A DNA stretch of 64,000 nt, taken from contig CALXKL010000006.1 in NCBI GenBank assembly GCA_944388965.1, forward strand, positions 1 to 64,000, given 5' to 3'. This stretch comes from an uncultured Spirochaetales bacterium (lineage in GTDB: Bacteria > Spirochaetota > Spirochaetia > Sphaerochaetales > Sphaerochaetaceae). The notes below the pieces were generated by a model. That model was given only the letters and a program-made list of their open reading frames with translations. It was not told the DNA's origin and ran no database searches. Below are positions 1 through 64,000 of this stretch, piece after piece (position 1 is the first letter of the stretch; each line of letters starts with the position of its first letter). A program made the position numbers and the translations under genes.

Positions 1-267
1 TCATCTGTCCCTTCTCCTTCTGTTACCTCCTTTGGCTCTGTGGTACAGAAGGTGTTACCTAAATCGGGTTCAGATCAAAGTGCTACCGCTGTAATCTCCT
101 TCATTGAAGTAGAGATTGATTTTAAAGGTGTCTGAAGCATTACACTTGAATGAGTTGTTTATTGAGCGTGAGGACGGATCTGACCACCAGTGTCCCTCAT
201 TCTTTTTGGCAGAGATGTACTCGGATTTGTTCTTGTAGAGGATGATGCAAAACTTGTTATTGTCCGA
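1..267 (-). pseudogene. Broken protein-coding remnant at window edge
   Basis: On the minus strand an open frame runs from about 267 down to a TGA at 70-72 and reads like real protein, with segments such as NKFCIILYKNKSEYISAKK and FKINLYFNEGDYSGSTLI. From about 74 to 3 a different frame continues with plausible sequence (SEPDLGNTFCTTEPKEVTEG). In-frame TAA codons lie just upstream at 268-273. This pattern suggests a decayed gene, perhaps for a surface or lipoprotein-like product, broken by stops and a frameshift and cut by the window edge. No family is recognised. The base composition is clearly AT-richer than the chromosome further right, which fits an acquired region beside the insertion sequence. 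Confidence 0.35.
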
Positions 268-455
268 TTATTATCCAGGAGGAAGAATCTTATGAAACTG
301 ATGTTATAACAGTGCTTCCCATCTCATGGCTTCAACACATTCAGGCATCATAATCACATGCTTTGAGCGTTCAAAAACACGTACACGTTCGATGATAGAC
401 AGTACAAAAACGTACACGCTGTAACAGCTTATAAATAAACAATTTACTCTTAAAA

Positions 456-469
456 CACAAACTCCTCGT
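456..469 (+). repeat. IS left terminal inverted repeat
   Basis: CACAAACTCCTCGT matches the reverse complement of 2151-2164 exactly over 14 bp. It marks the left end of the insertion sequence. Confidence 0.85.
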
Positions 470-646
470 GAATTACGCCGATAGGAACGGCGGCTAAATC
501 GCCATCATTCATCATCGAATGCCCGTCCTCTGGTTCCGATGGGCCTTTTCGCCTGTCTTCAAACACCCCCAGATTGGGCAAGATCTCTGCCAGAATGCTT
601 CAGATAACGGATTTAGCCGATGGAAAAGGCTTGCAAAATCCTCGAT

Positions 647-668
647 ATTAACGTAATATTACGTTAAT
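647..668. promoter_or_regulatory. 22-bp perfect palindrome upstream of transposase
   Basis: The sequence is identical to its own reverse complement over 22 bases (core ACGTAATATTACGT) and lies just before the ribosome binding site AGGAGG of the transposase. As DNA it could be an operator. As RNA it would form an 11-bp stem that could limit read-through translation from outside promoters, a known way of restraining transposases. The role is inference; the symmetry is seen directly. Confidence 0.5.
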
Positions 669-683
669 AGAAGGAGGCTTTAC

Positions 684-2147
684 ATGCCCATACCAGAAGA
701 GATCAAGAGGATGCGTCCGAAAGGACTTTTCAAAGCGACCGAGGTCAGGCTCATCAGTGGGCACTATTACGTGTATGAGATCTCGTCCAGATGGGACGAG
801 AACAAGAGGAGGCCCCAGAAGACGACCGGCAGGTGCATAGGCAAGATCGTTCCGGGCGAAGGATTCATCGCCAACCAGTACTACATCAACACATATCATC
901 AACCGGGAACCGAGAGCCATGTAAGGCATTACGGGGCGGTCGAGACGCTGCGCCAGCTGGGTGCTGACATAGGAGAGGCTCTGAGGTATTCGTTTCCAGA
1001 CATCTGGCGGCAGATAGAGGTCCATGCCCTTCTGCGCCTCGTGTTCTCCAGCACGGGCAAGACCATGAAGTACGACTATGAGCACTCCTGGCTGAGCAAC
1101 GTGTATCCGGACATGGGGGTGTGCGACAGCTCCGTGAAGCGGATGCTGGAGAAGCTATCCATGAGACAGGATGCCATGGAGGATTTCATGAGGGGCTTCT
1201 GTCGCAAGGGGCACAAGCTCATATTCGACGGGACGTCCATCATGTGCAGCACATCGGACAGCCATGTGACAAAGGGGTACAACAGCAGGGCGCAGTACCA
1301 TGACCAGTACAGGCTGCTGTATGTCTTCGACAGGACATCGCGGGCACCCGTGTTCTACCGTGTGCTTCCAGGAAGGATGGTTGACAAGGCGGCATTCGTG
1401 GAGACGATAAGGCGCTGCAGCTGCCCGGATGCGATCATCATCGCGGACAAGGGCTTCCATTCCAAGGCGAACCTGTCCTACCTGATGGAAAAGAAGCTGC
1501 GCTTCATACTTCCATTGCAGGAGAACACGACCATGATTCCTCCCTCGTTCGACGAGCATGATGGAGACGGACGTTATGACGGGCGTTTCACCTACAGGGG
1601 AAGGAACATCTGGTACAAGGTCATCCCCACGGGAGACAGGGGCAACAGGATCTTCATCTACCAGGACGACTTCAGGAAGGCCGAATACAACCCGCTTTTC
1701 ACCGAGAGGCAGGAGAAGGAGTACGGTGAGGTTCCACTCACCGACAAGGACATCCTCTCCAACAGGAGAAGAGGAGTGTTCTCGTTCGTGAGCAACCTCG
1801 AGGGGAATGCGAAGGAAGTCTATCTGGACTACAAGGAGCGATGGGAGATAGAGAACTGCTTCGACTACATGAAGAACAGTGTCGTGAAGAAGCCGCTGTA
1901 TGCCCATGACAACGAGACCATCGATGCACAGTGTTTCATCAACCATGTCGCACTCATGTATTTCTACCGTCTGCTGAGGACGATGGACAAGTCTGGCCTG
2001 AAGGAGGAGTACTCCGCTGAGGAGATCATCAAGAGGGGCAACAACATCTACAAGATCTCGGAGTACATCGGCCACAAGCAGCTTACGGAGATGACGAAGG
2101 AGGATGCCGAGATCTTCAGACGTCTTGGTGTAACCCTATTGGCCTAA
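684..2147 (+). CDS. DDE transposase, IS1634/IS4 type
   Basis: This 487-residue transposase should catalyse cut-and-paste movement of the surrounding element. The catalytic triad is visible as D182 (LIFDGTS), D255 (IIADKGF) and E390. The last lies in an exact Y-(2)-R-(3)-E-(6)-K signature, Y383-R386-E390-K397, diagnostic of the IS4 superfamily. The N-terminal third is probably the end-binding part. The start ATG has AGGAGG just upstream and follows the 22-bp palindrome; the stop lies 3 bp before the right terminal repeat. No frameshift or internal stop is seen, so the protein should be functional. Confidence 0.9.
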   Translation: MPIPEEIKRMRPKGLFKATEVRLISGHYYVYEISSRWDENKRRPQKTTGRCIGKIVPGEGFIANQYYINTYHQPGTESHVRHYGAVETLRQLGADIGEALRYSFPDIWRQIEVHALLRLVFSSTGKTMKYDYEHSWLSNVYPDMGVCDSSVKRMLEKLSMRQDAMEDFMRGFCRKGHKLIFDGTSIMCSTSDSHVTKGYNSRAQYHDQYRLLYVFDRTSRAPVFYRVLPGRMVDKAAFVETIRRCSCPDAIIIADKGFHSKANLSYLMEKKLRFILPLQENTTMIPPSFDEHDGDGRYDGRFTYRGRNIWYKVIPTGDRGNRIFIYQDDFRKAEYNPLFTERQEKEYGEVPLTDKDILSNRRRGVFSFVSNLEGNAKEVYLDYKERWEIENCFDYMKNSVVKKPLYAHDNETIDAQCFINHVALMYFYRLLRTMDKSGLKEEYSAEEIIKRGNNIYKISEYIGHKQLTEMTKEDAEIFRRLGVTLLA

Positions 2148-2150
2148 AAG

Positions 2151-2164
2151 ACGAGGAGTTTGTG
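2151..2164 (-). repeat. IS right terminal inverted repeat
   Basis: ACGAGGAGTTTGTG is the exact complement of the left end at 456-469 and begins only 4 bp after the transposase stop codon. Confidence 0.85.
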
Positions 2165-2594
2165 ATAGGTATATAGCCTTACATAGTGTAAGGAATAGAT
2201 GCGACATCAGTTGCCAGCGCCTTTTCTCACCGGAAAAGAATCCTGATACACCTACATGACCTCGCTGACCTTGATGAAGTCCAAACTATCCGACATTTCC
2301 GGATAGTTGCCTCTTGAGAAAGAGCATTGCCCATAGCCATACATTATCAGCACAATCCAACACGGTGATGAAAAATCCGCTTGTCGACATATATTACGAA
2401 TGCATTCATCAGGCTAACAAAATACATCAATACGCATTTTTATTCATTTTTCATTCATATTTTCTTCCGCATTGTCCTTGACACCCACCTTGGCAATGGC
2501 AGAAACTGCACATGAGGGATCATCTTCACGACCAGAGTCAGCGACACGACCCAAGGCGACCTGGCCGCATCACGATCCCGCAAGGAGGCAGACC
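2165..2594. other. AT-rich intergenic stretch after the IS
   Basis: About 430 bases with no convincing gene. It contains a hairpin with a 9-bp stem and 7-base loop at 2284-2308 (AACTATCCG and its complement) that lacks a T-run. A TTGACA sits at 2478-2483 without a good -10 partner. The left part is AT-rich; composition returns to the chromosomal GC-rich pattern after about 2480. It probably carries the promoter of the TAXI receptor gene. Confidence 0.5.
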
Positions 2595-3560
2595 ATGAGA
2601 AAGACACTTGTACTGATCGCCGTCGTGGCGATGATACTCGCGATGCCGCTTGCCGCAGGCGGAGCCGGAGAAAGCGGAGGATCGCTGCGCTTCGGCACGG
2701 GCGGCGACCAGGGCACCTACTACGGATTCGGAAACGTCCTGGCACAGAGGATCTCGTCCGAGACCGACACCGCCGTCGTGGCGGTCGTCAGCGCCGGCAG
2801 CCAGGACAACATCGAGATGATGGACATGGGCAACTACCAGCTCGGCTTCGTCCAGACGGACGTCATGAGCTACGCCTACAACGGCACCAACCTGTTTGCT
2901 GGGATGGGAGCCGTCAGCGACTTCTCCACAGTCGCCGCCCTGTATCTCGAGCAGGTCCAGATAGTCACCCTCGATCCGTCGATCCAGACGGTCGCGGATC
3001 TCGAGGGCAAGACCGTATCCATCGGCTCGTCCGGCTCTGGAGTCTACTACAACGCCCTCGACATCCTGGCGGCCTACGGCCTTGGAGAGGACGACATCAA
3101 CCCGACATACCAGAGCTTCGGCGACAGCGTCGATGCCCTGCAGGACGGCAAGATCGACGCCGCGTTCGTCGTGGCAGGCGCCCCGACCGTTGCGGTCTCC
3201 ACCCTCGCCACCACGCACAAGGTCCATCTCGTGTCCATCGACGACGAGCACATGGATGCACTGCTGTCGGCATCCCCGTACTACACGCCGTACACCATCG
3301 ACGCATCGGTCTACAGCACGGCCGAAGACTGCCAGACCGTCGCCGTCGGTGCCGTCGTCATCGCCCGCGACGACGTGTCCGAGGATGCGGTCTACGATGT
3401 CGTGAGCACGATCTTCAACGACAAGGACACCATCGCCCAGAGCCACGACAAGGGCCGTGAGCTCGACCTCGACTTCGCAACGTCTATCACCACCGTCCCG
3501 TATCATCCGGGAGCCGCGAAGTACTTCGCCGAGCAGGGATACACGGTTCAGGTGAAGTGA
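2595..3560 (+). CDS. TAXI-family TRAP transporter solute receptor
   Basis: A 321-residue exported binding protein. The start ATG has GGAGG just upstream; an in-frame ATG at 2472 would add 41 residues without signal-peptide character. The signal peptide (residues 1 to about 21) ends in PLAAGGAGES, and the mature protein begins with RFGTGGDQGTYYGFGNVLA, the conserved opening of TAXI receptors, which bind small organic acids or amino acids and deliver them to a sodium- or proton-driven TRAP permease. The next gene encodes that fused permease. The ligand cannot be told from sequence; glutamate and other dicarboxylates are typical of the family. Confidence 0.9.
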   Translation: MRKTLVLIAVVAMILAMPLAAGGAGESGGSLRFGTGGDQGTYYGFGNVLAQRISSETDTAVVAVVSAGSQDNIEMMDMGNYQLGFVQTDVMSYAYNGTNLFAGMGAVSDFSTVAALYLEQVQIVTLDPSIQTVADLEGKTVSIGSSGSGVYYNALDILAAYGLGEDDINPTYQSFGDSVDALQDGKIDAAFVVAGAPTVAVSTLATTHKVHLVSIDDEHMDALLSASPYYTPYTIDASVYSTAEDCQTVAVGAVVIARDDVSEDAVYDVVSTIFNDKDTIAQSHDKGRELDLDFATSITTVPYHPGAAKYFAEQGYTVQVK

Positions 3561-3580
3561 CGGGGGCCCTCGTCGCCTAA

Positions 3581-3606
3581 GAGGGGGCTGCAAGAGCGGC
3601 CCCCTC
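3581..3606 (+). terminator. Hairpin between TAXI receptor and permease
   Basis: GAGGGGGC and GCCCCCTC form an 8-bp GC-rich stem around a 10-base loop, 20 bases after the receptor stop. No T-run follows, so it more likely protects the 3' end of the receptor mRNA or gives partial termination than full termination. This would yield more receptor than permease. Confidence 0.55.
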
Positions 3607-3632
3607 CTCTATTCTCTAGACTGGAGGAAGTT

Positions 3633-5636
3633 TTGAAAGAGAACAAGGACAAGGAATACATTGACGAATCAGTAGGTACCATGGCCGACGTCGAGGCCGT
3701 GATGAAGAAATACGACAGGGAGTCGAACGTAAGAATCTGGGAAGGGCTTCCCAGGACGATCATCCACTACCTGATGGCGGCGTTCGCCATCTACTGCATC
3801 ATAGACGCCATCTTCCTGACCACGCTGCAGGAGGTGCGCTACTCGGTCTTCATGGGCATGATCGTGCTTCTAGGCTTTCTCACGTTCCCGGTGAGGAAGG
3901 GAGTCGAGCGCGTCAACCACATGCCATGGTATGACATCATCATGATGGTCGTGGGCGCAGGGGCCTACTTCTTCTACGCCGCCAACGCCATGACGGTGAT
4001 CAGGATGTCGGCAAGGATCATGGCCGATCCGCTGTTCATGGTGGTCGGAGCGGTCGGCATCCTCGCGCTTGTGGAGCTGTGCCGCCGCTGCGTGGGTCTT
4101 CCCATACTGTGCGTCGCAGGCGCGCTGGTGATCTACACCCTTGCAAGCGGAATCGGGGTCACACAGCTGATCAGGACGCTCTTCTACACGGCCAACGGCA
4201 TCTTCTCCACCCCCGTCGGCGTCTGTGTGAAGTACATCGTCATCTTCATCATCTTCGGCGCGTTCCTGGAGCGCACCGGAGTCGCCGACTTCTTCATCCG
4301 CTTCGCCAACACGGCGGTCGGACGCTTCACCGGAGGACCTGCAAAGGTCGCGGTCGTGGCCTCCGCCCTCGAGGGCATGGCCTCGGGCTCCTCGGTGGCC
4401 AACACCGTCGGCTCCGGCTCGATCACGATCCCGATGATGAAGAAGATGGGCTACAGGCCGGAGTTCGCGGCCGCAGTCGAGGCCGCGGCCAGCACGGGAG
4501 GCCAGATCATGCCCCCGATCATGGGAGCGGCGGCCTTCCTCATGGCCGAATTCACGGGAATCCCGTACGGACGGATCGCAGTCATGGCCATCCTGCCGGC
4601 GGTGCTCTATTTCACCGGCATCTTCATCGCCGTGCACCTGGAGGCCAAGAGAAGCGGGATGCAGGGAATCCCCAGGGAGCACCTGCCCAAGGTGAAGGAC
4701 CTGCTCAAGGAGCTATACCTCCTGCTTCCCCTCATCGCACTGATCTATCTGGTGGGCACGAACACGTTCACCATGGCATACTCGGCCACGCTGTCCATCC
4801 TAGTCGCGATGGTCGTCGGCGTGATCCACAACATCGTCCCGCACTTCACGGCCACCACCGACGGAGGCGAGGAGGAGGAAGCCGGACAGAAGCCCGCCCT
4901 CTCCTTCCGCTGGATACTCGATGCGTTCGAGAACGGCGCCCGCAGCTCGATCACGGTCGTCGTCGCATGCGGAATCGCAGGCATCATCTCGGGCTGCATC
5001 ACGGTCACCGGACTCGCATCCATCCTGCTGGGCGCCATCGTGTCGCTGTCCCACGGCATCGTGATGATCGCCCTGGTGCTGACGATGCTGTGCTGCATCG
5101 TCCTGGGCATGGGCGTTCCGACGACCGCCAACTACTGCATCATGGCAGGCGTGTGTGCACCGATTCTGATAGCACTTGGAGTCGAGCCTGTGGCGGCCCA
5201 CTTCTTCGTCTTCTACTTCGGCATCGTCGCGGACATAACCCCGCCTGTGGCCCTGGCCGCATACGCGGGCAGCGCCATCGCGAAGTCGAATCCGATGAGG
5301 ACGGGACTCGTCGCAACGAAGCTGGCGATTGCCGCCTTCGTCGTGCCATACGTGTTCGCGTTGAACCCCGCGATGCTCTTCGTGAACGTTACAAGCGTGT
5401 TCGAGGTCTGCCAGATCTGCGTGACCGCGCTTCTGGGCATCTTCGGCATAGCCGCCGCGCTGAACGGCTACCTGGGCCGCCAGCTCGGCATCCTGACGCG
5501 GATCATACTCGCCGCCGCAGGACTGTGCATGGTCGTTCCCGGCACGATCACCGACATGATAGGACTCGTGGTCCTGGTGCTCGTGGTCGTCTACGAATAC
5601 GGCATGAAGCGCAAGAGCCAGATCGCGAAGGCCTGA
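3633..5636 (+). CDS. TRAP transporter fused permease (4TM-12TM)
   Basis: A 667-residue polytopic membrane protein of the TAXI-linked TRAP family in which the small DctQ-like and large DctM-like subunits are fused. The start is a TTG at 3633, chosen because GGAGG lies at 3623-3627 and the cytoplasmic N-terminus begins there. The conserved DctM core includes GMASGSSVANTVGSGSITIP, ASTGGQIMPPIMGAAAF and GMGVPTTANYCIMA. It works with the receptor encoded upstream to import an organic acid using an ion gradient. The gene ends just before a strong hairpin and is convergent with an ABC transporter. Confidence 0.92.
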   Translation: MKENKDKEYIDESVGTMADVEAVMKKYDRESNVRIWEGLPRTIIHYLMAAFAIYCIIDAIFLTTLQEVRYSVFMGMIVLLGFLTFPVRKGVERVNHMPWYDIIMMVVGAGAYFFYAANAMTVIRMSARIMADPLFMVVGAVGILALVELCRRCVGLPILCVAGALVIYTLASGIGVTQLIRTLFYTANGIFSTPVGVCVKYIVIFIIFGAFLERTGVADFFIRFANTAVGRFTGGPAKVAVVASALEGMASGSSVANTVGSGSITIPMMKKMGYRPEFAAAVEAAASTGGQIMPPIMGAAAFLMAEFTGIPYGRIAVMAILPAVLYFTGIFIAVHLEAKRSGMQGIPREHLPKVKDLLKELYLLLPLIALIYLVGTNTFTMAYSATLSILVAMVVGVIHNIVPHFTATTDGGEEEEAGQKPALSFRWILDAFENGARSSITVVVACGIAGIISGCITVTGLASILLGAIVSLSHGIVMIALVLTMLCCIVLGMGVPTTANYCIMAGVCAPILIALGVEPVAAHFFVFYFGIVADITPPVALAAYAGSAIAKSNPMRTGLVATKLAIAAFVVPYVFALNPAMLFVNVTSVFEVCQICVTALLGIFGIAAALNGYLGRQLGILTRIILAAAGLCMVVPGTITDMIGLVVLVLVVVYEYGMKRKSQIAKA

Positions 5637-5658
5637 ATCCAGACACATGTGCAATGAC

Positions 5659-5688
5659 ACGAAGGGGACCCATGCAGGTCCCCTTCGT
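5659..5688. terminator. Bidirectional hairpin terminator
   Basis: A 12-bp perfect stem (ACGAAGGGGACC and complement) with a 6-base loop CATGCA sits between the convergent permease and ABC ATPase genes. The T-tracts are weak on both sides. Confidence 0.65.
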
Positions 5689-5709
5689 CGTATCCGTCGG
5701 CGTTGCCGG

Positions 5710-6462
5710 TCACTGTCCGTAGCCGGAAAGAAAGCGTCGCGTCCTCTCATTCGCCGGATCGGTGAAGAGCGAATCACCCTCGCCCTCCTCGACCACGAGG
5801 CCGCCGTCCATGAACATGACCTTGTCGGAGATCCCCTTCGCGAAATCCATCTCGTGCGTCACGACCACCATCGTCATGCGCTCGCTCCTCAGATCCCTTA
5901 TGACGGAAAGGATCTCCTTGGTCAGCTCCGGATCCAGTGCGCTCGTGGGTTCGTCGAAGAAGAGTATCTCGGGGTCCATGGCAAGGGCGCGCGCGATGGA
6001 CACGCGCTGTGCCTGGCCGCCGGAAAGCTGGCAGGGGTAGCTGGAGGCCTTGTCCTCCAGACCCATCTTCCGCAGCAGCTCCATCGCCTTCACCTCGCTC
6101 TCATCGCGTCCTCTCTTCAGCACGGCGCGCTGGGCCTCCGTGATGTTCCTGAGCACCGAGAAATGAGGAAAGAGGTTGAAGTTCTGGAACACGAGCCCCG
6201 TCTTCCTTGCGATAGGCTGTCCGTTCGCCCTGTCGTAGACACACCCCTCGGAGCCGTCGTGGAACAGCGTCAGCCCGTCCACCACGAGGCTTCCTCCATC
6301 CGCCCTCTCCAGCTGGGTGACGATCCTCAGCAGGGTGCTCTTCCCGCTGCCGGAAGGACCTATCACGGACAGAACCTGGGCACGATCCAAGGTGAACGAC
6401 ACGCCCTTGAGCACCTCGAGCCCCGAAAACGACTTTCTTATGTCATGCGCTTCAAGCATCAT
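5710..6462 (-). CDS. Polar amino acid ABC transporter ATPase
   Basis: A 250-residue ATPase of the GlnQ/HisP type that powers import by the adjacent permease. Walker A is GPSGSGKST (about residues 35-43), the signature is LSGGQAQR, Walker B is ILFFDEPTSALDPEL, and the switch histidine is in VVVTHEMDFA. Length is normal for the family. The start ATG follows GGAGG at a good distance; a second ATG directly follows it. It is the last gene of a three-gene operon (binding protein, permease, ATPase) transcribed leftward and ends at a shared hairpin. Confidence 0.93.
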   Translation of the reverse strand: MMLEAHDIRKSFSGLEVLKGVSFTLDRAQVLSVIGPSGSGKSTLLRIVTQLERADGGSLVVDGLTLFHDGSEGCVYDRANGQPIARKTGLVFQNFNLFPHFSVLRNITEAQRAVLKRGRDESEVKAMELLRKMGLEDKASSYPCQLSGGQAQRVSIARALAMDPEILFFDEPTSALDPELTKEILSVIRDLRSERMTMVVVTHEMDFAKGISDKVMFMDGGLVVEEGEGDSLFTDPANERTRRFLSGYGQ

Positions 6463-6474
6463 GCCGATTCCTCC

Positions 6475-7110
6475 TCACCTGTAGTACGCCAGCTTCCTCT
6501 CGATCAGGTCGAAGACCTTGCTCACGATGAAGTTCATGACGAAATAGAAGACTCCGGCGACGAAGATCGGGACGGTCGAGAACTCGCGGGCCGATGCGTT
6601 CTGCGCCACGCGGAAGAGCTCCGCCACGCCGATCGTCTGCGCCAGCGCCGTGTCCTTGACCAGTGTTATGACCTCGTTGCCCAGGGATGGAAGTATGCGC
6701 TTGACCACCTGTGGCAGAATTATGAAGAAGAAGGTGTGGGCCTTCGAGAAGCCCAGCACCCTGCATGCCTCGTACTGTCCCTTCTCCATCGACTGCAGCC
6801 CCGAGCGGTAGATCTCGGCGAAGTACGCGCTGTAGTTCACCACATAGGCGATGATGACGGCGGTGAACCTGTCGTACGACACGCCGAATATGTAGAACGG
6901 GGCGAAGTAGACGAAGATCAGCTGGAGGATGAGGGGCGTACCCCTCATTATCTGTATATACAGGTCCACCAGCGCCCTGAGGATACGACTGCGGCTCATC
7001 CTGCCACGGGCCACGACGAAGCCCAGCGGCAGGGAGAAGACGAGCGTCAGGAAGAATATCCTCAGGCTGGTGAGCGTGCCCTCCAGCATGAGGCCCAGCA
7101 TCTGGACCAT
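6475..7110 (-). CDS. Polar amino acid ABC transporter permease
   Basis: A 211-residue inner-membrane permease of the HisM/GlnP family with about five membrane segments. The conserved LYIQIMRGTPLILQL and the EAA-type loop EACRVLGFSKAHTFFFIILP are visible. The start at 7110 is chosen because its ATG overlaps the stop of the binding-protein gene in a TGATG arrangement, implying translational coupling; an upstream start would add 12 basic residues inside the previous gene. It probably acts as a homodimer with the ATPase encoded downstream. Confidence 0.92.
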   Translation of the reverse strand: MVQMLGLMLEGTLTSLRIFFLTLVFSLPLGFVVARGRMSRSRILRALVDLYIQIMRGTPLILQLIFVYFAPFYIFGVSYDRFTAVIIAYVVNYSAYFAEIYRSGLQSMEKGQYEACRVLGFSKAHTFFFIILPQVVKRILPSLGNEVITLVKDTALAQTIGVAELFRVAQNASAREFSTVPIFVAGVFYFVMNFIVSKVFDLIERKLAYYR

Positions 7111-7916
7111 CACTTGCCGACCACGGTTATGTCGGCGCCGAACCACTTGACGGCGATCCGGGCAAGCGTACCGTCGGCCGCCATGTCGTCAAGGGCTCCC
7201 TGCACTGCGTCGCGCAGCGCCACATCCCCCTTCCTGAACCCGATTCCGTACTCCTCGTCGGCGAGGGTCTGGGAGAGGATCCTGAAGTCCTTGCCGCTCC
7301 TGTTGATGTTGTCGTTTGCGACCAGAAGGTCCATGACCACGGCATCGACGCCGCCGATCTCCAGGTCCATGAGTGCCGTGAGGTTCTCCTTGAACTGGAT
7401 GATCTCGCCGATCGAGTCGGCGAAGCCGGGGGTGTCCTCGATGGCGCTCTCCGCGCTGGATCCGGCCTGCACGCCGACCGATGCACCGGCCAGGTCGTCA
7501 AGGGTCTGCACACTCGAGGATGCGTTCACGACCACGACCTGCGCGTTCTTCACATACGGGTCGGAGAACAGGAGGTTCTCCCTCCTCTCCTCGGTGATGG
7601 TGAAACCGTTCCACAGGCAGTCGATGTTGCCTGTCATCAGCTCCTGCTCCTTGCTGTTCCAGTCGATCGGCTGGCACACGAGCTCCACGCCAAGGCGGGC
7701 GCATACTTCACGTGCACAGTCTATGTCGAAGCCGACGATCTCGCCGTTCTCGTCACGGTAGCCCATCGGCGGGAACGAGTCGTCGAGACCGAGGACGAAG
7801 CGTCCGCTTTCGACCACGTCGTCAAGCGACGTGTCCACGCCGTCCTCGGAAGCACCGCCTGCGAACAGTACGCAGGATGCCAGCAGAACGGCAAGTATCA
7901 TCAACCCCTTTCTCAT
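7110..7916 (-). CDS. Amino acid ABC transporter binding lipoprotein
   Basis: A 268-residue family 3 solute-binding protein. The signal peptide contains a lipobox-like LLASC followed by VLFAGGASEDG. The mature part has typical motifs: LGLDDSFPPMGYRDENGEIVGFDIDCA, WNGFTITEERRENLLFSDPYV and GVQAGSSAESAI. It should capture a polar amino acid outside the inner membrane and feed the downstream permease and ATPase. The start ATG has GGGAGG upstream. The exact ligand cannot be decided from sequence alone; cystine, glutamine and general polar amino acids are all possible. Confidence 0.92.
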   Translation of the reverse strand: MRKGLMILAVLLASCVLFAGGASEDGVDTSLDDVVESGRFVLGLDDSFPPMGYRDENGEIVGFDIDCAREVCARLGVELVCQPIDWNSKEQELMTGNIDCLWNGFTITEERRENLLFSDPYVKNAQVVVVNASSSVQTLDDLAGASVGVQAGSSAESAIEDTPGFADSIGEIIQFKENLTALMDLEIGGVDAVVMDLLVANDNINRSGKDFRILSQTLADEEYGIGFRKGDVALRDAVQGALDDMAADGTLARIAVKWFGADITVVGK

Positions 7917-7947
7917 TGTCCATACCTCCCTTTGAGAAGATGCAACC

Positions 7948-7976
7948 AGTGTAGCAACATCGTGTGTGCATGAAAA
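7948..7976 (-). promoter_or_regulatory. Putative promoter of amino acid ABC operon
   Basis: On the minus strand TTTTCA (7971-7976) and TACACT (7948-7953) are separated by exactly 17 bases, each matching four of six sigma-70 consensus positions. Transcription would begin near 7941, about 25 bases before the binding-protein start. Confidence 0.4.
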
Positions 7977-8102
7977 GTGCATCTTTATTCATTTTCGTGT
8001 TTTTCCCAGGTGAAGGTCTCATATCGGAAAGATTTCACACGGCATTCTGGAAATCTTCCAACTCTTCTGATAACCTCCATCCCCGTAGGAGGACGACCCC
8101 GC

Positions 8103-8690
8103 TTGAAGAAGAAGGACCACCTCGCCCTGGCACGCCACCTTCTGGCCATGTGCGACGATCGAGGACTGCATGCCCACAGGAGCGCGTTCCTGCTGGGTTC
8201 GGTCGAGCCGGACCTGAACTGGTTCACGTATCTCAGGGGCCTGAGAAGCGGCAAGAAGCTGCACGGCCACAACGCCGAGAACAGCGCAGGGCACATCCTG
8301 CGCGCAACATGCCGGCTCATGAACCGCGGGCTCGAGAGCAGCTGGGACTACTTCACCCTCGGTGCGCTGCTGCACTACGTCGCGGACACGTTCACCTCGG
8401 TGCACAACAGCTTCAACGACATGAGCGTCAAGGACCACCTGGCATACGAGATGAAGCTGCACGACCACCTGATGGAGCGCCTTGCATCGCCGCACTCCGT
8501 CACATCGCTGACGATCCCCTACTCGCTGATCTGCCACCTCAAGGAGATGCACAGGGACTACAGCGCCCATGAGCCGAGCGTCGAGAACGACGTGGAGCAC
8601 ATCATCCGCTCCTGCGCGACCATCCTGTTCTGGGCGCTCAGATGCCTGTCCGCCGAAGAGGAGACAGTGTTCAGCTACCAGGCGATCTGA
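8103..8690 (+). CDS. Zinc-dependent phospholipase C-like protein
   Basis: A protein of about 195 residues resembling the zinc-dependent phospholipase C / S1-P1 nuclease fold family. His and Asp residues that could bind metal are arranged as HLALARHLL, LLGSVEPDLNW, HGHNAENS and LGALLHYVADTFTSVHN. The preferred start is TTG at 8103, with AGGAGGA at 8087-8093; the frame stays open further upstream but that part lacks family similarity. No signal peptide is seen, so it may be cytoplasmic, unlike secreted clostridial toxins. It stands alone and converges with avtA only 4 bp away. The substrate is unknown. Confidence 0.7.
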   Translation: MKKKDHLALARHLLAMCDDRGLHAHRSAFLLGSVEPDLNWFTYLRGLRSGKKLHGHNAENSAGHILRATCRLMNRGLESSWDYFTLGALLHYVADTFTSVHNSFNDMSVKDHLAYEMKLHDHLMERLASPHSVTSLTIPYSLICHLKEMHRDYSAHEPSVENDVEHIIRSCATILFWALRCLSAEEETVFSYQAI

Positions 8691-8694
8691 CGCC

Positions 8695-9978
8695 TCACAG
8701 CGACCACTCGCGGTACCTGTCGGCGATCAGCCGGATGCCCTCCTCGACGAGAGTCTCGTCACCGCTGTAGTTCAGTCTCAGACACTTGTCGTAGTGCTCG
8801 TGGGGATAGGGAAGACCGTGGCGTTGCCGGTCGCTGCCGAAGAAGAAGTACTCACCCGGCACCGTTATGACCCCGTCCTTCATCAGGACGGAGTAGAACT
8901 CCAGCGTCGGTATCCTCAGATCCGGAAGATATATCCAGCAGAAGATCGAGCCCTCGATCCTGTGCAACATGTACCTCGTGCCCTCGAAGGCCGAACGTAT
9001 GATCGCCGCGCACCTTTCCGCCTTCCTCTGGTAGAATGGCCTGACGACGTCATGCGCCAGGTCGACCAGCTCTCCCGAGGCCAGCATGTCATGGGCAAGC
9101 GCCGGGCCGAACGAACCGGTCGCAAGCGCCGCGATGGCGTTGATGTTCCCCACCGCCCTGATGATGTCCTCCCGTGCGATCACTATGCCCGTCCTGATGG
9201 ACGGCAGACCGATCTTGGACAGGCTCATGGACAGCACGATGTCCTCGTTCCAAAGCGGCTGAGCATCGTCGGTGAAGACGATGTCAGGGAACGGAAGGCC
9301 GTAGGCGTTGTCGACGATCAACGGGATGGAGTGCTCCCTCGCCAGAGCCGCCAGCGTCCTTATCTCGGTGTCGGTCAGGACGTTGCCGCTCGGGTTCGTG
9401 GGTCTGGAGACCGCGATCGCACCGACCTCCTCATGACTGTCGAGATACTCCCTGACCGCATCCACGTCCAACGTGTACTTGAACGTCCCGTCGCCGTAGT
9501 ACGTGCATTTCGAGGGCACGCTGACGAAGGTGTCGGGCTCTATCCCCTGGTCGGCGTAGCCTATGTATTCGGGCATCAGGGGGAACAGTATGGTCCTTCT
9601 TTTTCCTCCCGTCGTGCCGCTGAACATGTTGAACAGGTAGAACATCGCGCTCTGGCTGCCGTTGGTCAGGGCGATGTTGTCCGCCGTGAGCGGCCAGCCG
9701 TAGCGGCTCCGGAAGAAGCGGGCCGCCATCTCGAGGAAGGACACCCTCCCCTGGGGTGAGTCGTAATGGGCCAGCAGGTCCTCGAAGGCCTCGCCGTCGG
9801 CAAGCAGCCTCTCCATCTGCCGTCTGTACGCGGCCTCGACCTGAGGCACCCTTGCAGGGTTCCCTCCGCCAAGAGGACGCGGCTTCACGCCCTCGGCAAG
9901 AGGTTTCGATATGTCGTCCATGAGCTGGAGAATCCCCGAGTGGGATGACAGCTTCGCTCCGAAGTCAGATAGTTCCAT
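8695..9978 (-). CDS. avtA: Valine-pyruvate aminotransferase
   Basis: A PLP-dependent class I/II aminotransferase that interconverts valine or alanine with their keto acids using pyruvate/alanine as partner. The N-terminus LSDFGAKLSSHSGILQLMDD followed by LGGGNPA aligns with E. coli AvtA. Other motifs are SRPTNPSGNVL, DNAYGLPFP and the Schiff-base lysine in SLSKIGLPSIRTGI. Length is about 427 residues, as usual for the family. The start is taken as the Met at 9978 by analogy with E. coli; an in-frame ATG at 9990 is possible and neither has a strong ribosome binding site. Confidence 0.88.
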   Translation of the reverse strand: MELSDFGAKLSSHSGILQLMDDISKPLAEGVKPRPLGGGNPARVPQVEAAYRRQMERLLADGEAFEDLLAHYDSPQGRVSFLEMAARFFRSRYGWPLTADNIALTNGSQSAMFYLFNMFSGTTGGKRRTILFPLMPEYIGYADQGIEPDTFVSVPSKCTYYGDGTFKYTLDVDAVREYLDSHEEVGAIAVSRPTNPSGNVLTDTEIRTLAALAREHSIPLIVDNAYGLPFPDIVFTDDAQPLWNEDIVLSMSLSKIGLPSIRTGIVIAREDIIRAVGNINAIAALATGSFGPALAHDMLASGELVDLAHDVVRPFYQRKAERCAAIIRSAFEGTRYMLHRIEGSIFCWIYLPDLRIPTLEFYSVLMKDGVITVPGEYFFFGSDRQRHGLPYPHEHYDKCLRLNYSGDETLVEEGIRLIADRYREWSL

Positions 9979-10027
9979 GTGCCACATCATAGCCGTCCGC
10001 GGCCGGATGGAAAAGCGCTGTGGAACA

Positions 10028-11392
10028 TCAGTTCTTGAAGCTGTGCACCGGTGCGGGTATCCTTCCGCCCCTGCACACGAACTCGTCGCAGGAGAAGCCG
10101 TTGACCTTCATGACGGGTGCGTAGCCCAGCAGACCGCCGAAGGACGCCATGTCGCCCACGTCCTTTCCGATGACGGGGATCACGCGCACGGCGGTCGTCT
10201 TCTGGTTGACCATGCCTATGGCCATCTCGTCGGCTATCATCCCGGATATCGTGGTGGCCTTCGTGTCGCCGGGTATGGCTATCATGTCCAGCCCGACGGA
10301 GCACACGCAGGTCATCGCCTCCAGCTTCTCGAGAGTCAGGGCGCCGCATGTGGCGGCCTCGATCATGGCATGGTCCTCGCTCACCGGTATGAAGGCGCCG
10401 GAAAGGCCTCCGACATAGCTGGAGGCCATGATGCCGCCCTTCTTCACCTGGTCGTTGAGAAGCGCGATGGCGGCGGTCGTTCCGGGGGCTCCGGCCTTCT
10501 CCAGCCCCATGACCTCCAGGATCTCCGCTATCGAGTCGCCGACGGCGGGGGTCGGTGCCAGCGACAGGTCGACGATGCCGAAGGGGATGCCCATCCTGCG
10601 GCTGGCCTCCTGGGCCACGAGCTGGCCCAGACGGGTTATCTTGAAGGCGGTCTTCTTGATCTTCTCGCACAGCGTTCCGAAGTCCTGCCCTCTCACGCTC
10701 TCCAGAGCGTTCCTGATCACGCCGGGACCGGAGACCCCTACATTGACCACAGCGTCGGCCTCGGTGACGCCGTGGAAGGCGCCGGCCATGAACGGGTTGT
10801 CGTCAGGTGCATTGCAGAAGACGACCAGCTTGGCGCAGCCGATGCTGTCGCGATCCGCAGTGGCCTCGGCCGTCTGCCTGATGATGTCTCCCATCAGCAG
10901 GACGGCGTCCATGTTTATTCCGGTCTTCGTCGAACCCAGATTGACGGAGGCGCACACGTTCTCCGTCTGGCTCAGCGCCTGCGGGATGGAACGTATCAGC
11001 AGCTCCTCGGCCTTCGTCATGCCCTTGGCCGGCAATGCGCTGTAGCCGCCCAGGAAGTTGACACCGACCTTGCGTGCGGCCCTGTCCAGAGTCCTGGCGA
11101 TCGACACGAAGTCCTCGCTGGTATGGCATGCCGATGCCCCCACGAGGGCGATCGGCGTGACGCTGATGCGCTTGTTGACTATCGGCAGGGCGTACTCCCG
11201 CTCGATCTCGGCTCCGGTCTTCACCAGGTCGCGTGCGAGGGTGGTTATCTTGCGGTAGATGTTGTCGTTCAGCCGTTCCAGGTCGTCGCTGATGCAGTCC
11301 AGCAGGGAGATGCCCAGCGTGATGGTCCTCACGTCCAGGTTCTCCTTCTCGATCATGGCATTGGTCTCGATGACTTCGTTTATGTTGATCAT
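10028..11392 (-). CDS. UPF0210 (DUF711, PFL-like) protein
   Basis: A conserved 454-residue protein of the UPF0210 family, related in fold to the pyruvate-formate-lyase-like barrel but without established enzymatic function. Family features include [49 protein letters not shown] and [14 protein letters not shown]. It starts 4 bp after an ACT-domain gene, an arrangement conserved in many bacteria, so the ACT partner probably senses a small ligand for this protein. Probably cytoplasmic. The biochemical role is unknown. Confidence 0.88.
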
Positions 11393-11396
11393 GGCC

Positions 11397-11669
11397 TCAG
11401 ATCCTCTGCATCTGGTTGAAGATGTCCTCTCTCTGCAGCTTGATGATGCATCCCATGCCGCGGCCGAGCTCCTCCAGCCCCTCGGAGAGGGTCAGGAACT
11501 CCACATCCGAGCTGTTGGTGTCGGCGATCATCATCATGTTGAAGAAGCCGTCGACGATCGTCTGGCTGATGTCCAGTATGTTGACGTTGTTCTGTGCAAG
11601 ATAGGTGCAGACTCTGGCGATGATGCCTACCTGGTCCTTGCCGACCACGGTGATTATCGACTTTCTCAT
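11397..11669 (-). CDS. ACT-domain protein, UPF0237 family
   Basis: A 90-residue single ACT domain ([20 protein letters not shown], then [20 protein letters not shown]) with the beta-alpha-beta pattern that binds amino acids. The start at 11669 is the Met at which the family normally begins; an upstream in-frame Met at 11711 would add 14 residues. It is paired with UPF0210 in a two-gene operon. The regulatory target and ligand are unknown. Confidence 0.88.
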
Positions 11670-11784
11670 ACCCAGATTCTGCTTCAAAACCGGTGCAGAT
11701 GACAACTGCACCGAATCTTCACAGCAAATACACCATCACGGCCCCTTTTCATGACTATAGATGTATTCGAAAGGAGATGATGAA

Positions 11785-12951
11785 ATGCGCAAAGGCAGAA
11801 TCACAACCACAATCGCATTGATGCTGCTTTCGGCCTCGCTCATGTTCGCCGCCGATGCCGAAAGCCTGTATTCCGATTTCCATCAGGCGGTGGACAATGG
11901 CGACGTCGCACAGGCGATCGAGACATACGACGACCTCCAGGACAGGATCGCCAAAGAGGCCGATGACATCGGACATGACATCGACAAGGCCGTCGACAAG
12001 CACGACGGACGGCTGTATGCATCCAGCATCCAGGCCCTCAGGAAGCTCGGCTCGTACTCCATAAAAAAGGAGGACAGCGACGCCCTGCTGACCGCCATAG
12101 TCAACAGCGACAGCCCGGATGCCGCACAGTGGGCGCAATGGCTGTACGAGAATTCACGGTACTACCACCCGACCCTCACCCTGAGCACCGACATCTCGCA
12201 GGACGGCTACAGGAGCAGCTACAGGAGGACGGTGTCCGTCGCACCGGGCAGCGAGGTGACGCTCCCCGACTCGACAGGAGGCGACACCTCCAGGACCGGA
12301 GTGCTCACAGGCTGGGGCATCACGCCTGACGAGGTCACGTACGAGGCCGGGGAGACGATCACGATGCCCTACACGGACCAGACTCTGTTCGCCGTCTACA
12401 CCTCGCGCGTCTCGTTCGAGGACGGAGATGGCGACAACGTCACGACCTATGACGACGTGAGCGAAGGCGACGTCGTCGACATCCCCGCTCCGGCGGCACA
12501 GGGCGACGCCATCTTCGAGGGATGGTACGACCGCTCCAGCGGCCAGTACCTGTCACCCGACGAGACGCAGTACACGGTCCGGGGCATGGGTGCCGACTTC
12601 ACGGCATTGTATTCGAAGCTCGAGGCGAAGGAGATCTCGACAGGTCACTGGAACACCGGAGCCATCCCGACAGGAACACAGATCCCCCTCACCTTCACTC
12701 TGGCCAACAGCGGCACGGAGGACGAGGACGGCATACAGGTCACGGTCTCCAGCGACAGCGGATACGCCAGGCTGATGAACACCTCGGCATACGTGAGGTC
12801 GATGGACGCCGGCGACGTGCGCACTCTCAAGGGAGTCCTCCTCGTGGTCGACTCCGACTGCCCTTCCGGGCAGGAGATTCCGGTGACGGTGACGATGAGC
12901 GACGATGATGGAGCCGTCTTCACCAGCACGTTCACGCTGACCACCAGGTGA
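11785..12951 (+). CDS. Exported protein with InlB-type repeats
   Basis: A 388-residue hypothetical exported protein. The start ATG has AAGGAGA upstream and the signal peptide ends in SLMFAADA. Residues about 20-130 are helical and charged. Two segments resemble InlB B-repeats of the Listeria/Bacteroides type (about 140-205 and 208-270): beta-rich, with GWGITPDEVTYEAG and FEGWYDRSSGQYLSPDET. The last 100 residues (IPLTFTLANSGTEDEDGIQVTVSS to the end) look like an NEW3/CARDB-like Ig fold. It is probably a periplasmic or surface adhesion-type protein. It is monocistronic and ends in a clear terminator. Confidence 0.65.
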   Translation: MRKGRITTTIALMLLSASLMFAADAESLYSDFHQAVDNGDVAQAIETYDDLQDRIAKEADDIGHDIDKAVDKHDGRLYASSIQALRKLGSYSIKKEDSDALLTAIVNSDSPDAAQWAQWLYENSRYYHPTLTLSTDISQDGYRSSYRRTVSVAPGSEVTLPDSTGGDTSRTGVLTGWGITPDEVTYEAGETITMPYTDQTLFAVYTSRVSFEDGDGDNVTTYDDVSEGDVVDIPAPAAQGDAIFEGWYDRSSGQYLSPDETQYTVRGMGADFTALYSKLEAKEISTGHWNTGAIPTGTQIPLTFTLANSGTEDEDGIQVTVSSDSGYARLMNTSAYVRSMDAGDVRTLKGVLLVVDSDCPSGQEIPVTVTMSDDDGAVFTSTFTLTTR

Positions 12952-12974
12952 TGTCCGCAAGGACAAGTCACGAT

Positions 12975-13006
12975 TCCCCTGTGCGCAATACAACATGCAC
13001 AGGGGA
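12975..13006. terminator. Rho-independent terminator, convergent genes
   Basis: TCCCCTGTGC and GCACAGGGGA form a 10-bp stem with a 12-base loop, followed on the plus strand by GTTCTTTCTC. It serves the exported-protein gene and possibly the opposite membrane-protein gene. Confidence 0.7.
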
Positions 13007-13014
13007 GTTCTTTC

Positions 13015-13755
13015 TCAGAAGAACGGACGTGCGATGAACGCCACGGGTATCACGGCGAATGCGCTGAGGATGGAGCCGATGTACAGCCTCTGTCCGTAGT
13101 CCGCATCGTCCCTGATCGCCAGACAGAAGAGGGCGCACTTGGCGAAGAAGACGATGGCGAAGGCGATCCACGAGCCGTGGACGGCCATGGCGAAGTAGAA
13201 CATGCGCTCGACTATGCCCACGAGGGGTCCGACGGAGAGCCGGCGCCGTCCTCCCTCCTCCTGCACCGCCTCGTCCCCGCCGTCGAAGAGGGCTAGCAGG
13301 GAGCGCACAACCATGTTCACGGGGCGCAGCAGCACCACGAAGGCGAACGCGTATGAGAGCACCTGGTTGAAGTCCAGCGCGTACTCCATCAGCAGGAACC
13401 GTATGTCCCTCCATGGTTCGAAGGCGCCCCAGCGCACCGAATAGATGAATGCCATCACCGTGAAGCCGGTCATCCTCACGACCTCCGTCAGGATGAAGAC
13501 GACGTAGCGCGCCCTGGTGCGTGATGCGGCGAAGCACACCGGTGCGACGATGAAGTGGAAGAGCACGATTGCGAGTGCATACAGATAGTTGTTCCCGTCC
13601 AGCACAGGTGAGAAGACCAGCGCCACGGCCAGAGTGTACAGCAGCAGCTCGGGTATGAGGCGCACCGCCTTCCTGGCAGGCTTGAACGAGGAAAGATAGT
13701 AGTAGCCCAGTGCATGTGCCAGAGTGAAGAGCATCAGGGCCTGTCTCATGTCCAT
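13015..13755 (-). CDS. Integral membrane protein, DUF3307-like C-terminus
   Basis: A 246-residue membrane protein with roughly seven hydrophobic segments. The end (GIVERMFYFAMAVHGSWIAF through AKCALF to YIGSILSAFAVIPVAF) resembles the C-terminal part of DUF3307 proteins, where an ER-L motif precedes the last helices. The usual N-terminal DUF3307 motif is not clear, so this is only a partial resemblance. It begins with MDMRQALMLFTLAHALGYYYL and lies alone between convergent and divergent neighbours. Function is unknown. Confidence 0.6.
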   Translation of the reverse strand: MDMRQALMLFTLAHALGYYYLSSFKPARKAVRLIPELLLYTLAVALVFSPVLDGNNYLYALAIVLFHFIVAPVCFAASRTRARYVVFILTEVVRMTGFTVMAFIYSVRWGAFEPWRDIRFLLMEYALDFNQVLSYAFAFVVLLRPVNMVVRSLLALFDGGDEAVQEEGGRRRLSVGPLVGIVERMFYFAMAVHGSWIAFAIVFFAKCALFCLAIRDDADYGQRLYIGSILSAFAVIPVAFIARPFF

Positions 13756-13891
13756 GTCGGAAGCTTACCCCTTTGTCGTGTTCTTGGCAAAGAGGCCGCC
13801 ATGGAACGACATTTTACGCGACTTTCACCTGCAAAACGTTTTCCCCGATTCCCAATTGTCTGGTAAACTGCTAGAAAAAGGAGAAAGCACA

Positions 13892-14980
13892 ATGAGAATC
13901 GGAATCCTGACGGCAGGTGGCGACTGCCCTGGTCTCAATGCAGTCATCAGGGGCTTCGCGAAGTATGTCTACAACCAGATCCCCGATGCCGAGATCATCG
14001 GCATCTCGGACGGCTATCGCGGACTGATCAACGGAGAGTTCAAGAACCTCAAGGAGTCCGACTTCTCCGGAATCCTCAACATCGGAGGCACGATCCTGGG
14101 AACCAGCAGGCAGCCCTTCAAGGAGATGAACAAGGAGGAGGAGAACGGACAGACCAGGCTAGAGCAGATGGTCAGGAACTACAAGAAGGCCAAGCTCGAC
14201 CTCGTCGTCACGCTCGGCGGCGCCGGAACCCACAAGACGGCGGCCCTCCTTTCCGGGGCCGGGTGCAACGTCATCGGGCTTCCCAAGACGATCGACAACG
14301 ACATCTGGGGCACCGACATAACCTTCGGCTTCCATTCCGCCGTCGACATCGACACCGAGTGCATCGACCGTCTGCACACCACCGCGGCCAGCCATGGACG
14401 CACGATGGTGGTCGAGATCATGGGCAACAAGGTCGGCTGGCTGACGCTGTACTCCGGAATCGCGGGAGGCGCCGACATCATCCTCATCCCAGAGATCCCG
14501 TACGACCCGGACGAGGTGTGCAAGACCGTCGAGAAGCGCTACAGGAACGGCAAGGCCTTCACGATCATCGCCATCGCCGAGGGCGCGATGTCGAAGGACG
14601 AGGCGGAGATGAAGAAGGCCGAGAGGCTCGAGGCCAGAGGAGGAGAGGCCACCGCGACCAACTCCATCGCCCGCTACATCCAGGAGAACGTCGGCGTCGA
14701 GACGCGCACCGTCGTCATCGGACATCTGCAGAGAGGCGGCAACCCCTCCCCCTACGACAGGCTCATCTCCACGGAGCTTGGAAGCTTCGCCGGCAAGCTC
14801 GTGCAGGAGGGCAATTTCGGCACGACCGTCGCGGTGCAGAACAACGCCATCACATACAACTGGCTTGCGGATGTCGCAGGCAAGACGAAGTACGTCGACG
14901 AGAACAACCAGATGGTCAACGTCGCACGCTCGATCGGAATCTCGTTCGGAGACGGAAAGAAGTTCAGGGGAATAAAGTGA
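13892..14980 (+). CDS. pfkA: 6-phosphofructokinase
   Basis: A 362-residue phosphofructokinase making fructose 1,6-bisphosphate in glycolysis. The start ATG follows AAGGAGA and begins the family motif MRIGILTAGGDCPGLNAVIRG. The catalytic motif GLPKTIDNDIWGTD and the effector-side motif VEIMGNKVGWLTLYSGIAGGAD are present. Phosphate-donor residues are mixed. The family loop equivalent to E. coli GGDGS reads GGAGT, keeping the glycine typical of ATP use, while the lysine in PKTIDND is shared with PPi-dependent and group III enzymes. The donor (ATP or PPi) is therefore open. The stop overlaps the next gene by 4 bases, making it the head of a pfk-ppx-ppk operon. Confidence 0.92.
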   Translation: MRIGILTAGGDCPGLNAVIRGFAKYVYNQIPDAEIIGISDGYRGLINGEFKNLKESDFSGILNIGGTILGTSRQPFKEMNKEEENGQTRLEQMVRNYKKAKLDLVVTLGGAGTHKTAALLSGAGCNVIGLPKTIDNDIWGTDITFGFHSAVDIDTECIDRLHTTAASHGRTMVVEIMGNKVGWLTLYSGIAGGADIILIPEIPYDPDEVCKTVEKRYRNGKAFTIIAIAEGAMSKDEAEMKKAERLEARGGEATATNSIARYIQENVGVETRTVVIGHLQRGGNPSPYDRLISTELGSFAGKLVQEGNFGTTVAVQNNAITYNWLADVAGKTKYVDENNQMVNVARSIGISFGDGKKFRGIK

Positions 14981-15912
14981 GGAAATACGCGATCATAGAC
15001 TTCTCGGCTTCCTCCCTCTCCCTCCTGATAGCCCGCATCGAGGGCGCCAGGATGGAGTCGTTGCTCCATACCAGGACCCAGCTGTCGTTCTCCACGTCGA
15101 TCCACGAGGAGCGCGTGCTGAACGATCTCGAGCTCACCGAGGTGGTCGAGTCGGCCGAAGGCATGCTGGAGCTGTGCAGGCAGAACGATGTCGAGAGGGT
15201 CTACGCGATCGCGTCATCCACGCTCTCGTCGCTGGGCAGCGCAGAGGGGCTGTTCAAGGCGGTCAGGGAGCGCACCGGGCTCGTCATCCAGCCCATGGAC
15301 ATCGCCGAGGAGGGCGAGGCGCGCCTCGTGGCCAACGAACGCTACAGCATACTCCCCCGTGCGGTCGTCGCGGACTTCGGCTCGCTGTCGCTCAAGCTGT
15401 ACAGCTTCTCGGACTACCTGTGCACGATCCCGGTGGGTCCGATGTCCCTGTACAAGGACAACGTCAGCCAGGTCATCCCCAGCCGGAAGGAGGCCGATGC
15501 GATAAGGCAGGCCGTGCGAACGACGCTCGACGAGGCCAACCTGCCCGAGAAGGGTTTCTTCGACAACGCGGTCCTGTCAGGCGTGTACAGCTGGGCGCTT
15601 TACCAGCTCTACGCCGACTACTTCGAGCTGTCGCACCAGCACGGCGAGAAGATAATCCAGTACAAGAAGCTCAAGAAGCTGTGCCGCTATCTGGTCAGGC
15701 AGGAGAACAGCCGCTCGCTGATGATACTCAGGAGCACTCCGGAGCTGATGCACCAGATAGTGCCGGCCGCAATCCTGGCCAAGGAGCTTCTCAAGCGCTT
15801 CGGGGTGTCGAACATCATCGTCTCGGACCTCGGCGTAAAGGAGGGGGCGCTCAAGCAGATAGTCGCCGGACAGAGACAGGCCGTGGCGCTGGAGCCCGGA
15901 GGGACGAGGTAA
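14977..15912 (+). CDS. Divergent Ppx/GppA phosphatase-like protein
   Basis: A 311-residue member of the exopolyphosphatase / pppGpp phosphatase (actin-like ATPase) family. It starts at a GTG that overlaps the pfk stop as GTGA, so it is translationally coupled. The N-terminal loop reads IIDFSASSLSLLIARIEG in place of the usual IDIGSNS-R-LLI. The second loop reads VVADFGSLSLKLYSF instead of the usual DIGGGS. The probable catalytic Glu region (IAEEGEARL) is kept. The missing GGGS loop raises doubt about catalysis; it may be a regulatory or altered-specificity enzyme. It is sandwiched between pfk and ppk. Confidence 0.72.
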   Translation: MRKYAIIDFSASSLSLLIARIEGARMESLLHTRTQLSFSTSIHEERVLNDLELTEVVESAEGMLELCRQNDVERVYAIASSTLSSLGSAEGLFKAVRERTGLVIQPMDIAEEGEARLVANERYSILPRAVVADFGSLSLKLYSFSDYLCTIPVGPMSLYKDNVSQVIPSRKEADAIRQAVRTTLDEANLPEKGFFDNAVLSGVYSWALYQLYADYFELSHQHGEKIIQYKKLKKLCRYLVRQENSRSLMILRSTPELMHQIVPAAILAKELLKRFGVSNIIVSDLGVKEGALKQIVAGQRQAVALEPGGTR

Positions 15913-15913
15913 T

Positions 15914-17983
15914 ATGGCAAAGGACTTCTCCGTATTGGAAAAATGCGTGGACGGGGCATATGAGAACCGCGAGATGAGCTGGCTGAGCTTCGACAAGCGG
16001 GTGCTGGACCAGGCGATGGACCTGACAAACCCTCTGCTGGAGCGGTGCAAGTTCCTCTCGATATTCATCTCGAATCTGGACGAGTTCATCCAGGTCCGTC
16101 TGGGTACGCTGGTCAACCAGAGCGAGAAGGATCCGCTGCTGAGGGAGAACAAGACGCACATGACGGCCCGCGAGCAGGTCGACTCCATACTCGCCGTCCT
16201 GCCCTCCCTGTACAAGGCAAGCAACGAGACCTGGAGGTTCCTTCGCACCGAGCTGTACGACAAGGGCGTCAGCATACTGCGCGGCAAGGACCTCTCGCAG
16301 CGTCAGATGGCGACGGCCAGACAGGCCTTCGAGCATGACATTCTTCCGCGTACGACGCCGATGGTGCTGGACTCCAAGCATCCGCTGTACAGGTTCGAGA
16401 ACATGAAGGTCTACCTCGTCGTGACGCTCGAGAGGAAGGGCCGGGAGATGATCGGCGTGGCGTCGCTGCACAACTCCACTCCCCGTCTGATCCGGTTGCC
16501 CGGCGGCAAGAAGACACACCTCATACTCTGCGAGGAGCTGCTCGGCACATTCGCCGATACGGTGTTCCCGGGCTTCACGGTCCGGGAGAAGGCACTCGTG
16601 CGCGTCACGCGCAACGCCGACTTCGACGCGACGATCGAGGACGCCGACGACGAGTTCGGCTTCGACTTCTCGCGCCTGATACAGAACCGGGTCGAGGGCC
16701 GCACCGGAAGCGATGTCATAAGGCTCGAGTCCACGGAGCTGTCGGAGTCCCTCAGGAGCTTCCTCATGAAGAACCTGAACATACGCAAGAGCCACTGCTT
16801 CCAGATACAGGGCTGCTTCGACTACAAGTTCATGTTCCGCCTGGGCGACTACATCGACTACGAGTCGGTCGCATCGCTGCGCTACAGCGCCTACCGTCCC
16901 GTGACGCCCAAGCCGCTGTCCGGCAACGCCGACCTGATCGCCGAAGTGAGGAAGAAGGACATACTCCTCGCCTATCCCTACCAGAGCATGGACGTGCTGC
17001 TGAACCTGCTCTCACAGGCCGCGGTGGATGAGCGCGTGACCTCGATAAAGATCACGATCTACCGTCTGGCGGACCGTTCGAAGATCATAGAGCACCTTCT
17101 GAAGGCGGCGGAGAACGGCAAGGAGGTCGTGGCGGTCATGGAGCTGTGCGCCCGCTTCGACGAGGAGAACAACCTGTACAACGCCGACCTGCTCAGGGAT
17201 GCGGGCTGCACCGTCTTCTACGGCATAGAGGACTACAAGGTGCACTCGAAGATCATATCGATCACGCTGGAGGAGGACGGCCGGATCGGCTACATCACGC
17301 ACCTGGGCACGGGCAACTACAACGAGTCCACGGCGAAGCAGTACACGGATCTGAACATCATCACCGCCGACCAGGAGATCGGGGAGGACGGTGCGGCGTT
17401 CTTCCGCAACCTCGCCGTGCTCAACGTCGAGTACAGCTACAGGAGGCTGCTGGTTGCGCCCTTCTCCCTCAAGGCCGGGCTGCTTGCCGAGATCGACAGG
17501 GAGATCGCCAAGGGCCGTGACGGCCTGATCAGGGCCAAGTTCAACTCGCTGACCGACAGGGACTGCATCGAGAAGCTCATCGAGGCCAGCCAGGCGGGAT
17601 GCACGGTGTCGCTGGTGGTGCGCGGCATCTGCTGCCTGGTGCCGGGAGTGCCCGGCCTGACGGAGAACATAACCGTGATCAGCATCGTGGGGCGCTTCCT
17701 GGAGCATTCCAGGATCTATGCGTTCGGGAAGGAGGGCCAGGAGCGCGTGTACATAGCCAGTGCGGACATGATGACGCGCAACCTGGACAAGCGCGTCGAG
17801 ATCGCAACCCCGGTGCTGGATCCGGACATCAGGCGGAGAGTGCTCCACATCCTGTCCCTGGTGGAGAGCGACAACGTCAAGGCACGACGCCTGGACAGCA
17901 GGGGCCACTACCACAAGATCCAGAACCTGTCCACCCCGATAGACAGCCAGGAGGAGTGCATCAGACAGGCATCCGCCCTGTGA
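15914..17983 (+). CDS. ppk: Polyphosphate kinase 1
   Basis: A 689-residue enzyme that reversibly polymerises ATP gamma-phosphate into polyphosphate, membrane-associated in other bacteria. The N-terminal domain (NREMSWLSFDKRVLDQA) and the paired phospholipase D-like C-terminal domains are recognisable. The autophosphorylated histidine is H444 in YKVHSKIISI. Other conserved stretches are VMELCARFDEENNLYNADLL, THLGTGNYNESTAKQYTD and TRNLDKRVEI. It begins 1 bp after the ppx-like gene, so phosphofructokinase, a putative polyphosphatase and the kinase are made together, linking glycolysis to polyphosphate or energy storage. Confidence 0.93.
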   Translation: MAKDFSVLEKCVDGAYENREMSWLSFDKRVLDQAMDLTNPLLERCKFLSIFISNLDEFIQVRLGTLVNQSEKDPLLRENKTHMTAREQVDSILAVLPSLYKASNETWRFLRTELYDKGVSILRGKDLSQRQMATARQAFEHDILPRTTPMVLDSKHPLYRFENMKVYLVVTLERKGREMIGVASLHNSTPRLIRLPGGKKTHLILCEELLGTFADTVFPGFTVREKALVRVTRNADFDATIEDADDEFGFDFSRLIQNRVEGRTGSDVIRLESTELSESLRSFLMKNLNIRKSHCFQIQGCFDYKFMFRLGDYIDYESVASLRYSAYRPVTPKPLSGNADLIAEVRKKDILLAYPYQSMDVLLNLLSQAAVDERVTSIKITIYRLADRSKIIEHLLKAAENGKEVVAVMELCARFDEENNLYNADLLRDAGCTVFYGIEDYKVHSKIISITLEEDGRIGYITHLGTGNYNESTAKQYTDLNIITADQEIGEDGAAFFRNLAVLNVEYSYRRLLVAPFSLKAGLLAEIDREIAKGRDGLIRAKFNSLTDRDCIEKLIEASQAGCTVSLVVRGICCLVPGVPGLTENITVISIVGRFLEHSRIYAFGKEGQERVYIASADMMTRNLDKRVEIATPVLDPDIRRRVLHILSLVESDNVKARRLDSRGHYHKIQNLSTPIDSQEECIRQASAL

Positions 17984-17998
17984 CGGGCGAGGATGCAG

Positions 17999-18022
17999 AG
18001 GGCCTGCCACGCGGAAGGCCCT
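17999..18022. terminator. Hairpin terminator after ppk
   Basis: AGGGCCT and AGGCCCT form a 7-bp stem with a 10-base loop just after the ppk stop, between convergent genes. No strong T-run follows. Confidence 0.5.
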
Positions 18023-18067
18023 GTCATGTCCATGAAGCTCACGGGAAAAAACCGTCAGGCCCGTCGT

Positions 18068-19066
18068 TCAGGTCCCCGGCTCGATTTCGTCTGCAAGCCT
18101 CACACCCCACAGCTGCCTGAACGCGTCCATGTACCGGAGCACCCTCAGCGTCTCGCTCCAGCTCATGTGGGGATCCTCCACAAGTCCCGCCTCTATCGAG
18201 TGGCAGGCACTCGTCAGCTCGTATTCGTAGCCGTTTATGGAATGCGTTATGGGGATGTCCTCCAGAAGGACCGGATTGCGGTCGCCGGACCACACGGTGA
18301 TCCTCTCGGGGTTGTTGACGTTCTCCACCTCGATGCGCCCGCCGGTGCCGTAGATGATGCCCTTGCGGTCGCTGACGCACTCCGCGTCGGCGAAGATGAC
18401 GGCCTGGCTGTCGTCCTCGAACCCGATATGCACACACTCGCGCACATCCACGCCACCGGAGCTCTTCACGCAGCTGCCCATCATGTTCCTCACTCCCATG
18501 CCCTCGCGGGCCATGAGGACGAAGTTCAGCGGATAGACGCCGATGTCCAGCAGGGCGCCGCCGCCAAGAGCCGGATCGGCGATCCTGGGCTTGTGGATTA
18601 TGCTGTAGCCGAGGTTGGCCGTGATGGTCGTCACGCGTCCGATGCGGCCCGATTCGATGATGTCTGAAATCATCCTGCGCGATGGCATGTAGCGGGTCCA
18701 GATGGCCTCGGCGACGAACAGATGCCGCTCTCTGGCCAGGGCGAAGACGGCCTCCGCCTGTCGGGCGTTGACGCAGAAGGCCTTCTCGCACAGCACATGG
18801 CGTCCATGGGAGAGTGCGTCAAGCATGCACTGCATGTGGTGCGAATGCGGAGTGGCGACGTACACGAGGTCGACATCGTCGTCCGAATAGAGCTCCTCGT
18901 ACGAGCCATACGCCTTGGCCACGCCGAACTCGTCGGCGAAGGAGCGCGCCCTGTGTCCATCCCGTGCCGCAACGGCCTCGATCCTCATGTGCTCAGGCAG
19001 CCTCGTCATCACGCCTGCAAGCGTATGTGCGATGTTCCCGCATCCGACTATGCCGATTCTGATCAT
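18068..19066 (-). CDS. Gfo/Idh/MocA family oxidoreductase
   Basis: A 332-residue NAD(P)-dependent dehydrogenase. The Rossmann motif is IRIGIVGCGNIAHTLAGV at the N-terminus. Then come YVATPHSHHMQCMLDAL, the active-site lysine motif HVLCEKAFCVN and, in the C-terminal sugar-binding domain, ALGGGALLDIGVYPLNF. The arrangement is closest to the trans-dihydrodiol / D-xylose dehydrogenase branch, so the substrate is probably a sugar or sugar acid. The start ATG overlaps the stop of the upstream membrane protein by 4 bases (ATGA), giving a two-gene operon. Exact substrate unknown. Confidence 0.85.
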   Translation of the reverse strand: MIRIGIVGCGNIAHTLAGVMTRLPEHMRIEAVAARDGHRARSFADEFGVAKAYGSYEELYSDDDVDLVYVATPHSHHMQCMLDALSHGRHVLCEKAFCVNARQAEAVFALARERHLFVAEAIWTRYMPSRRMISDIIESGRIGRVTTITANLGYSIIHKPRIADPALGGGALLDIGVYPLNFVLMAREGMGVRNMMGSCVKSSGGVDVRECVHIGFEDDSQAVIFADAECVSDRKGIIYGTGGRIEVENVNNPERITVWSGDRNPVLLEDIPITHSINGYEYELTSACHSIEAGLVEDPHMSWSETLRVLRYMDAFRQLWGVRLADEIEPGT

Positions 19067-19941
19067 CCCCGTTTATCCTCCTTCATCTTCCGCTTCTCCT
19101 CCCGCCGCTCCTGGCGCCGCCTCTTCGCCTCATAGGCCTCCTTGTACTTCACCGTGGGGATGAACAGGCGCGCGAAGCGCCCCTCCCCGCGGTTCTTCGT
19201 ATAGAAGTAGCCTATAAAGGAGAACACGAGGGCGCCGACGAAGTTGACAAAGAGGTCCTTCATCGTGTCTATGAGCCCTATGTCGAGATAGCCTCCAAGC
19301 CCCAGCGCGGTGCCGTCCTGGAAGTACACCTCGCTTATGTCGTCGATCGTGACGACGCGGTTGGAGTGCGTCACGTCGAGTTCGACGGTGTTGATCGTGT
19401 GTATGATTGTGTCCTTCTGCATGTCGCTGCCCAGCAGCTGGTCGGCGGAGAACTCGAAGAACTCCCAGCACACCGCCACCGTCATCGAGAAGCAGAACGC
19501 GACGAAGGCCAGGAAGAACGGCGAGAGCGAGAACTTTATGTTCTCGTTCCTGTTGAAGATGTCGCAAAGCGAGAAGCCGACCGCCGCGGCGAGGAATCCC
19601 GTGATGGTGTGCAGCATCGTGTCCCAGAAGGGTATGCTTATGTAGTAGGCCCTCAGCTCGCCCAGGATCTCCGCGGCGTATATGAACAGCAGGACTATGA
19701 TTTCGAGCGTGTCGGGGATGTCGATGTGCCAGTTGTTCTCTATGAACGAGGGCACGAACATCAGCACCAGGGCCAGGATGCAGTAGAAGGCGTTCTCCCA
19801 CTCTCCGCCGGCGATCTGCGTGGCCAGTATCAGGATGACCGACAGTCTCAGCAGGACATATACGGCGAACAGCGCCTTGTGCTCTCTTATGCTGGAGCGC
19901 AGGCTGGTGGTGTGTATCCTTCTCCTCTCGCGTTCGCCCAT
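19063..19941 (-). CDS. Polytopic membrane protein, YjdF/DUF2238-like
   Basis: A membrane protein of about 292 residues. The segments FIENNWHIDIPDTLEIIVLL, FWDTMLHTITGFLAAAVGFS, CWEFFEFSADQLLGSDMQKD and the C-terminal helix FVGALVFSFIGYFY resemble YjdF (DUF2238)-type proteins. The tail is strongly basic (KRRRQERREEKRKMKEDKRG). The start is taken at 19941; an in-frame Met at 19977 is alternative and neither has a good ribosome binding site. It overlaps the downstream oxidoreductase gene and is divergent from the aminopeptidase. Function is unknown; the conserved charged residues within membrane helices suggest transport or signalling. Confidence 0.65.
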   Translation of the reverse strand: MGERERRRIHTTSLRSSIREHKALFAVYVLLRLSVILILATQIAGGEWENAFYCILALVLMFVPSFIENNWHIDIPDTLEIIVLLFIYAAEILGELRAYYISIPFWDTMLHTITGFLAAAVGFSLCDIFNRNENIKFSLSPFFLAFVAFCFSMTVAVCWEFFEFSADQLLGSDMQKDTIIHTINTVELDVTHSNRVVTIDDISEVYFQDGTALGLGGYLDIGLIDTMKDLFVNFVGALVFSFIGYFYTKNRGEGRFARLFIPTVKYKEAYEAKRRRQERREEKRKMKEDKRG

Positions 19942-19970
19942 GCAGTCAATGGTACACGCTTTTTCGCGCT

Positions 19971-19999
19971 GTGACAAACACGGCGCGCGGTGCTACAAT
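19971..19999 (+). promoter_or_regulatory. Strong promoter of M18 aminopeptidase gene
   Basis: GTGACA (19971-19976) and TACAAT (19994-19999) each match the sigma-70 consensus at five of six positions and are exactly 17 bases apart. Transcription would start near 20006, giving a very short leader with GGAGGAG at 20011-20017. Confidence 0.7.
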
Positions 20000-20023
20000 C
20001 ACCGTTGCATGGAGGAGACCGCA

Positions 20024-21334
20024 ATGGATCTCATAAACGGATACAAGACGTTTCTCGACAACGGAAAGACGGAAAGGGAGTGCGTGACGAGCGCACTCGA
20101 GATGGCCCAGGCGAAGGGCTTCAGGGACATCTCCACATACGATTCGCTCAAGCCCGGCGACAAGGTGTACGTCGTGTGCAACGAGAAGTCGCTGGCCCTG
20201 TTCGTCATCGGCAGGAAGAGCCTGGTGGACGGCATCGGCTTCGTCACCAGCCACATAGACTCGCCCAGGCTGGACCTGAAGATGAAGCCCCTCTTCGAGA
20301 AGGAGGGCATCGTCTATCTGGACACGCACTACTACGGCGGGATCAAGAAGTACCAGTGGGTGACCATGCCCCTGGCCATACACGGCGTCGTGTTCCGCAA
20401 GGACGGCAGCCGCGTCGACATCGTCGTGGGCGAGGACGAGGACGACATGTCCTTCTGCATCAGCGACATCCTGCCCCACATGGCCCAGGAGCAGATGAAG
20501 AAGAGCGCCGGCGAGTTCATCGAGGGCGAGGACCTTGACCTGGTCGTCGGCCTGAACAGGAACGACGAGGACAAGGACGCGGGACGCAAGGCCATCATGG
20601 ACATACTGCACAGACAGTACGGCATCTGCGAGGATGACTTCCTGTCCGCCGAGCTCGAGGTCGTGCCTGCAGGCCGGGCACGCAGTCTGGGCTTCGACTC
20701 GTCGATGGTCATGGCCTACGGACAGGATGACAGGGTGTGCGCATACACCTCGCTGCAGGCGCTCCTCGACATCGACCAGGATCTCGAGACCACCGCATGC
20801 ACCCTCCTTGTCGACAAGGAGGAGGTCGGATCCGTCGGCATGACCGGCATGGACAGCGCCCTGCTTGCCAACATCGTCAGCGAGGTCATGGACAAGTGCG
20901 GCGAATACTCGTCGCTCAACCTGCGCCGCGCCCTCAGGGCCTCCAGGATGCTCTCGAGCGACGTCACGGCGGCATACGATCCGCACAACACGTCGCTGTA
21001 TGATAAGGCAAACGCCTCCCTGATGGGACACGGCGTTTCGTTCGAGAAGTACACGGGCAGCCGTGGCAAGAGCGGCTCGAGCGACGCCAATGCGGAGTTC
21101 ATCGCCTACCTTAGGAAGGTCCTGGACGATGCGAAGGTCAGCTACCAGATGAACGAGATGTCGAAGGTGGACGTCGGTGGAGGCGGCACGATCGCCAAGT
21201 TCGCGGCCTACTACGGCATGGACGTCATCGACTGCGGAGTGTGCGTGCTTTCCATGCACAGCCCCTGGGAGATCACCGCGGTGCACGACATAGAAAGTGC
21301 ATACAGCGCATACAGCGCGTTCTTCAAGGCCTGA
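20024..21334 (+). CDS. M18 family aspartyl aminopeptidase
   Basis: A 436-residue zinc aminopeptidase that removes N-terminal acidic (and some neutral) residues from peptides in the cytoplasm, normally as a large tetrahedral complex. Metal-ligand motifs are FVTSHIDSPRLDLK, LLVDKEEVGSVGMTGM and the C-terminal CGVCVLSMHSPWE. The GGGGTIAKFAAYYGMDVID stretch is also typical. The start ATG is placed after GGAGGAG at 20011-20017. It is a single-gene transcription unit with a consensus promoter and a clear terminator. Confidence 0.92.
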   Translation: MDLINGYKTFLDNGKTERECVTSALEMAQAKGFRDISTYDSLKPGDKVYVVCNEKSLALFVIGRKSLVDGIGFVTSHIDSPRLDLKMKPLFEKEGIVYLDTHYYGGIKKYQWVTMPLAIHGVVFRKDGSRVDIVVGEDEDDMSFCISDILPHMAQEQMKKSAGEFIEGEDLDLVVGLNRNDEDKDAGRKAIMDILHRQYGICEDDFLSAELEVVPAGRARSLGFDSSMVMAYGQDDRVCAYTSLQALLDIDQDLETTACTLLVDKEEVGSVGMTGMDSALLANIVSEVMDKCGEYSSLNLRRALRASRMLSSDVTAAYDPHNTSLYDKANASLMGHGVSFEKYTGSRGKSGSSDANAEFIAYLRKVLDDAKVSYQMNEMSKVDVGGGGTIAKFAAYYGMDVIDCGVCVLSMHSPWEITAVHDIESAYSAYSAFFKA

Positions 21335-21360
21335 AGAGGCGACAGGCAGACCAGGAAGAA

Positions 21361-21393
21361 GAATGCCGGCGGGGCCATCCCCTACCGGCATTC
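21361..21393. terminator. Bidirectional terminator
   Basis: GAATGCCGG and CCGGCATTC form a 9-bp stem, and a second inner GGGG/CCCC stem extends it. It lies between the convergent aminopeptidase and glutamine synthetase genes and is followed by ATCGTTTC on the plus strand. Confidence 0.7.
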
Positions 21394-21418
21394 ATCGTTT
21401 CAGCCCACTCTGGCGCAA

Positions 21419-23506
21419 TCATACGTAGAACAGCATCTCGCCGTATGTCGGATATGGCCAGGCCCTGTGGTCCGTGATCAGCTCCAGCTGGTCGCACACC
21501 TCCCTGACGCTCTGCATCTGGGGCAGGATGAAGCGCTGGCAGAAGTGGGCCAGGTCGCTTCCAGTCCACCGCGAACTCTCGTCCACCAGCTCGTCCAGAT
21601 GATCGCATGCGGCCGCCAGCCCATCCAGCAGCGTCGAGATGCGCCTGAGCCTATCCGTCTCCACTTTGCACTCCAGCTCGGGTGCGACCTCCTTCTTGAC
21701 CCGTATGCTTTCCGCCAGATCCTTCGAATAGCGCGAGACGGCGGGGACGATGTCCCTGTTGACCATGTCCACCAGCGTCACGGCCTCGATGTGGACGGTC
21801 TTGCTGTACTCCTCGTTGAGGATCTCGTAGCGGGCGTGCATCTCCACCGAGTTGAAGATGTGGAACGAGCTGAACAGGTCGACGTTCTTCTGCAGCAGGA
21901 AGGTGTCGTACGCCTCGGGTGAGCTGACGAGGTTCAGCAATCCCCTCTTGCGGGCCTCCTCCACCCACTCGGGGGCGTAGTTGTTGCCGTTGAAGACGAT
22001 TCTGCGATGCTCCCTGTAGGTCCTTCTGACCAGGTCCTGCACCGCCCCGTTGAAGTCCTTTGCATCCTTGAGCTCCTCGTGGAAGTCCCTCAGCGACGCG
22101 GCGACTATCGTGTTGAGCGTCGTGTTGGGATCGGCCACGGAGAAGGACGAACCCAGCATGCGGAACTCGAACTTGTTGCCGGTGAAGGCGAATGGGCTGG
22201 TCCTGTTGCGGTCGGTCGTGTCGCGGGGAATCGGGGGAAGGACATGCACGCCCAGCTTCATCTGGCGCCTTCCCCTTCCAGGGACGACGCCGCCGCTGGC
22301 GATGGCCTCGAGTATCTCGGTCAGCTCGTCGCCCAGGAACATCGAGATTATGGCCGGCGGGGCCTCGAAGCCTCCCAGCCTGTGGTCGTTGCCGGCCGAT
22401 GCCACGGAGATCCTCAGCAGGTCCTGGTACTCGTCGACCGCCTTGATGACCGCCACAAGGAAGAGGAGGAACTGGGCGTTGTCCTGGGGGCTCTCGCCCG
22501 GCTCCAGCAGATTGATGCCGGTATCGGAGACGAGGGACCAGTTGTTGTGCTTTCCCGAACCGTTGAGACCGGCGAATGGCTTCTCGTGCAGAAGACAGGC
22601 GAAGCCGTGCTTCTCCGCGATCTTCTTCATAAGCTCCATCGTCAGCTGGTTCTGGTCGACCGCCACGTTGGTGGTCGTGTAGACCGGGGCGAGCTCATGC
22701 TGGCACGGAGCGGCCTCGTTGTGGCTGGTCTTGGCGTATATGCCCAGCTTCCACAGTTCGCGGTCCAGGTCCTTCATGTATGCCGAGACACGTGTGCGCA
22801 GTGCGCCGAAGTAGTGGTCCTCCAGCTCCTGGCCCTTCGGGCTCCTGGCACCTATGAGGGTGCGTCCGGTGTAGATGAGGTCCTTGCGCCTCTCGTAGTC
22901 CTTCTTGTCGATCAGGAAGTACTCCTGCTCGGCGCCGACGGTGGTGATGACCCTCTTCACGTCCGTGTGTCCGAACAGGTGCAGGATCTTGACCGCCTCC
23001 TCGCCGATGACCTCCATGCTGCGTAGCAGCGGGGTCTTCTTGTCCAGCACCTCGCCGGAGAAGGAGCAGTACGCCGTGGGGATGCACAGCGTCTCGTCCT
23101 TGATGAAGGCGTAGCTGGTGGGGTCCCAGGCCGTGTAGCCGCGCGCCTCGAAGGTGGCGCGGATGCCGCCGGAGGGGAAGCTGGAGGCATCGGGCTCGCC
23201 CTTGATCAGCTCCTTGCCGCTGAACTCCATGATGACGCGTCCGCCGCCCACCGGGTTGATGAACGCCTCGTGCTTCTCGGCGGTTATGCCGGTCATGGGC
23301 TGGAACCAGTGCGTGTAGTGCGTCGCGCCGTTCTCGATCGCCCAGGTCTTCATGGCATGGGCCACGCTGTTGGCGATGTTCATGTCAAGGTCCTTGCCCT
23401 CGGCCACGGTCTTCTTCAGCTGTCTGTAGACGTCCTTGGGCAGACGGACCCTCATCGCCTCGTCGTTGAACACATGACATCCGAACCAGGAACTCACATC
23501 ATCCAT
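21419..23506 (-). CDS. glnN: Glutamine synthetase type III
   Basis: A 695-residue type III glutamine synthetase, which makes glutamine from glutamate, ammonia and ATP. The true start is the Met of MDDVSSWFGCHVFNDEAM, the family's normal opening, with GGAGG 8 bases upstream; the frame is open further upstream but unlike the family. Catalytic motifs include VGAEQEYFLIDKKDY, KTSHNEAAPCQHELAPVY, NGSGKHNNWSL and NDHRLGGFEAPPAIIS. Type III enzymes form dodecamers and are common in Bacteroidetes, spirochaetes and some clostridia. It is the only ammonia-assimilation gene in the window. The gene symbol follows usage for type III enzymes. Confidence 0.93.
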   Translation of the reverse strand: MDDVSSWFGCHVFNDEAMRVRLPKDVYRQLKKTVAEGKDLDMNIANSVAHAMKTWAIENGATHYTHWFQPMTGITAEKHEAFINPVGGGRVIMEFSGKELIKGEPDASSFPSGGIRATFEARGYTAWDPTSYAFIKDETLCIPTAYCSFSGEVLDKKTPLLRSMEVIGEEAVKILHLFGHTDVKRVITTVGAEQEYFLIDKKDYERRKDLIYTGRTLIGARSPKGQELEDHYFGALRTRVSAYMKDLDRELWKLGIYAKTSHNEAAPCQHELAPVYTTTNVAVDQNQLTMELMKKIAEKHGFACLLHEKPFAGLNGSGKHNNWSLVSDTGINLLEPGESPQDNAQFLLFLVAVIKAVDEYQDLLRISVASAGNDHRLGGFEAPPAIISMFLGDELTEILEAIASGGVVPGRGRRQMKLGVHVLPPIPRDTTDRNRTSPFAFTGNKFEFRMLGSSFSVADPNTTLNTIVAASLRDFHEELKDAKDFNGAVQDLVRRTYREHRRIVFNGNNYAPEWVEEARKRGLLNLVSSPEAYDTFLLQKNVDLFSSFHIFNSVEMHARYEILNEEYSKTVHIEAVTLVDMVNRDIVPAVSRYSKDLAESIRVKKEVAPELECKVETDRLRRISTLLDGLAAACDHLDELVDESSRWTGSDLAHFCQRFILPQMQSVREVCDQLELITDHRAWPYPTYGEMLFYV

Positions 23507-23661
23507 ACATCCAGCCTCCAACCCTGATCGTTGAGCAAACTCTATCAAAATCGTGGCTTGCATGGGAAGATTCGCAGCCTGCCGGAAAGTCTTCCGTTCC
23601 ACCCAGGCCGCCCGGAAGAGGCGCTACCTGTCGCCCTCTGTCCGCCATTAGAACACAAACT

Positions 23662-23670
23662 CTTATAACA
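23662..23670 (-). promoter_or_regulatory. Putative extended -10 promoter of glnN
   Basis: On the minus strand TGTTATAAG combines a TG extension with TATAAG. Transcription would start near 23655, leaving an untranslated leader of about 150 bases that contains a short hairpin around CGGAAAGTCTTCCG. Confidence 0.4.
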
Positions 23671-23736
23671 CAAGGATTTATTGATGACACACAAAGAAAA
23701 TGAACAGAAACATGCCCATGCGTTCGACATTCAAAG

Positions 23737-23764
23737 TTGCACAAAATCAAATCTATTTGTGCAA
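23737..23764. promoter_or_regulatory. Inverted repeat TTGCACAAA-N10-TTTGTGCAA
   Basis: Perfect 9-bp arms separated by 10 bases lie in the divergent region between glnN and the efflux operon, within an AT-rich segment. The symmetry and position suggest an operator for a dimeric regulator acting on one or both genes. The arm is nearly identical to the motif found at the galacturonate locus (58521, 58616, 61933), but here it is inverted rather than isolated. Confidence 0.5.
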
Positions 23765-23833
23765 ATTTGTACATCTGATGGATTATCTTGGATATATCCG
23801 GCACACCATCGCCACAGGTATACTTGAATCATC

Positions 23834-24892
23834 ATGAGTCAAAAGGGAAAACGTCTATCCAGAGTATTGAAATATGTCATCTTCGTCCTTCTCGTCGTCC
23901 TGGCGGTCGTGGGCATGAAGATGTTCTTCGACTCCCGTACGGTGGAGACCTACACCCAGCCGCCCAGGTCGGTCGTCGTGACCAGGGCGCAGGAGAGGGA
24001 CATCGCAAGCAGCGCGACGTTCTCCGCCTACGTGATGTCGGAAACGATGGTCCCAGTGGTGCCATTCGTCAGCGGAACCATTGAGTCCTATGACATCAAG
24101 GCCGGAGACAGGGTCGTGAAGGACCAGGTCCTCGCCGTGATCGACAAGGATCCATACGAGCTCCAGCTGGCCCAGGCCCAGGCGGCGGCCAGCGCATACG
24201 AGAGCTCCTATGATCGCCTGGTCCGGCTTTCCGAGTCCGGAGCCGCCACACAGCAGGAGCTGGACACGGTGCGCAGCCAGCGTGATGCGGCACAGGCGCA
24301 GCTCGAGCTCGCACAGCTGCAGCTGTCCTACACTGATGTCAAGGCCGGCGTGTCCGGCACCGTCATCATGTCGGAAGGTGTCACCGGAGGGCTCGCCAGC
24401 ACACAGAGCCCCCTGGCCGTGATCGCGGACACCGGCAATCTCGTGGCGGAGGTGGCCGTCCCGGAGAAGTACTACGACCTGTTCACACAGGCTGGCGAAG
24501 GGCTGGCCATTGAGGTCTCCAGCCAGGTCGGCAAAGCCGTCACCGGCGCCTCTCTCGTCTCGATCGCCCCATACATCGACCCGGCAACGAAGACCTTCAG
24601 GCTCAAGGTGTCGCTGGACGACCCTTCGGCCTTCACGATAGGCTCGTACGTCAAGGTCCGCATCACATACTCGAGAGAGGAGGACGTCATGGCACTGCCC
24701 GAGTCCGTCATGAAGGCCGACGGCTCGCTGTACTACGTCGAGGACGGCGTGGCGCACTACATCGCCCCCTACGATGCCGTCCATTCGGACGGATGGTTCG
24801 CCGCCCCGGCGGGCTACGAGGACAAGGACTTCGTGATCGAGGGACAGAACAGCATACTTGACGGCGAGAGCGTCGTCGTGAAGGAGATGTGA
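23834..24892 (+). CDS. RND efflux periplasmic adaptor (MFP/HlyD)
   Basis: A 352-residue membrane-fusion protein that bridges an RND pump to an outer-membrane channel. One N-terminal membrane anchor (about residues 12-32) is followed by a lipoyl/barrel-sandwich part (VPFVSGTIESYDIKAGDRVV). An alpha-hairpin rich in Gln and Ala follows (QLAQAQAAASAYESSYDRL to AQLELAQLQLS), and the second lipoyl half is TDVKAGVSGTVIMSEGVTGG. Its stop is 1 bp before the pump gene, so the three efflux genes form one operon. No strong ribosome binding site is visible. Confidence 0.92.
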   Translation: MSQKGKRLSRVLKYVIFVLLVVLAVVGMKMFFDSRTVETYTQPPRSVVVTRAQERDIASSATFSAYVMSETMVPVVPFVSGTIESYDIKAGDRVVKDQVLAVIDKDPYELQLAQAQAAASAYESSYDRLVRLSESGAATQQELDTVRSQRDAAQAQLELAQLQLSYTDVKAGVSGTVIMSEGVTGGLASTQSPLAVIADTGNLVAEVAVPEKYYDLFTQAGEGLAIEVSSQVGKAVTGASLVSIAPYIDPATKTFRLKVSLDDPSAFTIGSYVKVRITYSREEDVMALPESVMKADGSLYYVEDGVAHYIAPYDAVHSDGWFAAPAGYEDKDFVIEGQNSILDGESVVVKEM

Positions 24893-24893
24893 G

Positions 24894-27800
24894 GTGAAGA
24901 GCGCTCGTCTTGCGGTACGCCACCCGGTGTACATAACCATGGTGCTCATAGCCCTGGTGCTGTTCGGCATACTCTCCCTGTCCACGATGAACATCGAGTT
25001 CATCAGCGGTCTGAACATGCCTACCGTCATCGTCTTCTCCGTCTACCCGGGTGCAAGCGCCGAGCAGGTCGAAAGCGATGTCATAGACGTTCTCGAGGAG
25101 AACTTCGCCACCCTGCCCGACTTCGACTCGATGACCAGCAACGCCTATTCCAGCGTCGGAGTCGTCCAGATACGGTTCTCCGACGGCGTCGACGTGTACG
25201 ACCAGCTGGACGAGGTACGCAACAGGATAGACGAGCTGGAGGACCAGCTTCCCTCCGGGCTGCAGGGAAAGCCGACGGCCCTGGTAGGAGGCACCGAGAT
25301 GCTGCCGATCATCTCGTTCTCCGTCGAAGGAGGAGCGGACCTGGCCGGCGTGACATCCTACGTGAACGACACCGTGGTCCCGCAGATCACGCAGATCGCA
25401 GGTGTCAGCAGCGTCAGCGTCAGCGGTGGCAGCGACATGGAAGTGGTCGTCACATTGGACACCGGCAGGCTCGATGCCCTCGGGGTTTCGCCGCTGGTGG
25501 TCTACCAGATCCTGGGCTACAGCAACACGAACCTGCCGCTCGACATGACGACATACGAAGGACGCAGCTCGTCGCTGCGCTTCGACGGCGAATACAAGAG
25601 CCTGGACGACATCAGGAACCTCACGGTGGGAGCCGGGGAGGACGGCACGCTGATAAGGCTCCAGGACGTCGCGGATGTCCGCCTGGTGGCCAGAGAGCCC
25701 GACACCGTCGTCAGAAGCGATGGCAGGAACATCATCCAGGTCGACGTGAACAAGAGGGCTGATGGCAACACGATGGACATCACCTCCGCGGTCAAGGACA
25801 TCCTTGAGCGCGAGGAGGCGTCCATGAACGGGGCCGTGCACTTCAGCATCATCAGCGAGGACGCCCGCACCATAAGCGCATCGCTGTCCACCGTCATCGA
25901 GTCGGGCATCATGGGTGTCATCGTGGCAGTGCTGGTCATATTCCTGATCCTTGGCAACATCCAGGCCACCCTCACGATCGCGATATCGATGCCGCTGTCG
26001 ATCTTCTTCACCTTCATCGCCATGTGGACCAGCGGCATCTCGATAAGCCTGATGAGCATCACCGGCATGGTCGTCGCCCTGGGCGCGATCGTCGACGGCT
26101 CGATCGTCATGCTGGAGCAGATCTACAAGCACTGGCAGACCAGGAAGGACGGGAGGTTCCTCTACACTGTCAACCAGAGCATATTCAAGGGCGCCGACGA
26201 AGTGGGCGTGTCGATACTCGGCAGCGCGATCACCACGGTCATAGTATTCGTCCCGATACTCTTCATCGACGGCCTGGGCGGCCAGATCATGCACGATGTG
26301 GCATTGACGTTCATGTTCGCCCTGTCCGCCTCATGCATCGTGGCCATCGTCATCATCCCCTACCTTCTCAAGAAGCTCCTGAAGGAGGACGAGAGGAAGG
26401 TCACCGACAACGTCATCACCTGCACTGCGGACAGGATCGTCGTCCTGTACGGCCGTGCGGTAGCCTGGGTCCTCAGAAACCGAAAGTTCGTCATCATGAT
26501 CTCCATCGTACTGCTGGTCGTCACGGTATGGGCCGTCATGCAGCTGGGTATCGCGTTCATCCCGTCCACCGACAACAGCGAGTTCTACGTCAACCTGTAC
26601 TTCCCGTCGAGCAACACCATGGAGATGAGCCAGGCCAAGCTGGATGAGGCCGAGGCGATCGTGCGCTCGCTCGTTCCGGAGGTGCGCACCATCGTCACCA
26701 CGGTGGGCCAGACCAGCGGCCTGAGCTTCGCATCAACCTCGTCAAACGGCAGCATACGCGTCGTCCTGCCTCCGGTCGCACAGAGGGACGAGGGACGCGA
26801 TGTGCACACGATCATGAACATCGTCAAGGCGGCTCTCGACGAGAGCATGACGGACGTCGACGTGGAGGTCCTCAACGGAGGCTTCGACAACCTGGTCAGC
26901 TACGTCTCGGGTGGCGGCGGCTACGGCATCACGCTCGTCGGCGAGGACATGGAGACGCTGTACGGCGAGGCCGAACGCGTCAAGGCCGCACTGGAGAGGG
27001 ACCCGGAGGTCCTGTCCGTCACCATGGACTCCTCCTACGACTCCTACTCTGCCGTCATCGACGCCTCGAACAATCTGCTCTCTTCCCTCGGTCTGACAAG
27101 CTACGAGGCCGGAACGACCACGGCGATCCTCTTCAACGGAATGGATTGTGGAATATACACGGACCCCGCCACGGGCGAGCGCTACGACATCAGGCTCGAA
27201 AGCGACGTGATGGGTTCCCCGATGGACGAGGATGTGCTTGCATCCCTCAAGGTCACCACGCAGGCAGGCACGGCGGTGAGCTATGCATCCATCGCCTCGC
27301 TCGGCGTCGAGAACACGATCAGTCAGATCAACCACACCGACAGGGCCAACACCATAAGTCTCAACGCGGCCACCACCACGGAGGACTCCGCCCGCATCAG
27401 GGAGCGCCTGTCCAGCTACCTCGACGAGAACCCCCTGGCCGACGGGGTCACCACCAGGACAGGAGGTGTTGGAAGCCTGATCGAGGACATCATGGTGCCC
27501 ATCATAGCCGCCATGCTCATCGGCTTCTTCCTGGTCTTCATGGTCATGGTCTTCCAGTTCGAGCGCTTCGACCAGCCGGTCATAGTCATGCTGACCATAC
27601 CATTCTGCTTCATAGGCGTCGCAATCGCCCTGATCGCATCGGGAAGCACCCTGAACCTGCTGTCGATGCTCGGCGTCATAACCCTTGGCGGCACTGCGGT
27701 CAACAACGGCATCATACTGTTCGACTACACCAACATGACCGTCCGCAGAAGGCGCATCGAGGCCATCGAGGAGACCGGAAGGACCGTGGACGAGGACACC

Positions 27801-28124
27801 ACGATCGACGGCCAGCTGGACTACGAAAGAGAGAGGGGCATACTTTCCAGCTCCATAGTCGACTCGGCTACCAACAGGCTCAAGTCCATACTGATGACCA
27901 CTCTGACGACGATGATGGGCGTCGTGCCGATGTCGATGGCGACAGGAGAGGGAAGCGAGATCTACGCCTCCCTCGGCCAGGCGATCGCCGGCGGTCTGTT
28001 CGCCACGACGGTCATCTCGCTGTTCGTCCTGCCGGTCATCTACTACACGCTGGAGAGACGGAAGCTCAGACGGCTCTACGGCAAGGGACGCAGGGAAGTG
28101 AAGAAGATGGAGGTGGAGGCATGA
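24894..28124 (+). CDS. RND efflux pump, AcrB/HAE1 type
   Basis: A 1076-residue inner-membrane proton-driven exporter that takes up drugs, bile salts or lipophilic compounds. It starts at GTG, 1 bp after the adaptor stop. It has the typical two-fold layout with 12 membrane helices and two large periplasmic loops. Family motifs are NIEFISGLNMPTVIVFSVYPGAS, the TM4 acidic region GMVVALGAIVDGSIVMLE (where proton-relay Asp residues normally sit) and, in the second half, GVITLGGTAVNNGIILFDYTN. The stop overlaps the outer-membrane gene as ATGA. Substrates are unknown. Confidence 0.93.
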   Translation: MKSARLAVRHPVYITMVLIALVLFGILSLSTMNIEFISGLNMPTVIVFSVYPGASAEQVESDVIDVLEENFATLPDFDSMTSNAYSSVGVVQIRFSDGVDVYDQLDEVRNRIDELEDQLPSGLQGKPTALVGGTEMLPIISFSVEGGADLAGVTSYVNDTVVPQITQIAGVSSVSVSGGSDMEVVVTLDTGRLDALGVSPLVVYQILGYSNTNLPLDMTTYEGRSSSLRFDGEYKSLDDIRNLTVGAGEDGTLIRLQDVADVRLVAREPDTVVRSDGRNIIQVDVNKRADGNTMDITSAVKDILEREEASMNGAVHFSIISEDARTISASLSTVIESGIMGVIVAVLVIFLILGNIQATLTIAISMPLSIFFTFIAMWTSGISISLMSITGMVVALGAIVDGSIVMLEQIYKHWQTRKDGRFLYTVNQSIFKGADEVGVSILGSAITTVIVFVPILFIDGLGGQIMHDVALTFMFALSASCIVAIVIIPYLLKKLLKEDERKVTDNVITCTADRIVVLYGRAVAWVLRNRKFVIMISIVLLVVTVWAVMQLGIAFIPSTDNSEFYVNLYFPSSNTMEMSQAKLDEAEAIVRSLVPEVRTIVTTVGQTSGLSFASTSSNGSIRVVLPPVAQRDEGRDVHTIMNIVKAALDESMTDVDVEVLNGGFDNLVSYVSGGGGYGITLVGEDMETLYGEAERVKAALERDPEVLSVTMDSSYDSYSAVIDASNNLLSSLGLTSYEAGTTTAILFNGMDCGIYTDPATGERYDIRLESDVMGSPMDEDVLASLKVTTQAGTAVSYASIASLGVENTISQINHTDRANTISLNAATTTEDSARIRERLSSYLDENPLADGVTTRTGGVGSLIEDIMVPIIAAMLIGFFLVFMVMVFQFERFDQPVIVMLTIPFCFIGVAIALIASGSTLNLLSMLGVITLGGTAVNNGIILFDYTNMTVRRRRIEAIEETGRTVDEDTTIDGQLDYERERGILSSSIVDSATNRLKSILMTTLTTMMGVVPMSMATGEGSEIYASLGQAIAGGLFATTVISLFVLPVIYYTLERRKLRRLYGKGRREVKKMEVEA

Positions 28125-29578
28125 ACAGGACATTGGGATCGACATTCATCGCAATCATGATGCTGGCCGCAGCCATCCCCGCAACGGCAGACGACATGAA
28201 GCTCACATACGACGACCTCAGGTCGTCCATGTCGGCGAACAACACCGCGCTGCTCAGTGCGGGAGAGGAATACACCAGCGCCCTGATCGACGTGGAGGAC
28301 GCAAAGTCGAACTACCATCCGCAGATCGGCTACACCGTGGCGGGAAGCTACGTGCTTAACCACCAGACGATGGACCTGGACCTGGGCGGGATAAAGGAAT
28401 GGGCCAGAGGGCAAGAACCCATAAAAATAGAAACGAACATAATGGGAACGCCTATACCCGTTCCTTTTGCGATGTCATCTATCACCGACACCCTCCCCGA
28501 CTCCTACAACATGGTCGTGGACGTCAGCGACCCCTACCTCAGCGCATCCATCTCGTTGGTGCAGCCGATATACACCTGGGGCAAGGTAACCAGCAACGTG
28601 AAGATGAACGAGGAGATCGCCCAGGCCAAGGCGCTGCAGATCGGTGACACCCAGGCCCAACTCGATGCCCAGCTCAAGGCGTTGCTGGCATCGCTGTATT
28701 ACCTGAAGGACTTCGACGACATACTGCAGGAGATGAAGAGCGACGCCGACGAGCTGGTCGACATAGCCCGCTCGGGAAGCGAAGCAGGCGTCGCACTGTC
28801 ACAGGACGTAGCCCAGGCACAGGTCGGCGCGAAGCAGCTGGAGCTGGCCATCGTGCAGGTCCGCACACAGGTCGACACGCTGGTTTCGCAGCTCGAGACG
28901 CTCACGGGCATCAGAGGTCTGACACCGGAGATGATCGACTACGTTCCCGACGAGGACTTCTACGCCCAGATCGCCAATGCCGACAGGAGGATACTTGAGC
29001 TCCAGGCCACAGGCAACGGCCAGGCGACGATGCAGATGCTCGACCACATGGTCAGTGCGACGCAGTACGCCCAGAAGGCGGCGGACCGGTCCATGTACGT
29101 CGTGCCGGACATCGCGCTGAGCGTCAGCGCCGACTACAGCGCCCCCATGACCCGTGACTTCGTCGAGCAGAGCGCATGGAGTGTCACAGTGGCGGTCGCC
29201 CTCCAGGGCACGATCTGGGATGGAGGCCAGAGGCTGAACGACCGCGACAGGGCCGAAAGCGCCACACGCTCCGCCCAGATCGCACGCCAGCAGGCCGTCG
29301 AAACGATACGCACCACGCTTGCACAGAACTTCGCCTCCATCGACCTGGCCCTGGCCCGGATAGACTACCAGGATGCCGACATCGCGATGCTGGAGGACCA
29401 GCTCGCAGTGGAGGAGACGAAGCTGGAATACGGAACCGGCAGCCGGCAGGATGTCATACAGAAGCGCATCGAACTGAACCAGGCGAAGCTGGACAGACTG
29501 ACAAGCAGAATCACGCTTGCGACCAGCTGTCACACCGTCGAATACCTGACGGGCTTCACTGCGCAGAATACCCGGTGA
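28121..29578 (+). CDS. TolC-family outer membrane efflux protein
   Basis: A 485-residue outer-membrane factor that should form the trimeric exit duct of the adjacent RND pump. A signal peptide (about residues 1-23, ending in IPATADD) is followed by two helical OEP repeats. The first repeat begins with LTYDDLRSSMSANNTALLSAG and SASISLVQPIYTWGKVTSNV, the second with SVTVAVALQGTIWDGGQRLN. Its ATG overlaps the pump stop, showing translational coupling. It supports a double-membrane organism. The gene ends at a hairpin shared with the opposite hydrolase. Confidence 0.9.
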   Translation: MNRTLGSTFIAIMMLAAAIPATADDMKLTYDDLRSSMSANNTALLSAGEEYTSALIDVEDAKSNYHPQIGYTVAGSYVLNHQTMDLDLGGIKEWARGQEPIKIETNIMGTPIPVPFAMSSITDTLPDSYNMVVDVSDPYLSASISLVQPIYTWGKVTSNVKMNEEIAQAKALQIGDTQAQLDAQLKALLASLYYLKDFDDILQEMKSDADELVDIARSGSEAGVALSQDVAQAQVGAKQLELAIVQVRTQVDTLVSQLETLTGIRGLTPEMIDYVPDEDFYAQIANADRRILELQATGNGQATMQMLDHMVSATQYAQKAADRSMYVVPDIALSVSADYSAPMTRDFVEQSAWSVTVAVALQGTIWDGGQRLNDRDRAESATRSAQIARQQAVETIRTTLAQNFASIDLALARIDYQDADIAMLEDQLAVEETKLEYGTGSRQDVIQKRIELNQAKLDRLTSRITLATSCHTVEYLTGFTAQNTR

Positions 29579-29584
29579 CAATCT

Positions 29585-29607
29585 GATGGCCGCCCCAGGC
29601 GGTCATC
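29585..29607. terminator. Bidirectional hairpin after TolC gene
   Basis: GATGGCCGCC pairs with GGCGGTCATC (10 bp, one G-U) around a 3-base loop, between the convergent tolC-type and hydrolase genes. It overlaps the hydrolase stop codon. Confidence 0.6.
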
Positions 29608-30580
29608 ATTCCTCCTCCTGGATGCGGAACGCCCTAGACAGGGCACGTATCCTCACTGCAAGCATCCTTCTGGCGACATCGCACGAGACCATGGCATCGT
29701 ATCCATGGCAGGCGCCCTCGACATCATGAAACTCGACCTCCACGCCGGCCTCGCGGAGCCTGTCGGCGTAGGAGAGCGCATCGTCATGTAGACTGTCGTA
29801 GCGCGCCGCCTCGATATAGGCAGGAGGAAGGCAGGAGAAGTCGTTTTCTGCCAGAGGGGATACGTACTCCCCTCTCCTTCCACCCAGGTACATGTCCCAC
29901 ATCCTGCGGCTGAGGGCCGTGTTCCATACAGGACATGCTCTGTAACGCAGGCTGGATGCGCTGGTCAGGCTGTCGTCCAGCACAGGATAGACAAGCAGCT
30001 GGAAGCACACGCCGATACCCTCCTTCGCACAACGACGAGCCAGGGTCGCGGCGATGCAGGCCCCTGCGCTGTCGCCGCCGAGCGCGATACGCGTTGCATC
30101 CACTCCGTCCAGGGAGCACAGGTGTCTAAGCGCAGCCATGCAGTCGTCCTCACCTGCAGGCCAGGGATGGGCGTCGCTGGTCCTGTAGCGCGGAACCATG
30201 ACGATGCACCCGGCTCCGGAAGAATAACCCATCGCCTTGCCGTACAGGTACGGTGCGGCCTCAAGGAAGAATCCTCCACCATGCATGTACAGCATGGCGG
30301 GCAGAGGCCCGGATGCGTTCTTCGGACGGTAGATGACGTAATTGAGGATGTGGTCGCCCAGATCGATGGCCCCTTCCTCCTCGTCGACCAGACGCGTCGC
30401 CTCCGGCCTGGGCATTGCCAGCAGCATGCGGTTGGCCAGCCTGATTATAGGCCTTGATGCCAGCACCGACGGCACATAAACGGGAGCAAGACGCCTCAGC
30501 CCCTTTGCAAGCGGATAGCGGCGCATCCTGTAGACGCACCAGATGACGATGACAAGAGCCAGGGTGGCGGTCACGACCAT
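29606..30580 (-). CDS. Alpha/beta hydrolase, HSL-type esterase
   Basis: A 324-residue esterase/lipase of the hormone-sensitive-lipase group. The oxyanion-hole motif is MLYMHGGGFF, the nucleophile elbow is GGDSAGA, and the likely acid and base are the Asp in AARYDSLHDDA and the His in GACHGYDAM. An N-terminal hydrophobic helix (VVTATLALVIVIWCVYRM) suggests membrane anchoring. The start at 30580 overlaps the end of the upstream YwaF-type gene by 10 bases. Substrate is likely a short-chain ester; it could also act on acylated sugars. Confidence 0.88.
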   Translation of the reverse strand: MVVTATLALVIVIWCVYRMRRYPLAKGLRRLAPVYVPSVLASRPIIRLANRMLLAMPRPEATRLVDEEEGAIDLGDHILNYVIYRPKNASGPLPAMLYMHGGGFFLEAAPYLYGKAMGYSSGAGCIVMVPRYRTSDAHPWPAGEDDCMAALRHLCSLDGVDATRIALGGDSAGACIAATLARRCAKEGIGVCFQLLVYPVLDDSLTSASSLRYRACPVWNTALSRRMWDMYLGGRRGEYVSPLAENDFSCLPPAYIEAARYDSLHDDALSYADRLREAGVEVEFHDVEGACHGYDAMVSCDVARRMLAVRIRALSRAFRIQEEE

Positions 30581-31290
30581 TTCAGCCTCCTCGGCACCAG
30601 ATACATGATGCTCCACACCAGGGCGGCGATCAGGGGGAAGGCCAGGACATACCAGCCGCCCACCAGCTTCTCGAGGAACGATAGCGGATTGCCCTCGTCG
30701 CCGGAATTCAGGAAGAGGAAGTTGGTATCGAGGAAGCGGTTCGCGACGACGGCCACCACGACAGCCACCGCCAGGAACGGAAACGAGTACACAAGACGGC
30801 GGAAGCATGGTCTGAAGCCGCCGCATAGCAGCATCACGGGATAGGAGACGATCAGGATGTGTATCGTGAAGCTGTGGATCGACTCCCAGTTCCAGCAGGG
30901 CAGCATCATCCAGTTGGGGAAGACCAGGGCCATCAGGGCCGTCGGAAGACTGACCGCATACAGGTACTCCGCCACCCTTTCGTCGGGATGGAAGGCGTGC
31001 AGCGCGATGACGAACACCGAGATCGAGCACAGATGCAGAGGCAGGAACGACCATTCCCACTGCCCGGTGGGTATCGTCACGAGGTACTTGAGCGCCTCGT
31101 CCGCCAGGACGAGCAGCGCCACCAGGATGCGGATCGTGCACCTTGATTCCGCTCCTCCCCTGGCATAGAGGCGGGATACGATGACGATATACAGAGCTCC
31201 GGCGGCCAGCCAGAGGACATGGCAGGGCGAGTACGAGCCCATGCCCATACCCTCACCTATCGTCGTCTTGGTACACAGGAAAGCGTCCAT
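30571..31290 (-). CDS. YwaF/TMEM164-family membrane protein
   Basis: A 239-residue membrane protein of the TIGR02206 (YwaF) family with about seven helices. Motifs are GQWEWSFLPLHLCSISVFVI, LMALVFPNWMMLPCWNWES, SFTIHILIVSYPVMLL and LDTNFLFLN. The start at 31290 has GGGGAG upstream; an internal Met at 31248 is possible. Its 3' end overlaps the hydrolase gene, so the two are probably co-expressed and may act on the same lipid or acyl substrate. Function in bacteria is not established. Confidence 0.8.
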   Translation of the reverse strand: MDAFLCTKTTIGEGMGMGSYSPCHVLWLAAGALYIVIVSRLYARGGAESRCTIRILVALLVLADEALKYLVTIPTGQWEWSFLPLHLCSISVFVIALHAFHPDERVAEYLYAVSLPTALMALVFPNWMMLPCWNWESIHSFTIHILIVSYPVMLLCGGFRPCFRRLVYSFPFLAVAVVVAVVANRFLDTNFLFLNSGDEGNPLSFLEKLVGGWYVLAFPLIAALVWSIMYLVPRRLKWS

Positions 31291-31394
31291 AACTCCCCAC
31301 CCTCCCTCTTTTATTGCACGTAGCAGCGCCCATCTTCAAGCCGACGGACCCAAAAAGATTGTACAAATCGCGATACGGGGGCAGAATCATCAGC

Positions 31395-33536
31395 ATGGGA
31401 CAGACATCACTGGAGAGCATCGGCTTGTTCGGCTACGGCTTCGTGGACAGCCGCTATCTGGAGGAAGGCGAAGACGAATACAGGTTCAGATTCCAACAGG
31501 TGCCCATGGACGGATACAGACACCTGCGGGACGACGAGATCGCATCGCTTGAGGCGCAGGGCAACCGCTGTGCCAGATGGGATGACGTGTGGGTGCGCGA
31601 CCCGTTCGACGTCTCGCTGGTCAGAAGATGCACGTTCTACGGCCTGGTCAGGCTCGGCCCCTTCGAGAAGGCCATGGTCACCTTCCACGACTTCGCCCTT
31701 GAGACAGGAGTCGTCGACAGTAGGATAATAAGCAGCGACATACTGGAGAACGCGGCAGTGCACGGCTGCGGCCATGTAAGCCACTACATCATCGGCAGAC
31801 GCTGCATCGTATACGACGTCGACGAGCTGCAGACGACCGACCACTCGAAGTTCGGCGTGGGCATCGTCAAGGAGGGCGAGGACGAGAGCGTCAGGGTCAC
31901 CATCGACCTGATGAACGAGGCGGGAGGACGCGAGGTGCTGCCCTTCGTCGGCATGAACAGTGCAGACGCCTGGCTGTGGGCGAAGACGAGGGGCGACGGG
32001 GTGCTGATGGACCGTCTGAGACGGCTCACCGAGAAGACCGTCACGCCGAAAAGGGGCGTGTACGGGAGAGTCGGCGACGGATCCGTGCTGAAAAACTGCG
32101 AGATTGTCAAGGACGTCGACTTCGGCCCGGCATGCTACGCCAAGGGCTGCAACAAGCTGAAGAACCTCACCGTCGACTCGTCCGACGAGGAGCCGACCCA
32201 GCTGGGCGAAGGCATCGAGCTGGTCAACGGAATCGTGGGACGCGGCTCCAGGATATTCTACGGCTGCAAGGCCATCCGCTTCGTCACGGGCACGCACTGC
32301 AATCTGAAGTACGGGGCACGTCTCATACACTCGTTCCTGGGAGACAACGGCACGGTGAGCTGCTGCGAGGTCCTGAACAACCTCATCTTCCCCTTCCACG
32401 AAGAGCACCACAACAATTCATTCCTGATCGCGTCGCTGGTCATGGGCCAGAGCAACATGGCCGCAGGGGCCACGATCGGCTCGAACCACAACAGCCGGGG
32501 CAACGACGGCGAGCTGGTGGCCGGCAGAGGCTTCTGGCCGGCCCTGTCCACCACGCTCAAGCACGACAGCCGCTTCGCCTCCTACACCCTGATATCAAAA
32601 GGCGACTACCCATGCGAGCTCGATGTACGACTGCCATTCGGCCTCGTCGCCGACAACACGGTCAAGGGGCGGCGCGAGGTCATGCCGGCCTACTGGTGGA
32701 TGTACAACATGTACGCTCTGGTGCGCAATTCCTGGAAGTTCGGCAGACGCGACAGGAGAATCGATCGTCCGGTGGCCATAGAGACGGACTTCCTCGCCCC
32801 CGACACCGCGCTCGAGATCGTGCATGCCATCACGTTGATGGAGCTGTGGTGCGGGCAGAGCGCCGGTGCGGACAGGAGCGACGAGGAGGCATGCAGGAGA
32901 CTTGGACGCAGCCTTCTCAGGCAGGGGCGCAAGCTGGACTTCGAGGTGCTGACCTATTCCATCGAACACTCGACGACCCCGGTGAGGATCCTCAAGCCGG
33001 TGAAGTCGTACAGGGCCTACCACGACATGCTTGTGTTCTATGCGATGAAGATCATCGCCGACTACTGTCTCAAGCACGCCCTGAAGGTACGCGAGGTGTT
33101 CCAGTCGCGCTTCGACGCCAGACTCGAGCCGCTCGTGAACATGGGCGGCCAGCTGGTGCCGCGGCATCGCCTCGAGACCCTTATACGCGACATCGACGAA
33201 GGACGCCTGGACAGCTGGGATGCGGTCCACGAGCGCTACAGGCATCTGGCGGACCTCTACGATGAGGACAGGCTGGAGAACGCAGTGGCGGTCCTGCTGT
33301 TCATCGCCGCCAGGGCCTCGTCCACGCCCGACGACCTGTACGACAGCTGGAGGACACGCTGTGTCCAACTCAACGGATGGATACTGCAGGAGGTCATGAA
33401 GACCAAGCAGAAGGACTACGAGAACCCGTTCAGGTGGATAACCTACGACAGCGAGGAGGAGCGGCGGGCCGTGCTGGGTGACAGGATGACGGACATCCCC
33501 TTCGCAGTGCCGCAGTACAGCCCGGTCGACTGGTGA
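31395..33536 (+). CDS. DUF4954 family protein (left-handed beta-helix)
   Basis: A protein of about 713 residues recognised as DUF4954, found mainly in Bacteroidetes and spirochaetes. The opening YRHLRDDEIASLEAQGNRCARWDDV is typical. Many hexapeptide-like turns (SSDILENAAVHGCGHVSHYI, YGCKAIRFVTGTHCNLKYGA, AAGATIGSNHNSRGNDGELV) point to a left-handed parallel beta-helix related to sugar-nucleotide acyl/uridyltransferases. The HNSRGNDGE segment is a likely active or binding site. The C-terminal third is helical. The start is uncertain: the ATG at 31395 has only a distant G-rich site, and the frame is open to a TTG at 31314. Function is unknown. Confidence 0.8.
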   Translation: MGQTSLESIGLFGYGFVDSRYLEEGEDEYRFRFQQVPMDGYRHLRDDEIASLEAQGNRCARWDDVWVRDPFDVSLVRRCTFYGLVRLGPFEKAMVTFHDFALETGVVDSRIISSDILENAAVHGCGHVSHYIIGRRCIVYDVDELQTTDHSKFGVGIVKEGEDESVRVTIDLMNEAGGREVLPFVGMNSADAWLWAKTRGDGVLMDRLRRLTEKTVTPKRGVYGRVGDGSVLKNCEIVKDVDFGPACYAKGCNKLKNLTVDSSDEEPTQLGEGIELVNGIVGRGSRIFYGCKAIRFVTGTHCNLKYGARLIHSFLGDNGTVSCCEVLNNLIFPFHEEHHNNSFLIASLVMGQSNMAAGATIGSNHNSRGNDGELVAGRGFWPALSTTLKHDSRFASYTLISKGDYPCELDVRLPFGLVADNTVKGRREVMPAYWWMYNMYALVRNSWKFGRRDRRIDRPVAIETDFLAPDTALEIVHAITLMELWCGQSAGADRSDEEACRRLGRSLLRQGRKLDFEVLTYSIEHSTTPVRILKPVKSYRAYHDMLVFYAMKIIADYCLKHALKVREVFQSRFDARLEPLVNMGGQLVPRHRLETLIRDIDEGRLDSWDAVHERYRHLADLYDEDRLENAVAVLLFIAARASSTPDDLYDSWRTRCVQLNGWILQEVMKTKQKDYENPFRWITYDSEEERRAVLGDRMTDIPFAVPQYSPVDW

Positions 33537-33537
33537 G

Positions 33538-34791
33538 TCACTCCCGGGCCGGAACGCTCACGTAGGGCTCGTACCAGTAGGCTTTCCGGAGGAGTTCCTC
33601 GTTGCCCTCCAGCTCGCCCTCGATCGACAGGAACGAGATGACCTTGCAATCTTCGAACAGATGACTGCAATGACGGGGGAAGGGGTCGTCAGGAACGATG
33701 CCTACATTGTCTATGCCATCCAGTGCGGCCAGGAAAGCCTCGCCGTCATGGATTCCGACAGGGTAGCCCGCCTTTCTGATGGCAAGGAAGAACCGTACCG
33801 CTTCGCCCCAGCTTACACCTGTGGATACACAGACATGAAAGCCTTCTTCGTCCGAGCGCACGTACAGGCTGACACGTGTACTACTGCCGCCAAGCACGAC
33901 CTCGAACGGATGGCCACCCATCCAGGTATCACCCTTCAGCCATTTGCGGAACTCCTCGCTGCTGTCCGGGTCGATGTCGAATATGCCGCTGCTTTTGCAG
34001 AATGTCGTGGCCTCGAATCGCCTTGCATCGCCCTCGTCCTTCGCCCTGTCGTTGCCGATTGCATCATAACCCAGTGCAATCATGTGGAACCACACCCTGG
34101 CCGTCATGTCCTTGATCGGCGGAACTTCTCCATACTGCCAGCAACCCGCTGCAAGCTCCCTTCTGAAATCCTCGATCTCGTCCGGTGTCAGTCCCTGCAT
34201 GCTCCGTTCCCGGCTCCCCTCCAGACAGTCCCACAGGTCACGCCGCAGTATCCTTCCCCAGCGATGCCGGTACGGCAAGCCGGATAGAAGGAACCCACGG
34301 TATGTGTCATCCGCGACCATCTTCACAGCCTTCTCCACCTCCGGAATGAGCAGGGAGAAGAAGCGCACCAGTCGTCCTTCCGGTTCAGGATGGGTTGCCC
34401 ACGTGACCGGATGTGGCCGTGGATCGTATTCGACGACAAGGGAATTCGTCACACCCATGCATCTGTATCCATCATGCTCAGCTATCCAGATCCTGTACCA
34501 TTCGCATTCATACGGATTCCAGCTCTTCCATTCGGCAAGCCATGCCTCCCGGCTGGTGTCTTCGCTGTCGTAGGCACAATCCTCCTTCCATTCCTCATAG
34601 GGACACCAGTCCTCGGGCCCGCCCCTTTCAAGTCTTATCCAGATGCTGCGGTTTCCGTCACTGCCGGTGGCCTCAAGCGGGCTCATTGTACGGAACAGCC
34701 TGTCGAGAAGAACAACCTCGTCCGGCCGGGATACCAGCACCTCGCGGGAGACCGGAAGCCGGCAGTAGAGATCCATCTGTGAAGAGAACAT
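33538..34791 (-). CDS. Unrecognised tryptophan-rich protein
   Basis: A 417-residue soluble protein without a recognised family. It is unusually rich in Trp, Tyr and acidic residues (EDWCPYEEWKEDCAYDS, WLAEWKSWNPYECEWYRIWI, HRWGRILRRDLWDCLEG). The middle contains VRFFSLLIPEVEKAVKMVAD and the C-terminal half has ETTFCKSSGIFDID and VVLGGSSTRVSLYVRSDE, which look like a folded alpha/beta domain. The start ATG is 7 bases after AGGAGG. It follows an AT-rich promoter region and lies between convergent DUF4954 and tandem MATE genes. No signal peptide is visible. It may be a recent acquisition. Confidence 0.7.
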   Translation of the reverse strand: MFSSQMDLYCRLPVSREVLVSRPDEVVLLDRLFRTMSPLEATGSDGNRSIWIRLERGGPEDWCPYEEWKEDCAYDSEDTSREAWLAEWKSWNPYECEWYRIWIAEHDGYRCMGVTNSLVVEYDPRPHPVTWATHPEPEGRLVRFFSLLIPEVEKAVKMVADDTYRGFLLSGLPYRHRWGRILRRDLWDCLEGSRERSMQGLTPDEIEDFRRELAAGCWQYGEVPPIKDMTARVWFHMIALGYDAIGNDRAKDEGDARRFEATTFCKSSGIFDIDPDSSEEFRKWLKGDTWMGGHPFEVVLGGSSTRVSLYVRSDEEGFHVCVSTGVSWGEAVRFFLAIRKAGYPVGIHDGEAFLAALDGIDNVGIVPDDPFPRHCSHLFEDCKVISFLSIEGELEGNEELLRKAYWYEPYVSVPARE

Positions 34792-34966
34792 CAAAACACC
34801 TCCTTACAGAACGGATGCTAGCAGGAAACACAATCGGTGTAAATACGAAATTTAAGCTATTTTCTGCTTGATTTATGCTTAAATAAGTAAATAAAAGCAT
34901 TTATATACTCTTTGCTTTATATACTATGAGCCCATAGTTGATAAATGTTGAGCAATGTTCGACGAG
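34792..34966. other. AT-rich promoter region
   Basis: 175 strongly AT-rich bases between two leftward genes. The octamer TATATACT occurs twice within about 25 bases, around 34905 and 34920. No gene is visible. It probably holds the promoter of the tryptophan-rich protein gene and the end of the MATE transcript. Confidence 0.4.
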
Positions 34967-36307
34967 TCACTCCCGGACCAGGTCGGTGTGGGCGAAATGG
35001 ATGGCATAGGGGATCTGGAAGGCCAGCATGCACACCCAGCCGATGGCGCAGGCCCAGCATATTCCGACGATGCCCATGTGCGACACGAGGATGAAGGTGA
35101 AGATGACGCGTAGCGATGCCTGTATGCAGGTGCCGACCAGAGTCGTCTTCATCCTGCCCACCCCGCGGAAGAAGCCCTGTATGCCGTTGGTGAATGCCGG
35201 GAAGATGTACAGGAAGGCCATCGTCGACAGATATCTTTCCCCTTCGGCGATTACGGCATCGGCCCCCTCTCCGGTGATGAACAGCTGCATGATCACCCTT
35301 CTGAGCGCAAGCACCACGGCGGCGAGAATCAGGAAGTAGACGGTCTCGATGACCAGACCCCTGACAAAGCCCTTGTATGCCCTTGCCTTCTTCCCGGCTC
35401 CCCTGTTCTGGGCGATAAACGTGGTCATGGCGTGGCTGATGTTCTGCTCCGGGGTGTATGCGAAGTCGTCTATCCTGGTCACGGCGTTGTAGGCGGCGAT
35501 TGTGGCGACGCCAAGAGTGTTGACGACCCCCTGTATCATGAGCTTGCCGATCGGCTGGACCGACTGCTGCAATGCGGTGACCGCACCGTATGAAAGCGTC
35601 GTCTTCAGCATGCCCCTGTCCACCTTGAGATCCCCTGCTCCAAGTCCCAGGACAGGGACATGGCGATGGATGTAGACGAAGCACAGGAGGGCCGAGACGA
35701 CCTCGGATATGGTCGTCGTCATCGCCGAGCAGGTGATGCCGAAGCCGAGGTAGCCTATGAAGAAGAGGTCCAGCACCGCGTTGAGGACGCTCGTGACCAT
35801 CAGGAACTTGAGAGGCGTCTTCGAATCCCCTACGCTCTTGAGCGCCTGGGACAGTGCGTTGTAGAAGTAGGTGAACGGGACGCCGAGAAAGACGATCCTC
35901 AGATACACCGCAGTGATGTCGTGTATGGATGGCGGCACGTTCAGAAGCCTGAGCAGCGGGTCGATGAAGACGATGCCCAGTGCGGTCAGGACCAGAGAGA
36001 AGACCGTGCCTGACACCAGCAGCGTCGACAGCTCCCGCTTCAGACTAGTGTAGTCCCCCGCTCCGAAGAACGAGCTCATCAGGACCCCTGCCCCGATGCA
36101 GATGCCGGAGATGCCGAGTATGAGGATGTTCATGACGGGTCCGGCCATGCCGGTGGCGGCAAGGGCGTCGGCACCTATGAAGCGGCCGGCGATCATGGAG
36201 TCGACGGCGTTGTAGGCGAGCTGGAAGAGGTTGCCCAGCACCAGAGGGATGGTATACCCCACCAGCTGTCTCGCTATGCTCCCCTTCGTCATGTCCACTG
36301 TAGCCAT
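34967..36307 (-). CDS. MATE family efflux transporter
   Basis: A 446-residue inner-membrane antiporter with 12 predicted helices. The start MTKGSIARQLVGYTIPLVLGNLFQLAYNAVDSMIAGRFIG is typical of the MATE/DinF-like branch, with the repeat half at GAVTALQQSVQPIGKLMIQG. It should export drugs or metabolites against sodium or protons. The start at 36307 is the longest plausible; an internal Met at 36292 also fits. It stands as a separate leftward gene downstream of vsr. Confidence 0.9.
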   Translation of the reverse strand: MATVDMTKGSIARQLVGYTIPLVLGNLFQLAYNAVDSMIAGRFIGADALAATGMAGPVMNILILGISGICIGAGVLMSSFFGAGDYTSLKRELSTLLVSGTVFSLVLTALGIVFIDPLLRLLNVPPSIHDITAVYLRIVFLGVPFTYFYNALSQALKSVGDSKTPLKFLMVTSVLNAVLDLFFIGYLGFGITCSAMTTTISEVVSALLCFVYIHRHVPVLGLGAGDLKVDRGMLKTTLSYGAVTALQQSVQPIGKLMIQGVVNTLGVATIAAYNAVTRIDDFAYTPEQNISHAMTTFIAQNRGAGKKARAYKGFVRGLVIETVYFLILAAVVLALRRVIMQLFITGEGADAVIAEGERYLSTMAFLYIFPAFTNGIQGFFRGVGRMKTTLVGTCIQASLRVIFTFILVSHMGIVGICWACAIGWVCMLAFQIPYAIHFAHTDLVRE

Positions 36308-36346
36308 GATGGGAATGTTAATCCTATGAGTGGCGTTGTGGAAGAC

Positions 36347-36796
36347 TCACAGCTCCATATACTGCACATCCGACTCCAGGAAGAGCATGATGGAGGCCAG
36401 AGTGTCGTTGCACACCGCCTCGTCCCGGCGCATCCTGTTTATCGTGCACTCCCAGATGACCAGCTGCCTGATGCCCTTTTCAGCAAGTTCATCACGTACC
36501 CTTTCGTCCCGCTGACGGTTGCGCTCGAACTTCTCCTGCCAGAAGCCGACATTGCTCTTCGGCACGCTCGCGTACCTGCACCCCGGATGCTGATGCCAGA
36601 AGCACCCCATGACGAATATGGCCGTGTTGTACTTCCTCATCCAGATGTCGGCATGTCCGGGGATGCGACGTGAGCACACGCTGTAGCGATAGCCCATGTG
36701 CCACAGCAGTCTCCTCACGAACAGCTCGGGCTTCGTGTCCCTTCCTCTGATGGCGGCCATCGTGCGGTGGCGCTCCTCTGGTGTCATGACGTCCAT
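36347..36796 (-). CDS. vsr: Very short patch repair endonuclease
   Basis: A 149-residue Vsr endonuclease, which nicks 5' of T in T:G mismatches formed by deamination of 5-methylcytosine. Motifs are MTPEERHRTMAAIRGRDTKPE at the N-terminus, RIPGHADIWMRKYNTAIFV with the catalytic metal-binding Asp, GCFWHQHPGC and IRQLVIWECTI. The full core is intact. In most genomes vsr sits next to a cytosine-5 methyltransferase and often a restriction enzyme; none is present within the window, so this copy is an orphan here. Confidence 0.92.
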   Translation of the reverse strand: MDVMTPEERHRTMAAIRGRDTKPELFVRRLLWHMGYRYSVCSRRIPGHADIWMRKYNTAIFVMGCFWHQHPGCRYASVPKSNVGFWQEKFERNRQRDERVRDELAEKGIRQLVIWECTINRMRRDEAVCNDTLASIMLFLESDVQYMEL

Positions 36797-36887
36797 CGAC
36801 TACGAGCGTGCTGCGATCCGAGGTGAAAGTCAATTCATCCGAAGGGTTCAAAACGGATTACCATTGCATCAGGAGGCATCAAGGACC

Positions 36888-37289
36888 ATGAAGACGATCG
36901 AAGATGTCGTGGCCTTCCTCAAGAAGGCGGAGATCTATTACCTTGCAACCGACGACGACGGCCAGCCGAGGGTGCGCCCGTTCGGCACCGCACACCTATT
37001 CGAAGGCAGACTCTACATCCAGACGGGGAAGAGGAAGGATGTCTCGAGACAGCTGCACGCGAACCCCAGATGCGAGATCTGCGCATTCACCGGTGGAACA
37101 TGGCTGCGCATCGCCGCCCGCGCCGTCGAGGACGACAGACGTGAAGCGCGAGGGAGCATGCTGGATGCATACCCAGAACTGAGAAGAATGTATGACGAGA
37201 ACGACGGGAACACGGAGGTGTTCTACCTCGAGGATGCGAAGGCGACATTCTCCTCGTTCACCGCACCTGTGGAGGAAGTGGTCTTCTGA
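36888..37289 (+). CDS. Pyridoxamine 5'-phosphate oxidase-like protein
   Basis: A 133-residue split-barrel FMN-binding protein of the PNPOx-like group (KKAEIYYLATDDDGQPRVRPFG, LYIQTGKRKDVSRQLHANPR, CAFTGGTWLRIAARAVEDD). Such small proteins bind FMN or another cofactor and reduce substrates of mostly unknown identity. The start ATG is preceded by AGGAGG at 36871-36876, whereas the frame upstream overlaps the opposite vsr gene. It is convergent with a small regulator gene 3 bp away. Confidence 0.87.
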   Translation: MKTIEDVVAFLKKAEIYYLATDDDGQPRVRPFGTAHLFEGRLYIQTGKRKDVSRQLHANPRCEICAFTGGTWLRIAARAVEDDRREARGSMLDAYPELRRMYDENDGNTEVFYLEDAKATFSSFTAPVEEVVF

Positions 37290-37292
37290 GGA

Positions 37293-37505
37293 CTATCGCT
37301 GATCCTGGAAGAAATAGTGGACGGGGACTCCGAGCGCCTTTGCCAAGAGTCTGATGTTCTGTGTCCGCGGCAGTCTGTAGCCCTTCTCGTAGCCGCACAG
37401 CGACTGCTTGCTTATGACATGCCCGGTCCTCTCGCTGACCTCCTCCATAGTCAGGCCACGCTCAAGTCTGACCTCTTTGAGCCGTCTTGCGAACACGTTG
37501 TCCAT
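37293..37505 (-). CDS. Small XRE-family HTH regulator
   Basis: A 70-residue protein that is essentially one Cro/C1-type helix-turn-helix domain (FARRLKEVRLERGLTMEEVS, SKQSLCGYEKGYRLPRTQNI, LAKALGVPVHYFF). An AGGAGG lies about 12 bases upstream of the ATG at 37505. It has no extra sensing domain and no partner toxin or protease gene next to it. It might regulate itself or the nearby butyrate kinase gene located upstream of it. Confidence 0.8.
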   Translation of the reverse strand: MDNVFARRLKEVRLERGLTMEEVSERTGHVISKQSLCGYEKGYRLPRTQNIRLLAKALGVPVHYFFQDQR

Positions 37506-37561
37506 AGCGGGAATCCACCTCCTGTGGGAAACATTACCATGCCATAATCCGGAATGCAAAC

Positions 37562-38656
37562 TCATTCCCAGCCGAATCCGCCGAATACGGGCCTTCCCGT
37601 ATACACATGCGCCTCGACCTCTCCGCTGAGCACCTTCATGACGCTGGAGCACATGGCCTCCTGCTCGACCTCGCCCGGGTACACCTCGATCGGAGCGATC
37701 CAGCCGCACCGTGAACGTATGCCCTCGACGATGTCCTCAAAGCGCACGAGACCTCCGGTGAGAAGAATCGCATCGACCTTGCCCGAGAGCACACAGGCCA
37801 TCGACCCGATGGCCTTGGCGATCTGGTAGACCATCGCATCCCAGACGAGTGTGGCATGCTCATCACCATTCTCCTTCATCTCGTGCACCCGGTCGGCGGA
37901 GGATGTCGCGAAGTGGCTGACGAAGCCTCCGGAGCGCGAGCACATCGCCTCCAGATCGGACGGTTCGTGCGTCTCAAGGTAGCGGGCCACCTCCATCACT
38001 GGAGTGCCTCCAAGCCTCGTCGGAGTAAAAGGTCCGTCCCCTCCTGCACCCTCCGTGCCGTCGATCATGCGCCCACGCTCGTGCGCGGCGATCGTTATGC
38101 CTCCGTCGATATGGCAGACGATGAAGGAGCACTCCTCATACCTCCTTCCCAACTTGGCTGCATGGAGGCGGGCGATGCCCTTCTGGTTCAGCACATGGGA
38201 CTGGGCGCGCCTGTAGACGCCCTTGAGCCCGGTGATGCGGGCAGGCGGAGCCAGCTCGTCGACATTCGTCGGGTCCACCGTGTACATCGGCTTCCCATAC
38301 CGCTTGCCGAAGTCGTAGGCCATCATGACGCCGAGCTTGGCAGGATGGTCGCTGCCGCCAACGTCGTCCATGGTGTCCTTCACGAGCCGCTCGTCGATGA
38401 CCATGACACCTTCGCTCTGGCTGTATGCACATCCCCCGCGTCCGACGAAGACATCGATTGAGGCGATATCGATTCCGTGCTCCTGAAGAAGATCCAGGAC
38501 TACACCCTTTCTGAAGGGCAGCTGGTCGTTTGTCGTCGGATACTCCAGAAGCTGCGGCGCATCATGGAACACACTCCGTGTGAAGACCTCAGCGCCGTCG
38601 TCGAACACGCTGACCTTGGTCGAGGTGGAACCGGGATTGATGACAAGAATTCTCAT
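37562..38656 (-). CDS. buk: Butyrate kinase
   Basis: A 364-residue acetate/butyrate kinase family enzyme that makes ATP from butyryl-phosphate or branched-chain acyl-phosphates. The N-terminal ATP-fold motif MRILVINPGSTSTKVSVFDD, then VFVGRGGCAYSQSEGVMVID, CHIDGGITIAAHERGRMIDG and ILLTGGLVRFED identify the butyrate kinase branch rather than acetate kinase. The phosphotransbutyrylase gene (ptb), the usual partner, is not adjacent. It may also work with branched-chain 2-keto acid breakdown. No strong ribosome binding site is seen before the ATG. Confidence 0.9.
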   Translation of the reverse strand: MRILVINPGSTSTKVSVFDDGAEVFTRSVFHDAPQLLEYPTTNDQLPFRKGVVLDLLQEHGIDIASIDVFVGRGGCAYSQSEGVMVIDERLVKDTMDDVGGSDHPAKLGVMMAYDFGKRYGKPMYTVDPTNVDELAPPARITGLKGVYRRAQSHVLNQKGIARLHAAKLGRRYEECSFIVCHIDGGITIAAHERGRMIDGTEGAGGDGPFTPTRLGGTPVMEVARYLETHEPSDLEAMCSRSGGFVSHFATSSADRVHEMKENGDEHATLVWDAMVYQIAKAIGSMACVLSGKVDAILLTGGLVRFEDIVEGIRSRCGWIAPIEVYPGEVEQEAMCSSVMKVLSGEVEAHVYTGRPVFGGFGWE

Positions 38657-38723
38657 GCCACCAATGGTACTCTCCCCACTCGGCTGGAGGTCAAGCTCGG
38701 CAGGGATTGTAAAGGCGAAGGAT

Positions 38724-38834
38724 ATGATGAAAGCAGTACTTGAAGTGATTCTTGTACTCCTGAAGGTTCTCCGAGAGATCTTCGGCCTATTCCGGGATAA
38801 CAAAAATTCCCACCGTCCGAACGCCAATCGATGA
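38724..38834 (+). CDS. Putative 36-residue membrane peptide
   Basis: A short frame encodes MMKAVLEVILVLLKVLREIF followed by GLFRDNKNSHRPNANR. The first 23 residues are strongly hydrophobic/amphipathic and the tail is polar and basic, a layout shared by type I toxin peptides and other small membrane proteins. GGCGAAGG just upstream can serve as a ribosome binding site, although spacing to the first ATG is short and better for the second ATG at 38727. The stop codon lies inside a hairpin loop (38806-38842). No family match is recognised. It lies alone in a 550-base gap between buk and an ABC transporter. Confidence 0.4.
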   Translation: MMKAVLEVILVLLKVLREIFGLFRDNKNSHRPNANR

Positions 38835-38842
38835 GTGGGAAT
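38806..38842 (+). terminator. Hairpin spanning end of small peptide frame
   Basis: ATTCCCAC and GTGGGAAT form a perfect 8-bp stem with a 21-base loop that contains the stop codon of the 36-residue frame. No T-run follows. It may stabilise or terminate a short transcript. Confidence 0.4.
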
Positions 38843-39145
38843 AGAAACCATTGATCTGAGGCCGCCGTCTTGCTGGCGACTCTTCGTATGGCAATACTAC
38901 AACCCGATCAGACAGTCAGTCAATGTCACGTGGCAAAGGGGGAACGTCACTCGTCAATGCGGAAGCCTATTGTGCGCCGCTCTTCCTCCTTCTCCACTGC
39001 GGGCAGGGGGAAGTCTTCAGCGGTCAGGATACGTATGGCATCTCATCAGGATTTCCCTCATGTACAAGGCGGACGGTAGTCAGACAGAACCTCCGTTCTG
39101 CCTGACGAGTCGACGAAAAAAACTTCGCATGACGTTTTCTTCATG

Positions 39146-39154
39146 TGTTACACT
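39146..39154 (+). promoter_or_regulatory. Extended -10 promoter of ABC operon
   Basis: TGTTACACT joins a TG extension to TACACT. Transcription would start near 39161, some 50 bases before the binding-protein start. No good -35 is present, as expected for an extended -10 promoter. Confidence 0.4.
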
Positions 39155-39164
39155 TTCCTCGGAA

Positions 39165-39195
39165 CTTTACAAAGTTTTCATAGTTTCTTTACAAA
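39165..39195 (+). repeat. Direct repeat CTTTACAAA, two copies
   Basis: CTTTACAAA occurs at 39165-39173 and 39187-39195, a 22-base period (about two DNA turns). The second copy lies just before the AAGGAGG ribosome binding site. The pair could be an operator or a translation-control site. Confidence 0.35.
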
Positions 39196-39209
39196 AAGGA
39201 GGAAACAAG

Positions 39210-40562
39210 ATGAGAAAGACCATGAAAGCACTGGTCATCTTCGCAGTCGTCCTCGCCATGGCGCTGCCCGTGTTCGCAGGCGGTGAAGGCGAGAGCACCA
39301 CATCCACACAGCTGTCTCCCGTACAGGAGATCATCAAGCAGGCCGAAGGCATGACGATGGAGGAGCTGGCACAGAAGGCCATCGAGGAGTCGAACGGCAA
39401 GATGTTCTACGGCGTCGGAAACTCCAGCCGCGGAAAGACCGCCCTTCCCCTCTTCATCTCCTGGCTCCAGACATTCGACCCCAGCTACACTCTCAACTAC
39501 GAGTGGCAGCAGCCGAAGAACAACAAGATCTTCGACCAGCTGACGGCCGACTCCCTCAAGGACCAGGGAACGTTCGCGATGACCCTGATCCAGGACGGCA
39601 ACCAGATCGAGAGCAAGATGGTGCGCACCGGCATCCTCGACACCTTCATCCCCAAGGAATGGGCCGAGGCCAACGGCACCACGGCCGAGGAGTACACAGG
39701 CTACCTCCCGCTGCAGACCCTCAACAAGGTCTTCATGTACAACAACACCGGAAGCAAGACCTATGACAACGTCTGGGACTTCGTCGCACCTGGCGAGCAC
39801 GGACTGTTCATGGACATCGACTCCGAGATCGTTGGAAAGAACTTCCTGTACATGCTCACCGCAGACCAGTATGCAACGACGCTGAAGAACGCGTTCGACG
39901 CCCTCAGCGACAGTGAGAAGGCCATCTTCCAGCCCACGATCGACGAAGTCGCATCCGACGCCGCCGACCTCGGACTCGGCGAGAACGGCAAGTACGCCCT
40001 TGCATGGATCAAGCTCTGGGTCGAGAGCTACAACGCCCAGACCGATGACGGACCCATCTGCAACACGCTCGTGGCCGCTTCCGCAACCGACCAGTTCGGA
40101 CTTCTGGTCTACTCCAAGCTCAGAAGCGTCGAGGAGTCAGCGACCGTCTCCAAGAAGAACATCGACATCGCAGCCTACAACGACGGCTATCAGGGATTCG
40201 GAGGCTACGGCTACTGCCACTACCTCTTCGTCACCGACAACTCGCCGCTTCCCTGGACCGCATGTGCGTTCATCGCCTACATGGTCAACACGGCAGACGG
40301 CTTCTCCGCATGGGGCAAGGACATCGGCGGCTATTCGTCCAACCCGGACGTCGCGGCAGAGACCGAGGCCATCTACCAGCACCAGACCGGTGGAATGGCA
40401 GAGGACGGCGTGACCGTCGTCTTCCCGGCCCTCAACGACCGTGGCGGCGACTGGTGGCTTTCCGGTGACAGGCTCGTCATCGAGGACCCCGCCTACTGCG
40501 CATCCGTATCGTTCACCGTCGGAAGCTGGATCGAGATGCTCTCGAAGTACACTCCGCAGTGA
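39210..40562 (+). CDS. ABC transporter substrate-binding protein
   Basis: A 450-residue exported binding protein. The start ATG follows AAGGAGG and the signal peptide ends in LPVFAGGEGES. The fold looks like a group 1 / iron-polyamine-type receptor (GVGNSSRGKTALPLFISWLQT, ADSLKDQGTFAMTLIQDGNQ, VWDFVAPGEHGLFMDIDSE). It is the first gene of an operon with a double permease and a PotA/FbpC-like ATPase, so the ligand may be a metal complex, polyamine or other small charged molecule. The abundant aromatic residues near the C-terminus do not fix the ligand. Confidence 0.85.
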   Translation: MRKTMKALVIFAVVLAMALPVFAGGEGESTTSTQLSPVQEIIKQAEGMTMEELAQKAIEESNGKMFYGVGNSSRGKTALPLFISWLQTFDPSYTLNYEWQQPKNNKIFDQLTADSLKDQGTFAMTLIQDGNQIESKMVRTGILDTFIPKEWAEANGTTAEEYTGYLPLQTLNKVFMYNNTGSKTYDNVWDFVAPGEHGLFMDIDSEIVGKNFLYMLTADQYATTLKNAFDALSDSEKAIFQPTIDEVASDAADLGLGENGKYALAWIKLWVESYNAQTDDGPICNTLVAASATDQFGLLVYSKLRSVEESATVSKKNIDIAAYNDGYQGFGGYGYCHYLFVTDNSPLPWTACAFIAYMVNTADGFSAWGKDIGGYSSNPDVAAETEAIYQHQTGGMAEDGVTVVFPALNDRGGDWWLSGDRLVIEDPAYCASVSFTVGSWIEMLSKYTPQ

Positions 40563-40582
40563 GTCGCAACTGATTTGACTCG

Positions 40583-40610
40583 CATGCCCCTGCCATCCGG
40601 CGGGGGCATG
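40583..40610 (+). terminator. Intra-operon hairpin after binding-protein gene
   Basis: CATGCCCCTGCC pairs with GGCGGGGGCATG (12 bp, one G-U) with a 4-base loop ATCC. No T-run follows. It sits between the receptor and permease genes and probably stabilises the abundant receptor mRNA. Confidence 0.6.
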
Positions 40611-40624
40611 TCATGGGAAGACAT

Positions 40625-42445
40625 ATGGCAAGGACCAATTCAACAGCCACCGGCAGGATAATGCTGAACAGGGTGCGCACGTTCCTGTCCAAACCGCAGA
40701 ACGTGATCCTCCTGCTGATGGGAATAGTGCTCACGGCGAGCACAGTGGCGCCGATAGTCGCAATCGTGCAGGACACGATCAAGATACACCCCGGAACGAT
40801 AGACGAATACCTTTCCGGACGCAGCAGCGGCTATACGCTGGCCAACTACATAGACCTGTTCACCTCTCCGCTCGCGAAGCGCAACCTCTGGGAGCCTCTG
40901 CTAAACACGATATGGCTGTCGGTCGGCTCGTGCGCCGTCGCGATACTCTATGGAGGCATCTTCGCCTTCCTGATCACAAGGACGAACCTCAAGGCCAGGA
41001 AATACCTGAGCTCCATCTTCATATTCCCCTACATCATGCCCCAGTGGACCCTCGCGGTCGTCTGGCAGCACATGTTCTCGTCCAATGCAGTCACAGGCAC
41101 GTCCAACGGACTGCTGGCGTCCTTCGGCATCGTGATGCCGGCATGGTGGTGCGTGGGACTGTTCCCCAGCGTGGTGGTCCTCGGACTGCACTACGCCCCC
41201 TTCGCCTACATCCTCATCGGCGGCATCTTCCGCAACATGGATGCGAACCTCGAGGAGGCGGCGACCATCCTCGACACCCCGAAGTGGAAGACGATGCTGC
41301 GCATCACGATCCCGATGATCAAGCCGGCCATCCTCTCCACGATCCTGCTGGTCTTCGGCGGCGCGATGGGAAGCTACCCCGTTCCGCACTACCTGAACCT
41401 CACCACGCTGTCCACCAAGTACGTGTCCATGAACGACAAGTACACCGGCGAGGCCAGCATCCTGGCGATCATCATGATGCTCTTCGGCGTCGCGATCATG
41501 TTCGCCAACCAGCTGAGCATCAGGAGCCGCAAGAACTACACCACCGTCACCGGAAAGTCCGGGCAGATCTCGAAGATCAACCTGGGCAAGGTCGGCAAGT
41601 ACATCATAGCCGTGCTGCTGATTGTCCTGACCTTCTTCACCTCGATCTTCCCGATCATCTCCTTCGCCTTCGAGACATTCCTGCCCAACCCGGGAGACTA
41701 CAGCTTCCTGTATACGGGTGATGCGTCCAACCTGACGACGAAGTGGTGGCTTACGAACGAGAACATCACCGAAAACGGCATGTACGGCCAGATGGGAATA
41801 CTTCACAACGCCACCATCTGGAGAGCCTACGGCGGAACGATACTCGTCGCCGTATGCTGCTCGCTGTTCGCTGGCACTGTGGGCACCATGATCGGCTACG
41901 CCGTGTCCAAGTGCAGAAGGTCCAAGGCCGCCAACTACGTCAACTCTGTGGCCTTCCTGCCCTACCTGATGCCCTCGATCGCCGTCGGAGCCGCGTTCTT
42001 CGTGCTCTTCTCCAACCAGTACATAAACCTGTTCAACACGTACACGCTGCTGATCATCGTCGGCACGATCAAGTACATCCCCTTCGCATCCAGGAGCGCG
42101 CTGAACTCCATGCTCCAGCTGTCCGGAGAGATCGAGGAGGCCGCGCTGATCCAGAACGTGCCGTGGACCAAGAGGATGACGCGGATCATCATCCCGATCC
42201 AGAAGACCTCGATCCTCAGCGGCTACCTGCTGCCGTTCATGACCTGTCTGAGAGAGCTCAGCCTGTTCATGCTGCTGTGCGTGCAGGGCTTCATACTCGC
42301 CACTACGCTGGACTACTTCGACGAGATGGGGCTGTACGCCTTCTCCAGCGGAATTAACCTGATACTCATCATTACGATCCTTGTCTGCAACACCATCGTG
42401 AACAAGCTCACAGGTGCCAGCATCGACAGCGGAATAGGAGGTTGA
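40625..42445 (+). CDS. Fused double ABC permease (FbpB/ThiP-like)
   Basis: A 606-residue inner-membrane permease made of two fused permease modules, each with about six helices. Each carries its own EAA coupling loop for the ATPase: EEAATILDTPKWKTMLRITIP and EEAALIQNVPWTKRMTRIIIP. This two-in-one form is typical of iron, thiamine and some polyamine importers. The start ATG at 40625 follows GGGAAG; an in-frame ATG at 40613 touches the upstream hairpin. It ends 1 bp before the ATPase gene. Confidence 0.9.
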   Translation: MARTNSTATGRIMLNRVRTFLSKPQNVILLLMGIVLTASTVAPIVAIVQDTIKIHPGTIDEYLSGRSSGYTLANYIDLFTSPLAKRNLWEPLLNTIWLSVGSCAVAILYGGIFAFLITRTNLKARKYLSSIFIFPYIMPQWTLAVVWQHMFSSNAVTGTSNGLLASFGIVMPAWWCVGLFPSVVVLGLHYAPFAYILIGGIFRNMDANLEEAATILDTPKWKTMLRITIPMIKPAILSTILLVFGGAMGSYPVPHYLNLTTLSTKYVSMNDKYTGEASILAIIMMLFGVAIMFANQLSIRSRKNYTTVTGKSGQISKINLGKVGKYIIAVLLIVLTFFTSIFPIISFAFETFLPNPGDYSFLYTGDASNLTTKWWLTNENITENGMYGQMGILHNATIWRAYGGTILVAVCCSLFAGTVGTMIGYAVSKCRRSKAANYVNSVAFLPYLMPSIAVGAAFFVLFSNQYINLFNTYTLLIIVGTIKYIPFASRSALNSMLQLSGEIEEAALIQNVPWTKRMTRIIIPIQKTSILSGYLLPFMTCLRELSLFMLLCVQGFILATTLDYFDEMGLYAFSSGINLILIITILVCNTIVNKLTGASIDSGIGG

Positions 42446-42446
42446 C

Positions 42447-44078
42447 ATGCCTGAGATAAGACTTGAACACGTGACCAAGAGATGGGGCCGCTTCTATGGA
42501 GTCGACGACCTCACCCTCACGATAAAGGACAATGCATTCGTTACGCTTCTGGGTCCTTCCGGATGCGGAAAGACCACGACGCTGAGGATGATCGCCGGCC
42601 TCGAGACGCCCACCAGCGGCAGGATAACCATCGGCGACACCGTCGTCTTCGACAGCGAGAAGGGCATCAACATGCCGGCAAACAAGAGGAAGGTCGGCTT
42701 CCTCTTCCAGAACTACGCGCTGTGGCCCAACATGACGGTCTACCAGAACATCGCATTCGGCCTGTCCAACATCAAGGAGGAGATGGACACCTACAGCGAC
42801 GAGGCCCGTGAGGCGGCACGTCTGGTCGCGGCCCTCTCCTCCCCCGCCAACGCGCTTGCAGCCATCGAGGACTCCAGGGGCAAGGATGGCAAGGTCGACG
42901 AGAAGAAGGCCCTCGTGCATCTCACCGAATCCCTCCTGATGCCGATGTCAAGCGCGAAGAAGCTTTACAGGATCCTCACGTCGTCGAAGGACTATTCCGG
43001 CGACATCGCCACGCTCAAGGCGACGATCGACAGCGCCAGGAGCAAGGCGGAGGCGGCAGGCGGCTCTCTGGATGACCAGTACAGGATCGTCAAGGGCGGC
43101 CAGGTCGTCAGAAGCGTCAGGAAGCTCACGAAGGACGAGATCGACCTGTCGGTGAGGCGCGTCTCGAAGCTCGTCAAGATCGGCATGTTCATGGACCGCT
43201 ACCCCGCGGAGCTCTCCGGCGGCCAGCAGCAGCGCGTCGCAATCGCAAGGACGCTTGCCCCGGAGCCGGCAGTCCTGTTCATGGACGAGCCTCTTTCCAA
43301 CCTCGATGCGAAGCTCAGGCTCGAGATGAGATACGAGCTGCAGAGACTCCATGTCGAGACGGGAAGCACCTTCGTCTACGTCACCCATGACCAGATGGAG
43401 GCCATGACGCTCGCCACCGACATCTGTCTGATGTCGAACGCGGTCCTGCAGCAGTACGCCGCTCCTCTGGATGTCTACAACAGACCGGCGAACCTCTTCG
43501 CCGCGGACTTCGTCGGCAACCCCTCGATCAACTTCGTCGAGGCCAACGGCCAGCAGAGCGGAGACGGAACGGTCCAGCTCACGCTCTTCGACGGAATGAA
43601 GGCAACATTCCGCCCCGCATCCCCGCTCTCTCTGGACGAATGGAGAAGACAGCGCGATGCTGATGCGAAGGCGGCGGAGGATGCCCTCAGGGCCAAGAGC
43701 CAGATGAAGGGCTACGTGGAGAAGAGCAACAAGGACGAGGTCTTCCACTACCACATCCAGAGGACCGAGGAGATCGACGAATCGCTCGAGGGCGCGAAGA
43801 CAATCGGCGACGACGACTTCGTGCTCGGCGTCAGGCCGGAGCTGATCGAGATCGACGAGAACGGCGCGCTCGAAGGCGAGATCTACGGCGCCATGCCCAC
43901 CGGCATGGAATCCACGATCAAGGTGCGCATCGGAGACTTCCTGCTGACCGGAGTCATCTTCGGCAACAGCCACTTCAGGATCGGGACCAGGATCAGGATG
44001 TCGATCTCGAGCGACAGGATCATGCTCTTCGACAGGTCGTCCGGACGTCTTGTGACGCTCGGGTCGCTTGAGTTCTGA
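42447..44078 (+). CDS. ABC ATPase with large helical-domain insertion
   Basis: A 543-residue importer ATPase of the MalK/PotA/FbpC kind. Walker A is GPSGCGKT (36-43), Q-loop Gln is Q88, signature LSGGQQQR (256-263), Walker B AVLFMDEP (275-282) and switch His H314. The distance from Q-loop to signature is about 168 residues, against about 50 in normal family members. Roughly residues 112-228 are thus an extra helical insertion, charged and rich in Lys, Ala and Ser. A second smaller insertion (about residues 395-445) sits in the C-terminal TOBE region. All catalytic motifs are intact. It is the last gene of the transporter operon. Confidence 0.9.
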   Translation: MPEIRLEHVTKRWGRFYGVDDLTLTIKDNAFVTLLGPSGCGKTTTLRMIAGLETPTSGRITIGDTVVFDSEKGINMPANKRKVGFLFQNYALWPNMTVYQNIAFGLSNIKEEMDTYSDEAREAARLVAALSSPANALAAIEDSRGKDGKVDEKKALVHLTESLLMPMSSAKKLYRILTSSKDYSGDIATLKATIDSARSKAEAAGGSLDDQYRIVKGGQVVRSVRKLTKDEIDLSVRRVSKLVKIGMFMDRYPAELSGGQQQRVAIARTLAPEPAVLFMDEPLSNLDAKLRLEMRYELQRLHVETGSTFVYVTHDQMEAMTLATDICLMSNAVLQQYAAPLDVYNRPANLFAADFVGNPSINFVEANGQQSGDGTVQLTLFDGMKATFRPASPLSLDEWRRQRDADAKAAEDALRAKSQMKGYVEKSNKDEVFHYHIQRTEEIDESLEGAKTIGDDDFVLGVRPELIEIDENGALEGEIYGAMPTGMESTIKVRIGDFLLTGVIFGNSHFRIGTRIRMSISSDRIMLFDRSSGRLVTLGSLEF

Positions 44079-44109
44079 TCGGACAGATAGACACGTTTTC
44101 ACTGCTTCT

Positions 44110-44133
44110 AAGGTCGGGCTGACGCCCGGCCTT
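44110..44133 (+). terminator. Rho-independent terminator of ABC operon
   Basis: AAGGTCGGGC pairs with GCCCGGCCTT (10 bp, one G-U) around loop TGAC, followed by CTTTCTTTCC. It closes the operon. Confidence 0.8.
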
Positions 44134-44334
44134 CTTTCTTTCCATCCGCCTTTGGTTGGAGATGCGCTTCAGAAACCATATGGTCGCCATGCAGATGGAT
44201 ATGTTCGGATCTGAAGTCTTTCAAACAGATTAATGCATGAAAGACCTGTTTCAGGCAATCGTTTTAGATGTCACCCACACCGAAGGTTCAGTTCTGACAG
44301 CCATGGTCCGCCAGGCCCTGCCTGTCTCTTTTCC

Positions 44335-45693
44335 CTATTCGCGTCTGACTACAGTGTCCTTCGCCATGATTGTCTTCCACTTCGACGCCACGAGGATGAT
44401 CGAGAGGATTGCGGACAGTACATTCACGCTGGCGAAGTTGAGCCAGATTCCGGTCAGTCCCAGACCCTGGAGGGCGAAGAGCATGATCATCGGGAACACC
44501 AGTGCTGTCGATATGCTTATCGTGGTGGCCTGGATGGGCATCTCGATTGCCAGGAAGAAGCTCTGCGAGGAGAACGATATCCAGCGGAACAGGAAGGCGA
44601 ACGAGAACAGCGTAAGCGCTCCGGTCGCCTCCTCCAGCAATGGAAGGTTGCCGCCATCGACGAAGATCGAGGCCAGGAGGCCGGGGAACGTGTGTATAAG
44701 CGTTGCCGCCGTGAGTGATATAACGAGGCTTGCGGCGATGCAGCACTTCTCTATCGAGCGGACCCGCGACTTCAACCCTGCGCCCCAGTTGTATCCGATG
44801 GCAGGCTGCAGCGAGTCGCATGTGCCGTAGAGTATCGGCTGGACAAGTCCATCCGCGTACATCAGCACGCCGTATGTAGACACGGCATCCTGTCCGCCCA
44901 TGCGCACGAGCATCATGTTGAACACTATGCTTGTCAGCCTTCCCGCGATGTTGTTCAGGAAGCTCGGAGTACCGCTTGCAAGAATCCTTCTCACAACCGC
45001 CTTCGAGAAGCGGGGCCGGACGAACCTCAGCGCCCTGCGCCCCAGTGTGAACGGGACCAGTGCACTGACCACGACGACCGTCATGCCCAGGCATGTTGCA
45101 AGCGCCGCCGACCAGATGCCCCATCCGAAGACGAAGATGAACAGCATCTCCAGCACGGCGCTGGTGACGGACATGGCGATGTTGAGTCCCATGCTTGTCT
45201 TCACCTTGCCGCATATCCTGAGGTAGTTGTCCAGAGCGAAGGTGAGCGTCGTCAATGGCGAGAACAGGGCATATACACGCAGATACAGCACGGCATAGTC
45301 CCTGAACAGGCCATCGGCTCCCATGAGCGTCATCAGCAACGGGGCGCTAAGGAAGAGCAGTCCGCCCAGTGCGACGGCAGAGATCAGGATCATCAAGACG
45401 GACAGTGAGAAGATCCTGTTCGCCTCGTCTTTGTTCCCCTGCCCCAGGTTTATCGAGATGGGGACAGAAGAGCCGACACCGATCAGGTCGGCAACGGCGA
45501 AGTTGATGATCACGAATGGCATCGCCAGATTGAGAGCGGCGAAGGCCACACTGCCGAGACCCTGGCCGACGAACATGCCGTCCAGTGTCTGATACAGCGA
45601 CGAGGCGAGCATGCTTATCGCACCGGGGATGGCTGCGATGAAGAATAGCTTGGCAGGCCTTGTCTGGGCAAAGAGCCTGTACTGGCTGTCCAT
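44335..45693 (-). CDS. MATE family efflux transporter
   Basis: A 452-residue MATE exporter with 12 predicted helices, of the MepA/NorM-like branch (IPGAISMLASSLYQTLDGMFVG, ADLIGVGSSVPISINLGQGN, GVLMYADGLVQPILYGTCDSLQPAIGYN). The start at 45693 follows GGAGG; the longer frame to 45726 lacks a site. It is unrelated in context to the first MATE gene (34967) and stands alone. Likely substrates are cationic drugs or metabolites. Confidence 0.9.
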   Translation of the reverse strand: MDSQYRLFAQTRPAKLFFIAAIPGAISMLASSLYQTLDGMFVGQGLGSVAFAALNLAMPFVIINFAVADLIGVGSSVPISINLGQGNKDEANRIFSLSVLMILISAVALGGLLFLSAPLLMTLMGADGLFRDYAVLYLRVYALFSPLTTLTFALDNYLRICGKVKTSMGLNIAMSVTSAVLEMLFIFVFGWGIWSAALATCLGMTVVVVSALVPFTLGRRALRFVRPRFSKAVVRRILASGTPSFLNNIAGRLTSIVFNMMLVRMGGQDAVSTYGVLMYADGLVQPILYGTCDSLQPAIGYNWGAGLKSRVRSIEKCCIAASLVISLTAATLIHTFPGLLASIFVDGGNLPLLEEATGALTLFSFAFLFRWISFSSQSFFLAIEMPIQATTISISTALVFPMIMLFALQGLGLTGIWLNFASVNVLSAILSIILVASKWKTIMAKDTVVRRE

Positions 45694-45942
45694 GTTTCCT
45701 CCAGAAAGTGCATGAAGAGATGTCATCCGTCACAAACCGGATCACGGATGCTAGTTTACCGACAGCTAATCTAAAGTCAAGCAGGCTACGTAGCAGATAC
45801 GGCAGGGCATAGAATGCACCTCACGCTTTCACTCTGTCACAAAACACAGAAAAAATGTAATTCAATCGGCTTAAAACACATAAAAAGTGTGATAGTATGA
45901 TAACGACAGATAGCAGAAGTGTATATTGCAGGGGAGTGTGAT
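45694..45942. other. Divergent AT-rich intergenic region
   Basis: 249 bases between the MATE and DUF4143 ATPase genes. The segment around 45860-45900 is AT-rich, with ACAC and GTGT flanking ATAAAAA and a possible -10 TAGTAT near 45894. No gene is visible. Confidence 0.4.
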
Positions 45943-47277
45943 ATGGAAAGACAGATGATGGACGAACTCGTACGGTGGAAGGCAAGAGAGAAAAGGAAGC
46001 CATTGCTGCTGAAGGGAGCCAGACAGACGGGCAAGACCTGGCTTCTGAAAGAGTTCGGAAGAAGAATGTATGACTCTTTCATCCATGTCAACCTCGACAG
46101 AAATCCGGACATCGCCGAGATCTTCGCCGTCAACAAGAACCCCGAAGACATCATCCGGAAGCTCGAATACGTCACAAGGAAGAAGATCGAGCCCGGAAAG
46201 ACTCTTGTCATACTGGACGAAATCCAGGCATCCAGAGCTGCACTGAACAGTCTCAAGTACTTCAAGGAGGAAACACCGGAATACCATATAGCTTCGGCAG
46301 GAAGCCTTCTCGGAATCTATCTGTCCGGCCTCATGGATGAAAGGGATTGGAAACGTGACGAACGCATTGATGAACTGACAGTCCCCGTCGGGGCGGTTGA
46401 TGTCATGCACCTGTACCCAATGACCTTTCAGGAGTTCCTCCTTGCTGTCGATGACCAGATGCACGCATTCTATTCATCCATCATAAAAGGGCAGCACATA
46501 GAGAACATCTTCCATGAAAGGCTGAATGAACTGTATAACCTCTATCTCATCGTCGGAGGGATGCCGGAATGCGTCGCCTCCTGGGCGCAGAACAGGGATT
46601 TCGATGAATTGGACCGGATCCAGGACGCTCTGGTGGAACTGTACGAATATGATGTGACAAAGTACCATGGCAGAATCAATCCAGACAAGATTCTTCTTGT
46701 ATTCAGACGGCTGGTCAGTCAGCTGGCAAAACCGAATGAGAAGTTCATATACGGTGCACTCAGGAAAGGAGCAAGGGCCACGGAGTACGAAGGTGCCATC
46801 GAATGGCTATGCTCTGCGGGACTTGTCAACCGCGTCTACAACGTCACCAGACCAGAATTCCCACTCAAGGCATATGAGGACATTTCTGCGTTCAAGCTGT
46901 TTTTCTTCGACACCGGACTGCTGAAGCATATGGCACAGCTGGACAACTCGCCCATTCTCACGAAGACAAGCTATCAGTTCAAGGGACCATTGAGCGAGAA
47001 CTTCGTCCTGCAGCAGCTGACAGGACAATTCCCTGCAACCATCGCCTACTACAGCACAAAGAACATGGAAATCGATTTTCTGCTCCAGGCAGGATCACGC
47101 CTGATTCCAATGGAAGTCAAGGGAGAGGAGGACAGGAGGGCACCTTCATTCAAGCGCTATCTAAGCGAACACGAACCCGATATGGCAATCAGATTCTCCA
47201 AGATGGGCTATCAGGATGCGGGAAGCTTCACCAACATGCCTCTATATCTGGCAAGCCGCCTGAAGGACCTGATCTGA
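45943..47277 (+). CDS. AAA+ ATPase with DUF4143 domain
   Basis: A 444-residue ATPase. Walker A is LLLKGARQTGKTWLL and Walker B LVILDEIQ. The C-terminal DUF4143 domain starts around residue 200 (LYNLYLIVGGMPECVASWAQ) and ends in a nuclease-like core (GPLSENFVLQQL, YYSTKNMEIDFLLQAG, LIPMEVKGEED) that carries the D/E-K arrangement of PD-(D/E)XK folds. Such genes are widespread, often multi-copy in gut bacteria and archaea, and their role is unknown. The start ATG follows GGGGAG. Codons are AT-richer than those of neighbours, consistent with transfer. Confidence 0.88.
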   Translation: MERQMMDELVRWKAREKRKPLLLKGARQTGKTWLLKEFGRRMYDSFIHVNLDRNPDIAEIFAVNKNPEDIIRKLEYVTRKKIEPGKTLVILDEIQASRAALNSLKYFKEETPEYHIASAGSLLGIYLSGLMDERDWKRDERIDELTVPVGAVDVMHLYPMTFQEFLLAVDDQMHAFYSSIIKGQHIENIFHERLNELYNLYLIVGGMPECVASWAQNRDFDELDRIQDALVELYEYDVTKYHGRINPDKILLVFRRLVSQLAKPNEKFIYGALRKGARATEYEGAIEWLCSAGLVNRVYNVTRPEFPLKAYEDISAFKLFFFDTGLLKHMAQLDNSPILTKTSYQFKGPLSENFVLQQLTGQFPATIAYYSTKNMEIDFLLQAGSRLIPMEVKGEEDRRAPSFKRYLSEHEPDMAIRFSKMGYQDAGSFTNMPLYLASRLKDLI

Positions 47278-47422
47278 AGTTTCCTGCCATCCCACCTTGC
47301 AGATTCGAGTGAAAAGTGCCCTGCCACCTTCTGTATCACTCTGGAAAATGACATGAGCAGAGCCAGCCCCTGGTTATCGGAGGCTGGACGGATGCGATTT
47401 CATACGATGCTGATTACAGGCG

Positions 47423-47869
47423 CTACTCCACTCGTGTGAACGGCAACCTAGAGAGCACTTCGTCTCCGTTGATATAATAGCTGACCTCCAAATCCCTGTG
47501 GGTCTGCCTTACCACCTCTATTGCCATCTTTTCGCCTGCCATATCGTACTTGAGAACATAGGTGTAGCCGACATAATACTGGTTCGTGATATTCAAATCG
47601 CCACTTGCCGGCAGGATTTCCGGAGGAATTCCCTCTATGCCACTTGCATTAATTCTCAATCTGACCGACACCGGTCCTGATTCTACAGGAATGCTCCCGG
47701 TGAAAGTGCCATAAAGCCACTCTGGTGCAACGAGCTTCTCAGTACCCAGGTCATACTTCTGATATTTCGTACCATCTTCAGGAGTCTTGTTGTCTCCATT
47801 GCAGGACACTCCGACGACAAGCGTCAGGGCAACGAGAAGAGCCAGCAGGAAATACATCGTCCTCTTCAT
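47423..47869 (-). CDS. Hypothetical lipoprotein
   Basis: A 148-residue protein with a signal peptide and lipobox (LTLVVGVSCNGDN), so it is probably lipid-anchored in an outer or inner membrane. The mature part is beta-rich with WLYGTFTGSIPVESGPVSVR and YYVGYTYVLKYDMAGEKMAI, compatible with a lipocalin-like small barrel. The start ATG follows GGAGG. It is AT-richer than the neighbouring metabolic genes. No family is recognised. Confidence 0.75.
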   Translation of the reverse strand: MKRTMYFLLALLVALTLVVGVSCNGDNKTPEDGTKYQKYDLGTEKLVAPEWLYGTFTGSIPVESGPVSVRLRINASGIEGIPPEILPASGDLNITNQYYVGYTYVLKYDMAGEKMAIEVVRQTHRDLEVSYYINGDEVLSRLPFTRVE

Positions 47870-47982
47870 ATCCACACCTCCGGATTCTGTTTTGTCCAAA
47901 TTCTATATGAGGGGGGGCAGTTAGTAAAGGGCAATTCGTGGTGCGGAATGGAATATCACACAAATGTGACACGGACACAAGA

Positions 47983-48012
47983 GGGCCTCCCCGGCTGGTC
48001 CCGAGGAGGTCC
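47983..48012 (-). terminator. Hairpin downstream of gntP
   Basis: GGGCCTCC pairs with GGAGGTCC (8 bp, one G-U) with a 14-base loop downstream of the leftward gntP operon. Only a weak T-rich stretch follows on the minus strand. Confidence 0.4.
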
Positions 48013-48067
48013 TGGACACATATTCACCTGAGAATGGAGGTACCAATCTCCATGATCCTATGGTGTA

Positions 48068-49417
48068 CTACAGCCAGAGGCTTGCAAGGAAGGTTCCGAA
48101 CAGACCTCCAAGAGCCATGACGGGACCGGAGAGCGAAAGGGTCTTGAGCCCTCCCCTCAAATCGTATCCCATGCAGTTCGTGAACACCCAGAAGAAACTG
48201 TCGTTGACATGGCAGCATGCCCTGGCGCCGGCACCGGATGCCATGAAGATCAGGATCGGGTTCAGCCCGAGTGCGGATGCAATCGGAGCACACAGCGTCG
48301 CCGCAGTCGTGACCGCAACCGTTCCAGAGCCCTGGACGATCTTCAGTATGGCGGAGATGACAAACGGAATCAGAATGAACGGAAGACCGGTGTTGATCAC
48401 CATGGATGCCAGGTCTGCACCTGCTCCGGACACGCTGAGGACCTCGCCGAGAGATCCGCCGGCTGCCGTGATGAACACGATGGGACCGGCTTCCTTGAGC
48501 GACTTGTCAACGACCTTCATGACCGTATCCTTGCCCATCCTCTTTCCAAGGAAGACGACTGCAAGCAGTGCGCCGATCGCCAGAGCCACGTTCGCATCGC
48601 CGATGAAAGACGTGATGGCGACCATGATGGAGTCCTCCGGCAGGAGCATCGAACAGGTCGTGTTTCCGACGATAAGGAGCAAGGGCAACACCAGAGGAAG
48701 GATACTCGCAAGGGTTCCGGGAAGATCCTTGTCATCCATCAGGTCCTTGCCGTCGCTTATCTCCTTCTCCTCCTTCTGCTCTGCGTCATCACGCCAGCTG
48801 TAGTAGGAATCCGGCTTGTTCTTGAAGAAGAGGTGTGCGAACACCGTTCCGAACAGCGTCATGAACACCGCCGCGAACGCTCCGTAGAGAATCGCCTCTC
48901 CGATGTCGATTCCCAGAAGGCCTGCAGCTGCAAGCGGACCGGGTGTAGGCGGTACATACACGTGGGTCGCCAGAAGGCCCGAGGCGAGGCTGACCGCGAG
49001 TATGGCAAGAGGAATCCTCGTCTTCTTGTGGATCGACTTCACAAGCGGTGTGAGGATGACCATTGCGGCATCAGAGAACACGGGGATCGAGATGATGTAG
49101 CCGCAGATGGACATCGCGATTCCGCTTCTCTTCTGGCCGACCAGTCGGACCGTATCCAGCGCCATCCTGTTGGTGGCCTTGGACGCATCCAGGTAGTTGC
49201 CCAGCATGATGCCGAAGATGATGACGATACCGATGCTTTCGACTGTTCCGGCGAAACCTGCGGTTATCGTCTCGACGATCTCGACTCCACCCATGCCTGT
49301 GAGAGCACCGAAGACGAGAGCCGTGACAAGCAGCGAGATGAACGCGTTGACCTTGAACACGACACACAGCACCATCAATACAGCGATTCCAATCAGGAAT
49401 ACCAAAATCGGTGGCAT
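48068..49417 (-). CDS. GntP family permease
   Basis: A 449-residue inner-membrane carrier of the GntP/GenP family, which imports gluconate or other hydroxy acids with protons. Typical segments are GYIISIPVFSDAAMVILTPL, LLATHVYVPPTPGPLAAAGL, VFITAAGGSLGEVL and VQGSGTVAVTTAATLCAPIA. It begins 1 bp after the LeuD-type gene and is the last gene of a three-gene leftward operon. Context suggests the imported acid is a 2- or 3-hydroxy acid processed by the dehydratase encoded upstream. Confidence 0.9.
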   Translation of the reverse strand: MPPILVFLIGIAVLMVLCVVFKVNAFISLLVTALVFGALTGMGGVEIVETITAGFAGTVESIGIVIIFGIMLGNYLDASKATNRMALDTVRLVGQKRSGIAMSICGYIISIPVFSDAAMVILTPLVKSIHKKTRIPLAILAVSLASGLLATHVYVPPTPGPLAAAGLLGIDIGEAILYGAFAAVFMTLFGTVFAHLFFKNKPDSYYSWRDDAEQKEEKEISDGKDLMDDKDLPGTLASILPLVLPLLLIVGNTTCSMLLPEDSIMVAITSFIGDANVALAIGALLAVVFLGKRMGKDTVMKVVDKSLKEAGPIVFITAAGGSLGEVLSVSGAGADLASMVINTGLPFILIPFVISAILKIVQGSGTVAVTTAATLCAPIASALGLNPILIFMASGAGARACCHVNDSFFWVFTNCMGYDLRGGLKTLSLSGPVMALGGLFGTFLASLWL

Positions 49418-49418
49418 T

Positions 49419-49928
49419 TCATTCCTCCTTTTTTCCGAATCTCTTGCGCATGAGGGGCTTTATCCCTCCTGCCTCGAGGATTTTCAAAGCCTGGTCGCCG
49501 AGCTTCTCGCAGGTGTAGACCTTACCGGTCTCCTCGACGCGAAGCGTACCCTCGGCGATGTCCAGATCCAGCGTCTGGCCGCTCTGTACCGCCTCTCCGA
49601 TGCCCTTGCAGACTATCAACGGCAGTCCCAGGTTGATCGCATTGCGGTAGAAGATCCTTGCGAACGACTCGGCCACGACCGCGGCTACACCCATGTTGAT
49701 CAGGGCGATGGCGGCATGCTCACGCGACGAGCCGCAGCCGAAGTTGCGTCCTGCAACGACTATGCCTCCCTTCGGGAAGCTGGCGGCGATGCCTTCATCC
49801 ACGCCGCACAGACAGTGGCTGCCGATCTCCTTCGGATCGGTGATGGCCAGGAACCGTCCCGGGTATATCTGGTCGGTATCGATGTTGTTTCCGACGACTA
49901 TCGTCCTTCCATTGATTCTCGTCTCCAT
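49419..49928 (-). CDS. LeuD-type hydro-lyase small subunit
   Basis: A 169-residue small (swivel-domain) subunit of an aconitase-superfamily dehydratase (VGNNIDTDQIYPGRFLAIT, VVAGRNFGCGSSREHAAIAL, FARIFYRNAINLGLPLIV). With the large subunit it adds or removes water from a hydroxy acid such as isopropylmalate, citramalate or 2,3-dimethylmalate. No leuA or leuB is nearby, and it is co-transcribed with a permease, so a catabolic hydroxy-acid role is more likely than leucine synthesis. Confidence 0.88.
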   Translation of the reverse strand: METRINGRTIVVGNNIDTDQIYPGRFLAITDPKEIGSHCLCGVDEGIAASFPKGGIVVAGRNFGCGSSREHAAIALINMGVAAVVAESFARIFYRNAINLGLPLIVCKGIGEAVQSGQTLDLDIAEGTLRVEETGKVYTCEKLGDQALKILEAGGIKPLMRKRFGKKEE

Positions 49929-49938
49929 CTCCGCCTCC

Positions 49939-51198
49939 TTACAGATACTCTCTCGGGTCGGTTATGCGGCCGTTGAGAATGCTCGCGGCAACCGTCGCCG
50001 GGCTGGCCAGATAGATCTTCGCCTCGGTCGAACCCATTCTTCCGGGGAAGTTCCTGTTGGTGCTCGTTATGCATGTCTCGCCTGGAGCCAGAACACCTTC
50101 ATGTGCTCCGAGACAGGCTCCGCAACCTGGTGTGCTTATGGTCGCTCCGGCCTGCATGAGACTCTGGATATATCCCTTCTGGATACAGGAGAGCATCACC
50201 TCAGAGGACGCCGGCACGACGACCAGACGTGCATATTCAGGGATGTGCCTTCCCTCGAGGATCTTCGCCGCAACGGCGATGTCCTCCTCCCTTCCTCCTG
50301 TGCAGCTTCCGATATACCCCTGATCCAGTCTGACCTCGCCGGCCCTGACCACATCCTCTAGCGGCGAGACATTGTCGACGCTGTGCGGGCAGGAGAGCTG
50401 CGGCCCGATCGAGGACACGTCGAATACATAGGACTCGGAATACTCGTAGCCGGGATCCGTATGGACGACCTCGTATGGCCTGACCGCCCTCTTCGAGACG
50501 TAGTCCAGAACATCCTGGTTGGGCTGCATGTATGCGGTTTTGGCGCCCATTTCGACCGCCATGTTGCAGATGACCATCCTTCCGGCGACGTTCAGCGACT
50601 CCACATAGCTTCCGGTGAAGTCGATCGCCTTGTAGACGGCGCCATCCGCCTTGATGCGGCCGAGGACATTGAGAATGACGTCCTTGGGGAACACGCCCTT
50701 CGGAGCCTTTCCCTCGAGACGGACCTCTATGACCTCTGGAACGCGGAACCAGAGCTCTCCGGTCATCAGGATCGTCGCCATGTCCGTGGCGCCGACCCCG
50801 GTGCCCATGGCTCCGAAGGCTCCATGTGTCGTGGTATGGCTGTCGGTCGCGACGACGATCATGCCGGGATAGATCACTCCGGCCTCGGGCATGACCTGAT
50901 GGCAGACGCCGCAGTTCGTGTCGAAGTGGAACTTCAGCCCGTTCTTCCTGGCGAACTCCCTCATCTCCCCCTGGTTCTTGGCGCTCTTCATGTCAGGAGC
51001 CGGGGCGTAGTGGTCGAAGACGAAGGCACAACGGGTGTTGTCCCAGACATTCTCCCCGCCCATCTCATAGAAGGAGTAGACCGTCTGTAGATACAGGTCG
51101 TTGATTTCGGCGAAGTCGACCTTGGCGGTCACGATCTCGCCTGTAGTCACCGAGCTTCTGCCACTGTTGCGCGCCAGAATCTTTTCGATTGCGTGCAT
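49939..51198 (-). CDS. LeuC-type hydro-lyase large subunit
   Basis: A 419-residue large subunit of the aconitase/isopropylmalate isomerase family that holds a 4Fe-4S cluster. Ligand cysteines are in YIGSCTGGREEDIAVA and STPGCGACLGAHEG. Other motifs are VVATDSHTTTHGAFGAMGTG and SCPHSVDNVSPL. The start ATG follows AAGGAGG; upstream frame overlaps the control region. It is the first gene of an operon with LeuD-type subunit and GntP, and is divergent from a GntR-family regulator. The length and type agree with the archaeal-like LeuC/2,3-dimethylmalate dehydratase group. Confidence 0.9.
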   Translation of the reverse strand: MHAIEKILARNSGRSSVTTGEIVTAKVDFAEINDLYLQTVYSFYEMGGENVWDNTRCAFVFDHYAPAPDMKSAKNQGEMREFARKNGLKFHFDTNCGVCHQVMPEAGVIYPGMIVVATDSHTTTHGAFGAMGTGVGATDMATILMTGELWFRVPEVIEVRLEGKAPKGVFPKDVILNVLGRIKADGAVYKAIDFTGSYVESLNVAGRMVICNMAVEMGAKTAYMQPNQDVLDYVSKRAVRPYEVVHTDPGYEYSESYVFDVSSIGPQLSCPHSVDNVSPLEDVVRAGEVRLDQGYIGSCTGGREEDIAVAAKILEGRHIPEYARLVVVPASSEVMLSCIQKGYIQSLMQAGATISTPGCGACLGAHEGVLAPGETCITSTNRNFPGRMGSTEAKIYLASPATVAASILNGRITDPREYL

Positions 51199-51228
51199 TT
51201 GACCCTCCTTTTCAGTGCATTTTGTATT

Positions 51229-51238
51229 TTGTATACAA
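51229..51238. promoter_or_regulatory. GntR-type operator TTGTATACAA
   Basis: A 10-bp perfect palindrome in the divergent region between the hydro-lyase operon and the gntR gene. TNGTNNNACNA-like palindromes are the usual sites of FadR-subfamily (FCD) GntR regulators. It lies just downstream of the operon's predicted -10, where bound repressor would block transcription. Confidence 0.6.
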
Positions 51239-51254
51239 TATTCAATCCAATTCC

Positions 51255-51282
51255 ACCCTATCACACATCCACAGGTTGTCAA
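51255..51282 (-). promoter_or_regulatory. Putative promoter of hydro-lyase operon
   Basis: On the minus strand a perfect TTGACA (51277-51282) is followed after 16 bases by TAGGGT (51255-51260), a poor -10. A promoter with a strong -35 and weak -10 is typical of controlled operons. Confidence 0.45.
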
Positions 51283-51365
51283 GAGGAAAAGTTCAGCATG
51301 GAGAAGTCCTGCCACACTTCCATCCATGCCTTGTATTTGTTACCTTTTCTCCTTAGGAGATATTG

Positions 51366-52004
51366 ATGGAAACCCTCGAGATCATGCCCGTAAGGGTCAA
51401 AGTCACGGCAGTGCTCAAGAAGGCCATCCTTTCAGGGGAATACAAGAAGGGCGAACAGCTCAGCCTCACGGATGTGGCCAACACCCTCGGCGTCAGCAGG
51501 ACGCCGGTCCGGGAGGCGTTCCAGGCCCTCGAGGCGGAAGGCCTGATAAAGCTGCGCATGAACAGAGGTGCCATCGTAAAGGGAGTTGACGAGAAGTTCA
51601 TACGCGACCACTACGAGATGAGGGCCCTCATGGAGGGCGAGGCCGCAGCCAGGGCCGCAGCCAGGGGAATGGACGTCACCGCCCTTCTTACCGAAGTGAA
51701 GGAGGCAAAGGAAAGGGAGTCCTTCGTCAACAAGGACTACTACGAGGACCTGAACCAGAGGATCCATACCGCCATATGGAAGGCGGCGGACAACCAGAGA
51801 CTCTATGCCTACCTGCTGAGCCTGTGGAACGGGCCGAGCATCGGCAAGACCACCAGCGCCAGCGACCACTACAGGATATCGACGGACGAGCACATCGCGA
51901 CGCTCGAGGCGATAGGTGCGAAGAACGGGGAAGGCGCCCGTCGCGTAATGGTGGACCATATCACGAGAAGCATGGACAACATACTGGCAGGCCTGAAGAA
52001 ATAG
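51366..52004 (+). CDS. GntR-family (FCD) transcriptional regulator
   Basis: A 212-residue regulator with an N-terminal winged helix (KVTAVLKKAILSGEYKKGEQ, LSLTDVANTLGVSRTPVREA) and a C-terminal FCD ligand domain. The FCD domain has the usual metal/acid-binding Asp, Asn and His positions around YEDLNQRIHTAIW and DEHIATLEAI. The start ATG follows TTAGGAGA. It is divergent from the hydro-lyase/GntP operon and very likely represses it until a hydroxy acid is present. It ends in a hairpin before the ROK gene. Confidence 0.9.
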   Translation: METLEIMPVRVKVTAVLKKAILSGEYKKGEQLSLTDVANTLGVSRTPVREAFQALEAEGLIKLRMNRGAIVKGVDEKFIRDHYEMRALMEGEAAARAAARGMDVTALLTEVKEAKERESFVNKDYYEDLNQRIHTAIWKAADNQRLYAYLLSLWNGPSIGKTTSASDHYRISTDEHIATLEAIGAKNGEGARRVMVDHITRSMDNILAGLKK

Positions 52005-52028
52005 CGTCGGCTCCTTTTCCAGGCAGTC

Positions 52029-52057
52029 CAAGGCCTCGCTCTCAAGGTGGGGCCTTG
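52029..52057 (+). terminator. Terminator after gntR
   Basis: CAAGGCC and GGCCTTG form a 7-bp stem that can extend further inward, followed by TCGTTCTCCTG. Confidence 0.55.
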
Positions 52058-52139
52058 TCGTTCTCCTGTAACGAATTGCATCATCCTGTTGTTTGAACAC
52101 ATGTATTTGTAATATTCTCTTACTAACAGGAGATGCGCC

Positions 52140-53282
52140 ATGATCAACTTCTCGAAGCCCGAGAACGCAAGACTCATAAACAGACTCAAGGTCATCAACG
52201 CCCTCAGACAGACCGAAGGACTCAGCAGGGCCCAGCTCGCCCGCGAACTGGGCATCAACAAGGTCTCCATGGGAGAGATTGTCCAGAGCCTCGTCGACGA
52301 GGGTGTGATAAGCGAAGGCACCAAACAGCAGGTGCAGGTCGGGCGCCCCGGCACGATGCTGTCGTTGAACGGCGAGCACGCCTGCGTCATCGGCGTCGAC
52401 ATCGGCACACGCGTGGTCACGATCACGCTCTACTCGCTCTTCGCCGAAGCCCTGAGGATGGAGCGCTATCCCAGCGGGGAGTTCAAAAGCGAAACGGACT
52501 ACCACGATGCCATCGACAGGGCCGTGAAGAAGTTCGTTTCGATCTCCCCCGCCCCGGTCATCGGCATGTGCATCGCGATGAACGCGACGATCGAAGGCGG
52601 AGGAAGGATCGTCTCCTCCTTCATCGAGCCGCTGGATGACAACGACACCTTCATACACCTGTTCGACGACTACCCCTTCCCCGTGATACTCTCACCGGCC
52701 CTGATCTGTGCGGCAGAGGCCGAAAGATTCTACTTCCAGACCACTCTCGAGAACATGCTCTTCATAAACTGGGGGGAGCATCTGTCCTCCGCGCTCATAC
52801 TCAAGGACAGGATCCTGCCGTCGATGAACTTCGCACATATCCCGATGGCGCATCGCAACCTGTGCCACTGCGGATCGGTCGGCTGTCTGGAGACGATCGC
52901 ATCCGGCTTCGGTCTCAGGCAGGAGTCCGAACGCGAGACGGGATCCGCCATGAGCGGACGCGACATGATCCGGGACGAGGAGCGCTTCTCGCCCTTCCTG
53001 ATGAAGGCATGTGAGGCCATTGCCAAGGCGCTCGTGTTCGCCATCGCCTCCACCGGAGCCGGTGCGATACTCATAGGCGGAGGACTGTCGAATCTTCCTG
53101 ACAAGTACTTCGCATACATGCTGGACACGTTCACCTCGAGCGCTTCCGTCCCGTTCAAGGACGTCCCGATATACCGCTCATACTACAAGGAGAAGGGAAC
53201 CGTGCAGGGTGCGGGGCTGAAGGCATTGGAGGAGTTCTTCTTCAGAAGGAACCTGCTGCTGAAGCTGGAGGACGAGAACTGA
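52140..53282 (+). CDS. ROK-family transcriptional repressor
   Basis: A 380-residue NagC/XylR-type repressor. An N-terminal winged helix (RLINRLKVINALRQTEGLSR, ARELGINKVSMGEIVQSL) is joined to a sugar-kinase-like ROK domain with VIGVDIGTRVV and the zinc motif CHCGSVGCLE. The catalytic kinase residues are not needed in regulators of this type. The start ATG follows AACAGGAGA. It lies just upstream of the pectin locus but on the opposite strand, so the sugar it senses and the genes it controls are uncertain. Confidence 0.9.
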   Translation: MINFSKPENARLINRLKVINALRQTEGLSRAQLARELGINKVSMGEIVQSLVDEGVISEGTKQQVQVGRPGTMLSLNGEHACVIGVDIGTRVVTITLYSLFAEALRMERYPSGEFKSETDYHDAIDRAVKKFVSISPAPVIGMCIAMNATIEGGGRIVSSFIEPLDDNDTFIHLFDDYPFPVILSPALICAAEAERFYFQTTLENMLFINWGEHLSSALILKDRILPSMNFAHIPMAHRNLCHCGSVGCLETIASGFGLRQESERETGSAMSGRDMIRDEERFSPFLMKACEAIAKALVFAIASTGAGAILIGGGLSNLPDKYFAYMLDTFTSSASVPFKDVPIYRSYYKEKGTVQGAGLKALEEFFFRRNLLLKLEDEN

Positions 53283-53450
53283 GGGCAAAAAGAAACCGCC
53301 TAAAGTAATCCTCTGGGCGGCAACCTCCTTAGTCCCTACTGGAACAAATGCAACCGGTCATGGACCAGGTGCGGTATATGGTTATTATCGCACCAAAAGA
53401 GCTCAAGTCAAAGGCTTTTGATGGGCCGATTCACGAAAAATCGATATTTT
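53283..53450 (+). other. Intergenic stretch with open frame lacking ATG
   Basis: Starting next to the ROK stop, a plus-strand frame stays open for about 46 codons to a TGA near 53420 and reads KKKPPKVILWAATSLVPTGT followed by NATGHGPGAVYGYYRTKRAQ. No ATG, GTG or TTG begins it. The same DNA can fold: GGTGCG and CGCACC form a 6-bp stem and GGTC-ATG-GACC a smaller one. It could be a gene remnant, a structured 3' region of the rok mRNA, or chance. Confidence 0.3.
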
Positions 53451-53681
53451 TCATCGTCTTATGAGCTTCACGCCAAACGAACCCCGGAACATCCTGGACG
53501 CAACCACGTCGTATTCGCATCCATCGATCTCGATGACGCCAGGGGCGACGGTACGCCATGCCAGACCCAGACGTTCGGCGTGGTTGACGGCGACCTCCAT
53601 GGCCTCTTCTCCGGTCGGGGCTCTCCAGACATCGTTCCATCCATCGATGACGATCGTCTTCCTGAAGAATGATGGTAGCAT
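53451..53681 (-). CDS. Small conserved-looking hypothetical protein
   Basis: A 76-residue frame, MLPSFFRKTIVIDGWNDVWR followed by APTGEEAMEVAVNHAERLGL and ending in GSFGVKLIRR, with an alpha/beta pattern and a GGAGG site 10 bases before the ATG. It follows the terminator of the pectin operon and is probably transcribed independently. A start at 53705 would add 8 residues. Function is unknown. Confidence 0.5.
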   Translation of the reverse strand: MLPSFFRKTIVIDGWNDVWRAPTGEEAMEVAVNHAERLGLAWRTVAPGVIEIDGCEYDVVASRMFRGSFGVKLIRR

Positions 53682-53723
53682 CGGAATACGACCTCCATGT
53701 GTCATGCTAGTGCGAAATGGACC

Positions 53724-53752
53724 AAAAAGGCCATCCCCGCGAAGGGATGGCC
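53724..53752 (-). terminator. Rho-independent terminator of pectin operon
   Basis: GGCCATCCC and GGGATGGCC form a perfect 9-bp stem with a 6-base loop, followed on the minus strand by five T. This is a classical terminator just after the GH105 gene. Confidence 0.9.
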
Positions 53753-53780
53753 GACCACAAAGGAGAACGTTTTTATATTA

Positions 53781-54878
53781 CTATGCCATCTCGCTCTCGA
53801 GCAGGGCCAGGATGAACGGCCCGACGCCCTTGAAGTCGTCACGCTTCTGAGGCTCGAGGAAATAGTACTTGAGAGAACCGTCGCGGTACGGGTTGCCACC
53901 AAGTCCTGCGACCGAACATATTCCATCCAGATGATAAATGCCGTTCTCGTCGCATGTCAGGTAGACCCTCTTGATTCCTTCGATGGCCTTCCTGCCGTAC
54001 TCCAGGTACGAAGCATCGAGAATACCCTTGCGCACGCCCTTGTAGTACAGATACGCGAACATGGACGTTCCGCTCGTCTCGAGGTAGTTGCCGACACTGT
54101 CCTGGCAATCGGGGACCTGGTACCACAGGCCGCTCTCGCTCTGGAACGGAACGAGGGCCTCGGCAAGGGAGCGCACGATCTCGTTGATGCGTGCCCTCTT
54201 CGGGTGATCCAAGGGCGTATAGTCCAGCACATCCAGTAGCGCCATGCCGTACCAGCCGATCGAACGGGACCAGAAATGCGGACTCAGGCCTGTCTCGATG
54301 TCGCTCCAGCGCTGGCCGCGCGACTCGTCGTACGCATGATAGAGAAGGCCTGTCTTCTCATCACGCAGCGTTTCATATGTCAGGATCAGCTGGTTGAGGA
54401 CATCATCCAGCTCATCGGCATCGTCATGTCTCTTTGCGTATTCGGCGTTGAACGGTCCCTGCATGTACAGGCCGTCCAGCCAGATCTGCCAGGGGTAGAT
54501 CTCCTTGTGCCAGTAGACCCCGCTGCGTGTGCGCGGCTGGTGGATCAGCTGGCTTCTGAGCCGGTCGGAGGCCAGGGCGAACCTCTCCTCCCCGCTCCTG
54601 TCGTACAGAGGGAACAGGGCGCGACCTGCATTGATCTGGTCGAGGTTGTATTCGCCTTCCCTGTATGTGGCGATCGTCCCATCGGGTCCGATGAGCCTGT
54701 CGTACATCGAGTAGACCCACGGGTAGATGGAATCGTCCTTGTGCCATTCGGCACTCCTGAGAGATGCATAGAGCACCAGTCCGTGCTCATAGTGCCACAG
54801 CATCATGCCCGGTCTGTAATAGCTCTCCACGCTCTTGGCGATCGCCAGGGACAGGGGCATCCGGCTTGTCTGTCTCAT
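53781..54878 (-). CDS. GH105 unsaturated (rhamno)galacturonyl hydrolase
   Basis: A 365-residue glycoside hydrolase of family GH105 (YteR/YesR-like). It removes the unsaturated uronic acid from the end of oligosaccharides produced by pectin or rhamnogalacturonan lyases. The (alpha/alpha)6 barrel is indicated by repeated helices; the likely catalytic Asp is in PWQIWLDGLYMQGPFNAEYA. Other family stretches are PHFWSRSIGWYGMALLDVLD and YLETSGTSMFAYLYYKG. No signal peptide is present, so it acts inside the cell on imported oligosaccharides. It is the last gene of the transporter operon. The start at 54878 is chosen for spacing to AAGGAAGG. Confidence 0.9.
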   Translation of the reverse strand: MRQTSRMPLSLAIAKSVESYYRPGMMLWHYEHGLVLYASLRSAEWHKDDSIYPWVYSMYDRLIGPDGTIATYREGEYNLDQINAGRALFPLYDRSGEERFALASDRLRSQLIHQPRTRSGVYWHKEIYPWQIWLDGLYMQGPFNAEYAKRHDDADELDDVLNQLILTYETLRDEKTGLLYHAYDESRGQRWSDIETGLSPHFWSRSIGWYGMALLDVLDYTPLDHPKRARINEIVRSLAEALVPFQSESGLWYQVPDCQDSVGNYLETSGTSMFAYLYYKGVRKGILDASYLEYGRKAIEGIKRVYLTCDENGIYHLDGICSVAGLGGNPYRDGSLKYYFLEPQKRDDFKGVGPFILALLESEMA

Positions 54879-54900
54879 CTTCATCCTTCCTTGTCTGAAA

Positions 54901-54928
54901 CGATGGCCGACAATAGTGCCGGCCATCG
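54901..54928 (-). terminator. Intra-operon hairpin after binding-protein gene
   Basis: CGATGGCC and GGCCATCG form an 8-bp stem with a 12-base loop between the binding-protein gene and GH105. No T-run is present. It is the third case in this window of a hairpin directly after a transporter receptor gene. Confidence 0.5.
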
Positions 54929-54954
54929 CATCCGAAGTGTAATGTCGTCAGGCC

Positions 54955-56526
54955 TCAGCGGACAAGTCCGTTCTCCTGGGCATATGCGACACCCTGTGCA
55001 TTCCAGTCGGCTCCGCCGATGGCGTTGAACTGGTCGAGGAACGCCTGCCAGTTCTCCGGGGTGAGCGCTCTCTGTCCGGAGAGGAACTCCGCCAGGGACT
55101 GCTCGTAGTAGCGCTGGACATCGGCGTTGGGGGTGGGCATCTGGCCGCTTCCGATGGCTGCCGTCCAGTACTTGGACTGCATCTCGCGAAGAGCGGTGAG
55201 AGCGGACATCGTCTTTCCGGAAGTCGCCGTCGTGTAGGTCGGGTAGCGGCTCGCAAGCTCGGTGTCGGAGTTGTAGAAGACCATGTTCCTGAGCTGGGTG
55301 TAGACCTGGCCCTGGGTGCCGCTGAACGCGTTGTCGCCGAGGTCTCCGGCAACGGGGACGCCGTTCTCGTCGAGCACGTAGTTGACGCCCTCCTGGCCCC
55401 ATCCGCACAGGAAGTATCCTTCGTCGCTGCTCATCCACTCAAGCAGTTCGCAGATCTTCTCGGCCTTGCCGGCGTCGACCGCATCCTGGCTCATGGCGTA
55501 GATCCTGTAGTTCTGGTCATAGGCTCCGACGGAGGCCAGTCCTTCCGGTCCCTTGGGAGGATCGACGATGATCCACTCGCCATCGGGGAAGTTGGCGTCG
55601 AACGGTGCGTAGTTGGCCTCTGCAGCGTAAGCGGCGTTCTGCTCCTTCATGATGCCGAACCTGCCCTGCTTCCATGCAGCGCGGAAGTCGTCCTTCTTGT
55701 AGGTCAGCCAGTTGGGGTCCATGACGCCCTCTTCGCACATCTGGCGGATGTAGACCATAGCATCGTAGAACTCGGGCTTGTAGACGTTCAGGCCGAGGTT
55801 CTCCTCCTCGAGGCACCACAGCCCGTCGACGCCGAATGCACCGAGGATCGGGAACAGACGTGCTCCGGGATAGCCCTTGAGCGTCGCGTCGGACTCGATG
55901 TAGGCACCGTAGCCATATGTGTCGTCCTTGCCGTTTCCATCGGGATCGTCATAGGTGAAGGCGATCATGACCTCCATCAGCTCGTCGAGGTTCGTGGGGA
56001 CCTCGAGACCGAGGTTGTCCAGCCAGTCCTTCCTGATCAGCAGGCCCTCGTTCTTGGCGACGGAACCGGGAGATGCGAAGCCGTAGCTGTGGCCGTCGAT
56101 GGTGCTCATGGCGATCGAGTCGGCATCATACTGCTGAGCCGTGCGGTTGGGCATCAGGGCATAGTAGTCGTCCACAGGAGCGACGAGGCCCTGGTCGACG
56201 AGACGTGTGAGGACGGGGCGGCTGACCATGAACAGGTCGGGAAGGCTGTTGCCTGCGGCCGCGGCCTGGATCCTGACGTCCTGGTCGCTCTCGTTGGAGG
56301 GCAGAACGCTCAGATGCAGATCGATTCCATGCTCCTCGCGAAGGATGTCGTAGCCCACCCAGTCGTCGGGGATGGGTCCTGCCTCGGTGATGGCAGCGCC
56401 ATACCAGAGGTTGATCGTCACCGTACCATCGGCGTTGACCGCCGTGGTCTTCTCGGAACCACCGGCCGCGAAGACGACCGTACAGGCCATCAGTGCGACG
56501 AGAAGCAGAGAGAGTAGTCTTTTCAT
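54955..56526 (-). CDS. Oligosaccharide ABC binding protein (LplA/YtcQ-type)
   Basis: A 523-residue exported family 1 solute-binding protein. The start ATG follows GGAGG and the signal peptide ends in CTVVFAAGGSEK. The size and motifs such as DGHSYGFASPGSVAKNEGLL, IRKDWLDNLGLEVPTNLDEL and WEQ/GWGQEGVNYVLDENG fit the large LplA/YtcQ group that binds uronic-acid-containing oligosaccharides. It shares an operon with two permeases and GH105, so the likely ligand is an unsaturated galacturonan or rhamnogalacturonan oligomer. The ATPase is not in the operon, as usual for these systems, which share an MsmX-like ATPase. Confidence 0.9.
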   Translation of the reverse strand: MKRLLSLLLVALMACTVVFAAGGSEKTTAVNADGTVTINLWYGAAITEAGPIPDDWVGYDILREEHGIDLHLSVLPSNESDQDVRIQAAAAGNSLPDLFMVSRPVLTRLVDQGLVAPVDDYYALMPNRTAQQYDADSIAMSTIDGHSYGFASPGSVAKNEGLLIRKDWLDNLGLEVPTNLDELMEVMIAFTYDDPDGNGKDDTYGYGAYIESDATLKGYPGARLFPILGAFGVDGLWCLEEENLGLNVYKPEFYDAMVYIRQMCEEGVMDPNWLTYKKDDFRAAWKQGRFGIMKEQNAAYAAEANYAPFDANFPDGEWIIVDPPKGPEGLASVGAYDQNYRIYAMSQDAVDAGKAEKICELLEWMSSDEGYFLCGWGQEGVNYVLDENGVPVAGDLGDNAFSGTQGQVYTQLRNMVFYNSDTELASRYPTYTTATSGKTMSALTALREMQSKYWTAAIGSGQMPTPNADVQRYYEQSLAEFLSGQRALTPENWQAFLDQFNAIGGADWNAQGVAYAQENGLVR

Positions 56527-56578
56527 TTTTACCTCCATTTGAAGAATCGGATTTCTCCTTTTCAGTTTCCGGAATATG

Positions 56579-57517
56579 TCAACCCTTGACCGCTCCGACC
56601 ATCGTACCCTTGGTGAAGTACTTCTGGATGAACGGATAGGCTATGACCATTGGGATTGCGCTCATGAACACCGATGCCGCCTTGATGGCCTCGATGGGAG
56701 CGTTGCCGAATGCGCTGACCTCGACGTACTCGTTCATGCCGGCCGCCATGAGGATGTTCCTCAGCAGGATCGGCAGCGGGTTGAGGTTGCTGTCCTGGAT
56801 GTACAGCATGGCGTTGAAGAAGTTGTTCCAGAACGACACGCCGTAGTACAGTCCGATCGTCATCACGATCGCCTTGGACAGCGGCATCACTATCCTCATC
56901 AGGATCTGGACCTCCGAACAGCCGTCGATGCGCGCGCTCTCCTTGAGCTCGGCGGGGATGCCGTCGAAGAACTGTCTCATGATGATGACGTTGTATGTGG
57001 AAATCGCACCAGGAAGGAAGACCGCGGCGAGGTGGTCCATCAGCCCGATGTTCTGCACGAGGAGGTAGGCCGGTATCATGCCTACGTCGAACACGTACGG
57101 AATCAGGACGATGGTCGTGAGGATCTTCCTGCCCGGCAGCGACTTCACCGACATCACGTAGGCCAGGGGGATGGTCAGTATGAGGGCGCAGAAGACGCCT
57201 CCCACGAGGATCTTCAGGCTGTTGGTGAACGCCATGAGGAAGCCGTTGTTTCCAAGCAGCGCCTTATAGGCGTCGAAAGACCAGTCCCAGGGGGCCAGGA
57301 ACATGCCCTCGAGGTATGTTCCGATATATGTGTTCGGACGGAACGACAGTGTCACCGTCGACCACAGCGGGATCAGGATGATGATGAGCATGAGGACCAT
57401 GAACACGTCGACCACGATCTGGAAGACCTTGTCGGCCCTGGTGGGACGTACCGTGCTGTTGTGCATCTTGGGCTTGAGATGCACCCTCTCCTTCTTCTTT
57501 GCAGTTGCTTCAGCCAT
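56579..57517 (-). CDS. CUT1 sugar ABC permease (YtcP/LplC-type)
   Basis: A 312-residue inner-membrane permease with six predicted helices and the EAA loop ELKESARIDGCSEVQILMRIVMP. The opening FMVLMLIIILIPLWSTVTLSF and LAPWDWSFDAYKALLGNNGF are typical of LplC/YtcP proteins. It pairs with the LplB-type permease encoded 14 bp upstream and with the binding protein downstream to import pectin oligosaccharides. Confidence 0.92.
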   Translation of the reverse strand: MAEATAKKKERVHLKPKMHNSTVRPTRADKVFQIVVDVFMVLMLIIILIPLWSTVTLSFRPNTYIGTYLEGMFLAPWDWSFDAYKALLGNNGFLMAFTNSLKILVGGVFCALILTIPLAYVMSVKSLPGRKILTTIVLIPYVFDVGMIPAYLLVQNIGLMDHLAAVFLPGAISTYNVIIMRQFFDGIPAELKESARIDGCSEVQILMRIVMPLSKAIVMTIGLYYGVSFWNNFFNAMLYIQDSNLNPLPILLRNILMAAGMNEYVEVSAFGNAPIEAIKAASVFMSAIPMVIAYPFIQKYFTKGTMVGAVKG

Positions 57518-57531
57518 TGCGTTACCCCCTG

Positions 57532-58473
57532 TCAGAAGAGTGAAGAGCCTTCACTGAATTTCGAGACGAGTCTGTTGGACACGAGCACAAGCAGCATTCC
57601 GATGATGCCCTTGAACAGTCCCACAGCGGTGGCAAGGCCGAACTGGAAGTTGAGCAGTCCCTGTCTGTACACCCAGGTGTCGATGATGTCGGCCACGGAG
57701 TAGACCTGCGGGCTGTACAGCATGTACATCTGGTTGAATCCCGCGTCGAGGATCGTTCCGATCTTCAGCAGCAGGACGGTGACGATGACCGGCTTGATCG
57801 ACGGCAGGGTTATGTAGCGCACCCTCTGCCAGCTGTTGGCACCCTCGACCATGGCGGCCTCGAAGAGGGAGACGTCGATGTTCATCAGGGCGGCGATGAA
57901 GATGATCGCAGACCATCCCATCTCCTTCCAGGCATCCGACAGCAGGACCACCCAGGGGAAGGCCTTGACCGACGACAGGAAGTCTATCGGCGTGCCGCCG
58001 AACAGCTTGATGATGTCGTTCAGGATTCCGGACGAGGGCGAAAGCAGGGCGAACAGGACGCCGTACATGATGACCCAGCTGAGGAAGTGTGGAAGATACG
58101 CAAGCGTCTGCACGGTCTTGCGAAGCGCGTAGTGCGTGCACTCGTAGATCGCGATCGAGAGTATGATCGAGACCGGCAGACTTATTATTATCTTTCCGAA
58201 GGAATAGAACAGCGTGTTCCTGAGAAGCTCCCAGAAGTAGAAGCTGTTGAAGAAGTCCTGGAAGTTCTGGAAACCGATCCAGGCCGATCCGATCACGCCG
58301 TCACGCGCGCGGAAGTCCTTGAAGGCGATCTGCGCGTTGAAGATCGGAACGTACTTGAAGACAATGTAGAACACAAACGGAATCAGAAGCAGGAGATACA
58401 CGTCCTTGTGTCTGACGATCTCGCGCTTCAGATTCGGCTTGGGCACCGTAATCGCAGCGTCTTTCCTTTGCAT
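57532..58473 (-). CDS. CUT1 sugar ABC permease (LplB/YteP-type)
   Basis: A 313-residue permease with six helices and the EAA loop EAAMVEGANSWQRVRYITLP. YLLLLIPFVFYIVFKYVPIF and AYLPHFLSWVIMYGVLF are typical of LplB/YteP. It is the first gene of the pectin transporter operon; a purine-rich GAGGTGG lies before the ATG. The upstream region holds two copies of TTGCACAAAA, probable sites of the adjacent hybrid regulator. Confidence 0.92.
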   Translation of the reverse strand: MQRKDAAITVPKPNLKREIVRHKDVYLLLLIPFVFYIVFKYVPIFNAQIAFKDFRARDGVIGSAWIGFQNFQDFFNSFYFWELLRNTLFYSFGKIIISLPVSIILSIAIYECTHYALRKTVQTLAYLPHFLSWVIMYGVLFALLSPSSGILNDIIKLFGGTPIDFLSSVKAFPWVVLLSDAWKEMGWSAIIFIAALMNIDVSLFEAAMVEGANSWQRVRYITLPSIKPVIVTVLLLKIGTILDAGFNQMYMLYSPQVYSVADIIDTWVYRQGLLNFQFGLATAVGLFKGIIGMLLVLVSNRLVSKFSEGSSLF

Positions 58474-58520
58474 TTTTCCACCTCGTATGGAAAGTATGTG
58501 GTCGCTTTGCGGAAAAATGC

Positions 58521-58530
58521 TTGCACAAAA
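58521..58530 (+). promoter_or_regulatory. TTGCACAAAA motif, copy 1
   Basis: The 10-mer lies 48 bases before the LplB-type gene start. The same 10-mer recurs at 58616, and one-mismatch versions at 61904 and 61933. Candidate site of the AraC-type output domain of the neighbouring regulator. Confidence 0.45.
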
Positions 58531-58615
58531 TTGTAAAATTCAGACTTCCGCACCGCGGGACAGGCGGACGGAAGAGAGGAAGACACCTCATGAAACAGGC
58601 TGGACCGCATACGGA

Positions 58616-58625
58616 TTGCACAAAA
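58616..58625 (+). promoter_or_regulatory. TTGCACAAAA motif, copy 2
   Basis: An exact direct repeat of 58521-58530, 95 bases away (about nine DNA turns), just beyond the end of the hybrid regulator gene. Confidence 0.45.
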
Positions 58626-58644
58626 ACGAACTTGTTCCGTCCGG

Positions 58645-61600
58645 CTACCTGCGCACCTTGCCGGGAGCGACGCCGACGATCTTCTTGAACACGCGGCAGA
58701 AGTACGCCTGGTCCTGGAAGCCCGTCTCGCTGGCCACCTCGTTTATCGTCTTGCCGCTTGTCCTGAGAAGCGTCATGGCGAGCTGGATGCGGTAGCGGTT
58801 CAGGTAGTCCCACGGCGAAATGCCCATGTCCTTCTTGAATATCCTCGTCAGATAGTCCTCGGAGATGTTCACGCTGTCCGCTATCTGCCAGCGGCTTATC
58901 TGGGAGCAGGCATGCCTGTTCAGGAAGGCTATGGCCCGCTTGACCAGGGCGCCTGTCAGGGGCGGAAGCACCTGGCCTCCGGCATACACCCCTATCAGGC
59001 GCGAGATGAACTCGTCCGATTCGCATATCGCGGTGTTGCAGATCAGCAGTGACGGCTGGTCGACTATGGACTCGACATCCTCCATGCCGAAATGGTCGCA
59101 AACGATCAGGATCGGCGAGGAGGCGCAAAGCCTGTCATGCCTGAGCGTGTCCACGAGATGCGCATCGCAGCGGTCGAGGATGACCAGCGACGGCGTCTCG
59201 CGCACATCGCCCATCATCGTCTCGAAGCTGTCGTAGGACAGTCTGCGTCCGAAGGCATCCAGACGCGACAGGGCCTCTGGCAGAGAGCCCAGCGTCAGTA
59301 TGGCCTCTCCATGGCCATGCCCGCCGGAGTGGACCGATGCGCAAAGGCTCGTCCACAGGTCGCCTTCGTATGATGGGAGTCCGGTGCACAGGAACGGCAG
59401 GTCGCGCGTGCTCTGATGACCATGCAGCAGATTGAGCACGAAGGCGTCCCCGTCTCCGGGCGACGACGCATCATAGGCAATCTGAGTGAGGTTGTCGGGC
59501 AAGGTGAACGAGGATGCCAGAGTCGCGCTGTCCACCACCTGGACCTGGCTGAAGCCGTCCAGCCATGAGGGAGGAGGCGTCCCGACATCTCCACGCAGGA
59601 ACATCATGGTCCCGTAGCCGGGATCCACATGCACCCCCGACAGCGTGGGCCATGGAAGGAGAACCATGACTCCATGCTCCTTGAAGTGGAACGATCCGGA
59701 CATCAGGACGACCGTACGCTCGGCCAGCTGCAGCGCCGGGTTGTTGCGCACGAGATTCGGATGCCAGCGCTCCACATGGAAGGATATCATCAGGCCCACA
59801 GGCGCGTTCTGTACCAGAATGTCGACATGGTCCCGTCCGCCCGACTCCAGCGCGATGTCACGCAGGATATCGAGAACATGCTCCAGCTTGGCCATGTCGG
59901 TGTACAGCGCCGGCACCTGCTTCGGCATCGACATGCCCTCGAGAGAACGCCGCGAGGCGTAGTCTGTGAGGAACGCCGTCATGTCGACGAGCGTCGGCTC
60001 CACCTCCACCTCCCCCTTCTCCGTCAATACCAGGTCCAGCAGATGCTCGGCCTTCACCAGACTTGGAAGAGCATCCTGACGGACCTTCGGGTCCTGGCTT
60101 GAGGCAAGCGTCCGGCGGATTGCGGACAGCGGCTCCCTCAGCTCTTCGGAGACGTTCGCGTAGAACTCCTTGTTCGTCCTCTCCGCGTTCTCCGCCAGGA
60201 TCCTGGCTCTTCCGGCCTCCTCTAGAAGAGTGATGCCCTTGATCGCGGATGCGATCGAGGCCATGACGTCCTCGATCAGCGCGGCCTTGTGCCGCCTGTC
60301 GACCTCCAGGACCAGATGTCCTATGCACTCGCTGTCGCTGATGACGGGCTCCACGACATAGGCGCCGCTGTCGAGCAGTGCGTCATAGCGCGGCGGAAGC
60401 AGACGGGGATACGGGAAGTCCTCCGGCTCCAGCCTCTCGGATATCTGGTTGTAGCCGGCGACGAGCCTGCTGGTCACCCCGTCCCTGTCCATCGCCAGAT
60501 ACGCCTGCCTGAAGCCGAGCTGTACAAGGTATTCATGCATTGCACCCGAAAGGCCGTCCATCGTCCTGGTCGACAGGAGGGCCATCTTGAATCCGTTGAG
60601 GGTGTTGGTAAGCCCTATCCTCTCGTATTCCACCCTGCCGGCATGGTGGACGCTTGTCTCCAGCACCACCCTGTGCAGGTTCTTCTGGCAGAAGTCCCTC
60701 ACCTCCGGCGAGAGCGGAAGCAGGATGGAGAACCAGTGGAACACCTCCACCAGGTCGTCGACCTCGCCCCCCGTGGAGAAGTAGTTGCGGCAGATCATGG
60801 CAAAGCGCGAGAGGAAGTTGTCCTTCTCCCTTGCGCTGGGGTTCTCCAGCCTGGTCGCGTACTCGGTGAAGTACTCCAGGTCCTCCCTCCTGATGCGCCC
60901 GGCGCAGAAGGCCATGGCCCAGGAGACGAAGGAGGAGGCGTCCCCGATGACCCTGGATGCGGCCTCCGGTCCACCGAAGGAGTCGATGCAGCCGCACGAA
61001 CGTCTGACCACGAGGTCTGATGCCAGGCGTATGTCTTCGCAGGACGCGTTTCCATCCAGCATGGACAATATCGTCCTGGCCGCGCTGTCCATCATGGCGG
61101 CGGCAGGCATCCTGACCGTCGAGGGAGGCACGGACAGGAGCTTGTTGGAGTCGTTGTCGTTGAAGCCGCCGACCGCCACGGATGAGGGGATGTTCACCCC
61201 CAGCTCCTCAAGTCGTCTGACGGCATCAAGCATCATCAGGTCCGAGGCGCAGACCATGGCATCGAAGTCCAGGGACGGCACCAGGCCCCGCGTGTGCATG
61301 ATCTCGTCAAGGGCCTGCCTCCCCTCGCCCCATGGGTACGGGCTTGACACCAGGTCCGGGTCGTACTGCACCCCGCAGTCCCTCACGGCATCGCAGTAGG
61401 CCCTGTAGCGCTCCTGACTCGAGGAGTGGTTCTCGGGACCGCGCAGGTAGACGATCCTCTTTCGCGAATGCACCCTTATCATGTGGCACACGAGGTCGTA
61501 GAAGCCCTGGTAGGCGTCGAAGTCCACAAGGGGGATGCCGGGGCCGACCTTGAGACCGATCGTCACGGTCGGGATGCCGGAAAAGCGCTCCATGAACGAG

Positions 61601-61854
61601 CACACGTCCTGCACGCTGGCATCCCCCGTCAGGGAGCTGGTCCAGGCCACCAGACCGTCCATGTTCTGTGCACATGCGAAGTCGTATATCCGGTTGCGCA
61701 GGTATTCGTCATGACCTCTGTAGCCCAGCCTTCCACCCGGGATGATGAAGACGGCCTGTCCCGTGGTGTCGAAGGAGTTCAGACAGCGCCGCCACATGCG
61801 CACGCTGGTCCCCTCGTGTATCGATGCCAGGATGAATGCCACTCGTCTGCCCAT
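58645..61854 (-). CDS. Hybrid LacI-sensor/AraC-output regulator
   Basis: A 1069-residue one-piece regulator. Residues 1-295 form a LacI/periplasmic-binding-like sugar sensor (GRRVAFILASIHEGTSVRMW, IPSSVAVGGFNDNDSNKLLS). About 420-545 look GAF-like. At 563-583 EFYANVSEELREPLSAIRRT mimics a histidine-kinase dimerisation helix, but the phospho-accepting His is replaced by Glu570; a kinase ATPase-like fold follows to about 735 without clear N and G boxes. About 765-950 resemble receiver-like alpha/beta units. Residues about 970-1069 are an AraC helix-turn-helix pair (ISRWQIADSVNISEDYLTRI, TINEVASETGFQDQAYFCRV). It lies between the pectin transporter operon and the divergent uxaBA, and probably activates both on binding uronate-derived ligand. 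Confidence 0.88.
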   Translation of the reverse strand: MGRRVAFILASIHEGTSVRMWRRCLNSFDTTGQAVFIIPGGRLGYRGHDEYLRNRIYDFACAQNMDGLVAWTSSLTGDASVQDVCSFMERFSGIPTVTIGLKVGPGIPLVDFDAYQGFYDLVCHMIRVHSRKRIVYLRGPENHSSSQERYRAYCDAVRDCGVQYDPDLVSSPYPWGEGRQALDEIMHTRGLVPSLDFDAMVCASDLMMLDAVRRLEELGVNIPSSVAVGGFNDNDSNKLLSVPPSTVRMPAAAMMDSAARTILSMLDGNASCEDIRLASDLVVRRSCGCIDSFGGPEAASRVIGDASSFVSWAMAFCAGRIRREDLEYFTEYATRLENPSAREKDNFLSRFAMICRNYFSTGGEVDDLVEVFHWFSILLPLSPEVRDFCQKNLHRVVLETSVHHAGRVEYERIGLTNTLNGFKMALLSTRTMDGLSGAMHEYLVQLGFRQAYLAMDRDGVTSRLVAGYNQISERLEPEDFPYPRLLPPRYDALLDSGAYVVEPVISDSECIGHLVLEVDRRHKAALIEDVMASIASAIKGITLLEEAGRARILAENAERTNKEFYANVSEELREPLSAIRRTLASSQDPKVRQDALPSLVKAEHLLDLVLTEKGEVEVEPTLVDMTAFLTDYASRRSLEGMSMPKQVPALYTDMAKLEHVLDILRDIALESGGRDHVDILVQNAPVGLMISFHVERWHPNLVRNNPALQLAERTVVLMSGSFHFKEHGVMVLLPWPTLSGVHVDPGYGTMMFLRGDVGTPPPSWLDGFSQVQVVDSATLASSFTLPDNLTQIAYDASSPGDGDAFVLNLLHGHQSTRDLPFLCTGLPSYEGDLWTSLCASVHSGGHGHGEAILTLGSLPEALSRLDAFGRRLSYDSFETMMGDVRETPSLVILDRCDAHLVDTLRHDRLCASSPILIVCDHFGMEDVESIVDQPSLLICNTAICESDEFISRLIGVYAGGQVLPPLTGALVKRAIAFLNRHACSQISRWQIADSVNISEDYLTRIFKKDMGISPWDYLNRYRIQLAMTLLRTSGKTINEVASETGFQDQAYFCRVFKKIVGVAPGKVRR

Positions 61855-61903
61855 GTCTCAACTATATTCCCGTTTCCGGCGGCGGGCAACAAAAACAGTG
61901 CGC

Positions 61904-61913
61904 TTTAGTGCAA
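61904..61913 (-). promoter_or_regulatory. TTGCACTAAA, motif variant
   Basis: On the minus strand TTGCACTAAA differs at one base from TTGCACAAAA. It lies 50 bases before the start of the hybrid regulator gene and may mediate autoregulation. Confidence 0.35.
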
Positions 61914-61932
61914 ATCAGACGACATTGGAATT

Positions 61933-61942
61933 TTGCATAAAA
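61933..61942 (+). promoter_or_regulatory. TTGCATAAAA, motif variant
   Basis: One mismatch from TTGCACAAAA, centred about 40 bases upstream of the -35 of the uxaB promoter, a usual place for an AraC-type activator. Confidence 0.45.
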
Positions 61943-61978
61943 ACGTCGTCCACAGGCCCGTGAAGGAAGCCAATTTTG

Positions 61979-62007
61979 TTGACAACGGACATATGCGGGT
62001 TTAAAGT
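61979..62007 (+). promoter_or_regulatory. Promoter of uxaBA
   Basis: Consensus TTGACA (61979-61984), a 17-base spacer and TAAAGT (62002-62007, four of six matches). Transcription would start near 62014. Confidence 0.65.
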
Positions 62008-62156
62008 GGAATCATGTTTCATTTCGGGTCTGGACAGCATTTCGACTACATGTCGCATATCATCGGAGAACTCCCGTGTCCACCCGTCTCCAACAGTCCA
62101 TGCGCCGGATCTGTCCGGCAGATGAATACACAACGCATCCACATCAGGAGGATAAG

Positions 62157-63638
62157 ATGAAAGGCATAGTCGAAACAGTGAAGACAGTCGACAGGCCCAT
62201 AAGGGTCCTGCAGTTCGGAGAGGGCAACTTCCTCAGGGCGTTCGTCGACTGGATCGTCGACAATCTCAACGAAAAGGCGGGCTTCGACGGCAACGTCATG
62301 ATGGTCCAGCCGCTTGCAAACGGCATGGGCGACATGATCAACGCCCAGAAGGGTCTGTACACCACCTGCCTCAGGGGCATCCAGAACGGAAAGCCCGTCG
62401 AGGAGTTCAGGCAGATCACGTCCGTCGCGGGCTGCATCAACCCGTACAGCGACTACGACGCGTTCGCCTCCCAGGCCGAGAACCCCGACCTCAGATTCGT
62501 CATCAGCAACACCACCGAGGCCGGAATCGCCTACCACGCGGGAGACAGGCTCGAGGACAGGCCTCAGGTCAGCTTCCCCGGCAAGCTGTGCGCCTTCCTC
62601 TACAGACGCTACAAGGCCTTCGGCGGAGATGCCTCCAAGGGTCTGGTCATGATCCCCTGCGAGCTGATCGACAAGAACGGCGACAACCTCAGGAGGATCG
62701 TCCTTCAGTACGCAGACGAGTGGAAGCTCGAGAAGGGGTTCGTCGACTGGGTCGAGAACGCCTGCGACTTCTGCAACAGCCTCGTCGACCGCATCGTCCC
62801 GGGCTACCCCAGGGCCGAGGCCGACGCCATCTGCCAGAAGCTTGGCTACAAGGACAACCTGATCGACACGGCCGAGATCTTCCACCTATGGGTCATCGAG
62901 TGCCACAGGAGGTCCTATGAGGACGAACTGCCCACTGCGAAGGCAGGACTCAACGTCGTGTGGACCGACGACATGACGTTCTACAGGACGCGCAAGGTGC
63001 GCATCCTCAACGGCACCCACACCATGATGTCGCTGGCATCCTATCTTTGCGGCATCGACACCGTCGAGGACTCCGTCAAGAGCCCTGTGGTCGGCCCCTT
63101 CATGCGCGATGGCCTGTTCAACGAAATCATCCCGTCCATGGACGGCGACGTCGAGGAGCTGAAGAAGTACGCATCCGACGTGCTGGAGAGGTTCGCCAAT
63201 CCGTACATCGAGCACCTGCTGCTGTCCATCTCCCTCAACAGCGTGTCCAAGTTCAAGACCCGCGACCTGCCCTCCGTGCTGGGCTACGTCCAGAAGACCG
63301 GGAGGCTGCCGCAGCACCTGGCGCTGTCGATCGCCGCGCTCATCGCCTTCTACAGGGGCACGGAGTTCGAGGGCGACGCCCTTGTCGGCGACAGGAACGG
63401 AGGAAAGTACCTGATCAAGGACAGCAGGGAGTACCTGGAGACGTTCGCCTCCATCTACGGCGCCCAGCACAAGTGCAACGGCTGCCTGTCCAAGGCCCTT
63501 TGCGACGGCATCCTCACGAAGGAGGACTGGTGGGGCATGGACCTGACGACCATCCCCGGCCTGAGGGACGCGGTCGAGGGCTACCTCGTGAAGATCTTCG
63601 ACGAAGGCATGGAAGCCGCCATCAGGAGCCTTGCATAA
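62157..63638 (+). CDS. uxaB: Tagaturonate reductase (altronate oxidoreductase)
   Basis: A 493-residue member of the mannitol dehydrogenase / polyol-specific long-chain dehydrogenase family that reduces D-tagaturonate to D-altronate with NADH in galacturonate breakdown. The nucleotide-binding start VLQFGEGNFLRAFVDWIVDN and the later RKVRILNGTHTMMSLASYLCG and LERFANPYIEHLLLSISLNS are typical of UxaB rather than UxuB. The start ATG follows AGGAGG. It is 4 bp before uxaA. Fructuronate reductase is the main alternative but context favours UxaB. Confidence 0.92.
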   Translation: MKGIVETVKTVDRPIRVLQFGEGNFLRAFVDWIVDNLNEKAGFDGNVMMVQPLANGMGDMINAQKGLYTTCLRGIQNGKPVEEFRQITSVAGCINPYSDYDAFASQAENPDLRFVISNTTEAGIAYHAGDRLEDRPQVSFPGKLCAFLYRRYKAFGGDASKGLVMIPCELIDKNGDNLRRIVLQYADEWKLEKGFVDWVENACDFCNSLVDRIVPGYPRAEADAICQKLGYKDNLIDTAEIFHLWVIECHRRSYEDELPTAKAGLNVVWTDDMTFYRTRKVRILNGTHTMMSLASYLCGIDTVEDSVKSPVVGPFMRDGLFNEIIPSMDGDVEELKKYASDVLERFANPYIEHLLLSISLNSVSKFKTRDLPSVLGYVQKTGRLPQHLALSIAALIAFYRGTEFEGDALVGDRNGGKYLIKDSREYLETFASIYGAQHKCNGCLSKALCDGILTKEDWWGMDLTTIPGLRDAVEGYLVKIFDEGMEAAIRSLA

Positions 63639-63642
63639 GACC

Positions 63643-64000
63643 ATGGAGAGACTGATAAGGATAACCCCCAGAGACAACGTCGCCGTCGCCATCGAACCGC
63701 TGTTCAAGGGCGACGTGGTGAGTGTCGAAGGCAGAAACATCACGCTGGCTTCCGACCTGCCCGCCGGGCACAAGATGGCGATTGAGGACATCAGGCAGGG
63801 TGAGAAGGTCATCAAGTACGGCTATCCGATAGGGGCCGCCACGTGCGACATCGCGAAGGGCTCGCACGTGCACGCCTTCAACATCAGGACGCTGCTGAGC
63901 GAGGATGCCAGCTACACCTACGACGAGGCCGTGGCCAAGGCTTACATCGAGGAGGCCCGCGAGCGCGAGCTCGGCTGGAAGGACAAGGTGCCCACAATCA
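63643..64000 (+). CDS. uxaA: Altronate dehydratase (partial)
   Basis: The first 119 residues of altronate dehydratase, cut by the window end. The N-terminal SAF domain is complete: DNVAVAIEPLFKGDVVSVEG, LPAGHKMAIEDIRQGEKVIK and YGYPIGAATCDIAKGSHVHA. After this the linker to the catalytic domain begins. The enzyme makes 2-keto-3-deoxygluconate from altronate, the next step after UxaB, and the gene is 4 bp from uxaB in the same operon. No strong ribosome binding site is needed if coupled to uxaB. Confidence 0.92.
   Translation, partial: MERLIRITPRDNVAVAIEPLFKGDVVSVEGRNITLASDLPAGHKMAIEDIRQGEKVIKYGYPIGAATCDIAKGSHVHAFNIRTLLSEDASYTYDEAVAKAYIEEARERELGWKDKVPTI

Follow-up and report, generated by a model that had tools for sequence, protein, structure and literature searches.

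A soluble regulator from an uncultured Spirochaetales bacterium with a predicted dead histidine-kinase core and pseudo-receiver between a LacI-type sensor and an AraC-type domain

The regulator gene at 58645-61854 in the analyzed stretch of 64,000 nucleotides (the window) encodes what is, as judged from its homologues, a decayed cytoplasmic hybrid two-component system. This origin is assigned because seven distant homologues keep all 13 catalytic positions of the phosphorelay, while the full set occurs in none of 98 other sequences, in which only scattered residues of it are found. We propose, with a probability of about 0.72, that the protein functions as a soluble one-component regulator of a uronide-uptake operon, which would be independent of phosphorylation, descend from a hybrid two-component system and transmit its signal mechanically.

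Domain layout and the degenerate core

The open reading frame lies on the minus strand, starts with ATG and codes for 1069 aa. Matches at E ≤ 1e-20 were obtained in 108 of the 139 genomes of the window's family, many of them full length and with about 30-60% identity. A single near-copy (98% identical) appeared in the scan of genome contigs. Pfam is confident at both ends of the protein only, with Peripla_BP_3 at residues 132-287 (E 6e-20) and HTH_18 at residues 991-1069 (E 7e-22). HisKA stayed below the threshold (residues 562-594, E 0.01) and the Pfam scan of the window protein gave no HATPase_c or Response_reg match, so that homologues were needed to judge the middle of the regulator. No transmembrane helix was found by hydropathy. 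A sugar-type sensor and an AraC output in one soluble chain, as described in the original prediction, were thereby supported.

The LacI/PBP-type ligand sensor comprises residues 1-290 (60985-61854, minus strand like all segments of the gene) and is supported by Pfam, by LacI-family structures in the PDB and by conserved columns. It ends in a conserved S-C-G-C (residues 286-289, 60988-60999), which is almost invariant across the family. The AraC-type double HTH DNA-binding domain (residues 963-1069, 58648-58968) is supported by Pfam and PDB matches. Both are separated by about 670 residues of other regions, without a direct join. A conserved pre-kinase region (residues 405-552, 60199-60642) is common to intact and degenerate homologues. 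A GAF-like part had been suggested next to the sensor, but residues 398-556 gave no GAF match with a PDB profile (one unrelated match, E 0.1), and Pfam reported GAF_2 in only one of 44 members at E 0.11; this assignment is not supported. The pre-kinase region is followed by a pseudo-HisKA with DHp-like helices (residues 553-612, 60019-60198), identified by the sub-threshold Pfam match, a segment HMM and a PDB profile, and by a pseudo-HATPase (residues 613-745, 59620-60018). Next come a truncated receiver-like stretch (residues 746-840, 59335-59619), whose receiver nature was judged by eye and which is also conserved in intact homologues, and the pseudo-receiver (residues 841-962, 58969-59334). 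The order sensor-HisKA-HATPase-REC-HTH is present in the window protein by descent.

For the kinase part, a profile of residues 556-745 was built from 44 degenerate orthologues and run against PDB sequences. It found histidine kinases with a best E of 4e-9, including DivL, RetS and HK853-type proteins. HMMs made from degenerate segments only also matched the intact homologues, at best with E 1.7e-11 for HATPase and 1.8e-8 for HisKA. An AlphaFold model of residues 540-765, calculated from two sequences (the window protein and its near-copy), has low confidence (pLDDT 45); residues 646-737 of this low-confidence model can be aligned over 82 residues to the ATPase domain of EnvZ (Z 9.1, rmsd 2.0). 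The 50 structure matches listed are almost all kinase-type ATPase domains. Glu570 (codon 60145-60147) aligns exactly with the phospho-His column, which verifies the earlier view of a kinase-like helix with Glu in place of the phospho-His. Among 59 aligned orthologues of the window's family, the residue is E in 43, D in 10, Q in 2 and A, G, K or S in one each, and His does not occur. The acidic residue following the site is poorly kept in these orthologues. The N-box Asn is replaced by Ile667, the G-box positions are occupied by V694 and R696, and the ATP lid is deleted. These losses support a dead kinase core without phosphotransfer, as far as sequence can tell. Kinase fold homology, lost catalytic residues and a gene kept under selection were found together, which characterizes a pseudo-histidine kinase.

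The receiver is more remote. A profile of residues 838-966 found mainly response regulators in the PDB, and these weakly (best E 0.003), whereas a receiver-segment HMM from degenerate forms matched the receiver of the intact homologues with a best E of 3.4e-9. Foldseek with a low-confidence model of residues 745-1069, built from the same two sequences, gave matches essentially confined to the AraC part. The acid pair is replaced by G856/S857 and the Lys by Thr941. Asp894 is present in the window protein, but its column contains D in only 13 of the 59 family members. At the level of sequence, this is receiver homology without the phosphorylation residues, that is, a pseudo-receiver. The receiver-like part proposed before was thus recovered, and the proposed loss of phosphotransfer extends beyond the His to the N-box Asn, ATP lid, G boxes, receiver acid pair and Lys. 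Kinase and receiver folds are both traceable by sequence comparison within residues 560-950, their absence from which would have spoken against the prediction; the structure model was useful for the kinase part only.

Intact, degenerate and deleted homologues

Intact homologues were found by searching the phylum, and also the order to which a distant match belongs. Seven full-length distant homologues, L206 (=L128), L207 (=L127), L200, L183, L184, L186 and L185, contain normal HisKA, HATPase_c, Response_reg and HTH_18 domains, and each of the 13 catalytic-motif positions shows the same canonical residue in all seven. Homologues with a retained His would have counted against the proposed exchange, and these seven do carry it, in contrast to the 59 orthologues. 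Since they keep the whole phosphorelay along with it, the His loss is derived, and the exchange is not refuted. A His at this site is also found in L211, which has no HATPase. Elsewhere among the degenerate clades, family f3 and L199 of f4 have S at the site and others N, Q, T, R, G, A or I, while L203 of another family has E once more. Natural deletions were observed in L205 (without HisKA), L211 (without HATPase) and L212 (without both). They show that the catalytic domains can be lost while sensor, receiver-like part and AraC domain stay.

Some relatives combine the domains differently. In one genus, L137-L143 (about 4950-5790) encode stand-alone proteins of 236-266 aa which consist of the pseudo-receiver and AraC domain alone; relatives of the window's transporter genes were not found in the flanking DNA covered. 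In L130 (1968-5714), the sensor is that of the degenerate clade and is fused to a kinase that looks active, to receivers and to a weak Hpt, and an AraC domain is missing. It looks like a case in which a kinase module was swapped in.

A phylogenetic tree was calculated from the columns of the sensor, pre-kinase region and AraC domain, with kinase and receiver left out. In this tree, without outgroup, the intact sequences fall into one supported group of ten together with two degenerate sequences and one deleted one, and two changes are needed for the "intact" state. A constraint holding the intact rows together was disfavoured (p-AU 0.021, for a group named post hoc and in the presence of long branches). 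When outgroups are included, the key nodes have 86-90% support, and one of the outgroup rows (L130) is placed inside. In this tree, several of the degenerate clades take positions outside with moderate support, which would imply several losses if regain is excluded. The phosphate chemistry was probably lost more than once.

The degenerate core has been retained under constraint. The median ratio of dN to whole-gene dS in close pairs was 0.05 for the sensor, 0.03 for the AraC domain and 0.08-0.12 across the pseudo-HisKA, HATPase, mid and receiver segments. Because dN/dS is about 0.1, the dead core is, by this estimate, under purifying selection. Decay as a pseudogene was considered as well and is countered by the low dN/dS and by long open frames in most relatives.

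Operon context and putative operator sites

The regulator gene is followed on the minus strand by genes for two ABC sugar permeases (57532-58473 and 56579-57517; Pfam, synteny), an extracellular solute-binding protein (54955-56538; Pfam SBP_bac_1, synteny) and a GH88-type (PF07470) hydrolase (53781-54926; E 5e-92, synteny), which probably acts on unsaturated uronides. A tagaturonate reductase gene (UxaB-like; 62076-63638) is located divergently on the plus strand (NCBIfam NF002969, 635.7 bits vs. a cut-off of 359). Tagaturonate reductase and a UxaA-like protein are also encoded on this other side of the regulator in many relatives. The order regulator-permease-permease-SBP-GH88 is present in most of the degenerate loci with sufficiently long flanks (e.g., L074, L078 and L063) and also at the intact L206 and L207. 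Some of these operon genes are located near the intact L183, L184, L185, L186 and L200. At the HATPase-less L211, the order regulator-permease-permease-SBP is seen up to the end of the locus, and at L205 and L212 no operon neighbours were found within the flanking DNA covered. Because of this conserved neighbourhood, we infer that the transport substrate is probably an oligo-uronide. A further organic-acid or sugar-acid locus with a GntP permease, an aconitase-family protein and a GntR/FCD regulator is located at 48068-52004.

An expectation-maximisation motif search across the regulator-permease gaps yielded the motif AnGTCTGAAAAnTACAAT, and the shuffled control was far lower. The 18-bp site AxGTCxGAAAAxTACAAT occurs in this gap in families f1, f3 and f8, the HATPase-less L211 included. 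In the window, the putative operator AAGTCTGAATTTTACAAT is located upstream of the permease operon (58530-58547, minus strand) and is the sole match in the whole genome within 3 mismatches. A candidate second site, AGTTCGTTTTTGTGCAAT, which was used in building the second matrix, lies 85 bp away in the same orientation (58615-58632, minus strand); such a repeat pair is no general feature of the relatives. All 35 of 35 gaps (f1, f3, f4 [L199] and f8) have a match on the operon strand, a count which is partly circular as most of them helped to build the matrices, and about 1 in 10 shuffled gaps also matches at the same threshold. Sites outside the f1 training set (L135, L134, L199 and L211) score 21.7-26.8, compared to 11.1 for the 99% level of random 500-mers. 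The site was also searched near the intact homologues and not found there. In the divergent promoter region between the regulator and the tagaturonate reductase gene, a near-palindrome, AAATGAAACATGATTCCA (62007-62024, minus strand), is conserved in many relatives. It resembles a KdgR box, which is a tentative assignment.

Signal transmission and relation to known systems

According to the proposed mechanism, the LacI-like domain would bind a ligand, which is probably a uronide derived from degraded pectin. The conformational change would be relayed by the dead kinase helices and the pseudo-receiver without phosphate and would alter how the AraC domain binds DNA at the putative site upstream of the permease genes, where the regulator may act as an activator of the operon. 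Kept mechanical coupling had been part of the original prediction, and a core retained under purifying selection fits this, although the signal only presumably runs through it. The dead core could instead have a passive role in spacing or dimerisation, and the existence of kinase-deleted members shows that it is not always needed. The deletion of HisKA and HATPase in L212, of HATPase in L211 and of HisKA in L205 is what would be expected if pseudokinase and pseudo-receiver served only as a dimerisation scaffold or spacer and control were exerted by the position of the sensor, as in XylR, whose structure (4fe4) matches both end domains. We consider this rather unlikely, in view of the low dN/dS over the dead core and its invariant or near-invariant columns, which include F564, P575 and D653.

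A different role was suggested for Glu570 itself, namely a built-in imitation of phosphohistidine which holds the DHp helices in a phosphorylated-like state, with the sensor releasing or strengthening this state. The H188E variant of DesK reportedly served as a phosphohistidine mimic. This variant was crystallised (PDB titles 3gie and 3gif), and E or D is present in 53 of the 59 orthologues of the window's family, with E recurring in L203 outside it. However, degenerate clades outside this family have S, N, R, G, Q, T, A or I at the site although their operon is largely the same, column 570 takes rank 36 among 201 columns by conservation when similar residues are merged, and there is no evident receiver for such a mimic to act on, because the receiver is without acid pair and Lys. 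A general phosphomimic was thus rejected, within the window's family this role is a weak possibility, and as an explanation of the regulator it appears improbable. The regulator could conceivably be controlled in trans, by a separate kinase or a partner protein, after the precedent of DivL, which reads DivK~P (PMC4211667), and Asp894 is retained in the window protein, in whose genome 14 proteins have a HATPase match over the cut-off. Against such an intermediary role, for which we see very little chance, stand the rarity of D in the Asp894 column, the lost acid pair and Lys, and the immediate neighbourhood in the window, in which we noticed no conserved kinase gene.

Our preferred reading, the mechanically coupled one-component regulator, has relatives among known systems. 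In XylR of E. coli, a LacI-type sensor moves the AraC domain and no phosphorylation is needed. It shares the first and last domain, the cytoplasmic location and the function in sugar regulation, but has no kinase or receiver remnant between the domains, with chains of 392-412 aa vs. 1069 here (PDB 4fe4, 4fe7). The hybrid two-component systems of Bacteroides also combine sensor, HisKA, HATPase, receiver and AraC domain in one chain and belong to polysaccharide operons; their receiver restrains the AraC domain until it is phosphorylated (PMC11253607). They are membrane proteins with an active kinase, whereas the window protein is a soluble chain which has a LacI sensor and lacks the catalytic motifs. 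DivL keeps the kinase fold with a replaced phospho-His and functions without kinase activity (PMC4211667), a lack which is predicted for the window protein. In DivL, the N, G1, F and G2 boxes are still present and the regulator that it reads is a separate protein, while here boxes and ATP lid have been lost and the output belongs to the same chain. Pseudo-receivers without acid pair, Lys or conserved Asp have been described, and a review of 2025 (PMC12632262) regards the way in which they are switched as a mystery. The one described here differs by being located in the same chain as a pseudokinase and, without a PF00072 match, is likely to lie outside a PF00072-based survey.

Pseudokinases (DivL, PMC4211667), pseudo-receivers (PMC12632262) and LacI-AraC regulators are thus already known. 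In the open-access literature, we found no paper on this protein family and no description of a family in which one soluble chain contains both dead modules throughout and which has intact and deleted counterparts at the same type of operon. The His is missing in only 0.9% of HisKA domains (PMC12632262), compared to a whole widespread family lacking the His and the receiver residues here. Intact, dead and kinase-deleted homologues, several of which are located at the same type of operon, make up a natural series. With it, one can ask what is transmitted by kinase and receiver folds when phosphate plays no part. Repeated independent loss of the chemistry on the same kind of uronide-uptake operon, with the signal still running through the dead kinase and receiver, is a tentative reading to which we give somewhat less than even odds. 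If true, two-component systems would revert to one-component systems and retain their transmission parts as pure mechanics.

LacI-type sensors were also observed with another output. L133 (1151-5047) encodes a LacI-type sensor, HisKA, HATPase, receiver and SpoIIE phosphatase in one chain of 1299 aa, and L151 (57-5170) encodes two adjacent proteins with LacI-type sensors (847 and 854 aa), of which the one scanned (2630-5170) contains a SpoIIE domain.
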